Part shown: in pieces, positions 1-64,000 of the stretch
Position numbering within the stretch: the stretch's first letter is position 1
Layout of the letters: each line of letters starts with the position of its first letter
Assembly: GCA_017399405.1 (NCBI GenBank)
Contig: JAFQCT010000017.1
Span: 62,001-126,000 of the forward strand
DNA from: Clostridia bacterium
GTDB taxonomy: Bacteria > Bacillota > Clostridia > Oscillospirales > Acutalibacteraceae
Length of the DNA: 64,000 bases
Reading direction: 5' to 3'
Translations under genes and position numbers: made by a program
Notes under the pieces: model-generated
Told to the model about the DNA's origin: nothing
Databases searched by the model: none
What the model saw: the letters and a program-made list of their open reading frames with translations, nothing else

Positions 1-1
1 A

Positions 2-706
2 CACCACGAAAATGAAATCGCACAAAGTGAGTGCTGTAACGGTGTTCCTTTTGCAAATTATTGGATGCATAACGGATTTATCAGCGTTGACAATGTTAAA
101 ATGTCAAAATCTTTAGGCAATTTCTTCACAGTTCGTGATGTTGCTAACGAATATGGCTATGAGCCAATCCGTTATTTCCTTATTTCTTCTCATTACAGAA
201 GCCCAATCAATTATAGTGTTGATATTATTGAACAGTGCAAGGCTTCCCTTGTTCGTCTTTATAACTGTCGTGAAAGTCTTGATTTTGCAATGAAGAATGC
301 AACAGATGTTGCAGTGGCAAACGCAGACGAAATAAAAGCAAAACTTCTTTCTCGTAAAGACCAGTTTATTACTGCTATGGATGATGACCTTAATACAGCA
401 GATGCTATTACTGCAATCTTTGAACTTGTTAAGGATGTTAATACAACTGTTATTACAGATGCACCTAACAAAGAACTTGTAGACCTTGCAACAACTCTCT
501 TTGATGAACTTACAGGTGTATTAGGTCTTGTTTATAATAGAAAAACAGAAAGCCTTGATGACGAAATCGAAAAGATGATTGAAGCTCGCGCACAGGCTCG
601 TAAAGATAGAAACTGGGCAGAAGCAGACCGCATCCGTGACGAACTCAAAGCACAGGGTATTGTTCTTGAAGATACACCACAAGGTGTTAAATGGCACAGA
701 GAGTAA
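2..706 (+). CDS. cysS: Cysteinyl-tRNA synthetase, C-terminal part
   Basis: This is the 3' part of a class I aminoacyl-tRNA synthetase that charges tRNA-Cys. The reading frame is open from base 2, so the N-terminal half (Rossmann fold with the HIGH motif and the zinc ligands) lies outside the window. Visible signatures are ANYWMHNG followed by the KMSKS loop (KMSKSLGN), which closes over ATP during activation. A helical DALR-type domain and the C-terminal stretch ending in DELKAQGIVLEDTPQGVKW follow, all typical of bacterial CysRS. The gene is convergent with the small lipoprotein gene downstream, with only 3 bp between the two stop codons. Confidence 0.96.
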   Translation, partial: HHENEIAQSECCNGVPFANYWMHNGFISVDNVKMSKSLGNFFTVRDVANEYGYEPIRYFLISSHYRSPINYSVDIIEQCKASLVRLYNCRESLDFAMKNATDVAVANADEIKAKLLSRKDQFITAMDDDLNTADAITAIFELVKDVNTTVITDAPNKELVDLATTLFDELTGVLGLVYNRKTESLDDEIEKMIEARAQARKDRNWAEADRIRDELKAQGIVLEDTPQGVKWHRE

Positions 707-709
707 TTA

Positions 710-1186
710 TTAAACGCGGTCACAAAAAAATGTAACAGAGTAATCGTTACAAACAACTGTATATTTATATTTGCCGACAGTAATCACCGTATTATTGTCG
801 GCATATTTTATTGTGTGGTCAGTAATGTTGCAATCTGTAAATATTTTTTTCTCACTTTTCTCATCGTTACCTTTGAAAATACAACATATATTCAAAAATG
901 TATTTATTCCTTTATTTATGTCTATACTTTCATTGATTAGAAGACTTACACCTATAATGTCATTGTTACTGTCAAGTGATAGTGAAATAAGTCCCTCACT
1001 ACTGTCACAAAAAAGATATTTTTTGTTTTCAGCGTTTGTGCCTAACATAAAATCAGAAGTTTTATATGTAGTGTTATATTGTTCATTCATTCGTGATACA
1101 AACTGTTCTAACCCGAACTTTTCTTCCTGTGAGCAACCGCATAAACATAGTAAAATGCAGATAAGTGCTGTTAATTTTTTAATCAT
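710..1186 (-). CDS. Small predicted lipoprotein, unknown function
   Basis: The 158-residue protein starts with a lysine-containing n-region and a hydrophobic core ending in a Leu-Cys-Gly-Cys lipobox at about residues 15-18. It is therefore predicted to be exported and lipid-anchored on the outer face of the membrane. The mature part is polar, mixed alpha/beta and contains several cysteines. I do not recognise a family. It is transcribed against cysS and diverges from the MacA-like gene, with about 130 bp of shared upstream DNA between them. It is probably monocistronic. Confidence 0.7.
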   Translation of the reverse strand: MIKKLTALICILLCLCGCSQEEKFGLEQFVSRMNEQYNTTYKTSDFMLGTNAENKKYLFCDSSEGLISLSLDSNNDIIGVSLLINESIDINKGINTFLNICCIFKGNDEKSEKKIFTDCNITDHTIKYADNNTVITVGKYKYTVVCNDYSVTFFCDRV

Positions 1187-1325
1187 TTAATCACCCTAAT
1201 TCATATTTATACATAAATATATGAAAAAAACAGATTAAATTTACAATTTATTTACAAACAAATATTGGAATTTGCTTAAAAAAGGTGTAAAATATTATTT
1301 ATTAAATTAAAAAGGCGTGATTCTT

Positions 1326-2894
1326 TTGCTTAAAAATTTCAAGAAAAAAAGTCTTAAAGTGAAAATTGCAATAATAGCATTCATGGTTTTTATGATTGCT
1401 CTTGTATCTTATGTGCTTTATTCAACACTCAAACCCGAGCCACCTGTAGCTTATGAAATGAGTAAAGTTTCATACGGTGAAATTACAGATTATCTTGAAG
1501 TCAGCGGTACTGTTGAATCAGGTGTATCTGAAAAGTTTACTGCTATTGAAGGCGTGTTTGTTGAAGAAGTATTTGCGAGCGTTGGCGATAATGTTAAAAA
1601 AGGTGATTTACTTGCGACATTCAATGTTTCAGGTGCAACCAAGTATGTAAATGACGCAAAAAAAGATTACGACAAAGCACTTAAAGATTATAACGATGCA
1701 AAAAAGGCTTCTGACAGTAATGCAAAACGCAAGGCAGAGTTGGCAACAGAAATTGCAGATGTTCAAAATGAAATTAAAGTAAAAGAAAAAGAAATAAAAG
1801 ACCTTGAAAATGAAATCCAGAATACAGAAACAACTACTGAATATGTAGCTATTCCTCAAGAACAAATTGACGCAATAGCTATGCAGATGGCACAGAATGG
1901 TGCAACTGAAGAAGAAATCAACGCATTTATTGAGTCTGCAAAAAATACACAGATTCCGTCATCATCAACTGACAATGGCAAACAAGAGTTGCTTATGCAG
2001 AAAAATCTTGAACTTTCAAAACTTAATTCAGAACTTTCATCGTTACAGGCTGAAAATGCAGTTGCAGTTTCAACTGATAACGAGTCTATGCTTGAAACTC
2101 TTAAAACATTAGCAGATGCACAAAAAGCAACCTATGAAAATGTAAAGAAAATTTATGACGAAATGAAAAATGGTTGGTATGCCGATAATGACGGTATTGT
2201 AACCGTTGTAAATATCAAAGCGGGTGAAAAGTTTATCCCTGTTGCTGACCAGAGTGCATCAATTGACTTGTCAGCACTTTTAGGTGATAATGCAAACAGT
2301 AACCTTATTACTTCACTTGTGGGTGATTCTGTATCTGTTCCAACAGGCACAGGTATTACTCTTGAAAGTTATGAAGATATGATTGTCAGCGTAACAGTTG
2401 GTAAATCTGACCTTCTTAAAATTAAAGTGGGTATGGAGGCAATCGTTACAAGCCTTGATAGTGAATATGAGGCAGAAGTTATTTATGTAGGTGCTACTGC
2501 TGTTGATTCTTCAGGTTCACTTGATATCAGTTCAATTACAACTTCACTCATGGGTGGCACAGGTGGTGCAAACGGTGCACTTGTAAAAATTAAAATCCAT
2601 AATCCTGATGAAAAGGTTGTTATAGGATTTGATGTTGATATTAAAATCAAACTCCAGACAGTCCAAAATGTGCTAAAAGTACCTGTTGAAGCAGTAGTTT
2701 ATAATAACGGTAACTATTTCGTGTTTGTGTTTGACGAGACAAAGGGCACAGCAACAAAGCGTACAATCGAAAAAGGTACTCTTGACGATGTAAGTTATGA
2801 AATTGTAAGCGGTCTTGTTGAGGGCGAAATGGTAATCAAGAGTCCTGACCCTAATATGGAAGATGGTACAAGTGTGCAGAATAAAACTGCGTAA
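1326..2894 (+). CDS. MacA/HlyD-type membrane fusion (adaptor) protein
   Basis: This is a periplasmic-adaptor-like subunit of an ABC efflux or export system, acting on the outer face of the membrane. An N-terminal membrane helix (about residues 12-32) is followed by a biotinyl-lipoyl-like hairpin half (VEEVFASVGDNVKKGDLL). A long lysine/glutamate-rich coiled-coil hairpin covers about residues 105-285, and a beta-barrel/membrane-proximal domain ends in PVEAVVYNNGNYFVFV. I chose the TTG start at 1326. Its upstream pattern (AGGCGTGATTCT then TTG) mirrors that of the next gene (GAGGTGTGAATT then TTG); an in-frame GTG at 1317 overlaps the ribosome binding site. The gene is 14 bp from the permease gene downstream and forms an operon with it. 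No ATPase gene is present next to the pair. Confidence 0.86.
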   Translation: MLKNFKKKSLKVKIAIIAFMVFMIALVSYVLYSTLKPEPPVAYEMSKVSYGEITDYLEVSGTVESGVSEKFTAIEGVFVEEVFASVGDNVKKGDLLATFNVSGATKYVNDAKKDYDKALKDYNDAKKASDSNAKRKAELATEIADVQNEIKVKEKEIKDLENEIQNTETTTEYVAIPQEQIDAIAMQMAQNGATEEEINAFIESAKNTQIPSSSTDNGKQELLMQKNLELSKLNSELSSLQAENAVAVSTDNESMLETLKTLADAQKATYENVKKIYDEMKNGWYADNDGIVTVVNIKAGEKFIPVADQSASIDLSALLGDNANSNLITSLVGDSVSVPTGTGITLESYEDMIVSVTVGKSDLLKIKVGMEAIVTSLDSEYEAEVIYVGATAVDSSGSLDISSITTSLMGGTGGANGALVKIKIHNPDEKVVIGFDVDIKIKLQTVQNVLKVPVEAVVYNNGNYFVFVFDETKGTATKRTIEKGTLDDVSYEIVSGLVEGEMVIKSPDPNMEDGTSVQNKTA

Positions 2895-2908
2895 TTGAGG
2901 TGTGAATT

Positions 2909-4156
2909 TTGAATATCAAAGAAAATATACGAATTGCCGTATTCAGTATTCGCACTAACCTTATGCGTTCACTTCTCACAATGCTTGGTATCATTATCGG
3001 CGTTGCTTCCGTTATTTCAATTGTAACGGTTGGTAATGGTGGGCGAGATTATATTGTAGGTATGATTCGCGATATGGGTAATAGTGCAATTGCCCTTACT
3101 GTTAATATGAATGTGGCAGATGATGAAGATTACTTTACAAATGAAGATATTGCGGCAATTAAAAAACTTGACGGTGTGCAATATGCATCTATGCAGTCAA
3201 TGTCAATGTGCCAGATGTCAGCAAATGACAAAACAGGTATTCTTATGGGCATAGGCTGTAATACAGATATGCAAATGATTATGCAAACACCTTTGATTTA
3301 CGGAAGATTTTTTACTGAAGAAGAATATCTTGAAGGCAAAAATGTTGGTGTTATTGATGTGGGTAGTGCTTTGCAGTTGTTTGGCACTAAAGACGCAGTA
3401 GGTGAGTATGTTTATTGCACATCAAACGACCTTACAATTTCATTAAAAGTTGTAGGCGTTGTTGATATTATGGCAAGTATGAACCTTGATACTGAAGATA
3501 TGATGAGTAGTATGAACTCGATGATGGGCGGTATGCAGGTTACAAGTTGTATGATGATTATGCCAGCATCAGTTACTTCAACAATCAATGGTTCTACTCA
3601 GAACAGATATGACACAATCAATGTGACTGCTGTTGATGAAAGCCAGCTTGACGGAATTGGCAACGCTGCAATTAACTATGTCCGTTCTTTACATGATAAT
3701 TATGAAAAAGATTGTTATAATGTAACAAATATGGCAACATATATTGATTTGCTTGATACAGTTATCAATGTGTTCACAATATTTATTGCTGCAGTAAGTG
3801 CAATTTCACTTGTTGTTGGCGGTATTGGTGTTATGAACATAATGCTTGTGTCTATTACAGAGCGTACGCGTGAAATCGGTATTAGAAAAGCCCTTGGTGC
3901 TAAAACAGGAACAATTATGTTCCAGTTCCTTACAGAATCAATTATACTTTGTCTTATAGGTGGTATTATAGGATTACTTTTAGGTGTTGCGGCAGCAGCT
4001 TTTGTGTCTTTCTTAATGAAAGTACCGTTAACTGTTGAGCCATCAACAATTGCACTTGCAGTTGGTTTCTCATCTGCAATTGGTATAATCTTTGGTGTTT
4101 ATCCCGCACGCAGAGCTGCTAAAATGCCACCAATTGAGGCACTTCGCCGCGATTAA
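2909..4156 (+). CDS. MacB-like ABC transporter permease (FtsX family)
   Basis: This is the membrane subunit of a MacB/LolCDE-type ABC system, which usually works mechanically with an adaptor protein to export peptides or lipids or to give resistance. The 415 residues contain a first membrane helix at about 20-42 (SLLTMLGIIIGVASVISIVTVG), a methionine-rich extracytoplasmic MacB_PCD domain (about 45-280), and three C-terminal helices of the FtsX domain. The domain includes the conserved motif VSITERTREIGIRKALGAKT. The nucleotide-binding domain fused in MacB is missing, and no separate ATPase gene lies in the operon. Start is TTG at 2909 with a GAGGTG ribosome binding site. Confidence 0.9.
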   Translation: MNIKENIRIAVFSIRTNLMRSLLTMLGIIIGVASVISIVTVGNGGRDYIVGMIRDMGNSAIALTVNMNVADDEDYFTNEDIAAIKKLDGVQYASMQSMSMCQMSANDKTGILMGIGCNTDMQMIMQTPLIYGRFFTEEEYLEGKNVGVIDVGSALQLFGTKDAVGEYVYCTSNDLTISLKVVGVVDIMASMNLDTEDMMSSMNSMMGGMQVTSCMMIMPASVTSTINGSTQNRYDTINVTAVDESQLDGIGNAAINYVRSLHDNYEKDCYNVTNMATYIDLLDTVINVFTIFIAAVSAISLVVGGIGVMNIMLVSITERTREIGIRKALGAKTGTIMFQFLTESIILCLIGGIIGLLLGVAAAAFVSFLMKVPLTVEPSTIALAVGFSSAIGIIFGVYPARRAAKMPPIEALRRD

Positions 4157-4185
4157 ACAAATTTGCAATTTTTCTTTCAAAACAT

Positions 4186-4222
4186 ACAGTGTATATGCAG
4201 TTGTATATACACTGTTTTTTTT
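4186..4222 (+). terminator. Intrinsic terminator after the MacA/MacB-like pair
   Basis: A perfect stem (ACAGTGTATA / TATACACTGT) with an 8-nt loop is followed directly by a run of eight T. It closes the adaptor-permease operon. Confidence 0.9.
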
Positions 4223-4461
4223 ATTGCTCATTTGTTCTGTAAAGATAAAATCTTTACAAAAAGAGTGCTTTTGAACTTATTAAACCCTTGATTTATCAAA
4301 GTTTTTGACATTTTCAACAGAGTTTTCAACAATTTCAAAGTTGAAATATAAGTTAAAAAAAGACCAATAAAAGTATGCATAGTCAGAAGTTAACTGCATA
4401 TTTTTTGCAGGATTTTATTTTATTCCACCATTTTTATTGTCAATTATCATTGTTTGAGGGC

Positions 4462-4479
4462 TTTCGACTTTTGTCGAAA
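4462..4479. promoter_or_regulatory. 0A box (Spo0A-binding site), near-palindromic
   Basis: Positions 4470-4479 read TTTGTCGAAA, a perfect match to the 0A-box consensus. A second, imperfect box (AAAGTCGAAA on the minus strand) overlaps it at 4462-4471, so the site is an inverted repeat TTTCGAC-TTTT-GTCGAAA. It lies about 115 bp upstream of the spo0A start codon and suggests autoregulation. The rest of the 436-bp gap from 4157 holds the upstream terminator and AT-rich DNA. No other element was recognised. Confidence 0.75.
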
Positions 4480-4592
4480 AGTTTTCAAATTATTTTTATA
4501 TTTACTATTGCCAATAATTACCATTTATGGTAAAATATGGCAGAAATAAGAAATCAAACAACGATTTCACAATAAAAATGGAGGTCTCAAAA

Positions 4593-5351
4593 ATGAGTAA
4601 AAATCTTAAAGTAATTTTAACAGGTGAGGGTAGTGAATTTGGTAAAAACTGTGCTAATGTGTTAAGAACTTATGGTTGTGATGTAAGTCTTGTGGCAAAG
4701 GACGGTAAAATTTTACTTACAAAATGCGAAAGTACAAATGCAGATGTAATTGTAATGGATGCGTTTATGTCAAACCTTGACGCACTCGGCGTAATCAATG
4801 AACTTTCAAAGAAAGAAATAAAACCACTTATAATGGTAATGTCCAGCAGTGATAACCAACGCTTTGAACAAGAAGTGTTATCAGCCGGAGCCGATTATTA
4901 CTTTCTTAAACCTTTTGATATCAATATTCTTGCACAACGCATAAATCAACTTACAGGTTGGTCAAAAACTCAGGGTGATGTAACAAAACAAGATAATGTT
5001 GATTTACAGGTAACAGTCAGTGAAATAATGCATCAGATTGGTGTACCTGCCCATATAAAAGGTTATCAGTATTTGCGTGAGGCAATTATGCTTTCAATCA
5101 ATGACCGTGAAATGATGAGTTCGGTTACAAAAGTGCTTTATCCTACAGTTGCTAAAATGTATTCAACAACTGCCTCTCGTGTTGAGCGTGCAATCCGTCA
5201 CGCTATTGAGGTTGCTTGGGATAGGGGAGATGTAGATGTTTTATCATCATATTTCGGCTACACAATACAAAGTACAAGGGGTAAGCCAACAAACTCAGAG
5301 TTTATTGCAATGATTAGTGATAAACTTCGTCTGCGTATGAAGATTTCATAA
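4593..5351 (+). CDS. spo0A: Sporulation response regulator Spo0A
   Basis: This is the master regulator of entry into sporulation; it binds 0A boxes when phosphorylated by a phosphorelay. The 252-residue protein has a receiver domain (about 1-125) and a Spo0A_C DNA-binding domain (about 145-250) with the hallmark [18 protein letters not shown] helix. The phosphoacceptor Asp56 (VMDAFM), Ser84 and Lys106 (LKPFD) are present. The acidic pocket that normally binds Mg2+ (Asp10-Asp11 in Bacillus) reads Gly11-Glu12 here, which is unusual. I chose ATG at 4593 behind GGAGG; an in-frame ATG at 4527 lacks a ribosome binding site and adds a non-conserved tail. Confidence 0.95.
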
Positions 5352-5362
5352 TGTGTGTTACC

Positions 5363-5391
5363 TTGACATTAAATAGCATAAATGTTATTAT
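5363..5391 (+). promoter_or_regulatory. Sigma-A promoter upstream of mntP
   Basis: TTGACA (5363-5368), a 17-bp spacer and TATTAT (5386-5391) lie between the spo0A stop and mntP. The predicted transcription start falls immediately before a terminator-like hairpin. Confidence 0.75.
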
Positions 5392-5402
5392 TTAAGTAAT
5401 AT

Positions 5403-5433
5403 AAGACTCGTGTATTTACATGAGTCTTTTTTT
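5403..5433 (+). terminator. Terminator/attenuator hairpin between spo0A and mntP
   Basis: An imperfect stem (AGACTCGTGT / ACATGAGTCT, small loop) is followed by seven T. It could end spo0A transcription. It also sits just downstream of the TTGACA/TATTAT promoter, so it would act as an attenuator on mntP transcripts starting there. Confidence 0.75.
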
Positions 5434-5445
5434 AAGAGGTAAGTT

Positions 5446-6009
5446 ATGGCAGAATTATTGATTATCGCGGTAGGTCTTGCAATGGACGCATTTGCAGTTG
5501 CAGTATGTAAAGGTCTTAATATGCAAAAACTTGATAAAAAACAAACTGCACTTATAGCCCTTTTCTTTGGCGGATTTCAGGCAGGTATGCCACTTGTAGG
5601 CTGGTTTGTCGGTTCAAAATTTGCCCATTACATTACGAGCATTGACCATTGGGTAACATTTATTTTGCTTGCAATCATAGGTGGTAAAATGATTTGGGAA
5701 TCATTTGAAAAAGAGGATTGCGGTTGTTGTGACAAAAAACTTGATTTGAAAGAACTTACTGCCCTTGCAGTTGCCACAAGTATTGACGCGTTGGCAGTTG
5801 GTGTGGCTTTTGCACTTGAATACGATAGCAAAACTGTATTCACAGCAGTTGCACTTATTGGTATTGTTACAGCACTTCTCTCTGCTATTGGTGTTTTCAT
5901 TGGCCACAAATTTGGTGCTAAATACAAAAATAAAGCAGAATTTGCAGGTGGACTTGTACTTGTACTTATGGGACTTAAATTTCTACTTGAAGGACTTGGG
6001 GTATTATGA
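5446..6009 (+). CDS. mntP: Manganese efflux pump MntP (DUF204)
   Basis: This is a small inner-membrane exporter of excess Mn2+. The 187 residues form six predicted helices in two repeats. Each repeat carries the family's acidic membrane motif, GLAMDAFAVAVCKG near the N terminus and ATSIDALAVGVAFALE near residue 115. The cytoplasmic loop between them contains a Cys-Gly-Cys-Cys cluster (about residues 91-94). The start follows AGAGG. The stop overlaps the start of the HAD gene by 4 bp (ATGA), so the two are co-translated. No recognisable yybP-ykoY manganese riboswitch lies in front. Confidence 0.93.
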   Translation: MAELLIIAVGLAMDAFAVAVCKGLNMQKLDKKQTALIALFFGGFQAGMPLVGWFVGSKFAHYITSIDHWVTFILLAIIGGKMIWESFEKEDCGCCDKKLDLKELTALAVATSIDALAVGVAFALEYDSKTVFTAVALIGIVTALLSAIGVFIGHKFGAKYKNKAEFAGGLVLVLMGLKFLLEGLGVL

Positions 6010-6698
6010 TTAAAATTTTACTTTGGGATGTGGATGGTACGCTTCTTGATTTTGGTAAATCAGAAGTGTACGGAATACGCAAATGTTTTGAGAAATTCGG
6101 GTTAGGCGAGTGTACAGATGAAATGCTTGCACGGTACTCAAAAATCAACCACAAATATTGGCGAATGTTAGAACTTGGCGAAATCACAAAACAACAAGTA
6201 TTAACCGAAAGATTTGTTGAGTTTTTCAAATCTGAAAATATTACTTTTAACCGTATTGACGAATTTAATGATGAATATCAAATCCGCCTCGGTGATAAAG
6301 CGTTTTTCTGTGATAATGCCTTTGAAACTATAAACTCCATAAAAGGTAAGTATAAGCAATATGCAGTAACAAATGGCACATACATAGCACAACAGCGAAA
6401 ACTCATACAATCAGGTCTTATAAATATTTTTGATGATGTATTTATTTCTGATAAAATTGGTTTTGAAAAGCCTAATATTGAGTTTTTCAACGCAGTACAG
6501 CAGAAAATCGGCAAATTTAACAAAGATGAAGTAATGATTATCGGCGATTCCTTGTCAAGTGATATGCAAGGCGGTAACAATGCGGGTATTCTTTGTTGCT
6601 GGTATAATCCTCATAATACTGAGAACAAAAATAACATAAAAATTGATTATGAAATCAAAGATATTTCAGAGATTACTCATATTCTTGAAAATAACTGA
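6006..6698 (+). CDS. HAD-superfamily hydrolase, YjjG/nucleotidase-like
   Basis: This is a cytosolic haloacid-dehalogenase-type phosphatase, most similar in layout to YjjG non-canonical pyrimidine nucleotidases. HAD motif I is DVDGTLLDF at residues 8-16, with the nucleophile Asp8 and Asp10. Motif II is the TNG near residue 119, motif III the Lys in GFEKPNIEF, and motif IV IGDSLSSDMQGG. A helical cap occupies about residues 18-95. The start codon overlaps the mntP stop (ATGA). Substrate cannot be told from sequence. A link to manganese homeostasis is only suggested by the coupling. Confidence 0.88.
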   Translation: MIKILLWDVDGTLLDFGKSEVYGIRKCFEKFGLGECTDEMLARYSKINHKYWRMLELGEITKQQVLTERFVEFFKSENITFNRIDEFNDEYQIRLGDKAFFCDNAFETINSIKGKYKQYAVTNGTYIAQQRKLIQSGLINIFDDVFISDKIGFEKPNIEFFNAVQQKIGKFNKDEVMIIGDSLSSDMQGGNNAGILCCWYNPHNTENKNNIKIDYEIKDISEITHILENN

Positions 6699-6702
6699 AA
6701 CA

Positions 6703-6737
6703 AAAGGACTGTTGCACAATAAACAGTCCTTTTTTTT
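6703..6737 (+). terminator. Intrinsic terminator after the mntP operon
   Basis: The stem AAAGGACTGTT / AACAGTCCTTT is followed by a run of T. It separates the mntP operon from the sugar operon that begins at 6835. Confidence 0.9.
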
Positions 6738-6834
6738 GTGTAGTTTTACTTGTAAGAAAAACGCGTTTTTCATTGTTTAATTTTTCAAAATATGTTAAAA
6801 TATTATGAATATATTTGGAAAGGGAGAGTGAACA

Positions 6835-8589
6835 ATGAGCGAGCTACTTAATAAAGTAAAAGATTTAGGTACTGAAATCAAAACTCATTGGAATACTCCG
6901 GCAGAAGGTAAGTATGTTCCTTATAAAGAATATAAGGATGTAGTTATCGGTGTCGGTGCGAACTACACAGGTTCAAAGGTGCTTGAGTATATCGGCTTCT
7001 GGTCAAGCTGTTTCCTTATTATGCACCATTACAAATTACCTTATCTCACATTCTCAGTCATCGGTATTCTGAATATGCCTTTAGGCTATATTACAGCTCT
7101 TATCTGGTGGTATGTGTGTGATAACTTAGGCTTTTTGCCTAAAAAACAAGAAAGAAAAGTCTATCTTGCTTATGGTCTTATGATGGCATTCGGTATATCT
7201 ACTATATTGTTTGACTATTCAAGACTATTTGACCCTACAAGTAAGTTTATTACACTTCTCAACGGACTTGAAGGAATGAACGCAACTGCCTGCTTTAAGA
7301 CCTTCGGTACACACTTCTTGTATTCAGGTTGGGTAGGTGCTCGTAACATTTTCTGGCGTAAAAAACTTATTCCAAAATACGGCAGATATAAATATAGCCT
7401 TTATTGTGATGTTGTGCCAAAGTGTATAATGGTTATTCTTATCGGTTGGCTTCCTGTTTACAACATTACAGATGTTGCTACTCGAGTTTGGGTTGCAAAC
7501 CTTCTTTTTGCTACATACAATGTATTTGGTTTCGGTAATGTTCTTGAAGAATGTTCAAAGAGAATCAGCCCTAACCTTCAGGAAAGAATTCTTGTTCGTA
7601 GCTATCCTGTAAAGTTTTCTCACACATTCAACTCAATTCTTGCAATTGTTCTTCCTGTAATTATCGGTGCTCTTCGTTATGAGTGGGCAGATATCAATAT
7701 GTATCGTTATGTTATTCCGATTACATTTATTACTGCAGCAGCATTTACAATGTACCTTGCAGGCAGAATTAAAGAAAGAATTCCACAACCACCAATTGAA
7801 AAGAAAGTGCAGATTAAGTTCTGGGATGGTATGTTTGGCGTTCTTAAAAACAAATATTTGCTTATCAATACAATAGTTGGTCTTATTGACTCACTTGGTA
7901 ACGGTATGCTTCCGTTTGTTACAATCCTTTACTTCTATACATTCCGTTTAAGTGGTCTTCCATATTCATTGTTAGTAGCACTTATCTCATTCGCGGGTAC
8001 TCCACCAGATTTGTTATCACCATATTTCTTAAAGAGATTCTCATACAAACAGATTATGATTTTCTATCAATTAAGCCGTGCAATCGGTTATGCAATTATC
8101 GCTTGTGCTATGTGGTTCTGTGGCGATAACCTTAACCTTTGCGGTACAATCTGCATTGTTGTTCTCTTCTTTATGGAAATGACAAAAACAGTTCCTACAA
8201 CTGCAGGCCACGATATGAATGTTCGTATTGGTGACTATCAGATGTATCTTTCAGGCGAGCGCCTTGAAAGTTTTGCAGGTATTTTTGGTTGGTTCACAGG
8301 TCCTATTACATCATTCGTAGGTCTTATTATTCCGCTTATGCTTCTTCGTTACGGTTTCAATAGTAACTGGGATGTTCTCTTTATTGACGAGTCAAGAAGA
8401 AATATTATCGTTATTCCGATTATCGTTGATGTTGTTGGTTTCTTCCTTATGACTATCCCATATCTTTTCTGGGATTATGACAATAAAAAACAGAATATGG
8501 TTATGGAAGTATTAAAGCGTCGTGCAGAAGTTACAGAAAAGAAAGCCAAAGAAGAAGGCGTTTCTGTATCCGGCGGTTATACAGGTTAA
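6835..8589 (+). CDS. GPH-family sugar:cation symporter (MFS)
   Basis: This is a glycoside-pentoside-hexuronide type permease, expected to import an oligosaccharide with Na+ or H+. The 584 residues carry about 12 membrane helices. The N terminus (HWNTPAEGKYVPYKE) is also seen in the second GPH transporter of this window at 23001. The start follows GGGAGAG. The next gene, encoding a membrane leucine-rich-repeat protein, starts 15 bp downstream, and a GH13 alpha-glucosidase follows. The substrate is therefore probably an alpha-glucoside that is cleaved inside the cell. The last 60 residues form a polar cytoplasmic tail longer than in classic MelB-type proteins. Confidence 0.9.
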   Translation: MSELLNKVKDLGTEIKTHWNTPAEGKYVPYKEYKDVVIGVGANYTGSKVLEYIGFWSSCFLIMHHYKLPYLTFSVIGILNMPLGYITALIWWYVCDNLGFLPKKQERKVYLAYGLMMAFGISTILFDYSRLFDPTSKFITLLNGLEGMNATACFKTFGTHFLYSGWVGARNIFWRKKLIPKYGRYKYSLYCDVVPKCIMVILIGWLPVYNITDVATRVWVANLLFATYNVFGFGNVLEECSKRISPNLQERILVRSYPVKFSHTFNSILAIVLPVIIGALRYEWADINMYRYVIPITFITAAAFTMYLAGRIKERIPQPPIEKKVQIKFWDGMFGVLKNKYLLINTIVGLIDSLGNGMLPFVTILYFYTFRLSGLPYSLLVALISFAGTPPDLLSPYFLKRFSYKQIMIFYQLSRAIGYAIIACAMWFCGDNLNLCGTICIVVLFFMEMTKTVPTTAGHDMNVRIGDYQMYLSGERLESFAGIFGWFTGPITSFVGLIIPLMLLRYGFNSNWDVLFIDESRRNIIVIPIIVDVVGFFLMTIPYLFWDYDNKKQNMVMEVLKRRAEVTEKKAKEEGVSVSGGYTG

Positions 8590-8604
8590 TGGGGGTGAGT
8601 TATT

Positions 8605-9849
8605 ATGAGTAAAAAAGAAAAGAAAATTGCACCTTTGCAGGAAGATATTCATCTCGATATTCCTGAAGACGAAATATGGACTTATCAGGTTCCCGGTCTT
8701 GCAGCACCTCATATTAACAAGCCTTATAAGTATTATGGCTTGAAAAAAGTCATTTTTACACTTGTTATTATCGTAGCAGTTTCACTTTCAATGTATTTTT
8801 CAGTACGCACAGTTCAAAGTGATACTTTTGAATATTCAGAAATTGAAACAGGTATTCAGTTCGATAAATTCAGTAATACAGGTTTTATTACTGAACTTGA
8901 TATTGATTACATAACAGAAGTTGTTTATGATGAAAACAACGCTGACCCTAACACTAACTTTACACTTAAAAAGGATACCTCAAAACCGATAACTGCAATT
9001 CGTCAGTATGCCCTTAACTGCGACGAAAAAGTTAAGGTAATCAATATCGGTGCAGATGTTCTTGAAATCGATGGTAAGTCTTTCTATTCTTGCTGGGCAC
9101 TTCAGCGTATTGAGGTTGACGAAAACAATCCTAATTATTGTGATATAGATGGCGTTCTTTATAACAAAGATAAAACAGAGATTATCTGTGTGCCAACTGA
9201 CCGCGATACATATCTTGCTGAAAAATATGGATACGCAGAGTATGACGAGTTTGGCTACAGAATAGAACCGGCTGTTGAAGACGAAAACTATGCTGAATAT
9301 GAGCGTGATGTTCTCACTTATGTTATTCCGTCAACAGTTAAAACCGTTGGTGAACTTTGTTTTAACTATGCGAATATGACAACTGTTTATATTCCTGAAG
9401 GTCTTCAGACAATTGAAACTCTTGGTTTCTATGAAATCCCAAGACTTGCAAATATTTATTCTTATGTTCCTGTAAATGAAGTGACAGATACTCACTTTAC
9501 ATCACAAGAAGCACTCGGCGAATATTACCTTTCACTCCCTGAAGGTCTAAAATATATCGGTTCTGATGCGTTCACACAGTGTCAGGCACTTACATATATG
9601 TATGTTCCGTCAAGTGTAACATTTATTGGTCACCACGCATTCTGGGATACTTGTTATAAGCAAGATAAACAGGTTATGGGTGTTAATGTAATCAATGTTG
9701 GTGCAAGTGAAGAGGAATTCAAGTCTGTTGAGACAGGCGATAGTTGGCGTCCGCAGTATGACTTCCTTCTTTTCAAGAAGAGTGTTGACATTAACTATTC
9801 TTCAGAAAGAGAAATTTTTGCATTTGCAACACCTGATGAGAATAAATAA
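8605..9849 (+). CDS. Membrane-anchored leucine-rich-repeat (LRR_5/BspA-like) protein
   Basis: The 414-residue protein has a charged N-terminal cytoplasmic stretch, one membrane helix at about residues 49-67 (IFTLVIIVAVSLSMYFSV) and a large outside domain. The outside part contains BspA-like LRR_5 units, recognisable as A-F-x-x-C/N-x-x-L-x-x-I/V-x-V-P patterns, for example SFYSCWALQRIEV, LCFNYANMTTVYIPEGLQTI and AFTQCQALTYMYVPSSV. Such repeats usually mediate protein or glycan binding. It sits 15 bp after the transporter gene and before the GH13 gene, which hints at a surface component of the same uptake system. No catalytic domain is visible. Confidence 0.82.
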   Translation: MSKKEKKIAPLQEDIHLDIPEDEIWTYQVPGLAAPHINKPYKYYGLKKVIFTLVIIVAVSLSMYFSVRTVQSDTFEYSEIETGIQFDKFSNTGFITELDIDYITEVVYDENNADPNTNFTLKKDTSKPITAIRQYALNCDEKVKVINIGADVLEIDGKSFYSCWALQRIEVDENNPNYCDIDGVLYNKDKTEIICVPTDRDTYLAEKYGYAEYDEFGYRIEPAVEDENYAEYERDVLTYVIPSTVKTVGELCFNYANMTTVYIPEGLQTIETLGFYEIPRLANIYSYVPVNEVTDTHFTSQEALGEYYLSLPEGLKYIGSDAFTQCQALTYMYVPSSVTFIGHHAFWDTCYKQDKQVMGVNVINVGASEEEFKSVETGDSWRPQYDFLLFKKSVDINYSSEREIFAFATPDENK

Positions 9850-9855
9850 AAACAT

Positions 9856-9884
9856 TCCCACTATGTTCGCATAGTGGGATTTTC
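9856..9884 (+). terminator. Hairpin with TTCG tetraloop between LRR and GH13 genes
   Basis: TCCCACTATG-TTCG-CATAGTGGGA is a perfect 10-bp stem capped by the very stable UUCG loop, followed by ATTTTCC. The T tract is weak, so it may set the level of GH13 expression or protect the upstream mRNA rather than stop transcription fully. Confidence 0.75.
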
Positions 9885-9910
9885 CACGAAATAGAAAGGA
9901 TTGATTTTTA

Positions 9911-11797
9911 ATGAAAATCACACCAAAAAGTACTATTAAAGAAGTGCTTGCAACTCCCGTAGGTAACGACCTTATTGAAATGGTTGCATATCACGCGGGC
10001 ATTCCTGCTGCGGTTATTCATAATCCTCTTGTAGGTAAAATGAAACTTTCAATGCTTCCAAAGATTTTAGGCGATAAAATGCCAATGGAAACAATTGAAC
10101 ATCTTTGCAATCTTTTAAGTTATACACCTGAAATGGTTGTTACTAAAGACGAAGTAGACCCAAGATGGTGGAAGGAGTCTGTTATTTATCAAATTTACCC
10201 ACGCTCATTTATGGACTCAAATGGTGACGGTATAGGTGACTTGCAGGGTATTATCTCAAAACTTGATTACCTTAAAGATTTAGGTGTAGATGTATTGTGG
10301 CTCAGCCCTATTTATGATTCACCTAATGACGATATGGGTTATGATATTCGTGACTACCGCAAGATTATGACAGAATTCGGTACTATGGAAGACTTTGACC
10401 AGATGCTCGAAGAAATCCATAAACGCGGTATGAAACTTGTTATGGACCTTGTTGTAAACCATACTTCTGATGAGCACGAATGGTTCCAGAAAGCATTAGC
10501 AGGTGACGAGAAGTATAAAGATTATTATATCTTCCGTAAAGGCAAGGGCGACGGTATCCCACCAAATAACTGGACATCAGTTTTCTCAGGTAGTGCTTGG
10601 AATTACTACCCTGAACTTGATGAGTGGGCAATGCACATTTTCTCATCAAAGCAGATGGATTTGAACTGGGAAAACCCTGATATGCGTAAAGAAGTTGCCG
10701 AAATGGTATGCTGGTGGCTCGAAAAAGGCGTTGACGGTTTTAGAATGGATGTTATCAACCTTATCTCTAAAGTTGAGGGACTTCCTGATGGTAACCCACT
10801 TGTTGGCGAATTTATCGGTTACGGTGGCGAGCATTATTTCTGGGGACCACATCTTCACGAATACCTTCATGAACTTAATGAGAATTCATTCAAGAAATTC
10901 CCTGAATCATTCTGTGTAGGTGAAACAGGTGGTATCGGTGTTGAAATGGCTAAATATCTCGTTGATGATTCTCGTGAAGAAATCCGCGAAACATTCCTTT
11001 TCGACCAACTTGAACCACGCGGTAAACAAAGATGGGACGATTATAAGTATGACCTTAAATACTTAAAGGAAATGTTCACAAAATATCAACTTTCACTTTA
11101 TGGCTCATCTTGGCCAACACTTGTTATTGAAAATCACGATAATCCAAGAATGGTTTCAAAAGTTAATCCTGACCCTAAGTTTAGAAATCCACTTTCAAAA
11201 CTTATTGGTGCAATGCTTTTAACAGGTCGTGGAACACCATATATCTTCCAGGGCGAAGAACTTGGTATGATGAACTGTGATTTTAATGATATGAGCGAAC
11301 TTCGTGATGTTGAGTCAATCAATAAGTATGCCGAAATGCTTGAAAAAGGCAAAACCGAGGCAGAGGCTTGGGCAACAATTATGGCAGGTAGCCGAGACCA
11401 CTCAAGAACTCCAATGTGTTGGGATAATAGTGAAAATGCAGGTTTCACAACAGGCACACCTTGGATTCGTCTTAACGGAGATTATTCAGATTGCAACGCA
11501 ACAAAACAGATTGCAGATGCAAATAGCCCATTTAACTATTACAAATCACTTATGGCATTGAGAAAAGAGTATAAGTCAACAATGGTTTATGGCGATTTCC
11601 AACCACTTAAAACAAGTGATAAAACATTCTGTCTTTACAGAGAGAGTGCAGATGCAAAGATTTATATTGAAATGAATCTTACAGAAAACACAATTGACAG
11701 ACCAAACCCAACAGGTGGTAAGTGCTTACTTTCAAACTATGACGAGCCAAAAGAACGCCTTCGTCCATACGAAGTAAACATTTACAAAGTAAAATAA
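9911..11797 (+). CDS. GH13 alpha-glucosidase (oligo-1,6-glucosidase type) with N-terminal helical extension
   Basis: This is an intracellular retaining alpha-glucosidase acting on imported oligosaccharides. The (beta/alpha)8 barrel begins at about residue 86 (WWKESVIYQIYPRSF). Catalytic residues are the nucleophile Asp280 (GVDGFRMDVIN), the acid/base Glu338 (CVGETGG) and the stabiliser Asp410 (ENHDNPR). The residue after the nucleophile is valine, which in the GH13 oligo-1,6-glucosidase group correlates with alpha-1,6 rather than alpha-1,4 preference. Residues 1-85 are an extra domain absent from classic enzymes. It starts MKITPKSTIKEVLATPVGND and is predicted helical; I do not know its function. 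There is no signal peptide. Confidence 0.93.
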   Translation: MKITPKSTIKEVLATPVGNDLIEMVAYHAGIPAAVIHNPLVGKMKLSMLPKILGDKMPMETIEHLCNLLSYTPEMVVTKDEVDPRWWKESVIYQIYPRSFMDSNGDGIGDLQGIISKLDYLKDLGVDVLWLSPIYDSPNDDMGYDIRDYRKIMTEFGTMEDFDQMLEEIHKRGMKLVMDLVVNHTSDEHEWFQKALAGDEKYKDYYIFRKGKGDGIPPNNWTSVFSGSAWNYYPELDEWAMHIFSSKQMDLNWENPDMRKEVAEMVCWWLEKGVDGFRMDVINLISKVEGLPDGNPLVGEFIGYGGEHYFWGPHLHEYLHELNENSFKKFPESFCVGETGGIGVEMAKYLVDDSREEIRETFLFDQLEPRGKQRWDDYKYDLKYLKEMFTKYQLSLYGSSWPTLVIENHDNPRMVSKVNPDPKFRNPLSKLIGAMLLTGRGTPYIFQGEELGMMNCDFNDMSELRDVESINKYAEMLEKGKTEAEAWATIMAGSRDHSRTPMCWDNSENAGFTTGTPWIRLNGDYSDCNATKQIADANSPFNYYKSLMALRKEYKSTMVYGDFQPLKTSDKTFCLYRESADAKIYIEMNLTENTIDRPNPTGGKCLLSNYDEPKERLRPYEVNIYKVK

Positions 11798-11807
11798 AAT
11801 ATTCAAT

Positions 11808-11834
11808 GTCATTCTGAGCGTAGCGAAGAATCTC
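11808..11834. repeat. Intergenic repeat of the CATTCTGAGCGTAGCGAAGAATC type
   Basis: The 27-bp segment contains an imperfect palindrome (ATTCT...AGAAT around GAGCGTAGCGA). I recognise it as an intergenic repeat common in gut Firmicutes. One copy is present here, directly upstream of two other repeat families. Confidence 0.5.
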
Positions 11835-11842
11835 AAAAACAG

Positions 11843-11865
11843 TAGGGCGGGGTCTTGACCCCGCC
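11843..11865. repeat. Palindromic repeat A, copy 1 (GGCGGGGTC-TT-GACCCCGCC)
   Basis: The 23 bp are identical to positions 43390-43412. It is a GC-rich hairpin in AT-rich intergenic DNA after the GH13 gene, and repeat B follows it within 10 bp. Confidence 0.9.
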
Positions 11866-11870
11866 ATTTC

Positions 11871-11897
11871 GCGTAGTGGCAGGCTTCCACGCCTGCA
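11871..11897. repeat. Palindromic repeat B, copy 1 (GCAGGC-TTCCAC-GCCTGC)
   Basis: The 27 bp beginning GCGTAGTGGCAGGC are identical to 44146-44172. At this locus repeats A and B are adjacent. At the other locus they flank the hemolysin III gene. Confidence 0.9.
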
Positions 11898-11941
11898 TTA
11901 ACAAATGAGAGAAATAATTCAAAAACTTTTCCAATCTCATA

Positions 11942-11970
11942 TTGACATTTGTTGTTTCATAAGATATAAT
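11942..11970 (+). promoter_or_regulatory. Promoter of tRNA-Leu copy 1
   Basis: TTGACA (about 11942-11947), a 17-bp spacer and TATAAT (about 11965-11970) form a consensus sigma-A promoter about 25 bp upstream of the tRNA. Confidence 0.85.
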
Positions 11971-11994
11971 AATTAGGCTGTGAAAAACAGTTAT

Positions 11995-12081
11995 GCTGGT
12001 GTGGCGAAATCGGCAGACGCAAGGGACTTAAAATCCCTCGGTAGCAATACCGTACCGGTTCAAGTCCGGTCACCAGCACCA
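11995..12081 (+). tRNA. tRNA-Leu (anticodon TAA), CCA encoded
   Basis: The gene folds into a class II tRNA. The 7-bp acceptor stem is GCTGGTG / CACCAGC. The anticodon arm AGGGA-CTTAAAA-TCCCT carries anticodon TAA. A long variable arm (CGGTAGCAATACCG) and a T arm with GGTTCAAGTCC follow. The discriminator is A, as leucine identity requires, and the 3' CCA is encoded at 12079-12081. Confidence 0.97.
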
Positions 12082-12117
12082 AAAAGAGCACTAAAAAGTG
12101 CTCTTTTATTTTTTTTA
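12082..12117 (+). terminator. Terminator of tRNA-Leu
   Basis: AAAAGAGCACT-AAAA-AGTGCTCTTTT followed by a T-rich run directly after the tRNA. The remaining DNA up to 12369 is AT-rich and I see no gene in it. Confidence 0.9.
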
Positions 12118-12369
12118 CGTATGTTATTAAACTTTATCAAACTTCTTCAAATTGGCTATATAGAGCCATTTGTAGATTTTGACAATTTTTGACTCTGTTA
12201 AAGTTTGAAAAAGTTTGTAGAAATAAAATAAAGTTCTACTGCATTACGAACTGCATTACTTTTTTGAAAAATGAGCAAAAATAGCGAAATCTTAGTAAAT
12301 TTATAATTTTTTTTGCAATTTCTCTATTTTGCACAAAATCAATGTGCAAACTTTGTCTATTTTTTATGT

Positions 12370-12403
12370 AAATAAAAATACTCTATTTAACAAGTAAATA
12401 GAG
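12370..12403 (-). terminator. Terminator of the second tRNA-Leu copy
   Basis: CTCTATTTA-ACAAG-TAAATAGAG forms a hairpin. Read on the minus strand it is followed by TATTTTTATTT, just downstream of the minus-strand tRNA copy. Confidence 0.7.
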
Positions 12404-12412
12404 TATCAAAGT

Positions 12413-12496
12413 GGCTGGTGACCGGACTTGAACCGGTACGGTATTGCTACCGAGGGATTTTAAGTGCCTTGCGTCTGCCGATTTCGCCACACCAGC
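12413..12496 (-). pseudogene. Decayed inverted copy of tRNA-Leu(TAA)
   Basis: It is nearly identical to the tRNA at 11995, including the T arm, variable arm and anticodon TAA. It differs at three functional points. Position 30 is C instead of G, giving a C-C mismatch inside the anticodon stem (AGGCA against TCCCT). The discriminator position is C instead of A. The 3' CCA is missing (CACCAGC then CACTTT). The upstream promoter is duplicated too, but its -10 reads TATAAC. It is most likely a non-functional or poorly charged duplicate. It could still be active if CCA is added and the mismatch tolerated. Confidence 0.8.
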
Positions 12497-12520
12497 ATAA
12501 CTGTTTTACACAGCCTAATT

Positions 12521-12549
12521 GTTATATCTTATGAAAATAAAAATGTCAA
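12521..12549 (-). promoter_or_regulatory. Duplicated promoter of the second tRNA-Leu copy
   Basis: On the minus strand TTGACA (12549-12544), a 17-bp spacer and TATAAC (12526-12521) duplicate the promoter of copy 1, with one change in the -10 box. Confidence 0.7.
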
Positions 12550-12551
12550 TA

Positions 12552-13109
12552 TTATAATTCAATTATTTTCGCATTTAATAGTTCTGCGTCCTGACTATCG
12601 TGGCTAATTATTATAAAATCTCTCTTTTTACTTTCGCCTTTGATTATTTCACAAATAGTTGATTTCAATTCTTCATCAAGTCCCTTAAATGGCTCGTCAA
12701 GAATAACTAAATCGCTGTCAAAACAAAGTGCACGGGCAAGGGCAACGCGTCTTCTCATACCACCACTAAGGGATAGGGGAGAGTTGTCTTTTTCATTTTC
12801 AAGCCCCATAAGTTTTAAGTAGTGCAGTGCTTTTTCTTCACTACAAACTGCAGTTAAGTTTTTAAGCACCGAAACAAAGGGGATAAGCCTGTCTTCTTGA
12901 AACATAAAAGATATTGATTTTGCAGTATTAGTTATTTTGCCATTATCAGCCTTTTCAAGCCCTGCAACTATTCTCATAAGAGTTGTTTTGCCAAGTCCTG
13001 AAGCACCTTTAATAAGCAAAATTCCATCAAAATCAAAAGTATTTGAGTAAGCGTCAAAAACTACCTTGTCCCCATACTTTTTAGTGAGATTATTTATCTG
13101 TATTTTCAA
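12552..13109 (-). CDS. ABC transporter ATPase, SsuB/TauB type (short)
   Basis: This cytoplasmic ATPase energises the importer encoded with it. The 185 residues contain Walker A (GASGLGKTTLM, about residues 35-45), the Q loop (MFQEDR), the signature LSGGMRRRVALARAL, Walker B LVILDEPF and the H-loop ISHD. It is clearly shorter than typical SsuB/TauB (about 240-260 residues), lacking the usual C-terminal extension, but all catalytic motifs are intact. It overlaps the upstream permease gene by about 20 bp, showing translational coupling. Confidence 0.9.
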   Translation of the reverse strand: MKIQINNLTKKYGDKVVFDAYSNTFDFDGILLIKGASGLGKTTLMRIVAGLEKADNGKITNTAKSISFMFQEDRLIPFVSVLKNLTAVCSEEKALHYLKLMGLENEKDNSPLSLSGGMRRRVALARALCFDSDLVILDEPFKGLDEELKSTICEIIKGESKKRDFIIISHDSQDAELLNAKIIEL

Positions 13110-13902
13110 TGAAATAACCTCCCTTTGACATTATTTTCTTAAAGCATAAATCAAGAATTGAAACAAGCAATTTTTCAAGTATAAGGCTTAAAATAATTAC
13201 AACAACTGTCCACGCAAAAAGGTCAACAGTTTCAATATATACTTGTGAGTTTCTAAGGTTTATACCAATAGAATTTTGTGGAGTACAAAGAACTTCTGCT
13301 GCAATTCCAGCTTTCCAACCAAGCCCCACAGCAGTTTTACAAGCCGATACAAATGCGGGTACAGCCGATGGCAAAAATATGAGTTTTAATTTCTTTGCAA
13401 GCCCAAAATTGTATGCATTTGCCATTTCAATAAGACTTTTATCTGTATTCACAATTGAACTTGTCACATTAGCCCATACAACAGGCATAACCATAAGCAT
13501 TGTAATAAATATTGGCACACTTACTTTGTCAAGCCAAATAAGAGCAAGAATAATAAAAGATACAACAGGAGTAGTCTTTACTGCAGTTAAAAATGGCTTG
13601 AAAAGTGTATTTAATGTGCTTGAAAACGCAGTAATAATACCAAAAATACTACCAATTATAACGCCAATGATATAACCTAACGAAATACCTTTGAATGAGT
13701 TGAAAATAGTAAGCCAGAATTCACCACTTGGCAAGAATTCCAATAATCTTTTTCCAACATCTAAAGGGGATGCAATCAAAACATCAAGCCCTACAATTTT
13801 ATACACAATGAGCCATAGCCCTAACCAAAAAACAATGGTCAGGGCTATTTTTATAATCTTTTTAATTGTTACCTTTGCTTTATGCTCCGAAATAGAAGTC
13901 AT
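13090..13902 (-). CDS. ABC transporter permease, SsuC/TauC type
   Basis: The integral membrane subunit has about six helices. The binding-protein-dependent transport motif near the middle (SLIEMANAYNFGLAKKLKLIFLPSAVPAF) contacts the ATPase. I chose ATG at 13902 (GTG at 13905 is equally possible) because an upstream GGAGG serves it. An in-frame ATG at 13944 would overlap the substrate-binding gene by 65 bp. The chosen start still overlaps that gene's end by about 23 bp. Confidence 0.88.
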   Translation of the reverse strand: MTSISEHKAKVTIKKIIKIALTIVFWLGLWLIVYKIVGLDVLIASPLDVGKRLLEFLPSGEFWLTIFNSFKGISLGYIIGVIIGSIFGIITAFSSTLNTLFKPFLTAVKTTPVVSFIILALIWLDKVSVPIFITMLMVMPVVWANVTSSIVNTDKSLIEMANAYNFGLAKKLKLIFLPSAVPAFVSACKTAVGLGWKAGIAAEVLCTPQNSIGINLRNSQVYIETVDLFAWTVVVIILSLILEKLLVSILDLCFKKIMSKGGYFIENTDK

Positions 13903-14881
13903 CACTTGGTAACTTTCCTCCAATAGATTTAGGATTTGCATCAAAGAAAATCTGAAGGTTAGCAGATACTGATGCTTTCATATCTGCACCGTCAATGTAT
14001 GCAATATTACAATTTGGAATAGCCTTTTTAGCAACAGCTGCCTTTGGAATAATACCGTATTGCTCGCAAAGTGCAGATGTTGTTTCAATATCATTGTTTG
14101 CAGCGTTGATTGATGCTTCATATTCTTTTAAGAACATTTTAACTGCATCAGGATTTTTCTCAACAAAGTCCTTTTTAGCAATAACTACGCCTTGAATAAG
14201 TGTTTTACCGCTGATTTTTTCAAATTCTTCTGTAAGATTAAGAGCGATTCTCAAATCTGCATTTTTTGATGTTGCCGCAGTAACCTTTGGTTCAGGTAAC
14301 ATTGAAATTGTTGCTTTACCACTTGCTGCAAGTGTTGCTAACTCGTCGTGAGATGTAACATATTCAACCTCTACCTTGTCTTCAATACCGCTTTTTTCAA
14401 GAAGGTAGTTGAGAATATATTCAGGAGTTGAGCCCTGACCTGTAGCGTAGAGTTTTTTGCCTGCAAGGTCAGAAAGTGAGTTAATTGTGTTACCGTTTTC
14501 AAGAATGTAAAGCACACCTTTTGTGTTTACTGAAAGCACCTGAATATTGCCCTCAAGTTTGTTGTAAAGTGTAGCCGCAAGGTTAATAGGACAAGCCGCA
14601 ATATCGTAAGAGTTGTTAGTCATACCTGCAACAATTTCAGTAGGGTCACTAACAACTGAGAATGTGTAGTCATTCTTTGCTGTTTTGTCGTCTTGGCTCT
14701 TCATAAGGTTTACCATACCAATACCGGTAGGACCTGCAAGACCTGCAACTCTCATACTAGCGCTCTGGTATGGAGCCTCTGTTGTTGTTTCGTCTTCATT
14801 GTTTGTTGTACCGCAAGCCGCAAAAGCAAATACAATTGCGAATACAAGAAGTAATGAAATAACTTTTTTCATTTCAATCAA
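13880..14881 (-). CDS. ABC transporter substrate-binding lipoprotein (SsuA/NMT1-like)
   Basis: This exported solute-binding protein has a signal peptide and an Ala-Ala-Cys lipobox at about residues 21-23, so it is anchored outside the membrane. The mature part follows the NMT1/SsuA fold seen in sulfonate, nitrate, taurine and thiamine-precursor importers, with motifs such as LSDLAGKKLYATGQGSTPEYIL. The ligand cannot be named: there is no riboswitch and no ligand-specific enzyme nearby. It is the first transporter gene after the Crp/Fnr regulator, 14 bp away, which points to control by that regulator. Confidence 0.85.
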   Translation of the reverse strand: MIEMKKVISLLLVFAIVFAFAACGTTNNEDETTTEAPYQSASMRVAGLAGPTGIGMVNLMKSQDDKTAKNDYTFSVVSDPTEIVAGMTNNSYDIAACPINLAATLYNKLEGNIQVLSVNTKGVLYILENGNTINSLSDLAGKKLYATGQGSTPEYILNYLLEKSGIEDKVEVEYVTSHDELATLAASGKATISMLPEPKVTAATSKNADLRIALNLTEEFEKISGKTLIQGVVIAKKDFVEKNPDAVKMFLKEYEASINAANNDIETTSALCEQYGIIPKAAVAKKAIPNCNIAYIDGADMKASVSANLQIFFDANPKSIGGKLPSDDFYFGA

Positions 14882-14895
14882 ATCCTTTCGTGAAT

Positions 14896-15537
14896 TTATT
14901 TCACATATATTTTTTTACCGTCACGGCAGATTTTTCCTTGGTTTTCAAGAGTTTCAATAACTCTGTAAAGACTTGCTCTGCTAATTTGCAAAACATGAGA
15001 AAGTTCTGTCATAGAAACGGATATTTCACATTTTCCATTGTTTATATCAGCATTTTTCTTGAGGTATAGCATAAGTTTTTCTTCCGCATTAGGTTTTGTA
15101 TAACCCTCAATTTTAGAGTTTAGAAAACCTATTCTTTCAGAAAGATAACTGATATAGTTAAATGAAACTGAACTGTCACATTTTATAAGTTCGTCAACCC
15201 CATTTTTTTCAATAATCACAACTTTAAGGGGAGTTAGTGCTGTAACAGTATTTTCAAATTCATAACTTTGATTATAAAGAAAAGCAGCACCAAAAATTTC
15301 ACCGTCTTTAAGGTGAGAAATCACAGTTTCACCCTTGCTTACTCTCGCTTCACCTTTAATAATAAGACAAAGCACAGGTGAATAAGTTTCTCTTGAAAAA
15401 ACAATGTCATTTTTTGCGTAAGAAACAGATTTGCCATAAGTGTTCAATACACTTGTTAAAATTTTCTCATCAGCATCTTTGAATATTCTTGTTTGCTTAA
15501 GAAAATTCAAAGCAGAGTTCAGTGTCGATTTTGTCAT
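14896..15537 (-). CDS. Crp/Fnr-family transcriptional regulator
   Basis: The 213-residue regulator has an N-terminal cyclic-nucleotide-binding-like beta-roll (about 20-120) and a C-terminal winged helix (about 150-212). The recognition region is TELSHVLQISRASLYRVIETLENQGKI. The N-terminal cysteine cluster of oxygen-sensing Fnr is absent, and the cAMP-contact RxS motif is not evident, so the effector is unknown. It precedes the ABC importer genes on the same strand with 14 bp between them and probably controls them. Confidence 0.88.
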   Translation of the reverse strand: MTKSTLNSALNFLKQTRIFKDADEKILTSVLNTYGKSVSYAKNDIVFSRETYSPVLCLIIKGEARVSKGETVISHLKDGEIFGAAFLYNQSYEFENTVTALTPLKVVIIEKNGVDELIKCDSSVSFNYISYLSERIGFLNSKIEGYTKPNAEEKLMLYLKKNADINNGKCEISVSMTELSHVLQISRASLYRVIETLENQGKICRDGKKIYVK

Positions 15538-15580
15538 TTTTCAGTACCTTTTGTCTTATATAATACACTTTTGCATAAAT

Positions 15581-15609
15581 ATAATAGCATATCCCCACTT
15601 CCGTGTCAA
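15581..15609 (-). promoter_or_regulatory. Promoter of the Crp-ABC importer operon
   Basis: On the minus strand TTGACA (15609-15604), a 17-bp spacer and TATTAT (15586-15581), about 45 bp upstream of the regulator start. Confidence 0.8.
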
Positions 15610-15639
15610 TATAATTCACCAAATTTGAGTTTATCTAAC

Positions 15640-15681
15640 AAAGTGCAAAATGCAAAACGCAAAGTGCAAAGTGCAAAGTGT
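15640..15681. repeat. Six tandem 7-bp repeats (AAAGTGC and variants)
   Basis: The units are AAAGTGC, AAAATGC, AAAACGC, AAAGTGC, AAAGTGC and AAAGTGT in perfect 7-bp register. They lie in the divergent intergenic region between the Crp-type regulator and lacZ. Confidence 0.85.
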
Positions 15682-15702
15682 TGGAACTGCGTTGCGATTA
15701 TA

Positions 15703-15779
15703 GTAGGGGCGATTCACGAATCGCCCGTTTAGACTTGTATTGTAACCTTTGGAACGGGTCATTCGTGAATGACCCCTAC
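15703..15779. repeat. Palindromic repeat D with terminal inverted repeats
   Basis: The 77-bp element is bounded by GTAGGGG and CCCCTAC. It holds two internal hairpins, GGGCGATTC-ACGAATCGCCC type and GGGTCATTC-GTGAATGACCC. The compact structure with terminal repeats resembles a small non-autonomous or REP-like element. Confidence 0.8.
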
Positions 15780-15855
15780 AAAGAGTTTTGTTGAATTGAA
15801 GTAATTAAAGAGCTCGACAAACTCAAATTTGTACACTTCTTTTTCGTTATTTTTA

Positions 15856-15884
15856 TTGTAAAAATTCCTATAATATGGTAAACT
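15856..15884 (+). promoter_or_regulatory. Possible lacZ promoter
   Basis: TTGTAA (15856-15861), 17 bp and TAAACT (15879-15884) lie 32 bp upstream of the lacZ start. The match is moderate. Confidence 0.5.
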
Positions 15885-15915
15885 AAACTTATCTATATAA
15901 GACGGAGGTCTTTTT

Positions 15916-18900
15916 ATGAAATACATTATTAACCGTGCAAATTTCAGACAATTTGATATTGCCGAAATTAACAAATTACCACCTCGTGCATACTTTATTC
16001 CTTATGAAACAAAAAAAGCACTTACAGAGCAAACAGTACTTACCGAGCGTTATAACAGTACTATGGTGCGTGTGCTTAATGGTGAATGGGATTTCAAATA
16101 TTATGAAAAAGATATGCTTATTCCAAACGAATTTTATACTGACCGTGTTCAGTTTGATAAGGTAACTGTGCCGTGCTCCTGGCAAAGAACAGGCTACCGT
16201 GAGCCTTGCTATCTTAACACTCGTTATGAATTTGACCCTAAACTTTACCCTGAAATGCCACAAGATGTGCCAATGGGTATTTACAGAAAGTTTATCGATA
16301 TTAAAGACCTTGATAAAACATATATCATTACATTTATGGGTGTAATCTCATCACTTGATTTATATGTAAATGGTGAGTTCGTAGGTTACAGCGAGGGTGC
16401 TCATAACTCTGCTGAGTTTGATATTACAAAGTATCTCGTAAAAGGCGAAAATGAGATTGTTGCAGCAGTTTCAAAATGGTCAACAGGCACTTATCTTGAG
16501 TGTCAGGATATGTTCCGTGAAAACGGTATTTTCCGTGATGTTCTCTTTTATGAATACGAAAATACATATCTTTACGATTTTGGTGTTGAAACTGTAAAAA
16601 ATGGCGATAAATACGATTTAACAGTTACTTTTGATATGAAAGGTGACCTTAATGGTGCGTCAATTTCTGCTGAACTTCTTGACGGTAAAAAGTCTCTTGC
16701 AAAAGAAACTGCTGACGCTCGTGCTAAATCAAAAATCACATTCTCAAATCTTGATGTTATCGAATGGAATGCAGAAGAGCCTTACACTTATGACCTTTTA
16801 ATCACATTTGTTGATGGTAATGGCAAAAAGACTTATGTAAAGAATGTTACAGGTTTCAAAACTATTGAAATCAAGGGTAATGTGTTCTATTTCAATGGTA
16901 TGCCAATTAAATTTAAGGGCGTCAACCACCACGATACAAATATGCATAACGGTTATGTATTGACAGGTGAAGAAATCAAAGAAGAACTTGAACTTATGAA
17001 GAAGTTCAATATTAACTCAATCCGTACTTCTCACTATCCACCTGACCCAACTTTACTCACTCTTGCTGATTTAATGGGCTTTTACATTATTGACGAAGCA
17101 GACATCGAAACTCACGGTGCAGGTGATATTACTGTCCCTTGCGATAACTGTCTTATCAGTGACGACCCTAAATGGGAAAACAGATATGTTGACAGAGTAG
17201 CAAGAATGTATTGTCGTGACCGTAATCATCCAAGTATTACAATGTGGTCATTGGGTAATGAGGCTTGGGGATATTATTGTCAGGATAAATGCTATGATTA
17301 TCTTAAATCACAAGGCTCAAAAATTCCTGTTCATTATGAAAGCGTTATCACTACAAAGCGTTTTGCTTATGATGTGATTTCAGAAATGTATCCAAGTCAG
17401 GAAAATGTAGCAAAATATGGCTCGCAAACTGCAAAAGATAAACGCTACCACGAAAAACCATATTTTATGTGCGAATATGTTCACGCTATGGGTGTTGGCC
17501 CCGGTGGTGTTGAAGAATATTGGGATAGTATTTATAAATATGACAACCTTATGGGTGGCTGTGTATGGGAGTGGGCTGACCATGCAGTTTACCACGATGG
17601 TAATGATAAATATAAATTCCAATACACCTATGGTGGCGACCACGGTGAAGAAAAGCACGACAGTAACTTCTGTGTTGACGGTATGCTTTATCCCGACAAA
17701 ACACCACATACAGGAGCTTATGTAATTAAAGCAGTTTATCGTCCTGTAAGAAGTAAGCATGTAAGCGGTAAAGTGTTTGAATTTACAAATACAAACCGAT
17801 TTAAGAATACAAAATACTTAACTGTATTATGGACACAATATATTAACGGTTGTCCAAAGAAAACAGGTGAACTCAAACTTGATATTGACCCAATGCAGAC
17901 AAAAACTTATGAAATTGATTACGACAAGTTCGATTCATTAGAAGATTGTCATATCAATATAATCTATCTTGATGGTGAAGAACAAGTTGCAATTGAGCAG
18001 ACAACATTGAATGATAGAGCAACATTTACACCATATTCAGTTGGTGCGGGTCACATCTCAACAAGCGTTAAAGATAACACTCTTACTGTTGAGTTCCAAA
18101 ATGGTAAGGTCGTTTTTGATGAAAAGACAGGTGAAATGCTTAATTATATTAAAAATGGCTATGAATTTTTGAATATCAACCCTGCAGACAATAAAAAAGG
18201 TTTTGTGCCTAACCTTGTAAGAGCATCTCTTGATAACGACTCTTACGGTCAAAAGGGTGGATGGGAGAAAATTAAACTCCACAATGCAACAACTATATGT
18301 AAGTCATTCGATTATGCCGATAAATCAGTATGTGCAAAAATTGGTGCATCTTATGTAATTAAGAACGGATTCAAAACTCATTTCCGTGCAAATCTTATTT
18401 ATACAGTTTACCCTGATGGCCTTGTAAATGTTGAGTGTCAGCTCTCAAAAGGTATGTTCGGTTGTGATGAGCTTCAGCGTTTTGGTGTAACAGTTGAATT
18501 GCCAAAAGAATTGAATGTAGTTGAGTTTTATGGCAGAGGTTCACATGAAAAACTTGAAAACATCTGTGACCTTAAAGACCACGCATATATTGGTATTTGG
18601 CGAACAGATGTAGAAGCTATGCACGAGCCTTATGTTATGCCACAAGATAATGGCAACTGCGGTGGTGTTAAGTGGTTAAAGCTTATGAATAGTGACGGTA
18701 ATGTGTTTACAGTTTACGGTGAGCCAAAGTTCAGTTTCTCTGCTCATAACTATACACAAAAAGCACTCCATAAAGCAAAACATCAGGAAGAGTTAGAATA
18801 TGCAGATACAACATTCCTTTCAATTGATGGTTTTATGCGTGGTACAGGTACAAACACTTGCGGACCTGACACACTTCCTAAATATGTAGTTAAGTCAGAT

Positions 18901-18939
18901 AAGCCAATTTCATTCCGTTTTGCATTTAAGGGAGAATAA
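15916..18939 (+). CDS. lacZ: GH2 beta-galactosidase
   Basis: This intracellular retaining beta-galactosidase of glycoside hydrolase family 2 has 1007 residues, close to E. coli LacZ. The order is sugar-binding jelly roll (about 50-215), immunoglobulin-like domain, TIM barrel (about 320-620), second Ig domain and C-terminal beta-sandwich (Bgal_small_N). The acid/base is Glu449 in SLGNEAWG and the nucleophile Glu520 in FMCEYVHAMG. The substrate-binding NHHDTN motif is at about residues 337-342. There is no signal peptide. It is followed by a GNAT gene 1 bp away and GH95, suggesting degradation of galactose- and fucose-containing oligosaccharides such as host or milk glycans. Confidence 0.94.
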   Translation: MKYIINRANFRQFDIAEINKLPPRAYFIPYETKKALTEQTVLTERYNSTMVRVLNGEWDFKYYEKDMLIPNEFYTDRVQFDKVTVPCSWQRTGYREPCYLNTRYEFDPKLYPEMPQDVPMGIYRKFIDIKDLDKTYIITFMGVISSLDLYVNGEFVGYSEGAHNSAEFDITKYLVKGENEIVAAVSKWSTGTYLECQDMFRENGIFRDVLFYEYENTYLYDFGVETVKNGDKYDLTVTFDMKGDLNGASISAELLDGKKSLAKETADARAKSKITFSNLDVIEWNAEEPYTYDLLITFVDGNGKKTYVKNVTGFKTIEIKGNVFYFNGMPIKFKGVNHHDTNMHNGYVLTGEEIKEELELMKKFNINSIRTSHYPPDPTLLTLADLMGFYIIDEADIETHGAGDITVPCDNCLISDDPKWENRYVDRVARMYCRDRNHPSITMWSLGNEAWGYYCQDKCYDYLKSQGSKIPVHYESVITTKRFAYDVISEMYPSQENVAKYGSQTAKDKRYHEKPYFMCEYVHAMGVGPGGVEEYWDSIYKYDNLMGGCVWEWADHAVYHDGNDKYKFQYTYGGDHGEEKHDSNFCVDGMLYPDKTPHTGAYVIKAVYRPVRSKHVSGKVFEFTNTNRFKNTKYLTVLWTQYINGCPKKTGELKLDIDPMQTKTYEIDYDKFDSLEDCHINIIYLDGEEQVAIEQTTLNDRATFTPYSVGAGHISTSVKDNTLTVEFQNGKVVFDEKTGEMLNYIKNGYEFLNINPADNKKGFVPNLVRASLDNDSYGQKGGWEKIKLHNATTICKSFDYADKSVCAKIGASYVIKNGFKTHFRANLIYTVYPDGLVNVECQLSKGMFGCDELQRFGVTVELPKELNVVEFYGRGSHEKLENICDLKDHAYIGIWRTDVEAMHEPYVMPQDNGNCGGVKWLKLMNSDGNVFTVYGEPKFSFSAHNYTQKALHKAKHQEELEYADTTFLSIDGFMRGTGTNTCGPDTLPKYVVKSDKPISFRFAFKGE

Positions 18940-18940
18940 T

Positions 18941-19378
18941 ATGTTAGAATATAAATGGTTTGATGGGGGAGTTATTGATAACTCTTTCCGCAATCTACGA
19001 ATTGAAATTTTTGTAAAAGAACAGGGTGTACCTGAAGAAAACGAGTTTGACTCGTTTGATTTAGAAGTTCCACATCTTGTAATCTTCCTTGATGGTGAGG
19101 CAGTAGCCACAGGCAGATTTATTCCTTATGGTGAAAATACTGTTAAAATCGGCAGAATTGCAGTTAAGAAAGAAAAAAGAGGTTTACACCTTGGCGAAAA
19201 AATCGTTCTTGAACTGTTGCGAAAAGCAAAAGAAGACGGTGCAAAAACTGTAAAAGTTGGTGCACAGACTCACGCAGTCGGTTTTTACGAAAAATGCGGA
19301 TTTTCTCTTGTTGGTACTCCCGAATACCTTGAAGAGAACATTCCACATTATGATATGATTTTACATTTCGGAGAATAG
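18941..19378 (+). CDS. GNAT-family N-acetyltransferase (ElaA-like)
   Basis: The cytosolic acyl-CoA-dependent acetyltransferase has 145 residues. The acetyl-CoA-binding motif A is RIAVKKEKRGLHLGEKIV, followed by the Tyr-containing motif AVGFYEKCGF. I chose ATG at 18941, with GGAGA just upstream; an earlier in-frame ATG lies inside lacZ. It is packed between lacZ (1 bp) and GH95 (2 bp). It may acetylate a sugar or amine released by these enzymes, or detoxify accumulated sugar as LacA does, but the substrate is not visible. Confidence 0.85.
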   Translation: MLEYKWFDGGVIDNSFRNLRIEIFVKEQGVPEENEFDSFDLEVPHLVIFLDGEAVATGRFIPYGENTVKIGRIAVKKEKRGLHLGEKIVLELLRKAKEDGAKTVKVGAQTHAVGFYEKCGFSLVGTPEYLEENIPHYDMILHFGE

Positions 19379-19380
19379 TT

Positions 19381-21741
19381 ATGGAAATTAACGAACTTTA
19401 TTACAAAGCTCCACCTTCAAAGTTGAAACTTAAAAAACCATATTTCAAAGGCTTTGAAAATCTTTGGGAACAAACCTCATTACCACTTGGTAACGGTAGT
19501 ATCGGTATGGGTATTATGGGCGAAGTTAAGAAAGATAAAATTATTCTTAACCATAAAACTCTTTGGGCAGGTGGACCTTCGCCAAAACGCCCCGACTATT
19601 GTGGCGGCAATATTACAACTCCCGATAAAAATGGTAAATTTCCTCGCGATTATCATAAAGAAATTTATGAAGCATTCAAAAACGGTGATGATAAAACTGC
19701 TCATAACCTTTGCGAAAAACTTGTAGGTATAAGTGATGGCTACGGCGGGTATCGTTGCTGGGGTGAACTTAAATTTGATTTCCCGAAACTCCGTAAAGAT
19801 AAAAACTATAACCGTGAACTTAATATGCAAAATGGATTGTGCGAAGTATCTTATGACGCTACACTTGGTTTTAACAAAAAAGTCCACGACCAGCGTATAG
19901 CATTTGTATCATATCCCGATAAATGTGGTGTAATTAGAATTGCAAGAACAGGTGCACCACTTAATACTAAAATTTCGCTTTCATCTGCACATGGTAATGC
20001 AGAGTATAAAGATAACCAGATTATTCATAAAGGTAAACTTAGTGACAACGATTTGCAATTCTGCCTTATAGCAAATGTAGTTACGGACGGTAACACAACT
20101 AATAGTAATAGTGGTATTTCTGTTGAAAATGCAACTGAAATTACTGTAATCTTTTCAGCTGATACTGACTATATTGATTGTTACCCAAAATACAGAACAG
20201 GTGAGAGTGCAGAAACACTTTTCAGTAGAGTTAATGAAATAGTAACCAAAGCTACCGAAAAAGGTTTTGACAAACTATTAGAGACCCATAAAGAAGATTT
20301 CTCATCACTTTTCAACAGAGTGTCCCTCGACCTTGATGGTAATGTAATGGGGCCGGCTGACCAACTTATTCATAAATATGAAAAGTTTGACAGAAGAAGT
20401 GCAGAACAACTTCTCTATCAATATGGCAGATATTTAGCAATTTCCTCAACCCGAGAAACTGATATTTTACCGTCAAATCTTCAGGGTATATGGAATGTGT
20501 CAAACGACCCTAAATGGAGTAGTGACTTTCACACTAATGTAAATCTTCAAATGAACTATTGGCCAATTTTCAATGGTAATCTTGCAGAGTGTTCAAAGCC
20601 TTTAATCCGTTATATAAAATCAATGGTTGAGCCAGGTCGTGTAACTGCAGAATATTATACAGGTGTAAAGAGCAAAAATGGTGAGCAAAACGGATTTTTA
20701 TTCCATACACAGTGCACACCATTTGGTTGGACTTGTCCTGGGTGGCAATTTGACTGGGGTTGGTCACCGGCTGCAATGCCTTGGATTTTACATAATTGCT
20801 ATGAGCATTATGAATACACACTCGACAAAGAAACTCTCAAGAATGATATTTACCCAATGCTAAAAGAGTGTGCTGAATATTTCAGCAAACTTCTTGTAGA
20901 GCATAATGGCAGACTTGTAACATATCCTTGCTATTCACCTGAACACGGACCTCGCACAATGGGTAATACTTACGAGCAAGCACTTCTCTGGCAACTTTAT
21001 GATGATGCTTCAAAGAGTGCAATTGTTCTTGGCATTGATGAGGATTATATTACAAAATGGCAAGATATTCAAAGTAAACTAAAAGTTTATGAAATAGGTG
21101 ACGACGGTCAGATTAAAGAGTGGTATCACGAAACCAAACTTGGTGAAATTGGCGAAACTCATCACCGTCATATGTCGCATCTTTTAGGTCTGTTCCCTTG
21201 TAATGTTATGAATAAGTTTACAAACCCTGAACTTATTGACGCATCCATCATCTCAATGAATCACAGAACTGATAAAAGCACAGGCTGGTCTATGGGACAA
21301 AAAATCAATACTTGGGCTCGTGTTGGTGACGGTGACAGAGTTCTTAAAATCATTGGTGACTTGTTCAAAAATGGTATTTATCCTAACTTTTTTGATTACC
21401 ATCCACCATTCCAGATTGATGGTAACTTTGGCTTTACATCAGGTGTCAATGAAATGCTTATGCAAAGTCATTGTGGGTTCATTGAACTTCTTCCTGCACT
21501 TCCAACTGATTGGTGTAAAGGTAGCATTAAAGGTCTTGTAGCCCGCGGTAATTTCACAATCAATATTGAGTGGAATGACGGAAAACTTACAAAAGCCGAA
21601 ATCACTTCAAATATGGGTGGCAAGTGTAAACTCTATTATGGCAAGTCAGAATATGTAGTTGAAAATATTTGTAATAGTGAAAACGGATTTGTAGAATTCC
21701 AATCCGAAAAAGGCAAAACATATACAATTAAAATTAAATAA
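19381..21741 (+). CDS. GH95 alpha-L-fucosidase (or alpha-L-galactosidase)
   Basis: This inverting glycosidase is specific for terminal alpha-L-fucose, classically alpha-1,2-linked; some members act on alpha-L-galactose. The 786 residues contain the N-terminal beta-sandwich motif LPLGNGSIGMGIMGEV and the (alpha/alpha)6-barrel motif DFHTNVNLQMNYWP. Asn386 and Asn388 in that motif match the two catalytic asparagines of the Bifidobacterium enzyme AfcA. The candidate acid is Glu521 in CYSPEHGPR, and DGNFGFTSGVNEML carries the conserved C-terminal Asp. There is no signal peptide, so it acts on imported oligosaccharides. It lies 2 bp after the GNAT gene. Confidence 0.92.
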   Translation: MEINELYYKAPPSKLKLKKPYFKGFENLWEQTSLPLGNGSIGMGIMGEVKKDKIILNHKTLWAGGPSPKRPDYCGGNITTPDKNGKFPRDYHKEIYEAFKNGDDKTAHNLCEKLVGISDGYGGYRCWGELKFDFPKLRKDKNYNRELNMQNGLCEVSYDATLGFNKKVHDQRIAFVSYPDKCGVIRIARTGAPLNTKISLSSAHGNAEYKDNQIIHKGKLSDNDLQFCLIANVVTDGNTTNSNSGISVENATEITVIFSADTDYIDCYPKYRTGESAETLFSRVNEIVTKATEKGFDKLLETHKEDFSSLFNRVSLDLDGNVMGPADQLIHKYEKFDRRSAEQLLYQYGRYLAISSTRETDILPSNLQGIWNVSNDPKWSSDFHTNVNLQMNYWPIFNGNLAECSKPLIRYIKSMVEPGRVTAEYYTGVKSKNGEQNGFLFHTQCTPFGWTCPGWQFDWGWSPAAMPWILHNCYEHYEYTLDKETLKNDIYPMLKECAEYFSKLLVEHNGRLVTYPCYSPEHGPRTMGNTYEQALLWQLYDDASKSAIVLGIDEDYITKWQDIQSKLKVYEIGDDGQIKEWYHETKLGEIGETHHRHMSHLLGLFPCNVMNKFTNPELIDASIISMNHRTDKSTGWSMGQKINTWARVGDGDRVLKIIGDLFKNGIYPNFFDYHPPFQIDGNFGFTSGVNEMLMQSHCGFIELLPALPTDWCKGSIKGLVARGNFTINIEWNDGKLTKAEITSNMGGKCKLYYGKSEYVVENICNSENGFVEFQSEKGKTYTIKIK

Positions 21742-21753
21742 TATTTATTTCTC

Positions 21754-21805
21754 GGCTCCCCTGAAAGGGGAGCTGTCATTTTTGTAAAAAAAATGACTGA
21801 GGGGT
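21754..21805. repeat. Palindromic repeat C, copy 1
   Basis: The unit is GGCTCCCC-TGAAA-GGGGAGC followed by TGTCATTTTT...AAAATGAC and TGAGGGG. It shares its architecture (ggct-ccc hairpin, short GTC...GAC hairpin, CTGAGGG end) with copies near 35.7 kb and 38.4 kb. It follows the GH95 stop. Confidence 0.75.
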
Positions 21806-21891
21806 CAAAAAACCTTGGTTTTAAGCCATTTGCAACCTGAAGTTTACATAATTTTTCATAGTTGACAAGCAAAGTTTATAGTGCAACCGAG

Positions 21892-21958
21892 TAAAATTTA
21901 TTATCATATTGTTGTAGCCGAAAGCAAGGCACATAAAAACAATAAATAATAAATTTTA
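21892..21958 (+). other. Long inverted repeat, candidate structured leader
   Basis: TAAAATTTATTAT (21892-21904) and ATAATAAATTTTA (21946-21958) are perfectly complementary. Inside them lie ATTGTT / AACAAT arms enclosing a GC-richer core with GCC-GAAAGCAA-GGC. The structure ends 22 bp before the acyltransferase start and could be an RNA regulatory leader or a DNA palindrome. Confidence 0.5.
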
Positions 21959-21979
21959 TATACTTAGGAGCAAACAACT

Positions 21980-22945
21980 ATGAAAATTACAAACAAAATC
22001 AATTTTGGAATTCAAAGAAAAATCGTTGCAAATATGACTACTGAAAGCTGGGAAACAATCCCACATGTAACATATAATTATGAGCCTGATGTAACTGATT
22101 TTATGAGAGAATACAGAAAGCTTAATTTTAACCGTAAGGGTGCAGATAAAATTACTGTAAATACACTTATGCTTAAAGTTATTGCAGAAGGACTCAAAGC
22201 AGCACCAATTATGAATTCACATATTGAATATAACAGAAAGCTTGTTCGTGGTGAAATTAAAACCTTTGAAGATATCAATATTTCAATGCCAATGATTATG
22301 CCAAACGGTGAAATGATGACAATTAACCTTCATAACTTTGAAAGTAAAAATCTTGACGAAATGACAGACTATATAAACGATGTTCAAAGAAGATTTGAAA
22401 AGACAGATTTGACAGAAGCAATGTTTGAAGTATCGCTTGACAACACTTTAACCGCACTTAAAAAGGGTAAAATCAAACAAGCAATTTATCGTCTTATCGG
22501 TTCAAAAACAGGTAAATATAAAGTTAAAACTTTAAGCGGAAAAGCAAAAAAAGAATACGAAAGTATTCCAAAAACAGACAGAATCACAAAATACGATATT
22601 GAACAGGGTACAGTTACAATTTCAAATATTGGCTCACTTTATAGAGGTCAAAGAGGTAATGTGGGAATTCTTGAAATTATTCCACCTCAGGTTTGTGCTT
22701 TTGGTGTTGGTGCAGTGCAAGAAAGACCAATAGTTGTAACAGACAAAAACGGAAACAAATCAATTGAAATCCGTCAGGTACTCCCAATCTGTATGGCATT
22801 TGACCATAGAGCATTAGACTTTGGTGAAACTGTACCATTTATGAAACGCCTTGACGAAATCTTTGCAAACCCAGAACAAATTCATACTTGGAAAGGTGAA
22901 GAGAAAAATAATAAATACCAAGAATTCACGATAACAGCAGTATAA
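21980..22945 (+). CDS. 2-oxoacid dehydrogenase E2-like acyltransferase domain protein
   Basis: The 321-residue cytosolic protein has the CAT/E2 catalytic fold only. It has no lipoyl domain and no peripheral-subunit-binding domain. The C-terminal catalytic motif is DHRALDFGE, fitting the HxxxD of this superfamily, and upstream TVTISNIGSLY matches the E2 core pattern. Without a lipoyl arm it is unlikely to be part of a pyruvate dehydrogenase complex. It may acylate a small molecule from acyl-CoA. It is monocistronic, preceded by a long inverted repeat, and ends at a bidirectional hairpin. Confidence 0.82.
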   Translation: MKITNKINFGIQRKIVANMTTESWETIPHVTYNYEPDVTDFMREYRKLNFNRKGADKITVNTLMLKVIAEGLKAAPIMNSHIEYNRKLVRGEIKTFEDINISMPMIMPNGEMMTINLHNFESKNLDEMTDYINDVQRRFEKTDLTEAMFEVSLDNTLTALKKGKIKQAIYRLIGSKTGKYKVKTLSGKAKKEYESIPKTDRITKYDIEQGTVTISNIGSLYRGQRGNVGILEIIPPQVCAFGVGAVQERPIVVTDKNGNKSIEIRQVLPICMAFDHRALDFGETVPFMKRLDEIFANPEQIHTWKGEEKNNKYQEFTITAV

Positions 22946-22957
22946 ACAAAAAGAAAT

Positions 22958-22985
22958 AAGCCGATTCGAATTTTCGAATCGGCTT
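22958..22985. terminator. Bidirectional terminator
   Basis: AAGCCGATTCGAA / TTCGAATCGGCTT is a near-perfect palindrome between two convergent genes. Confidence 0.85.
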
Positions 22986-23000
22986 TAATAATTTATTCAA

Positions 23001-25520
23001 TTATTTATTTTTCTTTGCAGCTTTTTTAGCAGCTTTTTCAGCTTTTAACTGTGCAGCATAAGCATCAGCCTCTTCTTTTTCACGACGAGCTTTTTCTTCT
23101 GCTTCAGCCATAGCTTGTTCATAACGTGCCTTTGATTCTTCATACATTTCTGCAATTTCATCAAAGTGCTTGTAGTTTTCTTCTTGTTTAACAAGTTTTT
23201 CAGCATCAAGATAAGGTTTAGCAGCACGTGCAAAATATGCGTGTCTGTCCATTTCTGTCTTTGAAGCCTTGTGAATTTCTTTCTTCTTTTCTTCGTAAGC
23301 CTTAATGTCAGCTTTAATTGATTTTGCAGTGCCATCTTTTGCCTTCTTAGCATCTTTAAGATTTAAGTAAAGCTCTTTAAGTTTTGCATCGCACTCGTCT
23401 TCTGCATCAAAGATTTTTTCAAGTTCAGTAAAGTCAGGCTGAACAAGTTCTTCGTTAGCAAAGTATTTGTTAAGTGCTTTATAAGCTGATTTCTTGTTTC
23501 TTGCAACCTCAATAGCGAATTTGCGGATTTCTTTTTCTTCGTTGGTTGATTTAGGCATTGCCTTAGCAGCTGCCATTTCAGCATTAATTTCATCAAGATT
23601 CATAAGCTTAAGACCCTGAAGTCCTGCGTCATAAATACCTTTTTGAACATTATACTGATATTTACCAACTTCACCTGAGAACTTATCAAGCTCATCACAA
23701 ACGAATTTACCAATTTCAATTTCTTCATTGAAATCAAGTGCTTCTTTGTAAGCCTTTTTAGCTGCTTTCTTTTCAGCTTTGTCTTTAATTGATTTGTAAG
23801 TTTTTTCAAGAACTTTTGGCTCTTGTGTTGCCATTTCTCTTGCATTTTTAATAAGGTCAATACCTTCAACAAGATTACCGTCATCAACAATACCGTTACC
23901 ATAGTCTTCAAAGAGTGCACGAACTTTAAGAACACGAATAACTGATTTCTGTTTTCTTTCATTAAAGTCATACCAGAAGAATGGAATAACATTCATAAAA
24001 GCACCAATAGCCGCAATAATAATAAGTGCATGAATAAGAGGAAGGAAAATATCTAAATCATACAATGCAGAGTTTGGGTTAACATAGTTATTCTGCCCAG
24101 CTTCAAGTTGTTCTGCAAGAATCTGACCAACAGTTTTACCATCGCCAAGAACACGATTCAAAACTTCAGGGTCTGCCGTAACTTTTTTTGCCATTTCGGC
24201 CGTGATTCCGCCTCTTTCGTAAATAACAGGAAGAACAGCAGATGTACCAAGTGTAATAACAGTACCGATTGTAGCAACAGCAGAGAACATACCGTCAATT
24301 CTTTCGCCTGTTTGATACTGCTGATAGTCACGAATGTCAGCCTGAATTGTTGGGTTAAGAATATGTGCAAATGAGCCCATTAAAGCATTAAGATACAAGC
24401 ATCCCATAACAAGCCAGATTGTAAGGTTGTTAATTTCTTGTGTGAATGGAAGCATCATAAGAATAAATACAACGTTCATAATGTTTGTAACAATAAGAAC
24501 AGCTTTCTTACCCCATTTTCTGATGCAGAATGGTGCAGCAATCATACCCCAAAGAGATGCATTACCATAAAGGGTAACAACAAGACCGTAAACGTTACCG
24601 TTACAAGCACCACCATAGTTATAAAGCCAGTTAAGAATGTTTGCATAAGCTGATTCGAGGAATCCAATCCAACCAGCAAGTGAGATAATCCAGAAATACT
24701 TGTTTTTTGCAACTGCACGAAGGGCATCAATAAATTTAATCTGAACAACGTGAGTTCTCGCCTGAACAATCTTTTCTTCAGTATGTTTATAAACAACGAT
24801 ACAAAGAAGTACACCTAAAACAGCAAGAATAGGGTAAAGGAATCTGTAAACACGAATATCTGTTGTGTTTGTGTGGAAAAGATTTCTTGCAATAATTGGT
24901 GTGAAAAGATTTACAATAGTAGGAGCGAATGAATAAACAACGCTCTTAACTGATTGTACGTCAGCTCTTTCCTGTGTGTTAGGTGAAAGAACATGAATAA
25001 GATTTTCGTATCCGTCATAAAAGAAATAATAGATGAAGTTCAAAAGAATATTAAGAATAAGAATTATTGCACATTTTGCAACATAATCTTTTTCTCTACC
25101 AAAAATCATACCATCGCCAACGATAAGACTTAATTTATCGTAAGGGAACCAAACAATCAGGTTACAGATAATAGCTGAAGGAATAGCCATTCGTACTATG
25201 TATGGACGATATTTACCTGCTTTGTTTCTTGTGTTATCGATAATTGTCGCACGAAGTCCTGTGAAAGGAATGTTGATGAGAATTGCGATAACATAGAGTA
25301 AATACATATCTGTTGGTCCAACACCAAGTGTTGAAGAAATAAGTGTATTACCCATAGATAAAAGACATGCATTACCTAATGTGATAATCATGTATGCACC
25401 GATACCACCACCTGAATAAGCGGCGATTTCTTTGTAAGGCATATATCTGCCCTTAGGTGGTGTTTTCCAATAGGTTTTAACCTTGTCAACACCGTTTTTT
25501 ACGGTTTGAGATAAACTCAT
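23001..25520 (-). CDS. GPH-family sugar transporter with long charged C-terminal extension
   Basis: The sugar:cation symporter domain (about residues 1-510) resembles the transporter at 6835 and carries the same N-terminal motif, here YWKTPPKGRYMPYKE. From about residue 515 to the end (839) it continues into a lysine/glutamate/alanine-rich helical region, partly coiled coil, predicted to be cytoplasmic. It ends in an Ala-Lys-rich segment (AEKAAKKAAKKNK). GPH proteins are normally 450-500 residues, so more than 300 residues are extra. I chose ATG at 25520, which has AAGGAG 8 nt upstream. It is convergent with the acyltransferase and has no glycosidase next to it. Confidence 0.88.
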   Translation of the reverse strand: MSLSQTVKNGVDKVKTYWKTPPKGRYMPYKEIAAYSGGGIGAYMIITLGNACLLSMGNTLISSTLGVGPTDMYLLYVIAILINIPFTGLRATIIDNTRNKAGKYRPYIVRMAIPSAIICNLIVWFPYDKLSLIVGDGMIFGREKDYVAKCAIILILNILLNFIYYFFYDGYENLIHVLSPNTQERADVQSVKSVVYSFAPTIVNLFTPIIARNLFHTNTTDIRVYRFLYPILAVLGVLLCIVVYKHTEEKIVQARTHVVQIKFIDALRAVAKNKYFWIISLAGWIGFLESAYANILNWLYNYGGACNGNVYGLVVTLYGNASLWGMIAAPFCIRKWGKKAVLIVTNIMNVVFILMMLPFTQEINNLTIWLVMGCLYLNALMGSFAHILNPTIQADIRDYQQYQTGERIDGMFSAVATIGTVITLGTSAVLPVIYERGGITAEMAKKVTADPEVLNRVLGDGKTVGQILAEQLEAGQNNYVNPNSALYDLDIFLPLIHALIIIAAIGAFMNVIPFFWYDFNERKQKSVIRVLKVRALFEDYGNGIVDDGNLVEGIDLIKNAREMATQEPKVLEKTYKSIKDKAEKKAAKKAYKEALDFNEEIEIGKFVCDELDKFSGEVGKYQYNVQKGIYDAGLQGLKLMNLDEINAEMAAAKAMPKSTNEEKEIRKFAIEVARNKKSAYKALNKYFANEELVQPDFTELEKIFDAEDECDAKLKELYLNLKDAKKAKDGTAKSIKADIKAYEEKKKEIHKASKTEMDRHAYFARAAKPYLDAEKLVKQEENYKHFDEIAEMYEESKARYEQAMAEAEEKARREKEEADAYAAQLKAEKAAKKAAKKNK

Positions 25521-25737
25521 ATTATGCACTCCTTATATAATGTTTTACATACCTAATCATTTTAGCAAATTTTCGTGCTTGTTTCAATCAAAAAAACAAA
25601 TTTTAACAAAAAATGAACGCAAAAAAACGATTTTCGTTAAAATCCACCAAATTAAGCGAATTTCAACTGTGCAACTTGCTAAAAGACGAAAAATACAAAA
25701 ATATAAGAAAAATATAGATTTTTTCTTGATTTTTCTA

Positions 25738-25766
25738 TTGACAAATTGCGTTTCAAGGGTGATAAT
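25738..25766 (+). promoter_or_regulatory. Promoter of the M-box/mgtE transcript
   Basis: TTGACA (25738-25743), 17-bp spacer and GATAAT (25761-25766), about 15 bp upstream of the riboswitch. Confidence 0.8.
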
Positions 25767-25778
25767 AGACGGGTAATA

Positions 25779-25940
25779 AAACCTATTCGGTAGGTAAGGC
25801 TACCACAGGGATACGGATTACTGCCGCGAAATGGTGGAGACACTATTAGCAGGTCAGCAAGTCATATCGAAAAACAAGGTATGATTTAATGTAATTTCAT
25901 CGCCCTGCGAAGCTAAAGCTTGAACGAATTCGTGTAGTAT
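25779..25940 (+). ncRNA. M-box (ykoK leader) magnesium riboswitch
   Basis: The RNA senses Mg2+ and stops transcription when it is plentiful. Conserved blocks in order are TTCGGTAGGTAAGGCTACCA, the GGATACGGATTACTGCCGC segment, AATGGTGGAGAC, and the 3' GCTAAAGCTTGAACGAA block that matches the AGUGCUAAAGCUC end of known M-boxes. The location upstream of mgtE and a terminator right after it agree with the assignment. Confidence 0.92.
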
Positions 25941-25944
25941 TATT

Positions 25945-25988
25945 GACTGCATTTTTGCGTTTAGGCTAAAATGTGGTCTTTTTTATTT
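25945..25988 (+). terminator. M-box expression-platform terminator
   Basis: GACTGCATTTT / AAAATGTGGTC (with two G-T wobbles) is followed by a T run. It forms when the M-box binds Mg2+. Confidence 0.85.
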
Positions 25989-26023
25989 GTTTAATTACTT
26001 AATTTCAAAAAGGAGTGAAAATT

Positions 26024-26092
26024 GTGGACACATACCGAAGTACAACAGCGAAACCTCCGAGTATCAATGCGGATGTGCTCCGCAATTGGTAA
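26024..26092 (+). CDS. Putative 22-residue leader peptide between M-box and mgtE
   Basis: GTG at 26024 is preceded by AAAGGAG with an 8-nt spacer. It opens a 22-codon frame starting MDTYRSTTAKPPS and ending ADVLRNW, with consecutive prolines. A second overlapping frame from TTG at 26022 runs 38 codons and ends at TGA 26136-26138, immediately before the mgtE ATG. The DNA also forms an extended hairpin (CGAGTAT ... GCGGA-TGTGC-TCCGC ... ATACTCG). The layout resembles mgtL-type leader peptides, whose translation stalls when Mg2+ is low. Coding status is inferred only from the ribosome binding site and position. Confidence 0.45.
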   Translation: MDTYRSTTAKPPSINADVLRNW

Positions 26093-26138
26093 TACTCGAA
26101 GCGTTTCACAAACTTATATTTATGAAGGAGTGAAATGA

Positions 26139-27479
26139 ATGGAAATTTTTGAACTTTTAACTGAACTATTGCGTAATAAAAAGTGGCAAGAGTTAAAAGA
26201 AATGCTTACAGAAATGAATGAGCAAGATATCGCGGAACTTTTTATGGAATTAGAAGAACGCGACCTGACTCTCATATACAGACTTTTACCAAAAGAGTTG
26301 GCGGCTGAAGTTTTTGTTAATATGGAGCCTGAATATCAGGAGTTGTTGATAAGAGCATTCAGTGATACAGAGCTTCGCGAAGTTCTTGATGAACTTTATG
26401 TTGACGATGCTGTTGACCTTATTGAAGAAATGCCTGCAACACTTGTCAAGCGTATTCTTCGCCATACTGACCCTGATACAAGAAAATCAATCAACGAGAT
26501 TCTTCGTTACCCTGAAGATTCTGCAGGTAGTCTTATGACTATTGAGTATGTTGACTTGAAACGCTCAATGACAGTTGCTGATGCTTTTACCAGAATCCGC
26601 AGAACAGGTGTTGATAAAGAGACAATTTATACTTGCTATGTAACTGACAGTAAGCGAAAACTTAAAGGTTATGTAACAGTTAAAGATTTGCTTCTTGCTG
26701 ACGAAACTTCAACAATCCGTGAAATTATGGAAGATAATGTTATTTCTGTAAACACTCACGAAGATAAAGAAGTTGTAGCCGAACTTTTCCAGAAATACGA
26801 CCTTGTTGTTCTTCCCGTAGTTGACCGCGAAAACCGACTTGTTGGTATTATCACTGTCGATGACGCTATTGATGTTTTGCAGGAAGAAATTACAGAAGAT
26901 ATGGAATTGATGGCAGGTATTACACCTACTGATAAACCTTATCTTAAAATGGGTGTTTTTGAAAACTTCAAAAAGCGTATTCCGTGGCTTATGCTTTTAA
27001 TGGTTTCAGCAACATTTACTGAAAAGATTATCACTCATTTTGAGGGTGCACTAACTGCTTGCGTTGCACTTACAGCGTTTATTCCAATGCTTACAGGTAC
27101 TTGCGGTAACTGTGGTAATCAGTCATCTTCAACTATTATCCGTGGTCTTTCTTTGGGCGAAATCGAGTTCAGAGATACATTGAAAGTTGTGCTTAAAGAA
27201 TTTTTGATTGCTCTTGTCTGCGGTATAGCACTTGCAATTGTCAATTTTATAAAACTTATGATTTTTGATGATATTGGTTGGCAAGTGGCACTTGTAGTAA
27301 GCGTTACAATGATTGCGGCAGTTGTTTTTGCAAAGGTGGTCGGCTCAATTCTTCCTGTTATTGCAAAGAAAATCGGCTTTGATCCGGCTGTAATGTCAAG
27401 CCCGTTTATCTCAACAATTGTTGACGCAGTAACACTTTTAATCTATTTTGCGATTGCAAGTTCAGTTTTGAATTTATAA
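26139..27479 (+). CDS. mgtE: Magnesium transporter MgtE
   Basis: This Mg2+ channel/transporter has 446 residues. It has an N-terminal alpha-superhelical domain (about 5-130), two CBS domains (about 135-255) that act as the Mg2+ gate, a plug helix and five membrane helices from about 280. The membrane motif CGNCGNQSSSTIIRGLSLGEI is the family's conserved TM2 region, and DPAVMSSPFISTIVD near residue 420 lines the pore. Expression is controlled by the upstream M-box. The start is ATG 26139, with GAAGGAG upstream. Confidence 0.96.
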   Translation: MEIFELLTELLRNKKWQELKEMLTEMNEQDIAELFMELEERDLTLIYRLLPKELAAEVFVNMEPEYQELLIRAFSDTELREVLDELYVDDAVDLIEEMPATLVKRILRHTDPDTRKSINEILRYPEDSAGSLMTIEYVDLKRSMTVADAFTRIRRTGVDKETIYTCYVTDSKRKLKGYVTVKDLLLADETSTIREIMEDNVISVNTHEDKEVVAELFQKYDLVVLPVVDRENRLVGIITVDDAIDVLQEEITEDMELMAGITPTDKPYLKMGVFENFKKRIPWLMLLMVSATFTEKIITHFEGALTACVALTAFIPMLTGTCGNCGNQSSSTIIRGLSLGEIEFRDTLKVVLKEFLIALVCGIALAIVNFIKLMIFDDIGWQVALVVSVTMIAAVVFAKVVGSILPVIAKKIGFDPAVMSSPFISTIVDAVTLLIYFAIASSVLNL

Positions 27480-27480
27480 T

Positions 27481-27510
27481 AAAAAGCAGGGGAACCCCTG
27501 CTTTTTCTAT
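27481..27510 (+). terminator. Terminator of mgtE
   Basis: AAAAAGCAGGGG-AA-CCCCTGCTTTTT, a perfect palindrome ending in T. Confidence 0.92.
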
Positions 27511-27589
27511 TTATTTCCACTACACCTCAATTGACTTTTAATACTAATTATTGTATTATATTTATATACTATTTATCTGGGTGATTGAT

Positions 27590-28891
27590 ATGAGAAGACT
27601 ATCTAAAATTATGGCAATTTTATCTGCCTTTATAATACTTGTTTCAATGTTTGTAATCCCTGCAAGTGCCACAAATGTAAACTATTCGATTACAAGTGCA
27701 AGCGGGCAGAAAGGCGACACCGTTACAGTAACGGTTAAAGTTTCAAGTAGTATCGGTGTAACATCTGCAATACTTAATGTTAATTTTGACAGTTCAAAAC
27801 TTCAATATGTAAGTGGTTCTGCGGGAAGCATGTTTGCTACTTGTAGTGTTAAAGCGAGTAGCAAGTCAAGTGTACAATGTACAGGTATGACAATGGGCGA
27901 TGACAGTGCTAAAAAAAGTGGCACATTTGCAACTCTTAAATTCAAAATCCTTGCAGATTCGGGAACAGCAAGTCTTACAATTTCACCATCAGGTTCAGCA
28001 GGCGACCATTGTGGTGTAGGCACTCCGCCTGTACGCTTATCTCCCGTAACATCTAACGGTAAAATCACAATCACCAAAGCAGTTACAGGCATCTCACTTA
28101 ATAAAACAAGCGTAACACTTAAAAAGGGTGAAACTGCAAGTCTTACTGCAACCGTTACACCAAGTGATGCAACAAATAAAACAGTCACTTACACAACTTC
28201 TAATTCAAAAGTTGCCAAGGTTTCAAGTAGCGGTAAAATCACCGCAGTTGGTGGGGGTACTGCAACAATTACCGCAAAAGCAGGTAGCAAAACAGCAACT
28301 TGTAAAGTAACGGTTAATGTAGCACAAACAGGTATTGCAGTTTCGGGTAACTCATCAAAAACAGTTGCCCAAGGCTCAACATTAAGCCTTAAAGTAGCAA
28401 AAGTTCCGTCAGATGCAACTGACAACTACACAACTACTTGGACTTCTGCCGATACAAGTATTGCAACCGTATCTTCAAAAGGTGTTGTAACAGGTGTGAA
28501 CTTAGGCACAACAACAATTACTGCAAAACAGAATGGTTGGACTGTAACCTATAAAATCACAGTTGCAGAAAAGACAACAGAAAGCGAGACTCAAGAGTCA
28601 TCAACTGACGAAAGCACAACAGAGTCAACAACTGAATCTACAACTGAAAATACAACTTTACCTACAACAACAGAACCTACAATCGAGCCACAAGATAAAG
28701 TTAATTTCTTCCAGAGTGTATGGGCAGAAATCAATGACGAAAATAATAAAGTAACAAAACTTTATCACTATGCAGTTATGGTTATGGTGGCGGTAATTGT
28801 TGGTGCGATTGCTTCAGCAGTTACATACCTTGTAACTTCAGGTTACTATAAAGCAAAACTCAAGAAAAAAGATAACGAAACTCAAGAATAA
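27590..28891 (+). CDS. Membrane-anchored surface protein with cohesin-like and Big2 domains
   Basis: The predicted surface protein has 433 residues. A signal peptide (about 1-27, ending PASA) is followed by a cohesin-like beta-sandwich (about 29-158). Two bacterial Ig-like Big2 domains follow (VTGISLNKTSVTLKKGETASL and QTGIAVSGNSSKTVAQGSTL starts), then a Thr/Ser/Glu-rich wall-spanning linker, a membrane helix near 392-414 and a short KKK tail. Cohesins bind dockerins in cellulosomes, but non-cellulosomal adhesins use them too. I see no dockerin in this window. Start ATG 27590 follows GGGTGA; the earlier in-frame ATG has no ribosome binding site. It is 12 bp before nfo. Confidence 0.82.
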   Translation: MRRLSKIMAILSAFIILVSMFVIPASATNVNYSITSASGQKGDTVTVTVKVSSSIGVTSAILNVNFDSSKLQYVSGSAGSMFATCSVKASSKSSVQCTGMTMGDDSAKKSGTFATLKFKILADSGTASLTISPSGSAGDHCGVGTPPVRLSPVTSNGKITITKAVTGISLNKTSVTLKKGETASLTATVTPSDATNKTVTYTTSNSKVAKVSSSGKITAVGGGTATITAKAGSKTATCKVTVNVAQTGIAVSGNSSKTVAQGSTLSLKVAKVPSDATDNYTTTWTSADTSIATVSSKGVVTGVNLGTTTITAKQNGWTVTYKITVAEKTTESETQESSTDESTTESTTESTTENTTLPTTTEPTIEPQDKVNFFQSVWAEINDENNKVTKLYHYAVMVMVAVIVGAIASAVTYLVTSGYYKAKLKKKDNETQE

Positions 28892-28903
28892 TAGGGGAAT
28901 ATT

Positions 28904-29734
28904 ATGTTAAATATAGGATGTCATTTGTCATCATCAAAAGGCTTTTATAATATGGGACTTGAATCCCTTTCAATAGATGCCAATACATTTCAATTTTTTA
29001 CACGCAATCCAAGAGGGGGCAGTGCAAAAGAAATTGACCCGGCTGATGCTAAAAAACTCAACGATTTAATGGCAGAAAAAGGATTTGCAAAAATCCTTGC
29101 ACACGCACCATACACTCTTAATGCTTGTGCAGAAAAGACTTATGTTCGCGAGTTCGCATATAATACAATGCTTGATGACTTAAAGCGTATGGAGTTCGTG
29201 CCAAATAATATGTATAATTTTCATCCGGGTAGCCATGTAGGTCAAGGAACAGAAATGGGCATTGACTTAATTTCAAAACTTCTAAACTCAATATTGTGGA
29301 AAGAGCAAACTACAACTGTACTTCTTGAAACAATGGCAGGTAAGGGTAGTGAAGTCGGCGGTAAGTTTGAAGAATTACGCGAAATTATCGACCGTGTAGA
29401 ACTTGACGAAAAAATGGGCGTTTGCCTTGATACTTGCCATATTTATGATGGCGGTTATGATATTGTAAATGACCTTGACGGAGTGCTTACACAGTTTGAT
29501 AAGATTATTGGCCTTGACCGTCTTAAAGCAATCCATATTAACGATAGCAAAAATCCATTTGCAAGCCATAAAGACAGGCACGAGAAAATAGGCGAAGGTT
29601 CAATCGGTGCAGAAGCATTCGAGAGAATTATAAATCATCCTGCACTTCGCGATTTACCATTCTTCCTTGAAACTCCAAACGAACTCGATGGCTACGCTCA
29701 TGAAATCGCATTCTTAAAATCTCTCTATAAGTGA
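28904..29734 (+). CDS. nfo: Deoxyribonuclease IV (AP endonuclease)
   Basis: The Zn-dependent TIM-barrel endonuclease cleaves 5' of abasic sites in base-excision repair. The 276 residues carry the metal-ligand motifs [37 protein letters not shown] and [22 protein letters not shown] in the standard order. Length matches the family. The start follows GGGGA. It is 12 bp from the surface-protein gene and probably shares its transcript. Confidence 0.95.
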
Positions 29735-29750
29735 TAATTTTTATAGTGGC

Positions 29751-29780
29751 GGGTCTTAAGTGCCCGCCCTCATTTTTATA
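29751..29780 (+). terminator. Hairpin after nfo
   Basis: GGCGGG-TCTTAAGTG-CCCGCC followed by CTCATTTTTA, a plausible terminator in the 61-bp gap before the next gene. Confidence 0.6.
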
Positions 29781-29795
29781 TACAGAGGTGAGCGA

Positions 29796-30338
29796 ATGAA
29801 AAAAGTAATGCATAGATTAACAATTATTTTTGCCGTGATTACAATAATAAGTATAATTTTATATCAATATACTGAAAGTGTTATCATTTATTCGTTTGGG
29901 GTTACTTTCTTTACTTTTCTTTACCATTTTGCAATGAGATTGCTTGTTGGACTTTTTTGTGACAAATTTGTGAAAACAAATCCTGAATCAAAGTGGTTTA
30001 ATCAAAAAACTTTTGAGAAGAAGTTATATAAATTTCTGAAAGTCAAGAAATGGAAAGAGCATATACCTACATATTATCCTGAAGCATTTGATATTGAGAA
30101 AAATACACTTGAACAAATAGAAAAGAATATGTGCGGAGCAGAAGTTGTTCATGAAATAATAATGGTTTTAAGTTTTATACCGCTTTTGTTTGCCATTCCT
30201 TTCGGGGTTTTTCCGGTGTTTTTTATAACATCTGTTATAGCATCGTTAGTTGACTTTGTTTTTGTAATAGTACAAAGGTATAATCGCCCAAGAATAATTA
30301 AGTTAATCAGACATAAAAATAACAGTTGTAAGAATTGA
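29796..30338 (+). CDS. Small membrane protein, CrtO-like acyltransferase family (uncertain)
   Basis: The 180-residue protein has about four membrane helices: two near the N terminus (about 8-28 and 30-50) and two after residue 120. Between them is a polar segment with the motif KFLKVKKWKEHIPTYYPEAF, and near the C terminus NRPRIIKLI. These two motifs resemble the glycosyl-diaponeurosporenoate acyltransferase CrtO family, but no carotenoid genes are nearby. The function is therefore open. I chose ATG at 29796 behind AGAGGTG; an earlier in-frame ATG lacks a ribosome binding site. Confidence 0.65.
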   Translation: MKKVMHRLTIIFAVITIISIILYQYTESVIIYSFGVTFFTFLYHFAMRLLVGLFCDKFVKTNPESKWFNQKTFEKKLYKFLKVKKWKEHIPTYYPEAFDIEKNTLEQIEKNMCGAEVVHEIIMVLSFIPLLFAIPFGVFPVFFITSVIASLVDFVFVIVQRYNRPRIIKLIRHKNNSCKN

Positions 30339-30358
30339 ATCTTACAACTGCTTTTTTT
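30323..30358. terminator. Bidirectional terminator
   Basis: CAGTTGTAAGA / TCTTACAACTG with T runs on both sides. It overlaps the stop codon of the plus-strand gene and serves the convergent minus-strand gene. Confidence 0.85.
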
Positions 30359-30369
30359 ATACCATATTT

Positions 30370-30942
30370 TTATTTCTCAAATCCAAAACTATCAATAATT
30401 TTTGTGATTTCGTGTTCAGCAACCTCAAAAAGTCGCTGACCTAAATTAGTGTAGTATGCATCTTCTTTTTCACCACAAAGCATTGCGAATGAAATTCCGA
30501 TATTCTTTGAAATATCAATAGCCTTTCTAACTGCAAGGTAATAGAAACTGTATTCTGCAGCGTCATCAAGTCTGTCATAAAACTGTGCTGCTTTCTTACT
30601 GATAGTATCATACATAGCGTTAATTGCTGTGTTTGATAAAACCGTTGCAGGTAAAAGATGATTTATACAATATTCAGCAGTGAATATAAGCAATACTTTC
30701 ATCTGATACATATCGTCATCATTGTCACGCTTAATTTCGCCAACTTCACCTTCAAGGTCAGAAAGTAAATGAGGTTCATCAATAAAGATTTCAGCAAGGT
30801 GTTTACCCAATTGCTTTGCTCTTAATATATTACCGTTTGTTCTGTGTTTCTGCATTTCTGCAATAACTGAAACTTCGTCATTAGACTCAGTCTGTTCACC
30901 ATTATCATTAAAGATTTTAATATCACTATCGTCAAAAAGCAT
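30370..30942 (-). CDS. Conserved-looking hypothetical protein
   Basis: The 190-residue soluble protein has no recognised domain. It begins with an acidic linker (LFDDSDIKIFNDNGEQTESNDE) and continues as an all-helical protein containing several conserved-looking aromatic and acidic positions (EYCINHLLPATVLSNTAINAMYD, YSFYYLAVRKAIDI). It lies 35 bp downstream of the PHP gene on the same strand, so the two are probably co-transcribed. The start has AGGAGG upstream. Confidence 0.7.
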   Translation of the reverse strand: MLFDDSDIKIFNDNGEQTESNDEVSVIAEMQKHRTNGNILRAKQLGKHLAEIFIDEPHLLSDLEGEVGEIKRDNDDDMYQMKVLLIFTAEYCINHLLPATVLSNTAINAMYDTISKKAAQFYDRLDDAAEYSFYYLAVRKAIDISKNIGISFAMLCGEKEDAYYTNLGQRLFEVAEHEITKIIDSFGFEK

Positions 30943-30976
30943 TGTTAAACCTCCTTGTCATATTATATACAAATTT

Positions 30977-31849
30977 TTATTCAGCTGACTGCTGTGCTAA
31001 TTTTTTTTGTAATCTTTTCTGTTTTGATTTGTATGTGAGAAGTGCGTGAAGACAATCGTCAGGAGTACTGTAATCTCCTAATGATACTTTGTATTCATTG
31101 TAAAGACCGTGAAAATCACTACCACCTGTCATTAAAAGTTTGTTCTTTATTGCAAACTTTTTAAGTTCAGCCTGCTCATCTTCATTTGCACTTGGGTGGA
31201 ATACTTCAATACCGTCAATACCGTATTCAATGTAATCGTCAAGAATTTCAGTACAACCACTCTTAACAGGGTGGGCAAGAATTGCAATGCCACCGGCAGT
31301 ATGAATAGCATCAATTACATCTTTAACATTTTCATATTTAGGAACAACAAGAATGTTGTTTTCACTTTCTTTTGTAAAAAGTTCTTTGTAAAGTTCGCCA
31401 TTAAAAGAATCTGCATAGCCACACTCAATAAGAGCTTGCATAATGTGTTTTTTGTAAAGGTTTGTTGAACCTGTTGCACATTTCATAATGAATTCTGTAG
31501 TAATAGGGAAACGCTTAGCAGTCTGGAGCATCATAAAATGGCCTGCTTTTTTGCGAGCAAGCGAGTTTCTTTTGCAAAGTCCCTCAAGCATGTCAGGTGA
31601 GTCAGGCAAATAGCAAAGAATATGAACATTTTTCTCGTTTTTCTCGTCAGTTGCTGAAAGTTCAACGCCTGGAATAACTTGAATACCGTGACGAGCACCG
31701 ATAATTTTTCCTCGAACAGTACCTGCAAGACAGTCGTGGTCTGTAATTGCAATAGTTTCAAGATTTTTTTTCTTTGCAAAATTGATAATATCCTCAATAC
31801 CTAATGTACCGTCAGATAACCTTGTGTGACAATGTAAATCTCCGCTCAA
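30977..31849 (-). CDS. PHP-domain phosphoesterase (YciV/RNase AM-like)
   Basis: The metal-dependent phosphoesterase belongs to the polymerase-and-histidinol-phosphatase superfamily. Members of this subgroup hydrolyse 3',5'-nucleoside bisphosphates or short RNA 5' ends. Metal motifs are DLHCHTRLSDG at the N terminus, TDHDCLAG, PGVELSA and LAHPVKSG, and the C-terminal GGSDFHG. I chose the TTG start at 31849 because GGAGGT lies 7 nt upstream and the protein then begins at the catalytic strand. An upstream ATG at 31897 would put the ribosome binding site inside the gene. Length is 290 residues. Confidence 0.9.
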   Translation of the reverse strand: MSGDLHCHTRLSDGTLGIEDIINFAKKKNLETIAITDHDCLAGTVRGKIIGARHGIQVIPGVELSATDEKNEKNVHILCYLPDSPDMLEGLCKRNSLARKKAGHFMMLQTAKRFPITTEFIMKCATGSTNLYKKHIMQALIECGYADSFNGELYKELFTKESENNILVVPKYENVKDVIDAIHTAGGIAILAHPVKSGCTEILDDYIEYGIDGIEVFHPSANEDEQAELKKFAIKNKLLMTGGSDFHGLYNEYKVSLGDYSTPDDCLHALLTYKSKQKRLQKKLAQQSAE

Positions 31850-32024
31850 AATGAATACCTCCAAAATATGTGCTAAAAAAGGTAAAAATCCCCTCAATAT
31901 ATAACATCATTATACACTTTTTTTGGTAAAAAATCAAGAACAAAAGTAAATTTTGTTAAAAAATAACTAAATCCACCCATTTTTTGTGGGATTAGTAAAA
32001 AGTAGATAAAAAAATTCGTATAAA

Positions 32025-32060
32025 TAAACAAAAGAAAAAGCCACTCGATTGAGTGGCTTT
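32025..32060 (-). terminator. Terminator of the metallophosphoesterase gene
   Basis: AAAGCCACTC-GATT-GAGTGGCTTT; on the minus strand it is followed by TTCTTTTGTTTATTT. Confidence 0.85.
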
Positions 32061-32066
32061 AAGTTG

Positions 32067-33674
32067 TTATTTAAGATACTTACCGTATTTAATCTGATTT
32101 ACAACAAATCCAATCAACAACAGTAAAAGAATAGGAATGAAGAATGTGAGTATGAAAAGTATTGCAATAATTACAATAGGTAATCCTTTTTTACTTTCTT
32201 TAACTGTGTCAGGTTTTGCGGGCTTTGGTGGTTGAGGACCAACCTCGTCACCCTCGTAAACGGGCATTATTGGTATAATCGCGTCATAAGATGGTATTCC
32301 ATCATTGTAAAGAAGTGGCTCAATAATTCCACGAACTGTGTCGGAAACTTTAACAAGTTTTTTAAGCGGAATATGTAACACCTTAATTATTGAATCAATA
32401 ATATTGATAAGACCAATTGCAATCTTATATTCGTTATCCTCAGGTGTGTAAAGATTTTTACCACCGAAAAGGTTAAGCACAATATCAACTATAAAATCAA
32501 CAACGCTCTTGTCTTTGATGTCAGCATAATCTTCTTTTTTAAGACCAGTTTCTTTACGAGTCCAGTTACCAACTGTACCAATTTTAAGAGAGTTTAAGAA
32601 TTTGAAAATTGGTTTAAGAATCCAACCAATTTTATATGAAACTTTCTTTTTTATACTGATTGCAGTTGCCATATCGGCAAATTTGTCAATATCTTCACCG
32701 GCGGCTTTAATCATATCTCTGATTGTACCAATAAAGTGGTCAGCAAGATATGTTTGCAAATCTTTACCATGTGTGTCAAATTTAACAGGCTCAGTAACAA
32801 GGTCAGTTGTAGTGCTTACAACATTATTTTCAACATCAAATACAACTGTTCTTATAGTACTAGGGTAACCGATTGTTGATGCAGTAGAAATGTCATAGAA
32901 ATAGTTGCCTTTAGCACTTACATATTTGTCAATGTCATGTACATGAGTGTGACCTGTAAGCATAAACTGAACGCCTAAATCTGCGAATTGTTCACGACGA
33001 ATGTCGTAGTCGCCCATCATATCGCCACGACCTATAATTTCATACATAGGTGAGGGGGCAATAAGAGGGTGGTGTGTCATAGCAATAATAAACTGATTAT
33101 TCGCCTTTGCGTCTGCAATTTGTTCTTTAATCCATTCAAAACACTCTTCAGAAAAACCGCTTTTACCGTTTCTGTTAGTGTCATCGTTAAGAGCAAAAAG
33201 GCGGTATCCATCAGCTAATTGAATGATATATGACATACTTTCTTCGTGTACTGCAAGTGCCTCGTCAGGACCAAATTCTTTATACATATCAAAGAGTTCC
33301 TCACGCTTTGCAGCAGGAATAGTAACTCTTTCACTACCCTCATATCTGTGGTGAGTACCTTCCCATTGATAATCGTGAGTAGCAGTGAGCACATAAACAC
33401 GCTTGCCTTTTTCTTTAAGACCACGAAGCATTTCAATAAATTCGTGGTGAGAGTCATAGTCACCGTTGCTTGTTGTGTCACCTGAAAGAAGAACAATATC
33501 AGTTCGTGTGTCTTCTGCAATCTGTGTAAAAGCAGCCTCAAGCATTTCGCGGGATTCGGCTAACAAAACGCCACTTTTGTTATTGGCAATTTCATAAGCC
33601 TCACCTGATGTGCCTAACTTTTTAGAATAATAATGTGTGTCGGTAATAACCGTTACGGTAAGTGGATTTCTCAT
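32067..33674 (-). CDS. Calcineurin-like metallophosphoesterase with C-terminal membrane anchor
   Basis: The 535-residue protein starts with a calcineurin-type metallophosphoesterase domain (about 1-270) and contains VITDTHYY, LSGDTTSNGDYDSH, MTHHPLIAP and TGHTHVHD. The usual GNHD block reads ATHDYQ, so the bridging Asn is replaced by Thr. An alpha-helical region and a Pro-rich linker (GPQPPKPAKPD) follow, then a hydrophobic helix near the C terminus (IVIIAILFILTFFIPILLLLLI). There is no signal peptide. Topology is therefore a tail-anchored catalytic domain, probably cytoplasmic. The substrate is unknown. It is 10 bp downstream of thrS and may be transcribed with it. Confidence 0.85.
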   Translation of the reverse strand: MRNPLTVTVITDTHYYSKKLGTSGEAYEIANNKSGVLLAESREMLEAAFTQIAEDTRTDIVLLSGDTTSNGDYDSHHEFIEMLRGLKEKGKRVYVLTATHDYQWEGTHHRYEGSERVTIPAAKREELFDMYKEFGPDEALAVHEESMSYIIQLADGYRLFALNDDTNRNGKSGFSEECFEWIKEQIADAKANNQFIIAMTHHPLIAPSPMYEIIGRGDMMGDYDIRREQFADLGVQFMLTGHTHVHDIDKYVSAKGNYFYDISTASTIGYPSTIRTVVFDVENNVVSTTTDLVTEPVKFDTHGKDLQTYLADHFIGTIRDMIKAAGEDIDKFADMATAISIKKKVSYKIGWILKPIFKFLNSLKIGTVGNWTRKETGLKKEDYADIKDKSVVDFIVDIVLNLFGGKNLYTPEDNEYKIAIGLINIIDSIIKVLHIPLKKLVKVSDTVRGIIEPLLYNDGIPSYDAIIPIMPVYEGDEVGPQPPKPAKPDTVKESKKGLPIVIIAILFILTFFIPILLLLLIGFVVNQIKYGKYLK

Positions 33675-33684
33675 AAATTACCCC

Positions 33685-35634
33685 TTATCTTACTTTCTCA
33701 TCAATTTCTTTCTTAAGCATAGCAACAAAATCATCAAAGCTCATTGAACCAATGTCACCTTGACCGCGTTTGCTTACTGATACTGTGCCGTCTTCAACTT
33801 CTTTGTCACCAACAATAATCCAATATGGAAGTTTTTGAAGTCTTGATTCACGAATCTTGTAACCTGTCTTTTCACTTCTGTCATCAACAGTAACACGCAT
33901 ACCCATCTTTTCAAGTTCTTTTTTGATTTCAAAAGCCTTGTCGTGATGACGGTCAGCAATAGGAAGAATTCTTACCTGTTCAGGAGCAAGCCAGAGTGGG
34001 AATGCACCTGCATATTTTTCAATAAGAAGAGCAAGTGTACGCTCATAACAACCAATTGATGTTCTGTGAATAATGTATGGATTTTTCTTTGTGCCGTCTT
34101 TGTCTGTGTATTCCATACCGAACTTTTCAGCAAGAAGTTGGTCAACTTGAATTGTGATAAGAGTATCTTCTTTGCCAAATACATTTTTAATTTGAATGTC
34201 AAGTTTAGGACCATAGAAAGCAGCTTCACCGATACCAACTTTGTATTCAATTCCAAGGTGGTCAAGGATTTTACCCATAATGCCTTGTGCTTCATCCCAT
34301 TGTTCAGGAGTACCGATGTATTTTTCTGTGTCTGCAGGGTCCCATTGTGAGAAACGATATGAAACATCTTCGTAAAGACCAAGAGTTTTAAGCATATAAA
34401 TAGCAAGTTCAAGACAACCTCTGAATTCGTCTTCAAGCTGTTCAGGAGTACACATTAAGTGACCTTCTGAAATTGTGAACTGACGAACACGGATAAGACC
34501 GTGCATTTCACCTGATGCTTCATTACGGAAAAGAGTTGATGTCTCATTGTAACGAAGTGGTAAATCTCTGTATGAACGAGGACGGTTAAGATATGCTTGA
34601 TATTGGAATGGACAAGTCATAGGACGAAGTGCAAATACTTCTTCTCCTTCTTCCTCTTTTGCAGGGTCGCCAAGTACAAACATACCGTCAAGATAGTGGT
34701 CCCAGTGACCTGAAACTTTGTAAAGGTCACTTTTTGCCATAAATGGTGTTTTTGTAAGCAACCAACCGCGTCTTTGCTCTTCATCTTCAACAAATCTTTG
34801 AAGAAGTTGAATAATTCTTGCACCCTTAGGGAGCATAATAGGAAGACCTTGACCAATAAGCTCACTTGTTGTAAAGAGTTCAAGTTCACGACCAAGTTTA
34901 TTGTGGTCGCGTTTTCTTGCTTCTTCAAGTTGTGCTAAATGCTCGTCAAGTGCAGACTGTTTTGGGAATGCAGTTGCATAAATTCTCTGGAGCATCTTGT
35001 TCTTTTCGTTACCTCTCCAGTAAGCACCTGTGCAAGATGTAAGTTTGAATGCTTTAACCGCACCTGTTGACATAAGGTGAGGACCTGCACAAAGTTCTGT
35101 AAATTCGCCTTGCTTGTAGAATGAAATAGGCTCGCCCTTGTCAGCGTGTTCGTTAATAAGTTCTACCTTGTAGATTTCGCCTTTTTCTTCCATCATAGCG
35201 AGTGCATCGGCAGGGGATAACTCGAACTTTTCAAGAGGTAAATCCTCTTTAACGATTTTCTTCATCTCTGCCTCAATTTTTTCGAGAATTTCAGGTGTAA
35301 ATGAAACCTCTGAATCAAAATCGTAGTAGAAACCATTGTCAACTGATGGTCCAATAGCAAGTTTTGTGTCAGGGTAAAGTCTTTTAACTGCCTGTGCCAT
35401 AATGTGAGATGCAGTATGCCAAAAAGTCTTTTTACCCTCAATTTCATCAAATGTTACGATTTCAAGAGCACAGTCTTCATTGACTGCAGTTCTTAAATCA
35501 CAGTAATTTCCGTTGATTTTACCACCACAAGCAGATTTGTATAAACCCATACCGATAGATTTAGCAATCTCTGCAATAGTAGTACCGTTATCATATTCCT
35601 TGATAACATCGCCTTTAAGTGTTACCTTAATCAT
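33685..35634 (-). CDS. thrS: Threonyl-tRNA synthetase
   Basis: This class II synthetase charges tRNA-Thr. The 649 residues contain the TGS domain (about 1-60), the editing domain (HTASHIMAQAVKRLYP and the HADKGEP region), the catalytic core with zinc ligands (ALRPMTCPFQYQAY) and motif 2 (RYNETSTLFRNEASGEMHGLIRVR), and the C-terminal anticodon-binding domain. Start ATG 35634 has AAGGAGA upstream; a longer in-frame start lies in the leader repeat. A T-box riboswitch controls it, and a repeat element lies between that T-box and the start. Confidence 0.97.
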   Translation of the reverse strand: MIKVTLKGDVIKEYDNGTTIAEIAKSIGMGLYKSACGGKINGNYCDLRTAVNEDCALEIVTFDEIEGKKTFWHTASHIMAQAVKRLYPDTKLAIGPSVDNGFYYDFDSEVSFTPEILEKIEAEMKKIVKEDLPLEKFELSPADALAMMEEKGEIYKVELINEHADKGEPISFYKQGEFTELCAGPHLMSTGAVKAFKLTSCTGAYWRGNEKNKMLQRIYATAFPKQSALDEHLAQLEEARKRDHNKLGRELELFTTSELIGQGLPIMLPKGARIIQLLQRFVEDEEQRRGWLLTKTPFMAKSDLYKVSGHWDHYLDGMFVLGDPAKEEEGEEVFALRPMTCPFQYQAYLNRPRSYRDLPLRYNETSTLFRNEASGEMHGLIRVRQFTISEGHLMCTPEQLEDEFRGCLELAIYMLKTLGLYEDVSYRFSQWDPADTEKYIGTPEQWDEAQGIMGKILDHLGIEYKVGIGEAAFYGPKLDIQIKNVFGKEDTLITIQVDQLLAEKFGMEYTDKDGTKKNPYIIHRTSIGCYERTLALLIEKYAGAFPLWLAPEQVRILPIADRHHDKAFEIKKELEKMGMRVTVDDRSEKTGYKIRESRLQKLPYWIIVGDKEVEDGTVSVSKRGQGDIGSMSFDDFVAMLKKEIDEKVR

Positions 35635-35667
35635 AGTAATATATCTCCTTTTAATTATATACTTTAT

Positions 35668-35748
35668 TGTAGGGGGATAACTTGGCTCCACCCTTGAGGG
35701 GGAGCTGTCTGCGAAGCAGACTGAGGGGGGTATCTCTGCATCCTACAA
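35668..35748. repeat. Palindromic repeat C, copy 2, inside the thrS leader
   Basis: The element is bounded by TTGTAGG / CCTACAA and contains GGCTCCACCC...GGGGGAGC and GTCTGC-GAA-GCAGAC hairpins. It ends in a CTGAGGGG block, as in copy 1. It sits exactly between the T-box terminator and the thrS ribosome binding site. Confidence 0.8.
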
Positions 35749-35749
35749 A

Positions 35750-36005
35750 TAAAAAAGCACTTCATCCCGAAAAAACAGGATGAAATGCTATAAATACAAC
35801 ATTCCACGGTTCCACCCGTATTGCAAAGTATAAAACTTTGCCACTCAAATAACTTTAACGCAGTTAATACGATTGGCTTAACCGAAATTCGTTTTCACCA
35901 ATGCTCGAAAGTGGTCTCAAGATAGTAAATTGATTTCTCACACCAACCGAAATCTCTCTGAAAATTTAGGTTATCCGTCGTTCTTTCTCAACGCTTTATA
36001 AATAT
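35750..36005 (-). ncRNA. T-box riboswitch (threonine)
   Basis: The leader RNA binds uncharged tRNA-Thr and then lets transcription continue into thrS. On the minus strand the T-box sequence ACGGGTGGAACCGTGG (35819-35804) is followed by the terminator AGCATTTCATCCTG / CGGGATGAAGTGCT and a T run ending at 35750. The 5' part holds the stem I features (GAGAGATTTCGG, GTGTGAGAAATC). A plausible specifier codon ACC (Thr) is at 35915-35913. Confidence 0.92.
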
Positions 36006-36012
36006 CGTATAT

Positions 36013-36041
36013 ATTTTATACTCATTTTAATACAATGTCAA
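36013..36041 (-). promoter_or_regulatory. thrS promoter
   Basis: On the minus strand TTGACA (36041-36036), 17-bp spacer and TAAAAT (36018-36013), directly upstream of the T-box. Confidence 0.85.
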
Positions 36042-36062
36042 CACCCAAATTGTAGGGATGAT

Positions 36063-36707
36063 TTAGTGTCCTGCCCCATCTTCAAACTTAATCCCCATAT
36101 CTTCAAATGATTTATCGATTTTCTTTGCAAGGTGTTCAGGGATTTCTGCATACATATAACCTTTTTCTGAACCATACCAATATTGACCTATGTAATATTT
36201 ACCATCAATAGACTTGTACAAATCATCCCAGGGGGAGTAGTATAATCCTTCCAGGTCTTTAATGTGAAATTGCATAGTCCAAAGATATGGTTTGTTTTCA
36301 TTACTGAAAATCAAGTTATTTACTTCAAAATTTTCTGTTTCAGAAAAAGCCAATTTTTCTAACTCGAGAACTTCTTCAGGTGTTAAATCAAGCGTTACAG
36401 CCAAATCATTGCCATAATTAAAAAGTACAACTTTTGAGAGTTTGTCTGAGTGGTAATTTCGGGGCAGTTTATTTATATCATCAACATAAAATATACCACC
36501 ATCGCCAAGTGCTGCTCTGGAAGTGTCAACTAAAACAGACTGACTTTCATCTAATATATAATAATCTTCAAATAAATTGTTTTCCTTTACCTTATATATT
36601 GGATTTGTTGTATTCAAATAGTGCCAATCAATATCTGTGTAAAAATAAATATCAATTGGAAAAGACCAATACTCCAATTTTGTATATGTAGCTAAACTTT
36701 TTTTAGC
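36063..36707 (-). pseudogene. C-terminal (outside) half of a split HAAS-type membrane protein
   Basis: About 204-215 residues of an extracytoplasmic-type domain, rich in Tyr, Asp and Glu, with no start codon or ribosome binding site of its own. The first possible start is a TTG at 36677 without a ribosome binding site. Its frame reads back without a stop through SLATYTKLEYWSFP to the A7 run (plus-strand T at 36698-36704) at the end of the upstream gene. A -1 shift there joins the two into one protein of about 340 residues with the same architecture as the intact neighbour at 37122. It is either a frameshift mutation, an assembly error in a homopolymer, or programmed slippage. Confidence 0.7.
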
Positions 36708-37087
36708 TCAACTGTTTCTTGTGGTAAATTATAATGTTTTGCTAAATCGAGATTATCTTTTGACTCGAAAACACCAAATATAGATACAATCAAAACTAAA
36801 ACAGCAAGAACAGTAGTTGTTTTAATAAACTTCACAAGGTGGAGTGTATCTTTATGAGTCTTTTTTAATTCTTCACCCAATTCTTCGGGACTTCCCATTT
36901 CATTAAGAGACTTTTCGGTTGCGTCTTCTTCGCTCATACCATTATCAATAAAATCGCAGAACATATCGTCAATATGGTTTGAAAGCTCAAAATATATTCT
37001 ATCTTGTAACTTTTTATATTTGATAGGTTTGGTTGCTTTATAAAGATACAACATCTTTTCTTTTGTAAAAGTTTCATAGTTTTTCAT
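36692..37087 (-). CDS. HAAS-type membrane protein, N-terminal half, ends at an A7 frameshift site
   Basis: The 131-residue product has an N-terminal cytoplasmic HAAS/permease-prefix-like helical domain, about residues 1-78. Its motif YKKLQDRIYFELSNHIDDMFCDF closely parallels YKKLHARIYEELSTHIDDMYEDF in the neighbouring gene. One membrane helix follows (about 86-108). Translation then stops two codons after the run CTAAAAAAAGTTTAG. HAAS domains typically occur with PadR regulators, as here. The product could act alone as a truncated anchor, but the downstream frame carries the missing outside domain. Confidence 0.75.
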   Translation of the reverse strand: MKNYETFTKEKMLYLYKATKPIKYKKLQDRIYFELSNHIDDMFCDFIDNGMSEEDATEKSLNEMGSPEELGEELKKTHKDTLHLVKFIKTTTVLAVLVLIVSIFGVFESKDNLDLAKHYNLPQETVELKKV

Positions 37088-37121
37088 AATATCACCAGCT
37101 TGGTTCTAATGTTATAAAACT

Positions 37122-37967
37122 CTATTCAATCACTTCTTTATTTTCATCAAATCTTTCATAGGCAGACCAACGGTAACCATCAGGACAATCAAGTAACACA
37201 TATTCAGGGTTTTCAACTGTACCGTTTTGAGGGATTTCTATGAAATCGCTCCAAGGTCCTCTTGAGTTGTTCTCTCTTAAAATATATTCAACTTTAATAT
37301 ATTTTTCTTTAGGTTTATTGAAATATATAAGCAACACATCGCTTAAACCAAAAGATTCTTCCAAGTCCGCAATGGTATAAGTATCTGTCGAGTGAAAACT
37401 ACCTGTTGACCGTTCAAATCTGTCTTTTATATCTGCACCAAAAAGTTTTGTGGAGTGTATGTGATATATATTGAAGTGTTCACCTTGAGTTTCAGGAATA
37501 TAAATTCTATGAACAACTCCGTTGTGTTCAACCTCTGTAAGAAGTTTTATAGGTTTGCCATCGGTTCTGTTTTCTATAATCCATTGTTCGGCTTCTTTTA
37601 CAGTGAGAGTATGCGAAAAATCTGAAATTTCGCCACCTACAAGCGAAACGGCAACTATGCTTAAATATATAATGGGTAAGGTTAGCACAGTACAAGCAAT
37701 TTTGAATACTCTTGCCCAGAATAATATATTTTTATTAGCTTTTTTAAGTTCTAATCCTAAATAGTGAGGGTGACCCATTTCTTCAAAAACTCTTTTTGTA
37801 ATTTCTTTTTCGTCATCACAAGTACTACTAAAATCCTCATACATATCGTCTATGTGAGTTGAAAGTTCCTCATAAATTCTTGCGTGGAGTTTTTTATAAT
37901 GTATATGATTTAATACTTTACCTATGTAAATGCTTTTTTCAGTATTAAAATCTTTGAGTTCTTTCAT
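37122..37967 (-). CDS. HAAS-domain membrane protein, intact paralogue
   Basis: The 281-residue protein has the HAAS-like cytoplasmic domain (about 1-80), one membrane helix (about 88-115, FKIACTVLTLPIIYLSIVAVSLVG) and an outside domain of about 165 residues with no recognised family. It is 12 bp downstream of the PadR-type regulator and on the same strand. In known systems such proteins are encoded with, and thought to signal through, PadR-like regulators. The function of the outside domain is unknown. The start has AGGTGATAT upstream. Confidence 0.78.
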   Translation of the reverse strand: MKELKDFNTEKSIYIGKVLNHIHYKKLHARIYEELSTHIDDMYEDFSSTCDDEKEITKRVFEEMGHPHYLGLELKKANKNILFWARVFKIACTVLTLPIIYLSIVAVSLVGGEISDFSHTLTVKEAEQWIIENRTDGKPIKLLTEVEHNGVVHRIYIPETQGEHFNIYHIHSTKLFGADIKDRFERSTGSFHSTDTYTIADLEESFGLSDVLLIYFNKPKEKYIKVEYILRENNSRGPWSDFIEIPQNGTVENPEYVLLDCPDGYRWSAYERFDENKEVIE

Positions 37968-37979
37968 AGTTATATCACC

Positions 37980-38306
37980 TCACGCAAAACTTAATACTTT
38001 TCTTGCAGCGGTAGTGAATGTGAAAAATTCTTGCTTTTTATCTGCCAGTTCCTTTCTGCCTTTGTCAGTAATTTTATAGTATCTGCGTTTGCGTGCAGAG
38101 TCAGTGTCTTCAATGTAAGATGTAATAAGTTTTTCATTTTCAAGAGCGTGTAAAACAGGGTAGAGCGAGCCCTCTTTAAGTTCAAAAACATTTTCGCTCT
38201 TGCGTTTTAACTCCTTAATAATCTGATAACCGTACATATCTTGTTGTTCAATAAGTGACAACACCAATAAACTTGTATTACCATGCATTAAATCGTTCTT
38301 TGCCAT
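37980..38306 (-). CDS. PadR-family transcriptional regulator
   Basis: The small winged-helix repressor has 108 residues and begins MAKNDLMHGNTSLLVLSLIEQQDMYGYQI. The Tyr-Gly-Tyr motif, the FELKEGSLYPVLHALENEKLI recognition region and the RKRRYYKITDKGRKEL wing are typical of PadR. I chose ATG at 38306 with TAGGAGGT 6 nt upstream; a longer in-frame start lacks this. It leads the cluster of two HAAS-type membrane proteins and probably controls it. Confidence 0.92.
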   Translation of the reverse strand: MAKNDLMHGNTSLLVLSLIEQQDMYGYQIIKELKRKSENVFELKEGSLYPVLHALENEKLITSYIEDTDSARKRRYYKITDKGRKELADKKQEFFTFTTAARKVLSFA

Positions 38307-38430
38307 AAAAATACCTCCTAAAAACAAATACCTATGTTGCCTATGCATATCTTACCATAGTATTTGTTCTTTGTCAATAATTGTTTAAGAAGTTGGAGTT
38401 TGTCTAACTGTTTTATGTGTTTGTTTTTTT

Positions 38431-38554
38431 GCTCCCTCTGACGAGGGAGCTGTCGAGCGTTAGTGAGACTGAGGGAGAGATACGAGCCGTTAAGTACTTT
38501 ATCTCTCCCTCCGTCAAAATCTTCGATTTTGCCACCTCCCTCGTCAGAGGGAGG
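38431..38554. repeat. Palindromic repeat C, two copies head to head
   Basis: Copy a (38431-38481, GCTCCCTCTGACGAGGGAGC then CTGAGGGAGAGATA) and copy b on the opposite strand (38554-38501, CCTCCCTCTGACGAGGGAGG then GAGGGAGAGAT) face each other. They could fold into one long hairpin. They lie in the 420-bp divergent region between padR and hrcA. Apart from these repeats and the hrcA promoter I see no gene there. Confidence 0.82.
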
Positions 38555-38637
38555 AAAGAGGATGTCTTTCAAACACCCCGACAAACTCCAATTCACCTAA
38601 TTTCTTTCATCTTAACAAATTATTTACAATTATTTCC

Positions 38638-38666
38638 TTGACATTTTTTACAAGATAATGTATATT
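38638..38666 (+). promoter_or_regulatory. Promoter of the hrcA-grpE-dnaK-dnaJ operon
   Basis: TTGACA (38638-38643), 17-bp spacer and TATATT (38661-38666), immediately upstream of the CIRCE element. Confidence 0.85.
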
Positions 38667-38677
38667 ATATAACAGAG

Positions 38678-38704
38678 TTAGCACTCTAACAGCGAGAGTG
38701 CTAA
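38678..38704. promoter_or_regulatory. CIRCE operator (HrcA-binding site)
   Basis: TTAGCACTC-N9-GAGTGCTAA, a perfect match to the CIRCE inverted repeat. HrcA bound here represses the operon until heat shock. Confidence 0.98.
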
Positions 38705-38726
38705 ACCGTACAAAAGGGGTGATGAT

Positions 38727-39755
38727 GTGCAACTTTCAGAGCGTAAAGAAAAAATCCTTGCAGCTATAGTTGAACGCTATATCGCAACGGGTGAGCCTGT
38801 TGGCTCAAAAACTTTGCTTGAGTTTTCATCACTTCCCGTGTCAAGTGCTACAATCCGTAACGAAATGGCAGAACTTTCAAGACTTGGCTTCCTTGACCAG
38901 CCACATACATCAGCAGGCCGAATTCCATCACAGTTAGGCTACCGTTATTATGTAGACCGACTTATGAATCGTTATGAGTTACCAATTCAAGAAAAACGAC
39001 TTATTGAAGCCCGTCTTTCCGACGCAGGCGGTGAGCCACAACAAATTCTTGAACAAGCAGGGCAAGTGCTTGCAGAACTTACAAACTGTGCAGTAGTTTC
39101 AACAACTCCGTCAGATGACAACGCAGTAATCCGCAGAGTTGAACTTGTTCCTCTCGGCACCCATACCGCTATGATGGTTATGCTTTCATCATCGGGTATT
39201 CTTAAAAGTCGAGTTTGCAGAACAGATAGCGAATTAAACCTTGAACTTATAGAAACATTCTATAATATAGTTTCAAAGCATTTTATCGGCAAATCTGCAA
39301 GTGAAGTGAGTATAGCTCTTATTCAAACATTAGCACTTTCACTTGGCAGTAAATCCCTTGCGATTTCACCATTACTTGTAACACTTTCTGATTTAGCACA
39401 ACTTACAGAGCAAACTCAGTTGTTATTAGAAGGTCAGTCAAATCTTCTTAACTATACTGATTATCCTAACGCTTACGAGTTAATGGAGTTTTTACGACGC
39501 GGCGAGCCACTCACAAACTTGTTTTCAGGTCATAAAACTGAAAATGATACAAATGTGCTTATTGGTAAAGAGAATTTTTACAGAGAGTTGCAGGATTCAA
39601 GCCTTATCTTCTCTCATTACTCAGTTGGCGGTAAAGATAGTGGTGCGTTAGGTCTAATTGGACCTACAAGAATAGATTATGCAAGACTTATTCCAAGTCT
39701 TAAATATTTAACTGAAATAGTGGGCAGTATAATGTCCGATACATTGGAGGATTAA
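38727..39755 (+). CDS. hrcA: Heat-inducible transcription repressor HrcA
   Basis: This is the repressor of class I heat-shock genes. The 342 residues have an N-terminal winged helix (RKEKILAAIVERYIATGEPVGSK) with the conserved VSSATIRNEMAELSRLGFLDQPHTSAGR block, and a GAF-like C-terminal domain ending in IGPTRIDYARLIPSL. The start is GTG at 38727 with AAAGGGGTG upstream. The CIRCE element lies 22 bp before it, so the gene is autoregulated. grpE begins 1 bp after the stop. Confidence 0.96.
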   Translation: MQLSERKEKILAAIVERYIATGEPVGSKTLLEFSSLPVSSATIRNEMAELSRLGFLDQPHTSAGRIPSQLGYRYYVDRLMNRYELPIQEKRLIEARLSDAGGEPQQILEQAGQVLAELTNCAVVSTTPSDDNAVIRRVELVPLGTHTAMMVMLSSSGILKSRVCRTDSELNLELIETFYNIVSKHFIGKSASEVSIALIQTLALSLGSKSLAISPLLVTLSDLAQLTEQTQLLLEGQSNLLNYTDYPNAYELMEFLRRGEPLTNLFSGHKTENDTNVLIGKENFYRELQDSSLIFSHYSVGGKDSGALGLIGPTRIDYARLIPSLKYLTEIVGSIMSDTLED

Positions 39756-39756
39756 A

Positions 39757-42164
<2,408 letters not shown>

Positions 42165-42180
42165 TTAAACCCAAAATAAC

Positions 42181-42204
42181 GGGCAGACCTATATGGTCTG
42201 TCCG
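42181..42204 (+). other. Hairpin between dnaK and dnaJ
   Basis: GGGCAGACC / GGTCTGTCC stem with a 5-nt loop and no T run. It is probably an mRNA processing or stabilising structure rather than a full terminator. Confidence 0.6.
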
Positions 42205-42230
42205 TCAATCCCTATTATTTGGAGATACTT

Positions 42231-43379
42231 ATGGCAGAAAAAAGAGATTATTATGAGGTGCTTGGCGTTGATAAGTCTGCATCTGATGATGAAATAAAAA
42301 AAGCGTATCGAAAAGCCGCTAAAAAATATCATCCCGACTTAAACCCTAATAATAAAGAGGCTGAAGAAAAGTTCAAAGAGGCTAATGAAGCTTATGAAAT
42401 ACTTTCTGATAGCGAGAAAAAAGCCCGTTATGACCAATTCGGCCACGCAGGTGTTGACCCTAACTACGGTGCAGGTCAAGGTGGCTACGGTGGTGGCTTT
42501 GGCGGAATGGATTTCGATTTAGGTGACATTTTCGGCTCAATATTCGGCAATGGTTTCGGTGGCGGATTTGGTGGCGGTCGTGCAAATCCAAACGCACCAC
42601 AACGGGGTAGTGATACTCAGGCAAGTGTCACAATTTCATTTGAAGAGGCTGCAAAAGGCTGTGCCCGTTCAATTGATACAATGCGAATTGAAACTTGTGA
42701 CGAATGTCACGGTAACGGTTGTCAAAGTGGTCATTCACCAAAAACTTGTCCTGAATGTAATGGTAGAGGTCAGGTAACAGTTGGGCAGAGAACACCTTTC
42801 GGTGTAATTCAGTCAACAAAACCTTGTTCCCGTTGTAACGGTAGGGGAACAATCATTGAAAACCCTTGTAAAAAGTGTAACGGTGCAGGTCGTGTTCGTA
42901 AGAGTGCAAAACTTGATATCAACATTCCTGCAGGTGTAGACGACAGACAAATCCTTACTGTTCGCGGTCAAGGTAATAAAGGCGTTAACAGTGGTCCTGC
43001 TGGTGACCTTAATATTGTTGTCAATGTACGCCCTCATCCTATTTTTGAGCGTGACGGTTACAATGTGTGGTGTGATGTTCACCTTACATTTATGCAGGTA
43101 ACACTTGGTTGCACAATTCAGGTGCCAACCCTTGACGGTAAAGTTGAATATAATGTTCCTGCAGGCACACAACCGGGTGATGTGTTCAAACTTCGTGGTC
43201 GTGGTATTCAAAGTCGTAGCGGTATGGGTAAAGGTGACCAACTTGTACGTATTATCGTTGATATTCCAAAGAAACTTACAGATAAACAAGAAGAACTTAT
43301 CAAGCAACTTGCAATTGAGTTCAACATTGATAACTTAAACGAAGACAAAAAAGGCTTCTTCGGTAAAAAGAAAAAATAG
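42231..43379 (+). CDS. dnaJ: Co-chaperone DnaJ (Hsp40)
   Basis: DnaJ stimulates DnaK's ATPase and delivers substrates. The 382 residues include the J domain with HPD ([11 protein letters not shown]), a Gly/Phe-rich linker, and four zinc-binding CxxCxGxG repeats ([36 protein letters not shown]). The C-terminal beta domains end in a Lys-rich tail. ATG 42231 follows TTGGAGATACTT. The operon ends at a repeat-A hairpin that carries a T run. Confidence 0.97.
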
Positions 43380-43389
43380 TATATAATGG

Positions 43390-43420
43390 TAGGGCGGGGT
43401 CTTGACCCCGCCGTTTTTTA
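43390..43420 (+). terminator. Repeat A copy 2 acting as dnaJ terminator
   Basis: The same 23 bp as 11843-11865 (GGCGGGGTC-TT-GACCCCGCC) but here followed by GTTTTTTA, making an intrinsic terminator 10 bp after the dnaJ stop. Confidence 0.85.
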
Positions 43421-43475
43421 TCATAATATCTTGCAAAATAAAATAAATAATAGTAATATGTACTCAGGTGATATT

Positions 43476-44144
43476 ATGAGCAGATTAGATTCAATAAAAC
43501 TTGTAGATTATTCAAGAAAAGAAGATTGGGTAAATTCCATAACACATATGCTCGGTGCAGTATTTGCAATTATTGTGCTTATTTTGTGCATCAGTCGTGG
43601 AGCTTCACTTGGTCGCACCGATTATATATTGTTAAGCATTGTCTATGGAATAACAATGCTTACAGTTTTTATCTGCTCATCAGTTTATCACGGATTAAGA
43701 CCAAATAAAGCGAAAAAAGTAATGCGTGTAGTTGACCATGCAATGATAAACTTTATGATTGTCGGCACAATTACTCCCTATATGATATTGGCGGTAGCAC
43801 CAATCAAACCCGTAATGGCTTATGGCTTGCTTATTGCTTGTTGGGTAGCAGCTGTTTCAGCAGTAGTAATCACATTTGTCTCATTCAACAAAACAAAAAC
43901 AATACAAATGATATTGTATATGGCAATTGGTTGGTCGTCATTTATGACAGTATTTGTGTTGTGGAAACACTTTACACCAACCGCAATAATTCTTATGATT
44001 GCAGGTGGTATTGCATATACGTTAGGAGCAATCCTTTACGGAATAGGCAAAAAGAAAAAGTATATCCACGCCGTATTCCATATTTTCATAATCCTTGGTG
44101 CATTTCTCCATTTTCTTGGATTATATTTATATGTATTCATTTAA
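43476..44144 (+). CDS. Hemolysin III / TrhA (PAQR-like) membrane protein
   Basis: The seven-helix membrane protein of the YqfA/hemolysin III family is related to adiponectin receptors. The 222 residues carry SITHMLGAVFAI near residue 23, SSVYHGLRP after the third helix, and the conserved metal-ligand type motif HAVFHIFIILGAFLHFLGLY near the C terminus. In other bacteria the family is linked to membrane-lipid homeostasis. I chose ATG 43476 behind AGGTGA; earlier in-frame starts read through repeat A. Repeat A lies upstream and repeat B directly after its stop. Confidence 0.92.
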   Translation: MSRLDSIKLVDYSRKEDWVNSITHMLGAVFAIIVLILCISRGASLGRTDYILLSIVYGITMLTVFICSSVYHGLRPNKAKKVMRVVDHAMINFMIVGTITPYMILAVAPIKPVMAYGLLIACWVAAVSAVVITFVSFNKTKTIQMILYMAIGWSSFMTVFVLWKHFTPTAIILMIAGGIAYTLGAILYGIGKKKKYIHAVFHIFIILGAFLHFLGLYLYVFI

Positions 44145-44145
44145 C

Positions 44146-44172
44146 GCGTAGTGGCAGGCTTCCACGCCTGCA
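44146..44172. repeat. Palindromic repeat B, copy 2
   Basis: Identical to 11871-11897. It begins 1 bp after the hemolysin III stop codon. Confidence 0.9.
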
Positions 44173-44177
44173 AAAAC

Positions 44178-44216
44178 AACAGCGTGATAACCCAATCGGC
44201 TATCACGCTGTTTTTA
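44178..44216. terminator. Bidirectional terminator between hemolysin III gene and queT
   Basis: AACAGCGTGATA / TATCACGCTGTT with T runs on both sides, between convergent genes. Confidence 0.9.
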
Positions 44217-44723
44217 TAACTTCTTATCCAATTTCAATCTCTTTATAACTTTATACAACGGTATTCCAAGCCCATAACACATTACAAGTTCCCCAAATCC
44301 AACTTGAAAAGCAGAAATTAAAAAAGCCTTAAATGCAAATCCCTCAGGCATAAATAATGTAATTTCAAGTCCTACAATAATTGCATTTGAAATTACAGGG
44401 AACAATGCTGAAAGCAGTGGCAAATCCTTAAACTTAATGTTTCGTGTCTTATACGATAACACCGCCGCAACAAGCGTTGCAAGTGTACCGCATACAATAT
44501 CAACTAACCCATAAGGACTTGTAATGTTACCTAAAAAGCAACCTATTGTAAGTCCGGGGATTGAAGCAGGGGAGAATACTGCAAGAATTGTAAGTGCTTC
44601 CGAAAATCTGAATTGAATTCCACCGTAAGCCACATTAAGTATTGCTGCAAAATAGGTAAGTCCCGCGTAAATTGCCGCAATAACTGCCGATTTCACCACA
44701 AAATCCGTTTTTCTCTTATTCAT
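44214..44723 (-). CDS. queT: QueT-type transporter (queuosine precursor)
   Basis: This is the substrate-specific (S) component of an ECF-type importer for a queuosine precursor, probably preQ1 or preQ0. The 169 residues have about five membrane helices. The family core is IAAIYAGLTYFAAILNVAYGGIQFRFSEALTILA and GCFLGNITSPYGLVDIVCGTLATL. No queuosine biosynthesis genes are in the window, consistent with salvage. I chose ATG 44723, 8 nt after GGAG; a GTG at 44732 overlaps the ribosome binding site. The leader contains a candidate riboswitch. Confidence 0.93.
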   Translation of the reverse strand: MNKRKTDFVVKSAVIAAIYAGLTYFAAILNVAYGGIQFRFSEALTILAVFSPASIPGLTIGCFLGNITSPYGLVDIVCGTLATLVAAVLSYKTRNIKFKDLPLLSALFPVISNAIIVGLEITLFMPEGFAFKAFLISAFQVGFGELVMCYGLGIPLYKVIKRLKLDKKL

Positions 44724-44731
44724 TTTTATCA

Positions 44732-44789
44732 CTCCATAGTTTTATTCTTGAGCTTTCGCTCCCGTCAGGATGGTTTCGAACTGACGCTT
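44732..44789 (-). promoter_or_regulatory. Candidate preQ1-type riboswitch sequestering the queT ribosome binding site
   Basis: On the minus strand a CGTCAG / CTGACG stem has the loop TTCGAAACCATC. A small hairpin GAGC-GAAA-GCTC follows, then the tail AATAAAACTATGGAG. CCAT in the loop can pair with ATGG in the tail, and the tail overlaps the GGAG ribosome binding site. Stem, embedded hairpin and loop-RBS pseudoknot resemble the preQ1-II/III layout, and the A-rich tail recalls preQ1-I. The exact class cannot be assigned by eye. Confidence 0.5.
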
Positions 44790-44802
44790 TTTAACAAGGG
44801 GG

Positions 44803-45966
44803 TTATTCCTCTTGCTTTGCTTTTTCCTTGATTTTCTTCAAAGTGTCATTCCACAACTTTTTAGGTGTAGATTTCACATTTTTATTGATGCTTGAGAACA
44901 AGTTGCCAAAACCTTTAAGTACAAGATTTCTTGTTTCAGGGTCTAATCCTTTAAGATTCTCATAAATAACAGATGAGTTGTTCTTGAGGTTTTCTGACCA
45001 ATCAATAAAACTTGTTGCATTTTCCGTATTAGCAGAGTTTATCATCTGGAATAATGCTTCAACAAACTGTTCTCTTTGCTCAGGTGTTGCACTGTTTACC
45101 CAATCATTAAAAGTCGCATCAAAGAATTGCGATGACATATATAGTTTTTCACCGTCAATAAAATCGTTTTTTGCAATATCAATCTGCCACAAAAACGGGT
45201 CGTGTTGATTTATTCCCGAACCGTCACTTTTAATAATACGATAGTTTTCACGATTGTTAAGCAGTACACCAACAAGTGACTCTTCAGGTATATATTTTAC
45301 AATAATCTTTTCAGTTTCAGTATGTTCTTTTGATTCAATAAATTCCTTTGTAAATCCGGGGCTATCAAAACTTTGTATTTCAACAATTTTTGCTTTAGCA
45401 AGTGGCGAACACATTGTGCCTGAATAAATAGCAAGGTTTCCACCTTTAGAATGTCCCGTAAGAATTATGTTGCCTTTGATTTTCTTTGCAACTTTGTCAA
45501 TGTAAATAACAGAATGACTTTGTGCAGCAACAGGGGAGGTGAAAAGCATATTAAAGTTTTCTTTCCAACCCGTAATAGTTGAATCTGTACCGCGAAAAGC
45601 AATACACGCATCACCGTTAGGTAAAATAAATGTAATTGCACAAAACTGAGTGTCTTTTTCTATGTCAAAAATATCTTCATAGTAGTTCACTCTTACTTTT
45701 CCATAACGGTTACTATATGCAACTGCGTTAAGCAGTTTCTTGTTTCTTTCAGCTGTTCTTTCAAGTGGAAAAATAGCCTCATAGTTTTCACTTTCTGCAA
45801 TATCAGAAAAAAGTAACCCTTTACCTCTGTTTTTACTGTCAGGTACAATGTTATCAAAACTTAAATAGGCAAGTTCTGAAAAAACAAGACTATCAATTTT
45901 AGAGTAGGGTAGCGTGTTAAAATCCTTATGAGCATTGAGTAGTGCATAATCAATAATATCTGCCAA
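44803..45966 (-). CDS. Lipase-like alpha/beta hydrolase (Mbeg1-like/DUF2974)
   Basis: The cytosolic protein of 387 residues has an alpha/beta-hydrolase core. The pattern is AFRGTDSTITGWKENFNM (oxyanion region, about 123-140), nucleophile elbow GHSKGGNLAIYSG with Ser173, and DSPGF further on (about 209-213). This matches the DUF2974 family seen in many gut Firmicutes, with no experimental substrate known to me. There is no signal peptide. The C-terminal 110 residues are helical and Lys-rich. It lies 79 bp upstream of queT on the same strand, and the gap holds the riboswitch candidate. Confidence 0.85.
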   Translation of the reverse strand: MADIIDYALLNAHKDFNTLPYSKIDSLVFSELAYLSFDNIVPDSKNRGKGLLFSDIAESENYEAIFPLERTAERNKKLLNAVAYSNRYGKVRVNYYEDIFDIEKDTQFCAITFILPNGDACIAFRGTDSTITGWKENFNMLFTSPVAAQSHSVIYIDKVAKKIKGNIILTGHSKGGNLAIYSGTMCSPLAKAKIVEIQSFDSPGFTKEFIESKEHTETEKIIVKYIPEESLVGVLLNNRENYRIIKSDGSGINQHDPFLWQIDIAKNDFIDGEKLYMSSQFFDATFNDWVNSATPEQREQFVEALFQMINSANTENATSFIDWSENLKNNSSVIYENLKGLDPETRNLVLKGFGNLFSSINKNVKSTPKKLWNDTLKKIKEKAKQEE

Positions 45967-46098
45967 TTAACCCATCTCCTTTAATAAGATATGTATTCAA
46001 AATCTATGGTTTATTATACTATAATGTATAACAACATTCAATATCAAAGCACCATATTTTTCAAAAAGCATATTAAAGAGGACTTACCCTTTAATTCG

Positions 46099-46127
46099 TT
46101 GACAAGTATACAATTATATTGTATACT
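46099..46127 (+). promoter_or_regulatory. Promoter overlapping a perfect palindrome (operator candidate)
   Basis: TTGACA (46099-46104), 17-bp spacer and TATACT (46122-46127). The spacer plus -10 box form AGTATACAAT-TAT-ATTGTATACT (46105-46127), a perfect inverted repeat with 10-bp arms. The rest of the 350-bp gap (45967-46316) is AT-rich. It includes an untranslated leader of about 180 nt with a short GTTC...GAAC hairpin but no gene I can support. Confidence 0.8.
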
Positions 46128-46316
46128 AAACTTAGAGTTAGATTAAATTTTATAGGGGATTTAGTTCCAATCAAAGAACCGTCTCCGGATTGATAAGTAA
46201 ATATTCTTTATTTAACATAAATTTTGCTTCTTAGTAACAAAAATAGATTTATAAACGATAATGGTTTTGAATCGAAACTAAATGTCGATTTAATATTAAA
46301 TTTTGGAGTGATATTT

Positions 46317-47012
46317 ATGATTAAAAAATTGGTATCTATTATTTTAGCCTCAAGCATGTTGTTTTTGTGTTCGTTTAGTACATTTGCAATTGACGATGTT
46401 GAACAGTATGTTTTTATTGACGAAAATGGAAATGAAATTACATATTATATTGATGATGAAAATATACCGTTTACTTTGGTTGATGGAGAAAAAATATATA
46501 TTGCATTAGGATTACCAGAGTATGAAGTAACAGATACTGCTGTTATTAACGAATTAAACATGCAAAGATTATGTGAAAATGATATTAGCTCAAGGAGTGT
46601 GCCAACTGATTTTTTTGATTTATCCGATTGTGCTAATAATGTAAATTCGGAAGCATATACGGTGCGAGCAACGGGATTAGATGAAGCTTTCTTTAGTACA
46701 AGTGTATTCAAATACAATAAACATCATCAAGCTCTTGTTATAAAAACGTCATCACACAGACCGCTTTTTTGTGCAGAAGAAGTTAATATTATTTATCACT
46801 ATTATAGTGTTGATAGTGGTAAATGGTACGGATATACCATGATGAACAAAGATTGTAGTGTTTTGGGCGGTTTTAGACTTTTTCATTCTCCTAGTGTGTA
46901 TGAGTATGGAAGAGTTGAAATAAGAGCTCATTCGACTCTTGCATCATGTGATGTTGAAATTTATACGACACCTTACGCAACAGGCGGTTCAAGTCTTCCT
47001 AATGCAACATAA
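46317..47012 (+). CDS. Secreted protein of unknown function
   Basis: The 231-residue protein has a clear signal peptide (MIKKLVSIILASSMLFLCSFSTFA) and no membrane anchor or wall-sorting motif. The mature part begins with a DENGNEITYYIDDENIP segment and ends in a beta-rich domain with conserved-looking aromatic residues (NIIYHYYSVDSGKWYGYTMMN). I recognise no family. ATG 46317 follows TGGAGTG. It lies 15 bp before the next gene, and both follow the palindromic promoter, so they form a two-gene operon. Confidence 0.75.
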   Translation: MIKKLVSIILASSMLFLCSFSTFAIDDVEQYVFIDENGNEITYYIDDENIPFTLVDGEKIYIALGLPEYEVTDTAVINELNMQRLCENDISSRSVPTDFFDLSDCANNVNSEAYTVRATGLDEAFFSTSVFKYNKHHQALVIKTSSHRPLFCAEEVNIIYHYYSVDSGKWYGYTMMNKDCSVLGGFRLFHSPSVYEYGRVEIRAHSTLASCDVEIYTTPYATGGSSLPNAT

Positions 47013-47027
47013 AAGGAGGTTTTAATT

Positions 47028-47831
47028 ATGAAAAAAAAGATGATATTTGCGGTTGTATTGGTTGTTATCTTATTAACAATTGCTGTGGTTTTAATTAAAA
47101 CACCATTACTTCATCTTAATGAAGAAGACACAAGTGGCAAGTATCAGAATTTTTACACAACTCTTTACAAAATCACAAAATCCGAACAAATTTTAAACTA
47201 CACACTTCAATCATATTCTTATCGTGGCAATAATTATGATGAATTAAAGCCATTGTTTGAAGATGCTTTTGAAATTAGAGATAATTATAATCAGGACACT
47301 ATAGAAGTGAGTGCATATACTCAATTAGATTATTTTTATATTTTATATCTTGTGACAAACGACAAAATTGAAGAAGCAGATAAATATATTGATGATAATC
47401 TTAATGAAAACAATCTGAATGAAGTTGCATCAGCATTGAGTACAATATATTATACTCTTGACGAAAAAGAAGACAAGGATTGGTCACTTGCAAAGACGAA
47501 AGAGGTTGTTGAAAGTGATTTTTATCAGGATTTAATAAAAAATGAATATCAATCAGGAGATTTGAAAAATGCACATATAATTTCAAGCTGGAGCTTTTAT
47601 GCATATGCTTTATTCAATAGCGGGGCATATGATGAAAGCATAAATGAAATAAAAAAGATGGCTCAAAATCCCAATGCTTCACATTTTATATTTGTTACTT
47701 TGAATCTTGTGTCAGATGAAAATAATTCTCAAAAGTCAGAATTTATTGATGATGTAATTGAATATTTGGAAAACAATAATGTATTAACAAAAGATGAAAT
47801 AATTCGATTAAAAGAATTGTATCAACAGTAA
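47028..47831 (+). CDS. Membrane-anchored helical protein of unknown function
   Basis: The 267-residue protein starts with a membrane anchor (about 4-26, MIFAVVLVVILLTIAVVLIK), followed by an entirely helical, Glu/Asn-rich outside domain. Pairs of helices repeat in a TPR-like manner (for example EEADKYIDDNLNENNLNEVASALSTIYYTLDE and AYDESINEIKKMAQNPNA), but I would not call a specific family. The start follows AAAGGAGG. It is probably a partner of the secreted protein encoded 15 bp upstream. Confidence 0.72.
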   Translation: MKKKMIFAVVLVVILLTIAVVLIKTPLLHLNEEDTSGKYQNFYTTLYKITKSEQILNYTLQSYSYRGNNYDELKPLFEDAFEIRDNYNQDTIEVSAYTQLDYFYILYLVTNDKIEEADKYIDDNLNENNLNEVASALSTIYYTLDEKEDKDWSLAKTKEVVESDFYQDLIKNEYQSGDLKNAHIISSWSFYAYALFNSGAYDESINEIKKMAQNPNASHFIFVTLNLVSDENNSQKSEFIDDVIEYLENNNVLTKDEIIRLKELYQQ

Positions 47832-47894
47832 CACAAGGTGACGCTTCTTTTATGTCCGACAAATCCACCACCTAAAACTTAATATTTACACCAA

Positions 47895-47919
47895 AGCCGA
47901 TGGAATACTACCATCGGCT
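47895..47919 (+). terminator. Hairpin after the two-gene secreted-protein operon
   Basis: AGCCGATGG / CCATCGGCT stem with a 7-nt loop, followed by an AT-rich tract without a clean T run. Confidence 0.6.
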
Positions 47920-47958
47920 ATCATAATTATATATAACAAAATATTTTCTGAATTTCTA

Positions 47959-47987
47959 TTGACATATCTTGACAAGTATGTTAGAAT
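47959..47987 (+). promoter_or_regulatory. Promoter of the rpmG-secE-nusG operon
   Basis: TTGACA (47959-47964), 17-bp spacer and TAGAAT (47982-47987), about 110 bp upstream of rpmG. Confidence 0.8.
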
Positions 47988-48098
47988 ACCCGTACCTCGA
48001 AAAAGAGGGCTTTATTTTTGTGCCCATTTTTATAGAGGAAGGCTATACACAGTTACTTGCTGATTTTTCAAGTAACATATTAACGGAGGTGCCGAAAA

Positions 48099-48248
48099 AT
48101 GAGAGTAAAAATCACATTAGCTTGCACAGAGTGCAAACAACGCAACTACAACACAAAGAAAAACAAGAAGAACACTCCCGACAGAATCGAGATGAACAAG
48201 TATTGCAGATTCTGCAAGAAACACACTCTTCATAGGGAAACAAAGTAA
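48099..48248 (+). CDS. rpmG: 50S ribosomal protein L33
   Basis: The 49-residue ribosomal protein begins [19 protein letters not shown] and ends [16 protein letters not shown]. Both zinc-ligand pairs (CTEC and CRFC) are present, so this is the zinc-containing (C+) form. The ribosome binding site is ACGGAGGTG. It is located just before secE and nusG, the classic order in Firmicutes. It is easily missed because of its size. Confidence 0.97.
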
Positions 48249-48264
48249 TCCGGAGGTATGTGAA

Positions 48265-48597
48265 ATGTCTGAAAAGAAAGAAAACACTGCTGCCGAAGTT
48301 GCTAAGAAGGATAAGAAAACTGACGCTCCTGCAAAGAAAAAGGGTAATGGCCTTAAAGGTGTAGGTGCTAAGATTAAAAAGTTCTTCAAAGACTTCAAAG
48401 GCGAGTGGAAAAAAGTCACATGGCCATCTGGTCACACTGTTCTTAAAAATTCACTTGTTGTTATTGTTATCGTATTGATTATGGGTCTTGCCCTTCTTGC
48501 AGTTGACACAGGTCTTTCATCAATTATTGACTTGCTTGTTGGCCTTGCAAAAGATAGCGATACAAAAGAAATGATGAACTTGTTTTTATTGAAATAA
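48265..48597 (+). CDS. secE: Preprotein translocase subunit SecE
   Basis: This is the small essential subunit of the SecYEG channel. The 110 residues have a Lys-rich N-terminal extension (about 1-45), the conserved amphipathic motif FFKDFKGEWKKVTWPS and one membrane helix (LKNSLVVIVIVLIMGLALLAVD). It lies between rpmG and nusG, as usual. Confidence 0.95.
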   Translation: MSEKKENTAAEVAKKDKKTDAPAKKKGNGLKGVGAKIKKFFKDFKGEWKKVTWPSGHTVLKNSLVVIVIVLIMGLALLAVDTGLSSIIDLLVGLAKDSDTKEMMNLFLLK

Positions 48598-48615
48598 TCG
48601 AGAGGGGATTAAGTT

Positions 48616-49173
48616 ATGGCAGAAATCTCCAAATGGTATGTAGTGCATACCTATTCAGGTTATGAAAACAAAGTAGCAACTAACATTGAAAAGGTTGTTG
48701 AAAACCGTAAAATGCACGACCTTATTTTAGAGGTTAAAGTTCCTACAGAAATCGTTACTGAAATTAAGGATGACCAGAAAAAGGAAGTTGAAAGAAAAAT
48801 CTTCCCTGGCTATGTTATGGTAAAGGTTGCAGTTTTTGAAGATGAAGAAACAGGCGACCTTGAAATGACAGACGATACTTGGTATGTAATCCGCAATACT
48901 CGCGGTGTAACAGGTTTCGTTGGCCCTGAAAGTAAACCGGTTCCTCTTACAGAGGCTGAAGTTTATGCTATGGGCGTTGAAAAGAAAGTCGTTGAAATCG
49001 ACTACGAGGTTGGCGATATGGTTTCAATTATCGATGGTGCGTTTGAAGGCGTTATCGGTATGGTTCGTGAACTTGACATTGATAACAATTCAGTTTGTGT
49101 TGTTATTTCAATGCTCGGTCGTGAAACTCCTGTTGACCTTGAACTCGACCAGGTTTCAAAGGTTGAGGACTAA
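48616..49173 (+). CDS. nusG: Transcription termination/antitermination factor NusG
   Basis: NusG binds RNA polymerase and links transcription to translation and Rho. The 185 residues have the NGN domain (KWYVVHTYSGYENKVATNIE ... KIFPGYVMVKV ... WYVIRNTRGVTGFVG) and the C-terminal KOW domain (VGDMVSIIDGAFEGVIGMVRELD). Start ATG follows GAGGGGA. Confidence 0.97.
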   Translation: MAEISKWYVVHTYSGYENKVATNIEKVVENRKMHDLILEVKVPTEIVTEIKDDQKKEVERKIFPGYVMVKVAVFEDEETGDLEMTDDTWYVIRNTRGVTGFVGPESKPVPLTEAEVYAMGVEKKVVEIDYEVGDMVSIIDGAFEGVIGMVRELDIDNNSVCVVISMLGRETPVDLELDQVSKVED

Positions 49174-49194
49174 TTATTTATTATTTTGGTAATT

Positions 49195-49213
49195 AGCGTA
49201 AAATACGCTTTTT
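49195..49213 (+). terminator. Terminator-like hairpin between nusG and rplK
   Basis: AGCGTA-AAA-TACGCTTTTTAT, followed at 49217 by a second hairpin GACGCTTT-TGTC-AAAGCGTC. The pair forms an L11 leader region that may attenuate read-through into rplK. Confidence 0.65.
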
Positions 49214-49294
49214 ATGACGCTTTTGTCAAAGCGTCGTGGGAGGAGCAGAAGAGCTGTCTGTTCCGCCATACCACGAATTTTGGAGGTGCTAAAA

Positions 49295-49720
49295 ATGGCT
49301 CAAAAAGTAGTAGGCTTCATTAAGCTTCAGATTCCTGCTGGTAAAGCAACACCAGCACCACCTGTTGGTCCAGCTCTTGGTCAGCACGGTGTAAACATTA
49401 TGGCGTTCACAAAAGAATTCAACGAACGCACAAAGAATGATATGGGTCTTATTATCCCTGTTGTAATTACAGTTTATGCAGACCGTACATTCACATTCGT
49501 AACTAAAACTCCACCTGCAGCAGTTCTTATCAAGAAAGCTTGCGGAATCGAGAGTGGTTCAGGTGTTCCTAACAGAACAAAAGTAGCAAAAATTACAAAA
49601 GAACAGATTAGAAAAATCGCTGAACAGAAAATGCCAGACCTTAATGCTGCAACAATTGAAACTGCAATGAGCATGATTGCAGGTACAGCACGCAGCATGG
49701 GCGTTACTGTTGAAGACTGA
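49295..49720 (+). CDS. rplK: 50S ribosomal protein L11
   Basis: L11 binds 23S rRNA at the GTPase-associated centre. The 141 residues show [29 protein letters not shown] at the N terminus and the C-terminal RNA-binding domain ending [15 protein letters not shown] 49295 follows TTGGAGGTG; an upstream in-frame ATG reads through the leader and is rejected. Confidence 0.98.
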
Positions 49721-49780
49721 TTCTCCTTGTGGGAGGAAAAATCAGAATCCGATTAACCACTTTTTTGGAGGAATTAAATT

Positions 49781-50488
49781 ATGAAACACGGAAAGAAATA
49801 TGTTGAAAGCGCAAAGCTTATCGACAGAACAAAACTTTATGATACTGCAGAAGCACTTGACATTACAGTAAAAGGTGCAACTGCAAAATTTGATGAAACA
49901 GTTGAACTTCATGTACGCCTTGGCGTTGACTCTCGTCACGCTGACCAGCAGGTTAGAGGCGCTGTAGTTCTTCCTAACGGTACAGGTAAAAAAGTTAGAG
50001 TAGCAGTTTTTGCTAAAGGCGACAAAGTAGACGCAGCTCTTGCAGCAGGTGCTGAATATGTTGGTGCAGAAGACCTTATGGAAAAAATCCAGGGTGGCTT
50101 TATGGACTTTGATGTATGTATCGCAAGCCCTGATATGATGGGTCTCGTTGGTCGTCTTGGTAAGGTTCTTGGTCCTCGTGGTCTTATGCCAAGCCCAAAA
50201 GCTGGTACAGTTACACCTGATGTTGCTAAAGCTGTTACAGAAGCTAAGGCAGGTAAAATTGAGTACCGTCTTGACAAAACAAACATTATTCACTGCCCAA
50301 TCGGTAAAGTATCATTCGGCACTGAAAAACTCAAGGAAAACCTTGATACACTTATGGAAGCTATCGTTAAAGCAAAGCCAGCAGCAACAAAAGGCCAGTA
50401 CATTAAGTCAGTTGCAGTTGCTTCAACAATGGGTCCTGGTGTAAAAATCAATCCTAACAAATTTGCAGTAACAGTTGTTGCTGAATAA
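49781..50488 (+). CDS. rplA: 50S ribosomal protein L1
   Basis: L1 forms the mobile stalk at the E site and often represses its own operon. The 235 residues contain [29 protein letters not shown] and the signature [19 protein letters not shown]. The start follows TTGGAGG. Confidence 0.98.
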
Positions 50489-50496
50489 TTTAACTA

Positions 50497-50525
50497 TTGA
50501 CAAACCCATAAGGGTGTGTTAATAT
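50497..50525 (+). promoter_or_regulatory. Promoter of the L10 leader / rplJL
   Basis: TTGACA (50497-50502), 17-bp spacer and TAATAT (50520-50525), just after rplA. Confidence 0.8.
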
Positions 50526-50530
50526 ATTTA

Positions 50531-50652
50531 AGCTTGCCAAAGACAGTAGGTGCATTTTGCATAAAGTTTATGAACTGCCTACCGAGGATATTAGCATTTA
50601 CTTAAAATGTTTCTATGCCTTTTCTGTCTTTGCAGAAGAGGCATATTTTTTC
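50531..50652 (+). ncRNA. L10 ribosomal protein leader with attenuator
   Basis: The leader RNA is the binding site of the L10(L12)4 complex. The conserved parts GACAGTAGGTGC and CTGCCTACCGAGGA form the kink-turn region. It ends in the terminator TATGCCTTTTCTG / CAGAAGAGGCATA followed by TTTTTT, so excess L10-L12 should stop transcription before rplJ. Confidence 0.92.
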
Positions 50653-50695
50653 TCCCTTGCAAGCGCATTTATAAATTTAATAGGAGGTGAATCGT

Positions 50696-51211
50696 TTGCC
50701 AAGCGAGAAGGTTTTAGAATTAAAGAAACAGCAGGTGGCTGCTCTTAAGGAAAGACTTGACGCTTCAATCGCAGGTGTTGTTGTAGATTACAAAGGTATC
50801 AGCGTTGAAGACGATACAAAACTTCGTAAAGAGCTCCGTGAAGCAGGTGTTGAATACACAGTTGTAAAGAACACAATTCTCGGTCGTGCCATTGACGGAA
50901 CAAGCCTTGCTGATATGAGCAGTGCCCTTGAAGGTACAACAGCTATCGCAACAAGTAAAGATGACTATGTTGCAGCAGCAAGAATTCTCGGTAAATATGC
51001 TGAGAAAAATGACAACTTCAAACTTAAGACAGGTTACCTTGATGATGAAGTTATCGGTCTTGAAAAACTCGACAGTCTTGCAAAACTTCCTTCAAGAGAA
51101 GTATTGCTCGCTACTGTTCTCAGTGCGTTCAACGCACCTATCGCATCTTTTGCTCGTGCAGTACAAGCTATTGTTGACAAAGATGGCGAAGCAGCACCAG
51201 TTGCTGAATAA
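50696..51211 (+). CDS. rplJ: 50S ribosomal protein L10
   Basis: L10 is the base of the L7/L12 stalk. The 171 residues begin MPSEKVLELKKQQVAALKERL and include VVVDYKGISVEDDTKLRKELREAGVEYTVVKNT. The C-terminal helix binds L7/L12 dimers. I chose TTG 50696, with AGGAGG 8 nt upstream; a GTG at 50687 overlaps the ribosome binding site. Confidence 0.97.
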   Translation: MPSEKVLELKKQQVAALKERLDASIAGVVVDYKGISVEDDTKLRKELREAGVEYTVVKNTILGRAIDGTSLADMSSALEGTTAIATSKDDYVAAARILGKYAEKNDNFKLKTGYLDDEVIGLEKLDSLAKLPSREVLLATVLSAFNAPIASFARAVQAIVDKDGEAAPVAE

Positions 51212-51259
51212 TTAAAAAATTAACTAAACTTATATTAAAATTTTTGGAGGTAAATTACC

Positions 51260-51637
51260 ATGGCATCAGAAAAAGTTATGGCAATCGTAGAAGAACTTAA
51301 AGTTCTTACAGTTCTTGAGCTTTCAGAGCTCGTTAAAGCAGTAGAAGAAGAATTTGGCGTATCAGCAGCAGCTGCAGTTGCAGTAGCAGCTCCTGTAGCA
51401 GGCGGTGCAGACGCAGCAGCAGAAAAGACAGAATTTGATGTTGAACTTACAGAAGTTGGCGCAGAAAAAATTAAGGTTATCAAGGCTGTTCGTGAAGTTA
51501 CAGGTCTTGGCCTTGCAGAAGCTAAAGCTGTTGTTGACGGTGCTCCTAAAGTACTTAAAGAAGCAGCATCAAAAGAAGACGCTGAAAGCATCAAAGCTAA
51601 ACTTGAAGAAGTTGGCGCTAAAGTTACTCTTAAATAA
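51260..51637 (+). CDS. rplL: 50S ribosomal protein L7/L12
   Basis: The stalk protein recruits translational GTPases. The 125 residues have an N-terminal dimerisation domain, an Ala/Val-rich hinge (about 33-55) and the C-terminal domain with [33 protein letters not shown]. It ends the ribosomal-protein cluster at a strong terminator. Confidence 0.98.
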
Positions 51638-51657
51638 GTTAAACTTTAACAGAATAA

Positions 51658-51690
51658 ATCCTCATTCCAATAGGAATGGGGATTTTTTTA
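51658..51690 (+). terminator. Terminator of rplJL
   Basis: ATCCTCATTCC / GGAATGGGGAT followed by seven T. Confidence 0.92.
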
Positions 51691-51765
51691 TTGTTCTTTT
51701 GTTGAAAATATATATTTGTTATGGTAGAATTAGTTAAATATATATTTATAAGGGGAAATTTGACT

Positions 51766-52203
51766 ATGTCAAGGTATTCAGACCGAGCAGTCCAGTTGTT
51801 TATGGAAGGCAAAAACTGTTCTCAAGCAGTTTTTGTAGCCTTTGCAACTGATTTAGGATTATCTGAAGAAACTGCTCTTGCAATATCAATAGGTCTTGGC
51901 GGTGGCGTTGGTAGAATGCGTGAAGTATGCGGTGCAGTCAGTGGCAGTGCAATGGTTGTAGGACTTAAATATCCTGAACTTTCAAAAGCAGAAGTTTATG
52001 AAAAAGTTCGCCTTATTGCAGACGAGTTTAAGAAAACAAATCCATCAATTGTGTGTAAAGAACTTTTAGGGCTTTCAAAACCTGAAACTTCAAGTGTCCC
52101 TGAGGCAAGAACACAGGAATATTATCAGAAACGACCTTGTATAAAAATTGTTGAAGACGCCGCGTTGGCAACAGAAAAAATATTATTTGGTGAGGCAAAA
52201 TAA
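51766..52203 (+). CDS. C_GCAxxG_C_C family protein
   Basis: The 145-residue protein of the C_GCAxxG_C_C (redox-active cysteine) family contains NCSQAVFVAF, GGGVGRMREVCGAVSGSAMV, SIVCKELL and KRPCIKIVEDAA, the four conserved cysteine positions of the family. Members are often found near redox or transport genes, with no settled function. I chose ATG 51766 after GGGGAAATTTGACT. Its stop is 1 bp from the glycosidase start at 52205, so it appears to be the first gene of the large catabolic operon. Confidence 0.88.
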   Translation: MSRYSDRAVQLFMEGKNCSQAVFVAFATDLGLSEETALAISIGLGGGVGRMREVCGAVSGSAMVVGLKYPELSKAEVYEKVRLIADEFKKTNPSIVCKELLGLSKPETSSVPEARTQEYYQKRPCIKIVEDAALATEKILFGEAK

Positions 52204-52204
52204 A

Positions 52205-54892
52205 ATGTCAGGTTCTTATGCTTATTTTGAAAACAATACTGCTATAATCGGCAACGATTACATTGAAAGACGCTTTTCTACAAAAGATAATCGTCTTGTT
52301 ACAACAGAGATTATCAATAAAAGAATTAACGGTAGCAAATCTGTGAAGTTTGACGATTTTTCTGCCGAATTTTTCGTTGCTTTTAAGGTTAAAAAACTTT
52401 TTGGTTACAAAACAGAGTTTTTATCTTCAAATAATCTTGAACTCGACAAAGTGAATGTGCTTAAACGCAGAGTTGAGTTCGTTTTCAAACCGTATGCTTA
52501 TAATGGTGCAAGAATTACATTTATTGTTAATGTAGAAATTGACGATAACAACCACTATATGCATAAGTATATTGAAATGATGATTGACCCTGACCGTCAG
52601 CATTTAATTACTGTTGATTATATTGACGGTGAGCACATTTCTATCAAAAACAAAGAGCAGGAATGGAAAATTGGTGAAATCGAAAAAGCGTATCTTACAG
52701 AATACCATAGTGCGTTAGGTCAGCCGGTTTACCTAAATGGCTTGTTCTTTGGTTCAGAGTTCCCGCTTGCTGAAAATAATATTGATGGCAGTACACTTTA
52801 TTGCCGATATTTCACAGGTAAGCGTTTTGATGAATTAAAACTTAACTGTGGTCATACTTACAGATGTTGGAATACTGTTGTTGGTGCAGCAAGAAGCCTT
52901 GATTTGCGAGTTATTCGTGAAGATTTCTTAACATATATTCGTGATATTTCAAGAAAAGTTAAACCTCGTTTTCAATATAATTCTTGGTATGACCATATGC
53001 ACGACATTACAAATGAAAATATTATTGAGTCATTCCAGCATATTGAAAACAACCTTTCAAAAACAATGGTGCCACCACTTGATTCTTATGTAGTTGATGA
53101 TGGTTTCGTTGATTGGGACGCTTCATTTTGGGCGTTTAATAAAAAATTCCCTGAAGAATTATATCCAGCAGCAACAATGGCAAGAAAATTTTCATCGAAC
53201 TTTGGTCTTTGGAATGGCCCAAGAGGTGGATATAACGACAAAACCGCATCTTTTGCTAAACGAATGGAAAAAGCTGGTAAAGGCGGATATAACAGATTTG
53301 CAAATGATGTTTGCGTATCCTCGACTGAATATATTAAGAATATTACAGAATATTACCTTGAAAATGACCGTAAATTTGATATAAATTACTGGAAACTTGA
53401 CGGTTTCTTGTTAAGAGCTTGCCCATCTAAAAAGCACGGTCATATGATAGGCGGATACAATCAAATGTATCAGTATACAGAAATGTGGGAAAATTGGATT
53501 AACATTTTCCGCAAACTTCGTATTACTCGTGAAAGTGCAGGCAAAGATTTGTGGATTAACCAGACAAGTTATTGTAATGCAAGTCCTTGGTTTTTACAGT
53601 GGTCAGATAGTCTTTGGATTCAGAATAGCGGTGACATCGGCTTTATTGATAAAACTAAAAAAGGCGAGAAATTAAGTGACCGTGATGTTGATAGAGTCCT
53701 TACATACCGTGACAATTGTTATCACGACTTCAGCGTTGTAAGAAATTATCAGTTCCCACACGAATTTATCTATAATCATGACCCAATTTACGGTAATACC
53801 GCAAAAATCTCAATGACAGATGAAGAATTCCGTAAATATATGTTTATGATGGCAACACGCGGTACTGCATTTTGGGAACTTTATTATTCATATAATATGT
53901 TCAATATTGCAAAGTGGCGTATAAATGCAGATGCTTTAAGATTTATTCGTAACGATTACGAAACACTTAAAACATCACAGTTTATTGGCGGTTGTCCCGA
54001 AAAAGGTGAGGCTTACGGTTATTCTTGTTGGAGTGAAAACAAGGGTATTATCTCACTTCGTAACCCTGCAAATCGTCAGCAAAGTATTACAGTAACTCTT
54101 GACGAAACAATCGGCGTAAGTCATGATATGAAAAATCTAAAAATGGTTTATGTTTATCCTTACGATAAGAAAACCGATGGTAAAACATATTCTTATGGTG
54201 AAGTGATTACTGTTAATCTTATGTCACTTGAAGCTTTGATTATGAAGTTTACACAAGTTCAAGAAAACTTGCCTGAACTTGTTTATGGCAGATTTGAAAG
54301 TGATAGAGAGTTATTACTTTTCTTTAACGACAGAATTTATATTGACGCTGAAATGATTTCATCAAATGCAAAAATATCAGATTATAAGTTGCTTGAAGAT
54401 TACAGCACATTGAAAATTATTTTTGAAAATCCTGTTAAAAAGCCTTATGTATCAATTACTGTTAAAAACGCTTATGGCGATTTTAATGACATTATGTTCA
54501 AAGGTCAATATTATAAGGATTTTATCTGTGATGAGGCTAAAACACCTTGTGGCAGAGATTTTACAGTTCAATGTACGATTAACAATGCAGATAATGGCGT
54601 ATTACTTGCTATTGGTGACATTGTCAATGTAAGTAATCGTGAGGGTTATGGTGTAATCAGATTTGATAGTAAAACAAGTCTCGGTGATATTGCAGTTAAT
54701 GAAAATGATAAACTTACTGTGGTTTGTGAGCCTAACGGACTTATAAAACTTTATGTAAACAGTAACCTTGCTTGTTCTGTTTATAATGGTGATGAGTATT
54801 GTACTGCACTGGAAAATGCAGAAATTACAATCACAGATAAAGTAAGTGACTTAAGAGTTATATCAAAAGCACTCAATTTCAATGAAATATAG
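52205..54892 (+). CDS. Large alpha-galactosidase-superfamily (clan GH-D/GH31-like) glycosidase, specificity unknown
   Basis: The cytosolic protein of 895 residues has an N-terminal beta-sandwich (about 1-245) followed by a TIM barrel with clan GH-D-like motifs. These are QYNSWYD (about 257-263), VVDDGFVDWD (about 296-305), the putative nucleophile Asp399 in YWKLDGF and a putative acid/base Asp468 in QWSDSLW. The end (about 765-890) is a lectin-like LamG/ConA-type beta-sandwich. It is not a close match to ordinary GH36 melibiases, so the substrate is open. It starts 1 bp after the C_GCAxxG_C_C gene and is followed by a GH31 gene and a sugar-acid pathway. Confidence 0.7.
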   Translation: MSGSYAYFENNTAIIGNDYIERRFSTKDNRLVTTEIINKRINGSKSVKFDDFSAEFFVAFKVKKLFGYKTEFLSSNNLELDKVNVLKRRVEFVFKPYAYNGARITFIVNVEIDDNNHYMHKYIEMMIDPDRQHLITVDYIDGEHISIKNKEQEWKIGEIEKAYLTEYHSALGQPVYLNGLFFGSEFPLAENNIDGSTLYCRYFTGKRFDELKLNCGHTYRCWNTVVGAARSLDLRVIREDFLTYIRDISRKVKPRFQYNSWYDHMHDITNENIIESFQHIENNLSKTMVPPLDSYVVDDGFVDWDASFWAFNKKFPEELYPAATMARKFSSNFGLWNGPRGGYNDKTASFAKRMEKAGKGGYNRFANDVCVSSTEYIKNITEYYLENDRKFDINYWKLDGFLLRACPSKKHGHMIGGYNQMYQYTEMWENWINIFRKLRITRESAGKDLWINQTSYCNASPWFLQWSDSLWIQNSGDIGFIDKTKKGEKLSDRDVDRVLTYRDNCYHDFSVVRNYQFPHEFIYNHDPIYGNTAKISMTDEEFRKYMFMMATRGTAFWELYYSYNMFNIAKWRINADALRFIRNDYETLKTSQFIGGCPEKGEAYGYSCWSENKGIISLRNPANRQQSITVTLDETIGVSHDMKNLKMVYVYPYDKKTDGKTYSYGEVITVNLMSLEALIMKFTQVQENLPELVYGRFESDRELLLFFNDRIYIDAEMISSNAKISDYKLLEDYSTLKIIFENPVKKPYVSITVKNAYGDFNDIMFKGQYYKDFICDEAKTPCGRDFTVQCTINNADNGVLLAIGDIVNVSNREGYGVIRFDSKTSLGDIAVNENDKLTVVCEPNGLIKLYVNSNLACSVYNGDEYCTALENAEITITDKVSDLRVISKALNFNEI

Positions 54893-54906
54893 GGGAGTAA
54901 GGGATT

Positions 54907-57282
54907 ATGTCAGAGTTGAACAAACAACTTTTAGCAAAAACTGATGCTAAAGCCTGTGATGATAATATTGTTTTGTGTGGTAATGTTCGTGTAACTGTAC
55001 TTACTGCAACAATGTTTCGTGTTGAATTTTCAACTGACGGTAAGTTTACAGATTTACCATCACAAAGTATTTGGTATAGAAATTTCGGTAAAGTTTATTT
55101 TGCAACTGAAGAAAATGCGGATTCTTTTACTGTTAAAACAGATAAGGCAGAAATATGTATAAATAGTCATACAGGCAGTTTTAAGTATGCAGTATTTGAC
55201 GGTAATAAACTTACATACAATACATCAAATAATCTTAAAGGTACAACCCGTACTCTTGACCAGACTTATGGTCCAAAAGAACTTGATGAAGGTATTATCT
55301 CAACTGATGGTGTGTCAACTTATGACGACAGTAAAACACTTCTTTTGAATGAAGATGGAACACTTTCGTCTCGTGATGATGGCACAAAAGATATTTATGT
55401 TTTTGTATATGGCAAAGACTATGTGTCCGGCATAAACGACTTCTATAAAATTACAGGTATGCCACCACTTGTGCCTCGTTACACATTAGGTAACTGGTGG
55501 AGTCGTTATCGTGCATATACACAAAAAGAGTATGAGGATTTAATGTCAGAGTTTTTCCGTCGTGATATTCCTCTTACAATCGCAACTGTTGATATGGATT
55601 GGCATTGGGTTGACCTTAAAAAGCAGTTCAATAAAAAATATAAATCAAGCAATATTTTAAGTAGCGGTTGGACAGGTTATAGCTGGAATACTGAATTGTT
55701 CCCTGATTATAAAGGTTTCTTACAGAAACTTCACGATATGGGACTTAAAGTGACCCTTAATCTTCACCCTGCAGATGGCGTTCGTGCTTTTGAAGATATG
55801 TATGAGCAAATGGCAGATGCTATGGGTATTGACAAAACTACTGAACAGTCAGTCGAGTTTGACTTGACAAATAAGAAGTTTATCAACGCATATTTTGATA
55901 TTCTTCATCATCCTTATGAAAATGAAGGCGTTGACTTCTGGTGGATTGACTGGCAACAAGGCACAAAGAGTAAAAAAGCAGGTCTTGACCCGTTGTGGCT
56001 TCTTAACCATTATCATTATCTTGACACAGACCGTGACGACCGTCGTCCAATGATTTTGTCTCGTTATGCGGGTATTGGCTCACATCGTTATCCATTAGGA
56101 TTTTCAGGTGATACCGCAATTAACTGGAGTGTTCTTAACTTCCAACCGTACTTTACTGCAAATGCGGCAAACTGCGGTTATACTTGGTGGAGTCACGATA
56201 TCGGCGGTCATATGATGGGCGACCACGATGATGAACTTTACATTCGTTGGCTTCAACTTGCAGTATTTTTACCGATTTTAAGACTTCACTCAACAAACCT
56301 TGATATTCTTGGCAAAGAGCCTTGGAACTTTAGTTGGGAGGCAGAAACTCTTGGTACAGAGTATTTGCGACTTCGCCATAAAATGATTCCATATATTTAT
56401 GCTATGAATTATCGCACATATAACGAGGGTAGGGCATTATGCGAACCGCTTTATTATACATATCCCGAAAACAAAGAAGCATTTGAATATGGAAATGAAT
56501 ATTTTTTTGGTTCAGAACTTCTTGTATGCCCCGTAACTACAAAAATGGATGAAAAAACAAAAACTGCCGCAACAAAGGTGTGGTTGCCTGAGGGTAGATG
56601 GACTAACATTTTTGATGGTAAGATTTATAAGGGTGGTCAGGAAACAGTAATCAATAGCCCTATTAACACAATCCCTGTGCTTGCTAAAGAGGGTGCAATT
56701 ATTCCAATGTCAAAAGATAACGGAAACTCTTGGGAATGTCCTGAACGCCTTGAAATCAACATTTATCGTGGTAATAATTCAATCAATTTCTATGAAGATG
56801 ATGGCGAAACAGGTAAATATAAGAGTGGCGAGTACTCGATTACAACAATGACAGTAGCCGAAGAAGAAAATACTATTAAGTTTACAATCAGCGGTGGTAA
56901 ATCTCTTAAATGTATCCCTGCAAAGCGTGAATATACTCTTAATTTCAAAGATGTTGAAGATTTTGACGAAGTTGAAGTTATGGTAAACGGAATAGTTACC
57001 CCTGTTACAAGTGGTAAATCTTTCGTTAAAATCAGCGATATTACCGTTGCTGATGAAATTACAGTATTACTTAAAGGCGTTGTTGCAAGAAAAAATAAGC
57101 CGGTTAAAGAGCGTGCTCTTGATTGCATTATTCATCTTAATGGCGGAAATATGAAGAAAATGCTAACAAGTACACGACTTAAAAACTGTGAAACAGAAAA
57201 AGATTATAAATCATTTATCAGATGCACAAAAGCAAAATCCTTGCGTATGTGCCTCGATGAAGCAGTATTTGCAATGGAATAA
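54907..57282 (+). CDS. GH31-family alpha-glycosidase
   Basis: The retaining alpha-glycosidase has 791 residues and no signal peptide. It has an N-terminal beta-sandwich (about 20-180) and a barrel with TVDMDWHWVD. The nucleophile is Asp348 (VDFWWIDWQQG), the acid/base Asp402 (GFSGDTAINW), and the substrate-binding region is WWSHDIGGH. A beta-sandwich and about 60 extra C-terminal residues follow. GH31 covers alpha-glucosidases, xylosidases, galactosidases and N-acetylgalactosaminidases; the sequence alone does not fix which. It is 14 bp downstream of the GH-D-like enzyme and 14 bp upstream of the sugar dehydrogenase. Confidence 0.9.
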   Translation: MSELNKQLLAKTDAKACDDNIVLCGNVRVTVLTATMFRVEFSTDGKFTDLPSQSIWYRNFGKVYFATEENADSFTVKTDKAEICINSHTGSFKYAVFDGNKLTYNTSNNLKGTTRTLDQTYGPKELDEGIISTDGVSTYDDSKTLLLNEDGTLSSRDDGTKDIYVFVYGKDYVSGINDFYKITGMPPLVPRYTLGNWWSRYRAYTQKEYEDLMSEFFRRDIPLTIATVDMDWHWVDLKKQFNKKYKSSNILSSGWTGYSWNTELFPDYKGFLQKLHDMGLKVTLNLHPADGVRAFEDMYEQMADAMGIDKTTEQSVEFDLTNKKFINAYFDILHHPYENEGVDFWWIDWQQGTKSKKAGLDPLWLLNHYHYLDTDRDDRRPMILSRYAGIGSHRYPLGFSGDTAINWSVLNFQPYFTANAANCGYTWWSHDIGGHMMGDHDDELYIRWLQLAVFLPILRLHSTNLDILGKEPWNFSWEAETLGTEYLRLRHKMIPYIYAMNYRTYNEGRALCEPLYYTYPENKEAFEYGNEYFFGSELLVCPVTTKMDEKTKTAATKVWLPEGRWTNIFDGKIYKGGQETVINSPINTIPVLAKEGAIIPMSKDNGNSWECPERLEINIYRGNNSINFYEDDGETGKYKSGEYSITTMTVAEEENTIKFTISGGKSLKCIPAKREYTLNFKDVEDFDEVEVMVNGIVTPVTSGKSFVKISDITVADEITVLLKGVVARKNKPVKERALDCIIHLNGGNMKKMLTSTRLKNCETEKDYKSFIRCTKAKSLRMCLDEAVFAME

Positions 57283-57296
57283 AAGGATTTGATTTT

Positions 57297-58502
57297 ATGA
57301 AAACTAACGGTACATATTTTCAAAACGATAAAGAATTGCCAATTAAATATGGCGAAATCAACTTAATAAATCCTGAAAGACAAAGACTTCGTGGTGAGCC
57401 ATTGCTTAAAGGTGTAGAGGTATATCCTGTTTTTCAGGGCTTTTGTGGTACAGATTTTGAACTTATGAAAATGGGCAGAGAAAATAATCTTTCTCATAAA
57501 TTCCCTGAAGGTGAAAATCGCCTTATAAACGGTCACGAAGGCGTAGTGTGGGTGCCAAGCGAAAACAGATTTGCAATTGTGCTTATCCGTGGTGGTGACA
57601 GCTATGACCCAACACGCTATACAGAAGACGAAACATATTTTGAATATGGTTGCGATAAGGCTGACGGACTTTTCTGTGATAAAAACTACTTTAATCCGGA
57701 TATGCTCTTGCACTTGCCAAAGGAATATGAAAGTTTAGAAAAACTACCTTTATCAGTAGCAAAAAAACTCTCATTTGCTGACCCTTACGCTTGTGCTATC
57801 TTCCAACTTGAAAGAATGGAAGATTTAGGTGAAGCACAGAATTTTCGAGTTGAAATGGCAAAGCATAAATGCACAGAACAAGAGGCAAGAAAGTTAGCAA
57901 AAGACAATATATTCTCAAAAACAGTTGTTTTCGGTCTTGGTATGACAGGTCTTTTTATTGCAGACCAAATCAGAAGAAATCACCCTGACGCACAAATTTT
58001 ATTCGTTGGCAGAAGTGATGAAAACTGCAAAAAGGTTACATTTTCAAAAGAGATTACAAATGCCGACTACCTTTGCACATCAGGTCTATCTGAAGAAGAA
58101 ACAGCACATAAGATTATGGAGAAAATCGGTGGTCGTGCAACTATGTTCGTTGGTACAAGCGGTAGTAATGTTGAACACAGAATCGCATTTCAACACAAAG
58201 TACTTGGCTGTAATGGCGTTTATAACAGTTTCTCGTTAGGACCACAAGTAACTTACGATACAATGCCATTTGGCTTCGAAAATCATGTTATTTTCGCATC
58301 AATTAACTTTAGACAAGAACATATGGAAAAAGCAATCCAAGTACTTGTTGATTCCCGCTATGACGAAGTTGTTGAGCTCATTGATAAAAAAGAATTTATC
58401 AAAGACCCACTCAATGCTTATGAAAACAAAATATTCTGTAAAGGTGCACCTCTTAAAACAGGCGTTATATGGAATAAAGACTATATAGAAGAAGGCAAAT
58501 AA
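57297..58502 (+). CDS. Zn-dependent sugar 1-dehydrogenase (glucose-dehydrogenase-like MDR)
   Basis: The medium-chain dehydrogenase has 401 residues and resembles archaeal-type glucose/galactose 1-dehydrogenases with the Glu_dehyd C-terminal domain. Catalytic zinc ligands are Cys50 (GFCGTDFEL) and His80-Glu81 (NGHEG). The coenzyme-binding Rossmann motif is VVFGLGMTGLFIADQIRR (about 209-226). In this operon it is placed to oxidise the released sugar to a lactone, the first step before the lactonase and aldonate dehydrogenase. Which sugar it takes is inferred, not shown. It is 1 bp before the next gene. Confidence 0.82.
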   Translation: MKTNGTYFQNDKELPIKYGEINLINPERQRLRGEPLLKGVEVYPVFQGFCGTDFELMKMGRENNLSHKFPEGENRLINGHEGVVWVPSENRFAIVLIRGGDSYDPTRYTEDETYFEYGCDKADGLFCDKNYFNPDMLLHLPKEYESLEKLPLSVAKKLSFADPYACAIFQLERMEDLGEAQNFRVEMAKHKCTEQEARKLAKDNIFSKTVVFGLGMTGLFIADQIRRNHPDAQILFVGRSDENCKKVTFSKEITNADYLCTSGLSEEETAHKIMEKIGGRATMFVGTSGSNVEHRIAFQHKVLGCNGVYNSFSLGPQVTYDTMPFGFENHVIFASINFRQEHMEKAIQVLVDSRYDEVVELIDKKEFIKDPLNAYENKIFCKGAPLKTGVIWNKDYIEEGK

Positions 58503-58503
58503 A

Positions 58504-59523
58504 ATGAAAGCAATAGTAATCCCTAATCCAAACGAAATTGAAATTCGTGAAGTATCAATGCCTGAAGTGAAAGAGGGCGAGGCACTTCTTAAAGTTAAAT
58601 ATGTTGGTATCTGCGGTGCCGATGTTGCATCATTCACAGGTAATCAGCCATTTACAACATATCCAAGAATCCCTGGTCACGAATTTTCAGCAGAGATTGT
58701 TGCAATCCCTGAAAATGATAAGGGCTTAAAAGCAGGGGATATTGTTACTTGTAATCCATATTTTAACTGTGGCACTTGTTACTCTTGTGAGCGTGGATAT
58801 GTAAATTGTTGTACAGATAATCAGACAATGGGTGTTCAACGAGATGGTGCATTCTGTGAGTATATCTCAATGCCTATCGAAAGAATTTATGATGGTAAAG
58901 GTCTTTCAGCTCAAGAATTAGCACTTATCGAGCCATTTGCAATTTCACAACACGCAGTTTCCCGTGCAACTATTAAAGAAACTGACAATGTGCTTGTAAT
59001 CGGTGCAGGTCCAATCGGACTTTTTGCACTCCTTGCTGCAAAGCAGAAATGTAATAGAATCGTAGTTGCTGATATTCTTGACAACCGTCTCCGACTTGCA
59101 ACAGAATACGGTGCAGACGCGGTTGTTAATACAAAAACACAGTCTCTTGAAGAATTTACAAAAGAATTTACTAACGGAAACGGTTTTGATGTTTGTATCG
59201 AGGCTTGTGGTGCACCTGAAACATTTTTGGGTTGTATTGAAAATGCCGCATTTGCTGCTAATATCATTCTCATTGGTAATGGCAAGCGTGAAACTAATTT
59301 TGTTCACTCAATAATTCTTAAAAAAGAATTAAATATTCACGGTAGCCGTAATGCTTTGAAAGATGACTTTATCAATTTAATTGATATTGTAGCAAGCAAA
59401 AAAGCAGACCCTATGAAAATGGTTAGTGGAGTCTATGATATTGATAATGCCCTTGATGCTTTCAAAGCACTTGCTAACAACGATGGCACACTTGCAAAAC
59501 TTCTTATAAAAATAGGAGATTAA
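58504..59523 (+). CDS. Zn-dependent aldonate 5-dehydrogenase (L-galactonate/L-idonate type)
   Basis: The medium-chain zinc alcohol dehydrogenase has 339 residues. The catalytic zinc ligands Cys37 and His59-Glu60 (GICGADVASF, IPGHEFS) and all four structural cysteines (89, 92, 95, 103) are present, plus the Rossmann motif VIGAGPIGLFALLAAK. Family relatives include L-idonate, L-threonine and L-galactonate 5-dehydrogenases. Directly upstream of tagaturonate reductase, the reaction that makes sense is L-galactonate to D-tagaturonate. It is 1 bp after the preceding gene. Confidence 0.85.
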   Translation: MKAIVIPNPNEIEIREVSMPEVKEGEALLKVKYVGICGADVASFTGNQPFTTYPRIPGHEFSAEIVAIPENDKGLKAGDIVTCNPYFNCGTCYSCERGYVNCCTDNQTMGVQRDGAFCEYISMPIERIYDGKGLSAQELALIEPFAISQHAVSRATIKETDNVLVIGAGPIGLFALLAAKQKCNRIVVADILDNRLRLATEYGADAVVNTKTQSLEEFTKEFTNGNGFDVCIEACGAPETFLGCIENAAFAANIILIGNGKRETNFVHSIILKKELNIHGSRNALKDDFINLIDIVASKKADPMKMVSGVYDIDNALDAFKALANNDGTLAKLLIKIGD

Positions 59524-59524
59524 T

Positions 59525-60841
59525 ATGAAAGAAACAGTAATTCAATTTGGTGAAGGTAATTTCCTTCGTGGTTTTTTCGACTATTTCCTTCATAAGATGA
59601 ACCAAAAAGGTCTTTATGATGGTAAAGCCGTTGTTGTTCAACCAATCTCTATTGGTAGGGCAGCAGACCTAAACGCTCAAAATTGTAAATACAATCTTTA
59701 TTTAAGAGGTATTCAGAATGGTGAAATCGTTAAGGAGCACACATTTGTTGAATCTATTTCAAGATGTGTTGACCCATATAAAAATTTTGAAGATTACATT
59801 TCACTTGCTGATAACCCTGATTTCCGTTTTATCGTTTCAAATACAACTGAGGCAGGCATTGAGTTCGTTGATACTTGCAAATTCCAAGATAAACCTGCTT
59901 TGTCATTTCCCGGCAAACTTACACAACTCCTTTACAGGCGTTATAAAAACGGACTTAATGGATTTGTAATTCTTGCTTGCGAGCTTATTGATAATAATGG
60001 TACAGAACTTAAAAAATGTGTTCTTAAATATGCAGAACTTTGGGATTTAGGTGCTGATTTTGTCACTTGGCTTGAAAACGAAAATCATTTTATCAATACT
60101 CTTGTTGATAGAATTGTTACAGGATATCCAAACGACGAAACAAAAGAAATGCACCCTGACGACAAATTCCTTGATACAGCAGAAATTTTTCACCTTTGGG
60201 TTATCGAAGGCAACTTCGAAGACGAGTTCCCGCTTAAAAAAGCAGGCTTTAATGTCGTATGGACAGACGATGCAAAGCCATATAAGAAAATCAAGGTAAG
60301 AATTCTTAACGGTGCCCATACTTCACTTGTTGCAGGTGCGTTACTTTCAGAAATTGAAACAGTAGGAGAAGCGATGAACAAAGAGCTTACTTCTGCATTC
60401 CTCAACAAAGCAATGAAAGAAGAAATCTTGTCAACAATTGGCGAAAATGAAGACAGTATCGCATTTGCAAATAATGTGTTTGACCGTTTCAAAAACCCAT
60501 TCATTCAACATAAATGGCGTTCAATCGCGTTAAACTCAGTTAGCAAATATTCAGTACGCGTTTTGCCAACACTCCTTGAGTATAAAGAGAAAAACGGTGA
60601 GTATCCAAAACTTCTCACTATGTCATTAGCATATCTTCTTTATTTCTATAAAAATGATGACCCTGATGATGCAACAGATGTTGTTACAACAATGAAAAAT
60701 GATAGTATTGCAGAAATTCTCGCAAATGTATCGTTATGGCAGAATGACCTTTCAGATATGACAGAAATCGTGACTGAATACTATAACAAAATCGACACTC
60801 TCGGTGCAAAGGAAACAATGAAATGGATTGTATCACAATAA
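59525..60841 (+). CDS. uxaB: Tagaturonate reductase (altronate oxidoreductase)
   Basis: The NADH-dependent polyol dehydrogenase-family enzyme reduces D-tagaturonate to D-altronate. The 438 residues begin IQFGEGNFLRGFFDYFLHKMN, the UxaB-type N-terminal dinucleotide-binding site. They continue with SNTTEAGIEF and the catalytic region KIKVRILNGAHTSLVAGALL. It lies between the 5-dehydrogenase (1 bp) and uxaA, which overlaps its end by 19 bp. Confidence 0.93.
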   Translation: MKETVIQFGEGNFLRGFFDYFLHKMNQKGLYDGKAVVVQPISIGRAADLNAQNCKYNLYLRGIQNGEIVKEHTFVESISRCVDPYKNFEDYISLADNPDFRFIVSNTTEAGIEFVDTCKFQDKPALSFPGKLTQLLYRRYKNGLNGFVILACELIDNNGTELKKCVLKYAELWDLGADFVTWLENENHFINTLVDRIVTGYPNDETKEMHPDDKFLDTAEIFHLWVIEGNFEDEFPLKKAGFNVVWTDDAKPYKKIKVRILNGAHTSLVAGALLSEIETVGEAMNKELTSAFLNKAMKEEILSTIGENEDSIAFANNVFDRFKNPFIQHKWRSIALNSVSKYSVRVLPTLLEYKEKNGEYPKLLTMSLAYLLYFYKNDDPDDATDVVTTMKNDSIAEILANVSLWQNDLSDMTEIVTEYYNKIDTLGAKETMKWIVSQ

Positions 60842-62196
60842 ACGAAAAAGATAATGTCTGCGTAAACCTCGAAACAGGCCATAAAATCGCAATTTGCGAT
60901 ATAGAAAAAGGTGCAGATATTATTAAATATGGCTACCCAATCGGATTTGCAACCGAAAATATCAAAAAAGGCGACTCTGTTCATTCTCATAATATGAAAA
61001 CAAAGTTAGGGGACATTCTATCTTATGAATACAAACCAACCTTTGAAGAACTTGCACCAAAAAAGCCTTTTACAATCAAAGCTTTCGTCCGTGAAAATGG
61101 TGATATAGGCATAAGAAATGATATTTGGATTATTCCCACAGTTGGTTGTGTAAACAGTATTGCAAAACAATTAGCCGAAAAAACAGGTGCAATTTATTTT
61201 TCGCATCCATACGGTTGTAGTCAGTTAGGCGACGATATGAAAGTTACCCAACTTGTTCTTCGCGGACTTATCAATCACCCAAATGCAGGTGGTGTGTTGG
61301 TACTTGGACTTGGCTGTGAAAACAATAATTTAGGCGAAATGAAAGCAGTTTTAGGCTTGTGGAACGAAAACAGAGTGAAATTTCTTTCCGTGCAGGATTG
61401 TGAAGATGAATTGGAACAAGGAATTGCACTTATAAATGAATTAAAAGAATACACCTCAAAGGATAAGCGTGAAGAAGTATCTGTTTCAAAACTTAAAATC
61501 GGACTTAAATGTGGTGGCTCTGACGGATTTTCAGGAATTACTGCAAACGCAGTTGTAGGTAAGGTTACCGACGAAATCTGTGCTATGGGAGGTACTGCAG
61601 TTCTTACCGAAGTTCCTGAAATGTTCGGGGCAGAAACCGTACTTTTTGACAGATGTATAAATAAAGAAGTTTTTGATAAAAGCGTAAATCTTATCAATAA
61701 TTTCAAGCAATATTTCAAAGACCACGGTGAGCCTGTTTCTGAAAATCCATCTCCCGGTAATAAAGAGGGTGGAATCACTACGCTTGAAGAAAAATCTCTC
61801 GGTTGTGTGCAAAAGGGTGGTACAGCTCCGGTTGTTGATGTGCTCAACTATGGCGAAACTCTCACAAAATCCGGTCTTAATCTTCTTAACGGACCGGGTA
61901 ATGATATTGTCTCAATTACAAATCTTTCTGCAGTTGGTTGTCATCTTGTGTTATTTACAACCGGTAGGGGAACACCACTCGGCGGACCTGTGCCAACAGT
62001 TAAAATCGCATCTAATGACACTATCGCAACAAAAAAGAATCATTGGATTGATTATTCTGCTTATGGCTTTGACAATCAAGCGAAGGCAGACGAATTATTA
62101 GACCTTATCAAACGAGTTGCCAATGGTGAACTCACAAAAAATGAGGTTCAGGGTAATCGTGAAATTGCAATATTTAAGGACGGAGTGACATTATGA
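60823..62196 (+). CDS. uxaA: Altronate dehydratase
   Basis: The enzyme converts D-altronate to 2-keto-3-deoxy-D-gluconate. The 457 residues have an N-terminal SAF-like domain (about 1-75, with HKIAICDIEKGADIIKYGYPIG) and the C-terminal catalytic domain containing RNDIWIIPTVGCVNS, SHPYGCSQLGDD, GLGCENNN, LKCGGSDGFSGITANAVVG and LFTTGRGTPLGGPVPTVKIASN. It overlaps uxaB by 19 bp and the next gene by 4 bp (ATGA). The isomerase uxaC, usually with it in galacturonate pathways, is not in the window. Confidence 0.95.
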   Translation: MDCITINEKDNVCVNLETGHKIAICDIEKGADIIKYGYPIGFATENIKKGDSVHSHNMKTKLGDILSYEYKPTFEELAPKKPFTIKAFVRENGDIGIRNDIWIIPTVGCVNSIAKQLAEKTGAIYFSHPYGCSQLGDDMKVTQLVLRGLINHPNAGGVLVLGLGCENNNLGEMKAVLGLWNENRVKFLSVQDCEDELEQGIALINELKEYTSKDKREEVSVSKLKIGLKCGGSDGFSGITANAVVGKVTDEICAMGGTAVLTEVPEMFGAETVLFDRCINKEVFDKSVNLINNFKQYFKDHGEPVSENPSPGNKEGGITTLEEKSLGCVQKGGTAPVVDVLNYGETLTKSGLNLLNGPGNDIVSITNLSAVGCHLVLFTTGRGTPLGGPVPTVKIASNDTIATKKNHWIDYSAYGFDNQAKADELLDLIKRVANGELTKNEVQGNREIAIFKDGVTL

Positions 62197-63059
62197 TTAT
62201 TGATGCACACGCTCATTTATGGAAAAAACAAAACGGGTTAGTAAATGGCAAACCAGTTTATGATATTGGTGGCGGTAAAAGTGATTTCGGCGGAGAAATC
62301 AAACAAATGATACCCCCATATATGACAGACGGTGAAAATACAGTAGAACGCTTTCTTGCCAATATGGATTATGCAGGGGTTTCGGGTGCTGTAATTACAC
62401 AAGAATATATAGATGGTAATCAGGATGAATACTTGCTTACTTGCAAAAGTGACAGAATTAAAATCTGCACATTATATCAAGAAAAGCCAATGGGGGATAT
62501 AAGCCAGTTTAACGGAATTAAAATCTGTGCAGGCCGACTTCAAGACAAAAATCTCCTCAACCACATTGAACCATTCAAACTTGCAAATGATAACGGCAAA
62601 TTTATTTCAATAGACCTTGCTGATGGCGACGAGCAAACTTTAATGATGCAAAAAATTATTGATATGTTTCCAGACCTTAAAATCGCAATCGGACATTTCG
62701 GTATGGTTACCCGTGACAATTGGCTCGAACAGATAAAACTTGCAAAGAATAAAAATGTTTTCATTGAAAGTGGTGGAATAACTTGGCTTTTCAATAGTGA
62801 GTTTTACCCATATCCATCTGCAATTAAAGCGATGATTGAGTCTGCAAATCTTGTGGGTTACGATAAACTTATGTGGGGTAGCGATTACCCTCGCACAATG
62901 ACTGCAATCACATATAAAATGAGTCTTGATTTCATAGAAAAATCGACAGAAATCAACCCAGAAAACAAAAAACTGATTCTCGGCGAAAACGCAAGAAATT
63001 TCTATGGATTCAAAGACCTTCCAATCCCACAAAAAATCAAAAATATAGTCGAAGACTAA
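62193..63059 (+). CDS. Amidohydrolase-family (COG3618/COG2159-type) putative sugar lactonase
   Basis: The TIM-barrel metal hydrolase has 288 residues. It carries an N-terminal DAHAHLW (His6/His8 metal pair), IAIGHFGM near residue 168 and the C-terminal MWGSDYPRT with the catalytic Asp. Related enzymes hydrolyse L-fucono-, L-rhamnono- and L-galactono-lactones. In this operon it would open the lactone made by the sugar 1-dehydrogenase. The start overlaps the uxaA stop (ATGA). It is the last gene, ending at a strong terminator. Confidence 0.8.
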   Translation: MIIDAHAHLWKKQNGLVNGKPVYDIGGGKSDFGGEIKQMIPPYMTDGENTVERFLANMDYAGVSGAVITQEYIDGNQDEYLLTCKSDRIKICTLYQEKPMGDISQFNGIKICAGRLQDKNLLNHIEPFKLANDNGKFISIDLADGDEQTLMMQKIIDMFPDLKIAIGHFGMVTRDNWLEQIKLAKNKNVFIESGGITWLFNSEFYPYPSAIKAMIESANLVGYDKLMWGSDYPRTMTAITYKMSLDFIEKSTEINPENKKLILGENARNFYGFKDLPIPQKIKNIVED

Positions 63060-63063
63060 AAAT

Positions 63064-63093
63064 AACACCCACCATTTTTGGTGGGTGTTTTCT
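63064..63093 (+). terminator. Terminator of the catabolic operon
   Basis: AACACCCACCA-TTTT-TGGTGGGTGTT followed by TTC, directly after the lactonase gene. Confidence 0.92.
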
Positions 63094-63191
63094 TATGTAC
63101 AAACCGTCGCACATGGACGAAGAGTTCTCGTCTTTCTGAAAACTAAATACAACGAATAAAACCCACACATCAAAGGATGTATGGGTTTCAT

Positions 63192-63214
63192 TGGCGCAGA
63201 AGGAGAGACTCGAA
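63192..63214 (-). other. tRNA 3'-end-like fragment (possible attachment site)
   Basis: Read on the minus strand this is TTCGAGTCTCTCCTTCTGCG followed by CCA. That is the layout of a T loop, T-stem 3' strand, acceptor 3' strand, discriminator and CCA. The rest of the tRNA is missing, because the flanking DNA cannot pair as a T stem. Such fragments commonly mark ends of integrated elements. The identity of the tRNA is not determined. Confidence 0.45.
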
Positions 63215-63228
63215 ATATGATAAAGGGA

Positions 63229-63351
63229 TTTCACCAACTTTCACAAAGTCCCACAAAGCCTTATATATCAACGATTTCAGCACTTTGACCTTTCATCAAC
63301 TTTCACGAAAATAAACCGCATTTTACAAAAATAAACCGCAAATAAACCGCA
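63229..63351. repeat. Short direct repeats beside the tRNA-like fragment
   Basis: TTTCACCAACTTTCAC (63229-63244) recurs as TTTCATCAACTTTCAC (63291-63306). AAATAAACCGCA occurs three times (63309-63320, 63329-63340, 63340-63351). The spacing resembles integrase arm-site or iteron arrangements. No gene is visible between 63094 and 63547. Confidence 0.75.
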
Positions 63352-63429
63352 AGAATTTAGTTTAAGAGTGTCACAAATCGACAAGAACATACGATTTATA
63401 TATATTAAGGTTAATTACATCAAATATAA

Positions 63430-63499
63430 TTCAATTTAATCATTTTTGCAAATTTGATTAAATTAAATCGTTGACATTAAATTGAAATGCGTATATAAT
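63430..63499 (+). promoter_or_regulatory. Promoter of the Fic gene with operator-like inverted repeats
   Basis: TTGACA (63471-63476), 17-bp spacer and TATAAT (63494-63499). TTCAATTTAAT (63430-63440) and ATTAAATTGAA (63476-63486) are perfectly complementary. AATTTAATC (63433-63441) also pairs with GATTAAATT (63456-63464). These half-sites surround the -35 box. Confidence 0.75.
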
Positions 63500-63547
63500 A
63501 TTACTTGTAGAATTATAATAACAAAGATGATTTAAGGAGATAGTTCT

Positions 63548-64000
63548 ATGAGAAATTACGATTTCAATAACAAGTGGCAAGCATTGTTGACACCTGAAAT
63601 TGTGTCCTTGCTTTCAAAAATACATGAATATAAAGGCGAACAAAATCTTTTTATCGAAGCAAAAAGCGATTCGCTTACTCAACTTGTAGAAATTGCTAAA
63701 ATTCAAAGTACAGAGGCGTCAAATAAAATTGAAGGTATTTACACCTCTGATGACCGTATAAAAAAACTTGTTACAAATAAGGCAATACCCAAATCTCGAC
63801 ACGAGCAAGAAATTGCGGGGTATCGTGATGTGTTAGCAACCATCCACGAAAGCCACGATTATATCCCTGTAAAACCCGCTATTATTTTGCAGTTGCATCG
63901 CGATTTGTATAAATTCAGTGGCAAGTCAATCGGTGGAACATACAAAAACTCTGATAATGTTATTGCAGAAACGGATGAAAACGGTAATCGTTTTGTTCGA
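63548..64000 (+). CDS. Fic-domain protein, N-terminal part (runs off the window)
   Basis: This is the start of a Fic (filamentation induced by cAMP) family protein, typically an AMP-transferase acting on a cellular protein. The first 151 residues are visible. They include the inhibitory helix motif S-N-K-I-E-G (ASNKIEGIYTSDDRI, near residue 60), which fits the (S/T)xxxE(G/N) rule of self-inhibited class II Fic proteins, and QLHRDLYKFSGKSIGGTYKNSDN leading into the Fic core. The catalytic HPFxxGNGR motif would lie beyond the window. ATG 63548 follows AAGGAGATAGTTCT and a consensus promoter. Confidence 0.88.
   Translation, partial: MRNYDFNNKWQALLTPEIVSLLSKIHEYKGEQNLFIEAKSDSLTQLVEIAKIQSTEASNKIEGIYTSDDRIKKLVTNKAIPKSRHEQEIAGYRDVLATIHESHDYIPVKPAIILQLHRDLYKFSGKSIGGTYKNSDNVIAETDENGNRFVR

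Follow-up and report, generated by a model that had tools for sequence, protein, structure and literature searches.

The window, a stretch of 64,000 nucleotides from a gut Clostridia bacterium, carries on its forward strand eight genes that apparently share one transcription unit, with a C_GCAxxG gene at its head. The features of the unit are as follows:

51702..51730, + strand: possible sigma-70-like promoter, TTGAAA-17-TAGAAT with TG ahead of the second hexamer (10/12 matches)
51766..52203, + strand: C_GCAxxG_C_C putative redox protein (PF09719, 1.9e-33)
52205..54892, + strand: 895-aa protein, possible clan GH-D glycosidase by weak profile similarity, separable from the cassette
54907..57282, + strand: GH31 (PF01055, 3.4e-57, 194.7 bits against a cut-off of 23.5)
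57297..58502, + strand: sugar 1-dehydrogenase (MDR, glucose-dehydrogenase-like) by the fold of its AlphaFold model, proposed L-galactose dehydrogenase
58504..59523, + strand: zinc MDR by Pfam/NCBIfam and PDB relative, proposed L-galactonate 5-dehydrogenase
59525..60841, + strand: tagaturonate reductase UxaB (NF002969, 518.5 bits, cut-off 359)
60823..62196, + strand: altronate dehydratase UxaA (PF20629, 2.8e-94; PF04295, 7e-41)
62193..63059, + strand: amidohydrolase (Amidohydro_2; PF04909, 2.2e-26), proposed L-galactonolactonase
63064..63089, + strand: terminator-like stem-loop of 11 pairs at the 3' end of the unit

A sequence-only reading had described seven tightly spaced genes between 52205 and 63059 (+), with gaps of 1-14 bp and two overlaps. 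All seven are present at these coordinates in the ORF list and the spacing was reproduced, with gaps of 14, 14, 1 and 1 bp followed by overlaps of 19 and 4 bp. The C_GCAxxG gene is an eighth, its stop lying 1 bp 5' of 52205; its start at 51766 was picked by eye from the reading frame and sequence, and the PF09719 query started at 51757. The possible promoter was singled out by its position after a terminator-like stem (51656-51685), sigma-70-like sites in the region being not clearly beyond chance (54 found, 41.4 +/- 6.7 in shuffles).

Pfam or NCBIfam supported the family assignments of 54907 (GH31), 58504 (zinc MDR), 59525, 60823 and 62193 (Amidohydro_2); the assignments are weaker for 57297 and 52205. 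The two families matched by UxaA also hold galactarate dehydratase, and 60823 scored 218.6 bits with the galactarate dehydratase model TIGR03248, far under its cut-off of 730.85. The best NCBIfam match of 58504 was NF007489 (226 bits, cut-off of 376 not reached) and its best solved relative was RspB (4ilk, 1.7e-52). H6, H8, H168 and D231 of 62193 are invariant in 17 aligned members; Amidohydro_2 includes other hydrolases and decarboxylases too. No Pfam or NCBIfam match at E <= 0.001 was obtained for 57297. Its AlphaFold model (pLDDT 87) has, along most of the chain, the fold of a medium-chain dehydrogenase, with no aldo-keto reductase fold found, and the best structural matches were glucose dehydrogenases. 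The nearest folds, the glucose 1-dehydrogenases 2cdb, 3wic and 2b5w, share 15-22% identity with 57297, and their sugar stereochemistry is not transferable. The invariant motifs of the family, C50-G-T-D53 and G79-H-E-G82, presumably suit a zinc MDR. The model is in keeping with a dehydrogenase of aldoses or polyols, and L-galactose activity is proposed for 57297. The 57297 family is narrow, since an even class-wide search gave its own genome alone among 391 at E <= 1e-30.

Distribution of the cassette

Cassette genes were counted by tblastn in 80 fetched loci with a 57297 homologue, 19 of which have less than 5 kb of sequence downstream. A 58504 homologue was found in 77/80 loci, directly 3' of the 57297 homologue in 76/80, while the amidohydrolase was present in 68/80, UxaB in 49/80 and UxaA in 47/80. 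All five genes occurred in 43 of the 80 and the two dehydrogenases with the amidohydrolase alone in 23. Judged from sequence, the sugar dehydrogenase, 5-dehydrogenase, UxaB, UxaA and amidohydrolase are one cassette of gut Clostridia, and a single scan, from which the 80 loci were inspected, placed a 57297-type cassette in up to about 250 species-level genomes. The seven-gene order of the window, which the earlier reading had suggested searching for in related genomes, was absent both from the 80 cassette loci and from 21 loci chosen by a 52205 homologue.

Among 37 genomes of the genus UxaA was found in 13/17 with the dehydrogenase and 3/20 without (Fisher p 2.4e-4) and UxaB in 14/17 and 3/20 respectively (p 5.6e-5), p values that are too optimistic because the genomes are related. 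Among the 17 cassette genomes a KDPG aldolase was found in 13/13 with UxaA and in 0/4 without it. Fifty of the 80 loci come from 50 genomes with the dehydrogenase; 49 of these have UxaA, including genomes whose cassettes are without it, and 47 have a KDPG-aldolase-family match. The three without the aldolase are G064, G105 and G106, and both G064 and G106 (small assemblies) carry UxaA, as does G061 (68% complete) on the genus list, where the aldolase is also absent; the UxaA-aldolase pairing is therefore not strict. The genus and locus sets overlap, since 9 of the 19 genus stretches tested coincide with named loci; L083, part of G105, likewise coincides with a stretch of G027.

A separable glycosidase module

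The protein encoded at 52205 gave no Pfam, NCBIfam or PDB-sequence match. Its family profile reached clan GH-D enzymes (GH31/GH36 alpha-galactosidases) no better than at E 0.15-0.69, Melibiase being touched by 4 of 19 members at E <= 0.1, and D298-D299-G300 and K397-L-D399-G400 are invariant in a 19-row alignment. A single-sequence structure model (pLDDT 32) was discarded. Of 40 genus genomes, 34 had a 52205 match, which was fragmentary in one of them and 33-39% identical in four. At 21 other genus loci chosen by a 52205 homologue, C_GCAxxG lay upstream in 21/21 and GH31 was present in 18/21, whereas dehydrogenases of the 57297/58504 type were found in 0/21; eight of these loci sit in genomes whose cassette is elsewhere. 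C_GCAxxG, 52205 and GH31 are probably a separate unit that was joined to the cassette in this genome. The trio is a common unit of the genus, and any metabolic link between it and the cassette is hypothetical.

The operon had been read as a complete route from an alpha-glycoside, a claim left unsupported because members of the trio recur at these 21 loci, none with dehydrogenases. It is very unlikely that the 52205 and GH31 enzymes release L-galactose for the cassette. Both genes are co-directional with it at 14 bp gaps in this genome, and GH31 at 51-52% identity lies within the cassette loci L050 and L051. Against this stand the trio loci and the affinities of the GH31 itself, whose closest solved relative (7wj9, 620 bits) is LlGH31_u1, described in PMC9061262 as an alpha-1,3-glucosidase of Lactococcus. 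An alpha-1,3-glucosidase activity, which 54907 may or may not have, would not free L-galactose; the L-galactosidase activity found described, in PMC4491172 and PMC7176698, belongs to GH95. Only on comparison with other genomes did the glycosidase half cease to look like a piece of the pathway, a warning that close packing of genes in a single genome can unite unrelated modules.

A candidate pathway for L-galactose

The genes from 57297 to 63059 are probably a catabolic cassette for the rare sugar L-galactose, every substrate being a prediction. L-galactose would be oxidised at C1 by 57297 to the lactone, whose ring 62193 would open to give L-galactonate; C5 oxidation by 58504 would yield D-tagaturonate, to be reduced by UxaB (59525) to D-altronate and dehydrated by UxaA (60823) to KDG. 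From there a KDG kinase and a KDPG aldolase, whose genes lie outside the operon, would lead to pyruvate and glyceraldehyde 3-phosphate. Stereochemically, L-galactose oxidised at C1 and then C5 is D-tagaturonate; D-altrose as substrate would require neither 58504 nor UxaB. C1 oxidation is supported by the modelled fold of 57297, nearest to glucose 1-dehydrogenases. For the last five genes the L-galactose chemistry put forward earlier still explains the evidence best; it is not extended to the two glycosidases. It is strengthened by the conservation of the cassette, the enrichment of L-fuco neighbours, the single-copy UxaB and UxaA and the KDG genes in the genome.

The one UxaB match and one UxaA match in the window's own genome both lie in this operon. 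The absence of uxaC, remarked on earlier, is true of the operon, and the genome has one orphan copy on another contig. A uxuA-kdgK-kdgA cluster lies elsewhere in the genome, and a search for kdgK and kdgA, suggested with the earlier reading, found a KDPG aldolase gene (PF01081, G000:C2:43242-43820) adjoined by a pfkB-type kinase gene named by eye alone. Because the only UxaB and UxaA lie here, with uxaC orphaned and the uxuA-kdgK-kdgA cluster elsewhere, the compound entering UxaB is probably genuine D-tagaturonate; the single-copy enzymes presumably also serve galacturonate. In G034 uxaB lies beside uxaC (identified by eye), and the cassette holds the sole uxaA.

The surroundings of the cassette are enriched in genes typical of L-fuco sugars. 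GH29 was found near it in 14 of the 80 loci, GH95 in 7 and FucU in 5, where a rough Poisson estimate predicts 1.6, 1.3 and 0.65 with the GH95 and FucU copy numbers assumed. In all five FucU loci the FucU stop is within 4 bp of the start of the 57297-type dehydrogenase. GH110 and GH101-like neighbours were also present. As a genus-wide marker the presence of GH29 (40/40 genomes) or GH95 (35/40) fails to separate cassette genomes, because nearly all genus genomes carry both. The Thr/His motif of GH95 was considered as a test of L-galactose versus L-fucose. Thr occurred in 8 of 9 matches at the 80 loci, with His in one (L042), and 40 genus stretches comprised 14 Thr, 13 His, 10 of another motif class and 3 unmatched. 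Seven of the 14 Thr-type enzymes are encoded within 24 kb of a cassette and one more (G034) on the same contig about 48 kb away; for two (G002, G026) the genome has no 57297 homologue. The window's own GH95 (19381-21741) has His. The test was dropped as proof of substrate because a GH95 of the Thr type is fucose-specific (PMC8245568).

Alternative substrates

The neighbours also bear on an oxidative L-fucose route, alone or alongside L-galactose, which is considered unlikely. It would run from L-fucose through L-fuconate, a 5-keto form, 6-deoxy-D-altronate and a 6-deoxy KDG analogue to aldolase cleavage. GH29, GH95 and FucU are chiefly known for L-fucose, the more abundant of the two sugars, and the GH110 and GH101-like neighbours suit mucin glycans. 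However, the window's own genome already has a FucI operon that also holds FucU- and FucK-like genes and, by eye, a FucA-like one, and full-length FucI in 14/17 genus cassette genomes likewise argues against L-fucose use; as a marker the FucI-cassette association was rejected (11/20 without the cassette, p 0.09, no significant link). UxaB and UxaA are sole matches that presumably serve galacturonate, and a 6-deoxy product has no hydroxyl at C6 to phosphorylate, yet 47/50 cassette genomes carry a KDPG-aldolase-family gene. No match to L-fuconate dehydratase (enolase superfamily) was found among the operon proteins.

That the operon serves chiefly D-galacturonate, with uxaC elsewhere feeding UxaB and UxaA and the dehydrogenases serving another role, has only a slim chance of being correct. 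The genome has uxaC and no second UxaB or UxaA match, and in G022 the trio is followed by UxaB-UxaA with the dehydrogenases absent. Galacturonate nevertheless leaves 57297, 58504 and 62193 unexplained, though no other part of the cassette is as well conserved, and its use is compatible with the L-galactose reading, as UxaB and UxaA can serve both. The Thermotoga-type myo-inositol route likewise passes through D-tagaturonate, and 58504 scored 201 bits with IolM (NF041097, cut-off of 450 not reached). Such a route is extremely unlikely here, as the operon proteins include none of the IolG (Gfo/Idh), IolN and IolO-type families and the enriched neighbours are L-fuco glycosidases and FucU. In Thermotoga IolO is a 5-keto-L-gluconate 4-epimerase (PMC12632266).

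Relation to known systems

The L-galactose pathway of Bacteroides (Phocaeicola) vulgatus, with BVU_0219 and BVU_0222, was reportedly described by Hobbs in 2014; its reactions, by an L-galactose dehydrogenase, reportedly a lactonase, and an L-galactonate dehydrogenase leading to D-tagaturonate, are those proposed for the cassette. GALDH, BVU_0219 and LguA of Luteolibacter are, we assume, aldo-keto reductases, whereas 57297 is modelled as a medium-chain dehydrogenase, a distinction from BVU_0219 drawn by description. The Luteolibacter host belongs to the Verrucomicrobiota and that of the cassette to the Clostridia. In PMC12632266 BVU_0219 falls into one cluster with LguA and the GALDH of plants. 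The lguABCDEF genes of Luteolibacter sp. LG18 bring together L-galactose/L-glucose dehydrogenase, L-galactonate dehydrogenase, tagaturonate reductase and altronate dehydratase, four activities that are also proposed for the cassette, and lgu mutants had growth defects on L-galactose (PMC12632266). KDG kinase is outside that cluster too, but KDPG aldolase is inside it and a lactonase gene is absent from its list (PMC12632266). The LgoD, UxaB and UxaA route of E. coli has the 5-dehydrogenation proposed for the cassette, together with tagaturonate reduction and altronate dehydration, but begins at L-galactonate, with no sugar dehydrogenase or lactonase step (PMC12632266).

The pathway logic is already known from B. 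vulgatus and Luteolibacter; the enzyme type modelled for 57297 is unlike the described L-galactose dehydrogenases. G023, G024, G027 and G030 keep, of the cassette, only 57297, 58504 and 62193, with UxaA and KDPG aldolase absent. A bolder and rather improbable suggestion has two parts: 57297 would be the founder of a family of medium-chain 1-dehydrogenases for L-fuco sugars that has no relation to the known L-galactose dehydrogenases, and these four genomes would use an undescribed 5-keto-aldonate route.

L-galactose is present in cereal glucuronoarabinoxylan (PMC7176698, PMC4491172). The bacterial L-galactose pathways found described are those of Bacteroidota and Verrucomicrobiota (PMC12632266), and literature searches found no report of L-galactose catabolism in Clostridia. 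If the L-galactose reading is true, the cassette in many gut Clostridia would widen the range of L-galactose eaters and supply a marker gene, and the first step of the pathway would have been solved a second time, independently, in the 57297 family.

Apparent transcription unit

All seven ORFs of the sequence-only reading exist where it placed them, namely a possible clan GH-D glycosidase (52205, genes being named by start coordinate), GH31, a sugar 1-dehydrogenase (57297), a zinc MDR proposed as 5-dehydrogenase (58504), UxaB, UxaA and an amidohydrolase (62193); successive genes lie 14, 14, 1 and 1 bp apart or overlap by 19 and 4 bp. Since a gene for a C_GCAxxG_C_C protein (PF09719) ends 1 bp ahead of 52205 and terminator-like stems lie at both ends, the unit apparently transcribed together comprises eight genes.

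51656-51685, terminator-like stem, upstream of the unit
51702-51730, TTGAAA-17-TAGAAT promoter-like site (no clear excess of such sites over chance in this region)
63064-63089, terminator-like stem, closing the unit

Elsewhere, window positions 27551-28891 encode a protein with cohesin and Big_2 domains. Type I restriction-modification subunit-like genes just downstream of the window (locus L099, 8607-12227) and a Cas9-like N-terminal sequence (locus L152, 2-2989, minus strand) were recognised by eye.

Two modules

When genome contigs were scanned with 57297, relatives proved to be encoded in 253 stretches, of which 80 loci were retained; judged by record descriptions, these come mostly from gut Clostridia MAGs, many of them ruminant-derived. 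By tblastn a 58504 homologue was present in 77/80 and adjoined 57297 in 76/80, the amidohydrolase in 68, UxaB in 49 and UxaA in 47. All five of these cassette genes occurred in 43 loci and only the two dehydrogenases with the amidohydrolase in 23, 19 of the 80 loci having <5 kb of downstream sequence. The closest cassettes seen in the genus were those of genomes G031 and G013 (57297 identity 92%); in G031 the cassette follows a gene that by eye resembles dnaJ. Four genomes (G023, G024, G027, G030; loci L142, L143, L144, L145) had 57297, 58504 and 62193 with UxaA absent, and gave no KDPG-aldolase match at 88-98% completeness; UxaB of G027 is located elsewhere in the genome. The reverse rule is not strict, because G061, G064 and G106, all small or incomplete assemblies, carry UxaA without the aldolase.

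None of the 80 loci held a 52205 homologue by tblastn, and GH31 was found at 51-52% identity in two, with two further matches at 24-25%. Homologues of 52205 matched in 34/40 genus genomes, one of them as a partial match and four at 33-39% identity that may be paralogues. In 21 such loci that were fetched, C_GCAxxG always lay ahead, GH31 followed in 18 and rplJ and rplL lay upstream in the same orientation in 16; none of the 21 had 57297, 58504 or 62193 downstream. UxaB-UxaA was downstream in one (L161, genome G022, which lacks 57297), where C_GCAxxG, a 52205-type gene and GH31 precede a 326-aa ORF and then UxaB-UxaA, the sugar dehydrogenases missing. Eight of the 21 were in genomes carrying the cassette elsewhere. 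The best reading of the window operon is therefore that two modules have been fused in it, which leaves the glycosidase step outside the conserved pathway. The proposed start from an alpha-glycoside is thus not upheld.

Known L-galactose pathways

In B. vulgatus a dehydrogenase, a lactonase and a second dehydrogenase reportedly lead to D-tagaturonate. An L-glucose/L-galactose pathway has been described in Luteolibacter, with later steps the same as in the window, and its LguA clusters with plant GALDH and B. vulgatus BVU_0219 (PMC12632266). The authors found no genome with L-galactose orthologues alone (PMC12632266); their search used Lgu sequences and would therefore miss a pathway with a different first enzyme. 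The window pathway would thus work like one already described, its first enzyme probably belonging to a different superfamily.

L-galactose or L-fucose

The neighbours of the cassette point to an L-fuco-configured sugar. GH29 was near it in 14/80 loci, GH95 in 7 and FucU/RbsD in 5, where rough Poisson estimates predict 1.6, 1.3 and 0.65; these estimates treat related loci as independent and use a counted copy number for GH29 and assumed ones for GH95 and FucU; one representative of each neighbour cluster was tested by Pfam. In the five FucU loci that ORF runs up to the start of the 57297 match, its end ranging from 4 bp within the match to 1 bp ahead of it. GH110, GH101-like and GH35 genes are also close by, which would equally fit host glycans and hence L-fucose; such enzymes weigh against L-galactose. 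The GH95 residue is not diagnostic between the two sugars.

GH110-like (GLAA-B) neighbours, one representative Pfam-tested, occur in L050, L051, L079, L080, L084, L086, L091-L093, L095 and L096 and fit alpha-1,3-galactosylated host glycans. Window positions 15916-21741 encode a LacZ-type GH2 beta-galactosidase (1007 aa), then a GH95 with a His motif residue, as in fucosidase AfcA.

L-galactose is the likely substrate predicted for the cassette, as the sequence-only reading proposed, and the following genomic observations speak for it. L-fucose has separate genes: FucI with FucU-, FucK- and FucA-like genes (FucA by eye) in the own genome, and full-length FucI in 14/17 cassette genomes of the genus. 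UxaA was found in 49/50 cassette genomes examined from the 80 loci (as one gene in 48, a split gene counted once), and across 37 genus genomes UxaA and UxaB both tend to accompany the 57297-type dehydrogenase (p 2.4e-4 and 5.6e-5, respectively, ignoring kinship). The kdgK and kdgA that the earlier reading proposed to seek elsewhere have putative counterparts on another contig, C2, where a pfkB-type kinase and a KDPG aldolase lie with a mannonate-dehydratase-like gene and an SDR (all except the aldolase named by eye). In G034 uxaB adjoins uxaC (named by eye) and the sole uxaA match is within the cassette. Contrary to the earlier claim of its absence, uxaC is present in the own genome, as an orphan on C2; since the single UxaB and single UxaA matches are both inside the window operon, these enzymes presumably also handle galacturonate-derived D-tagaturonate.
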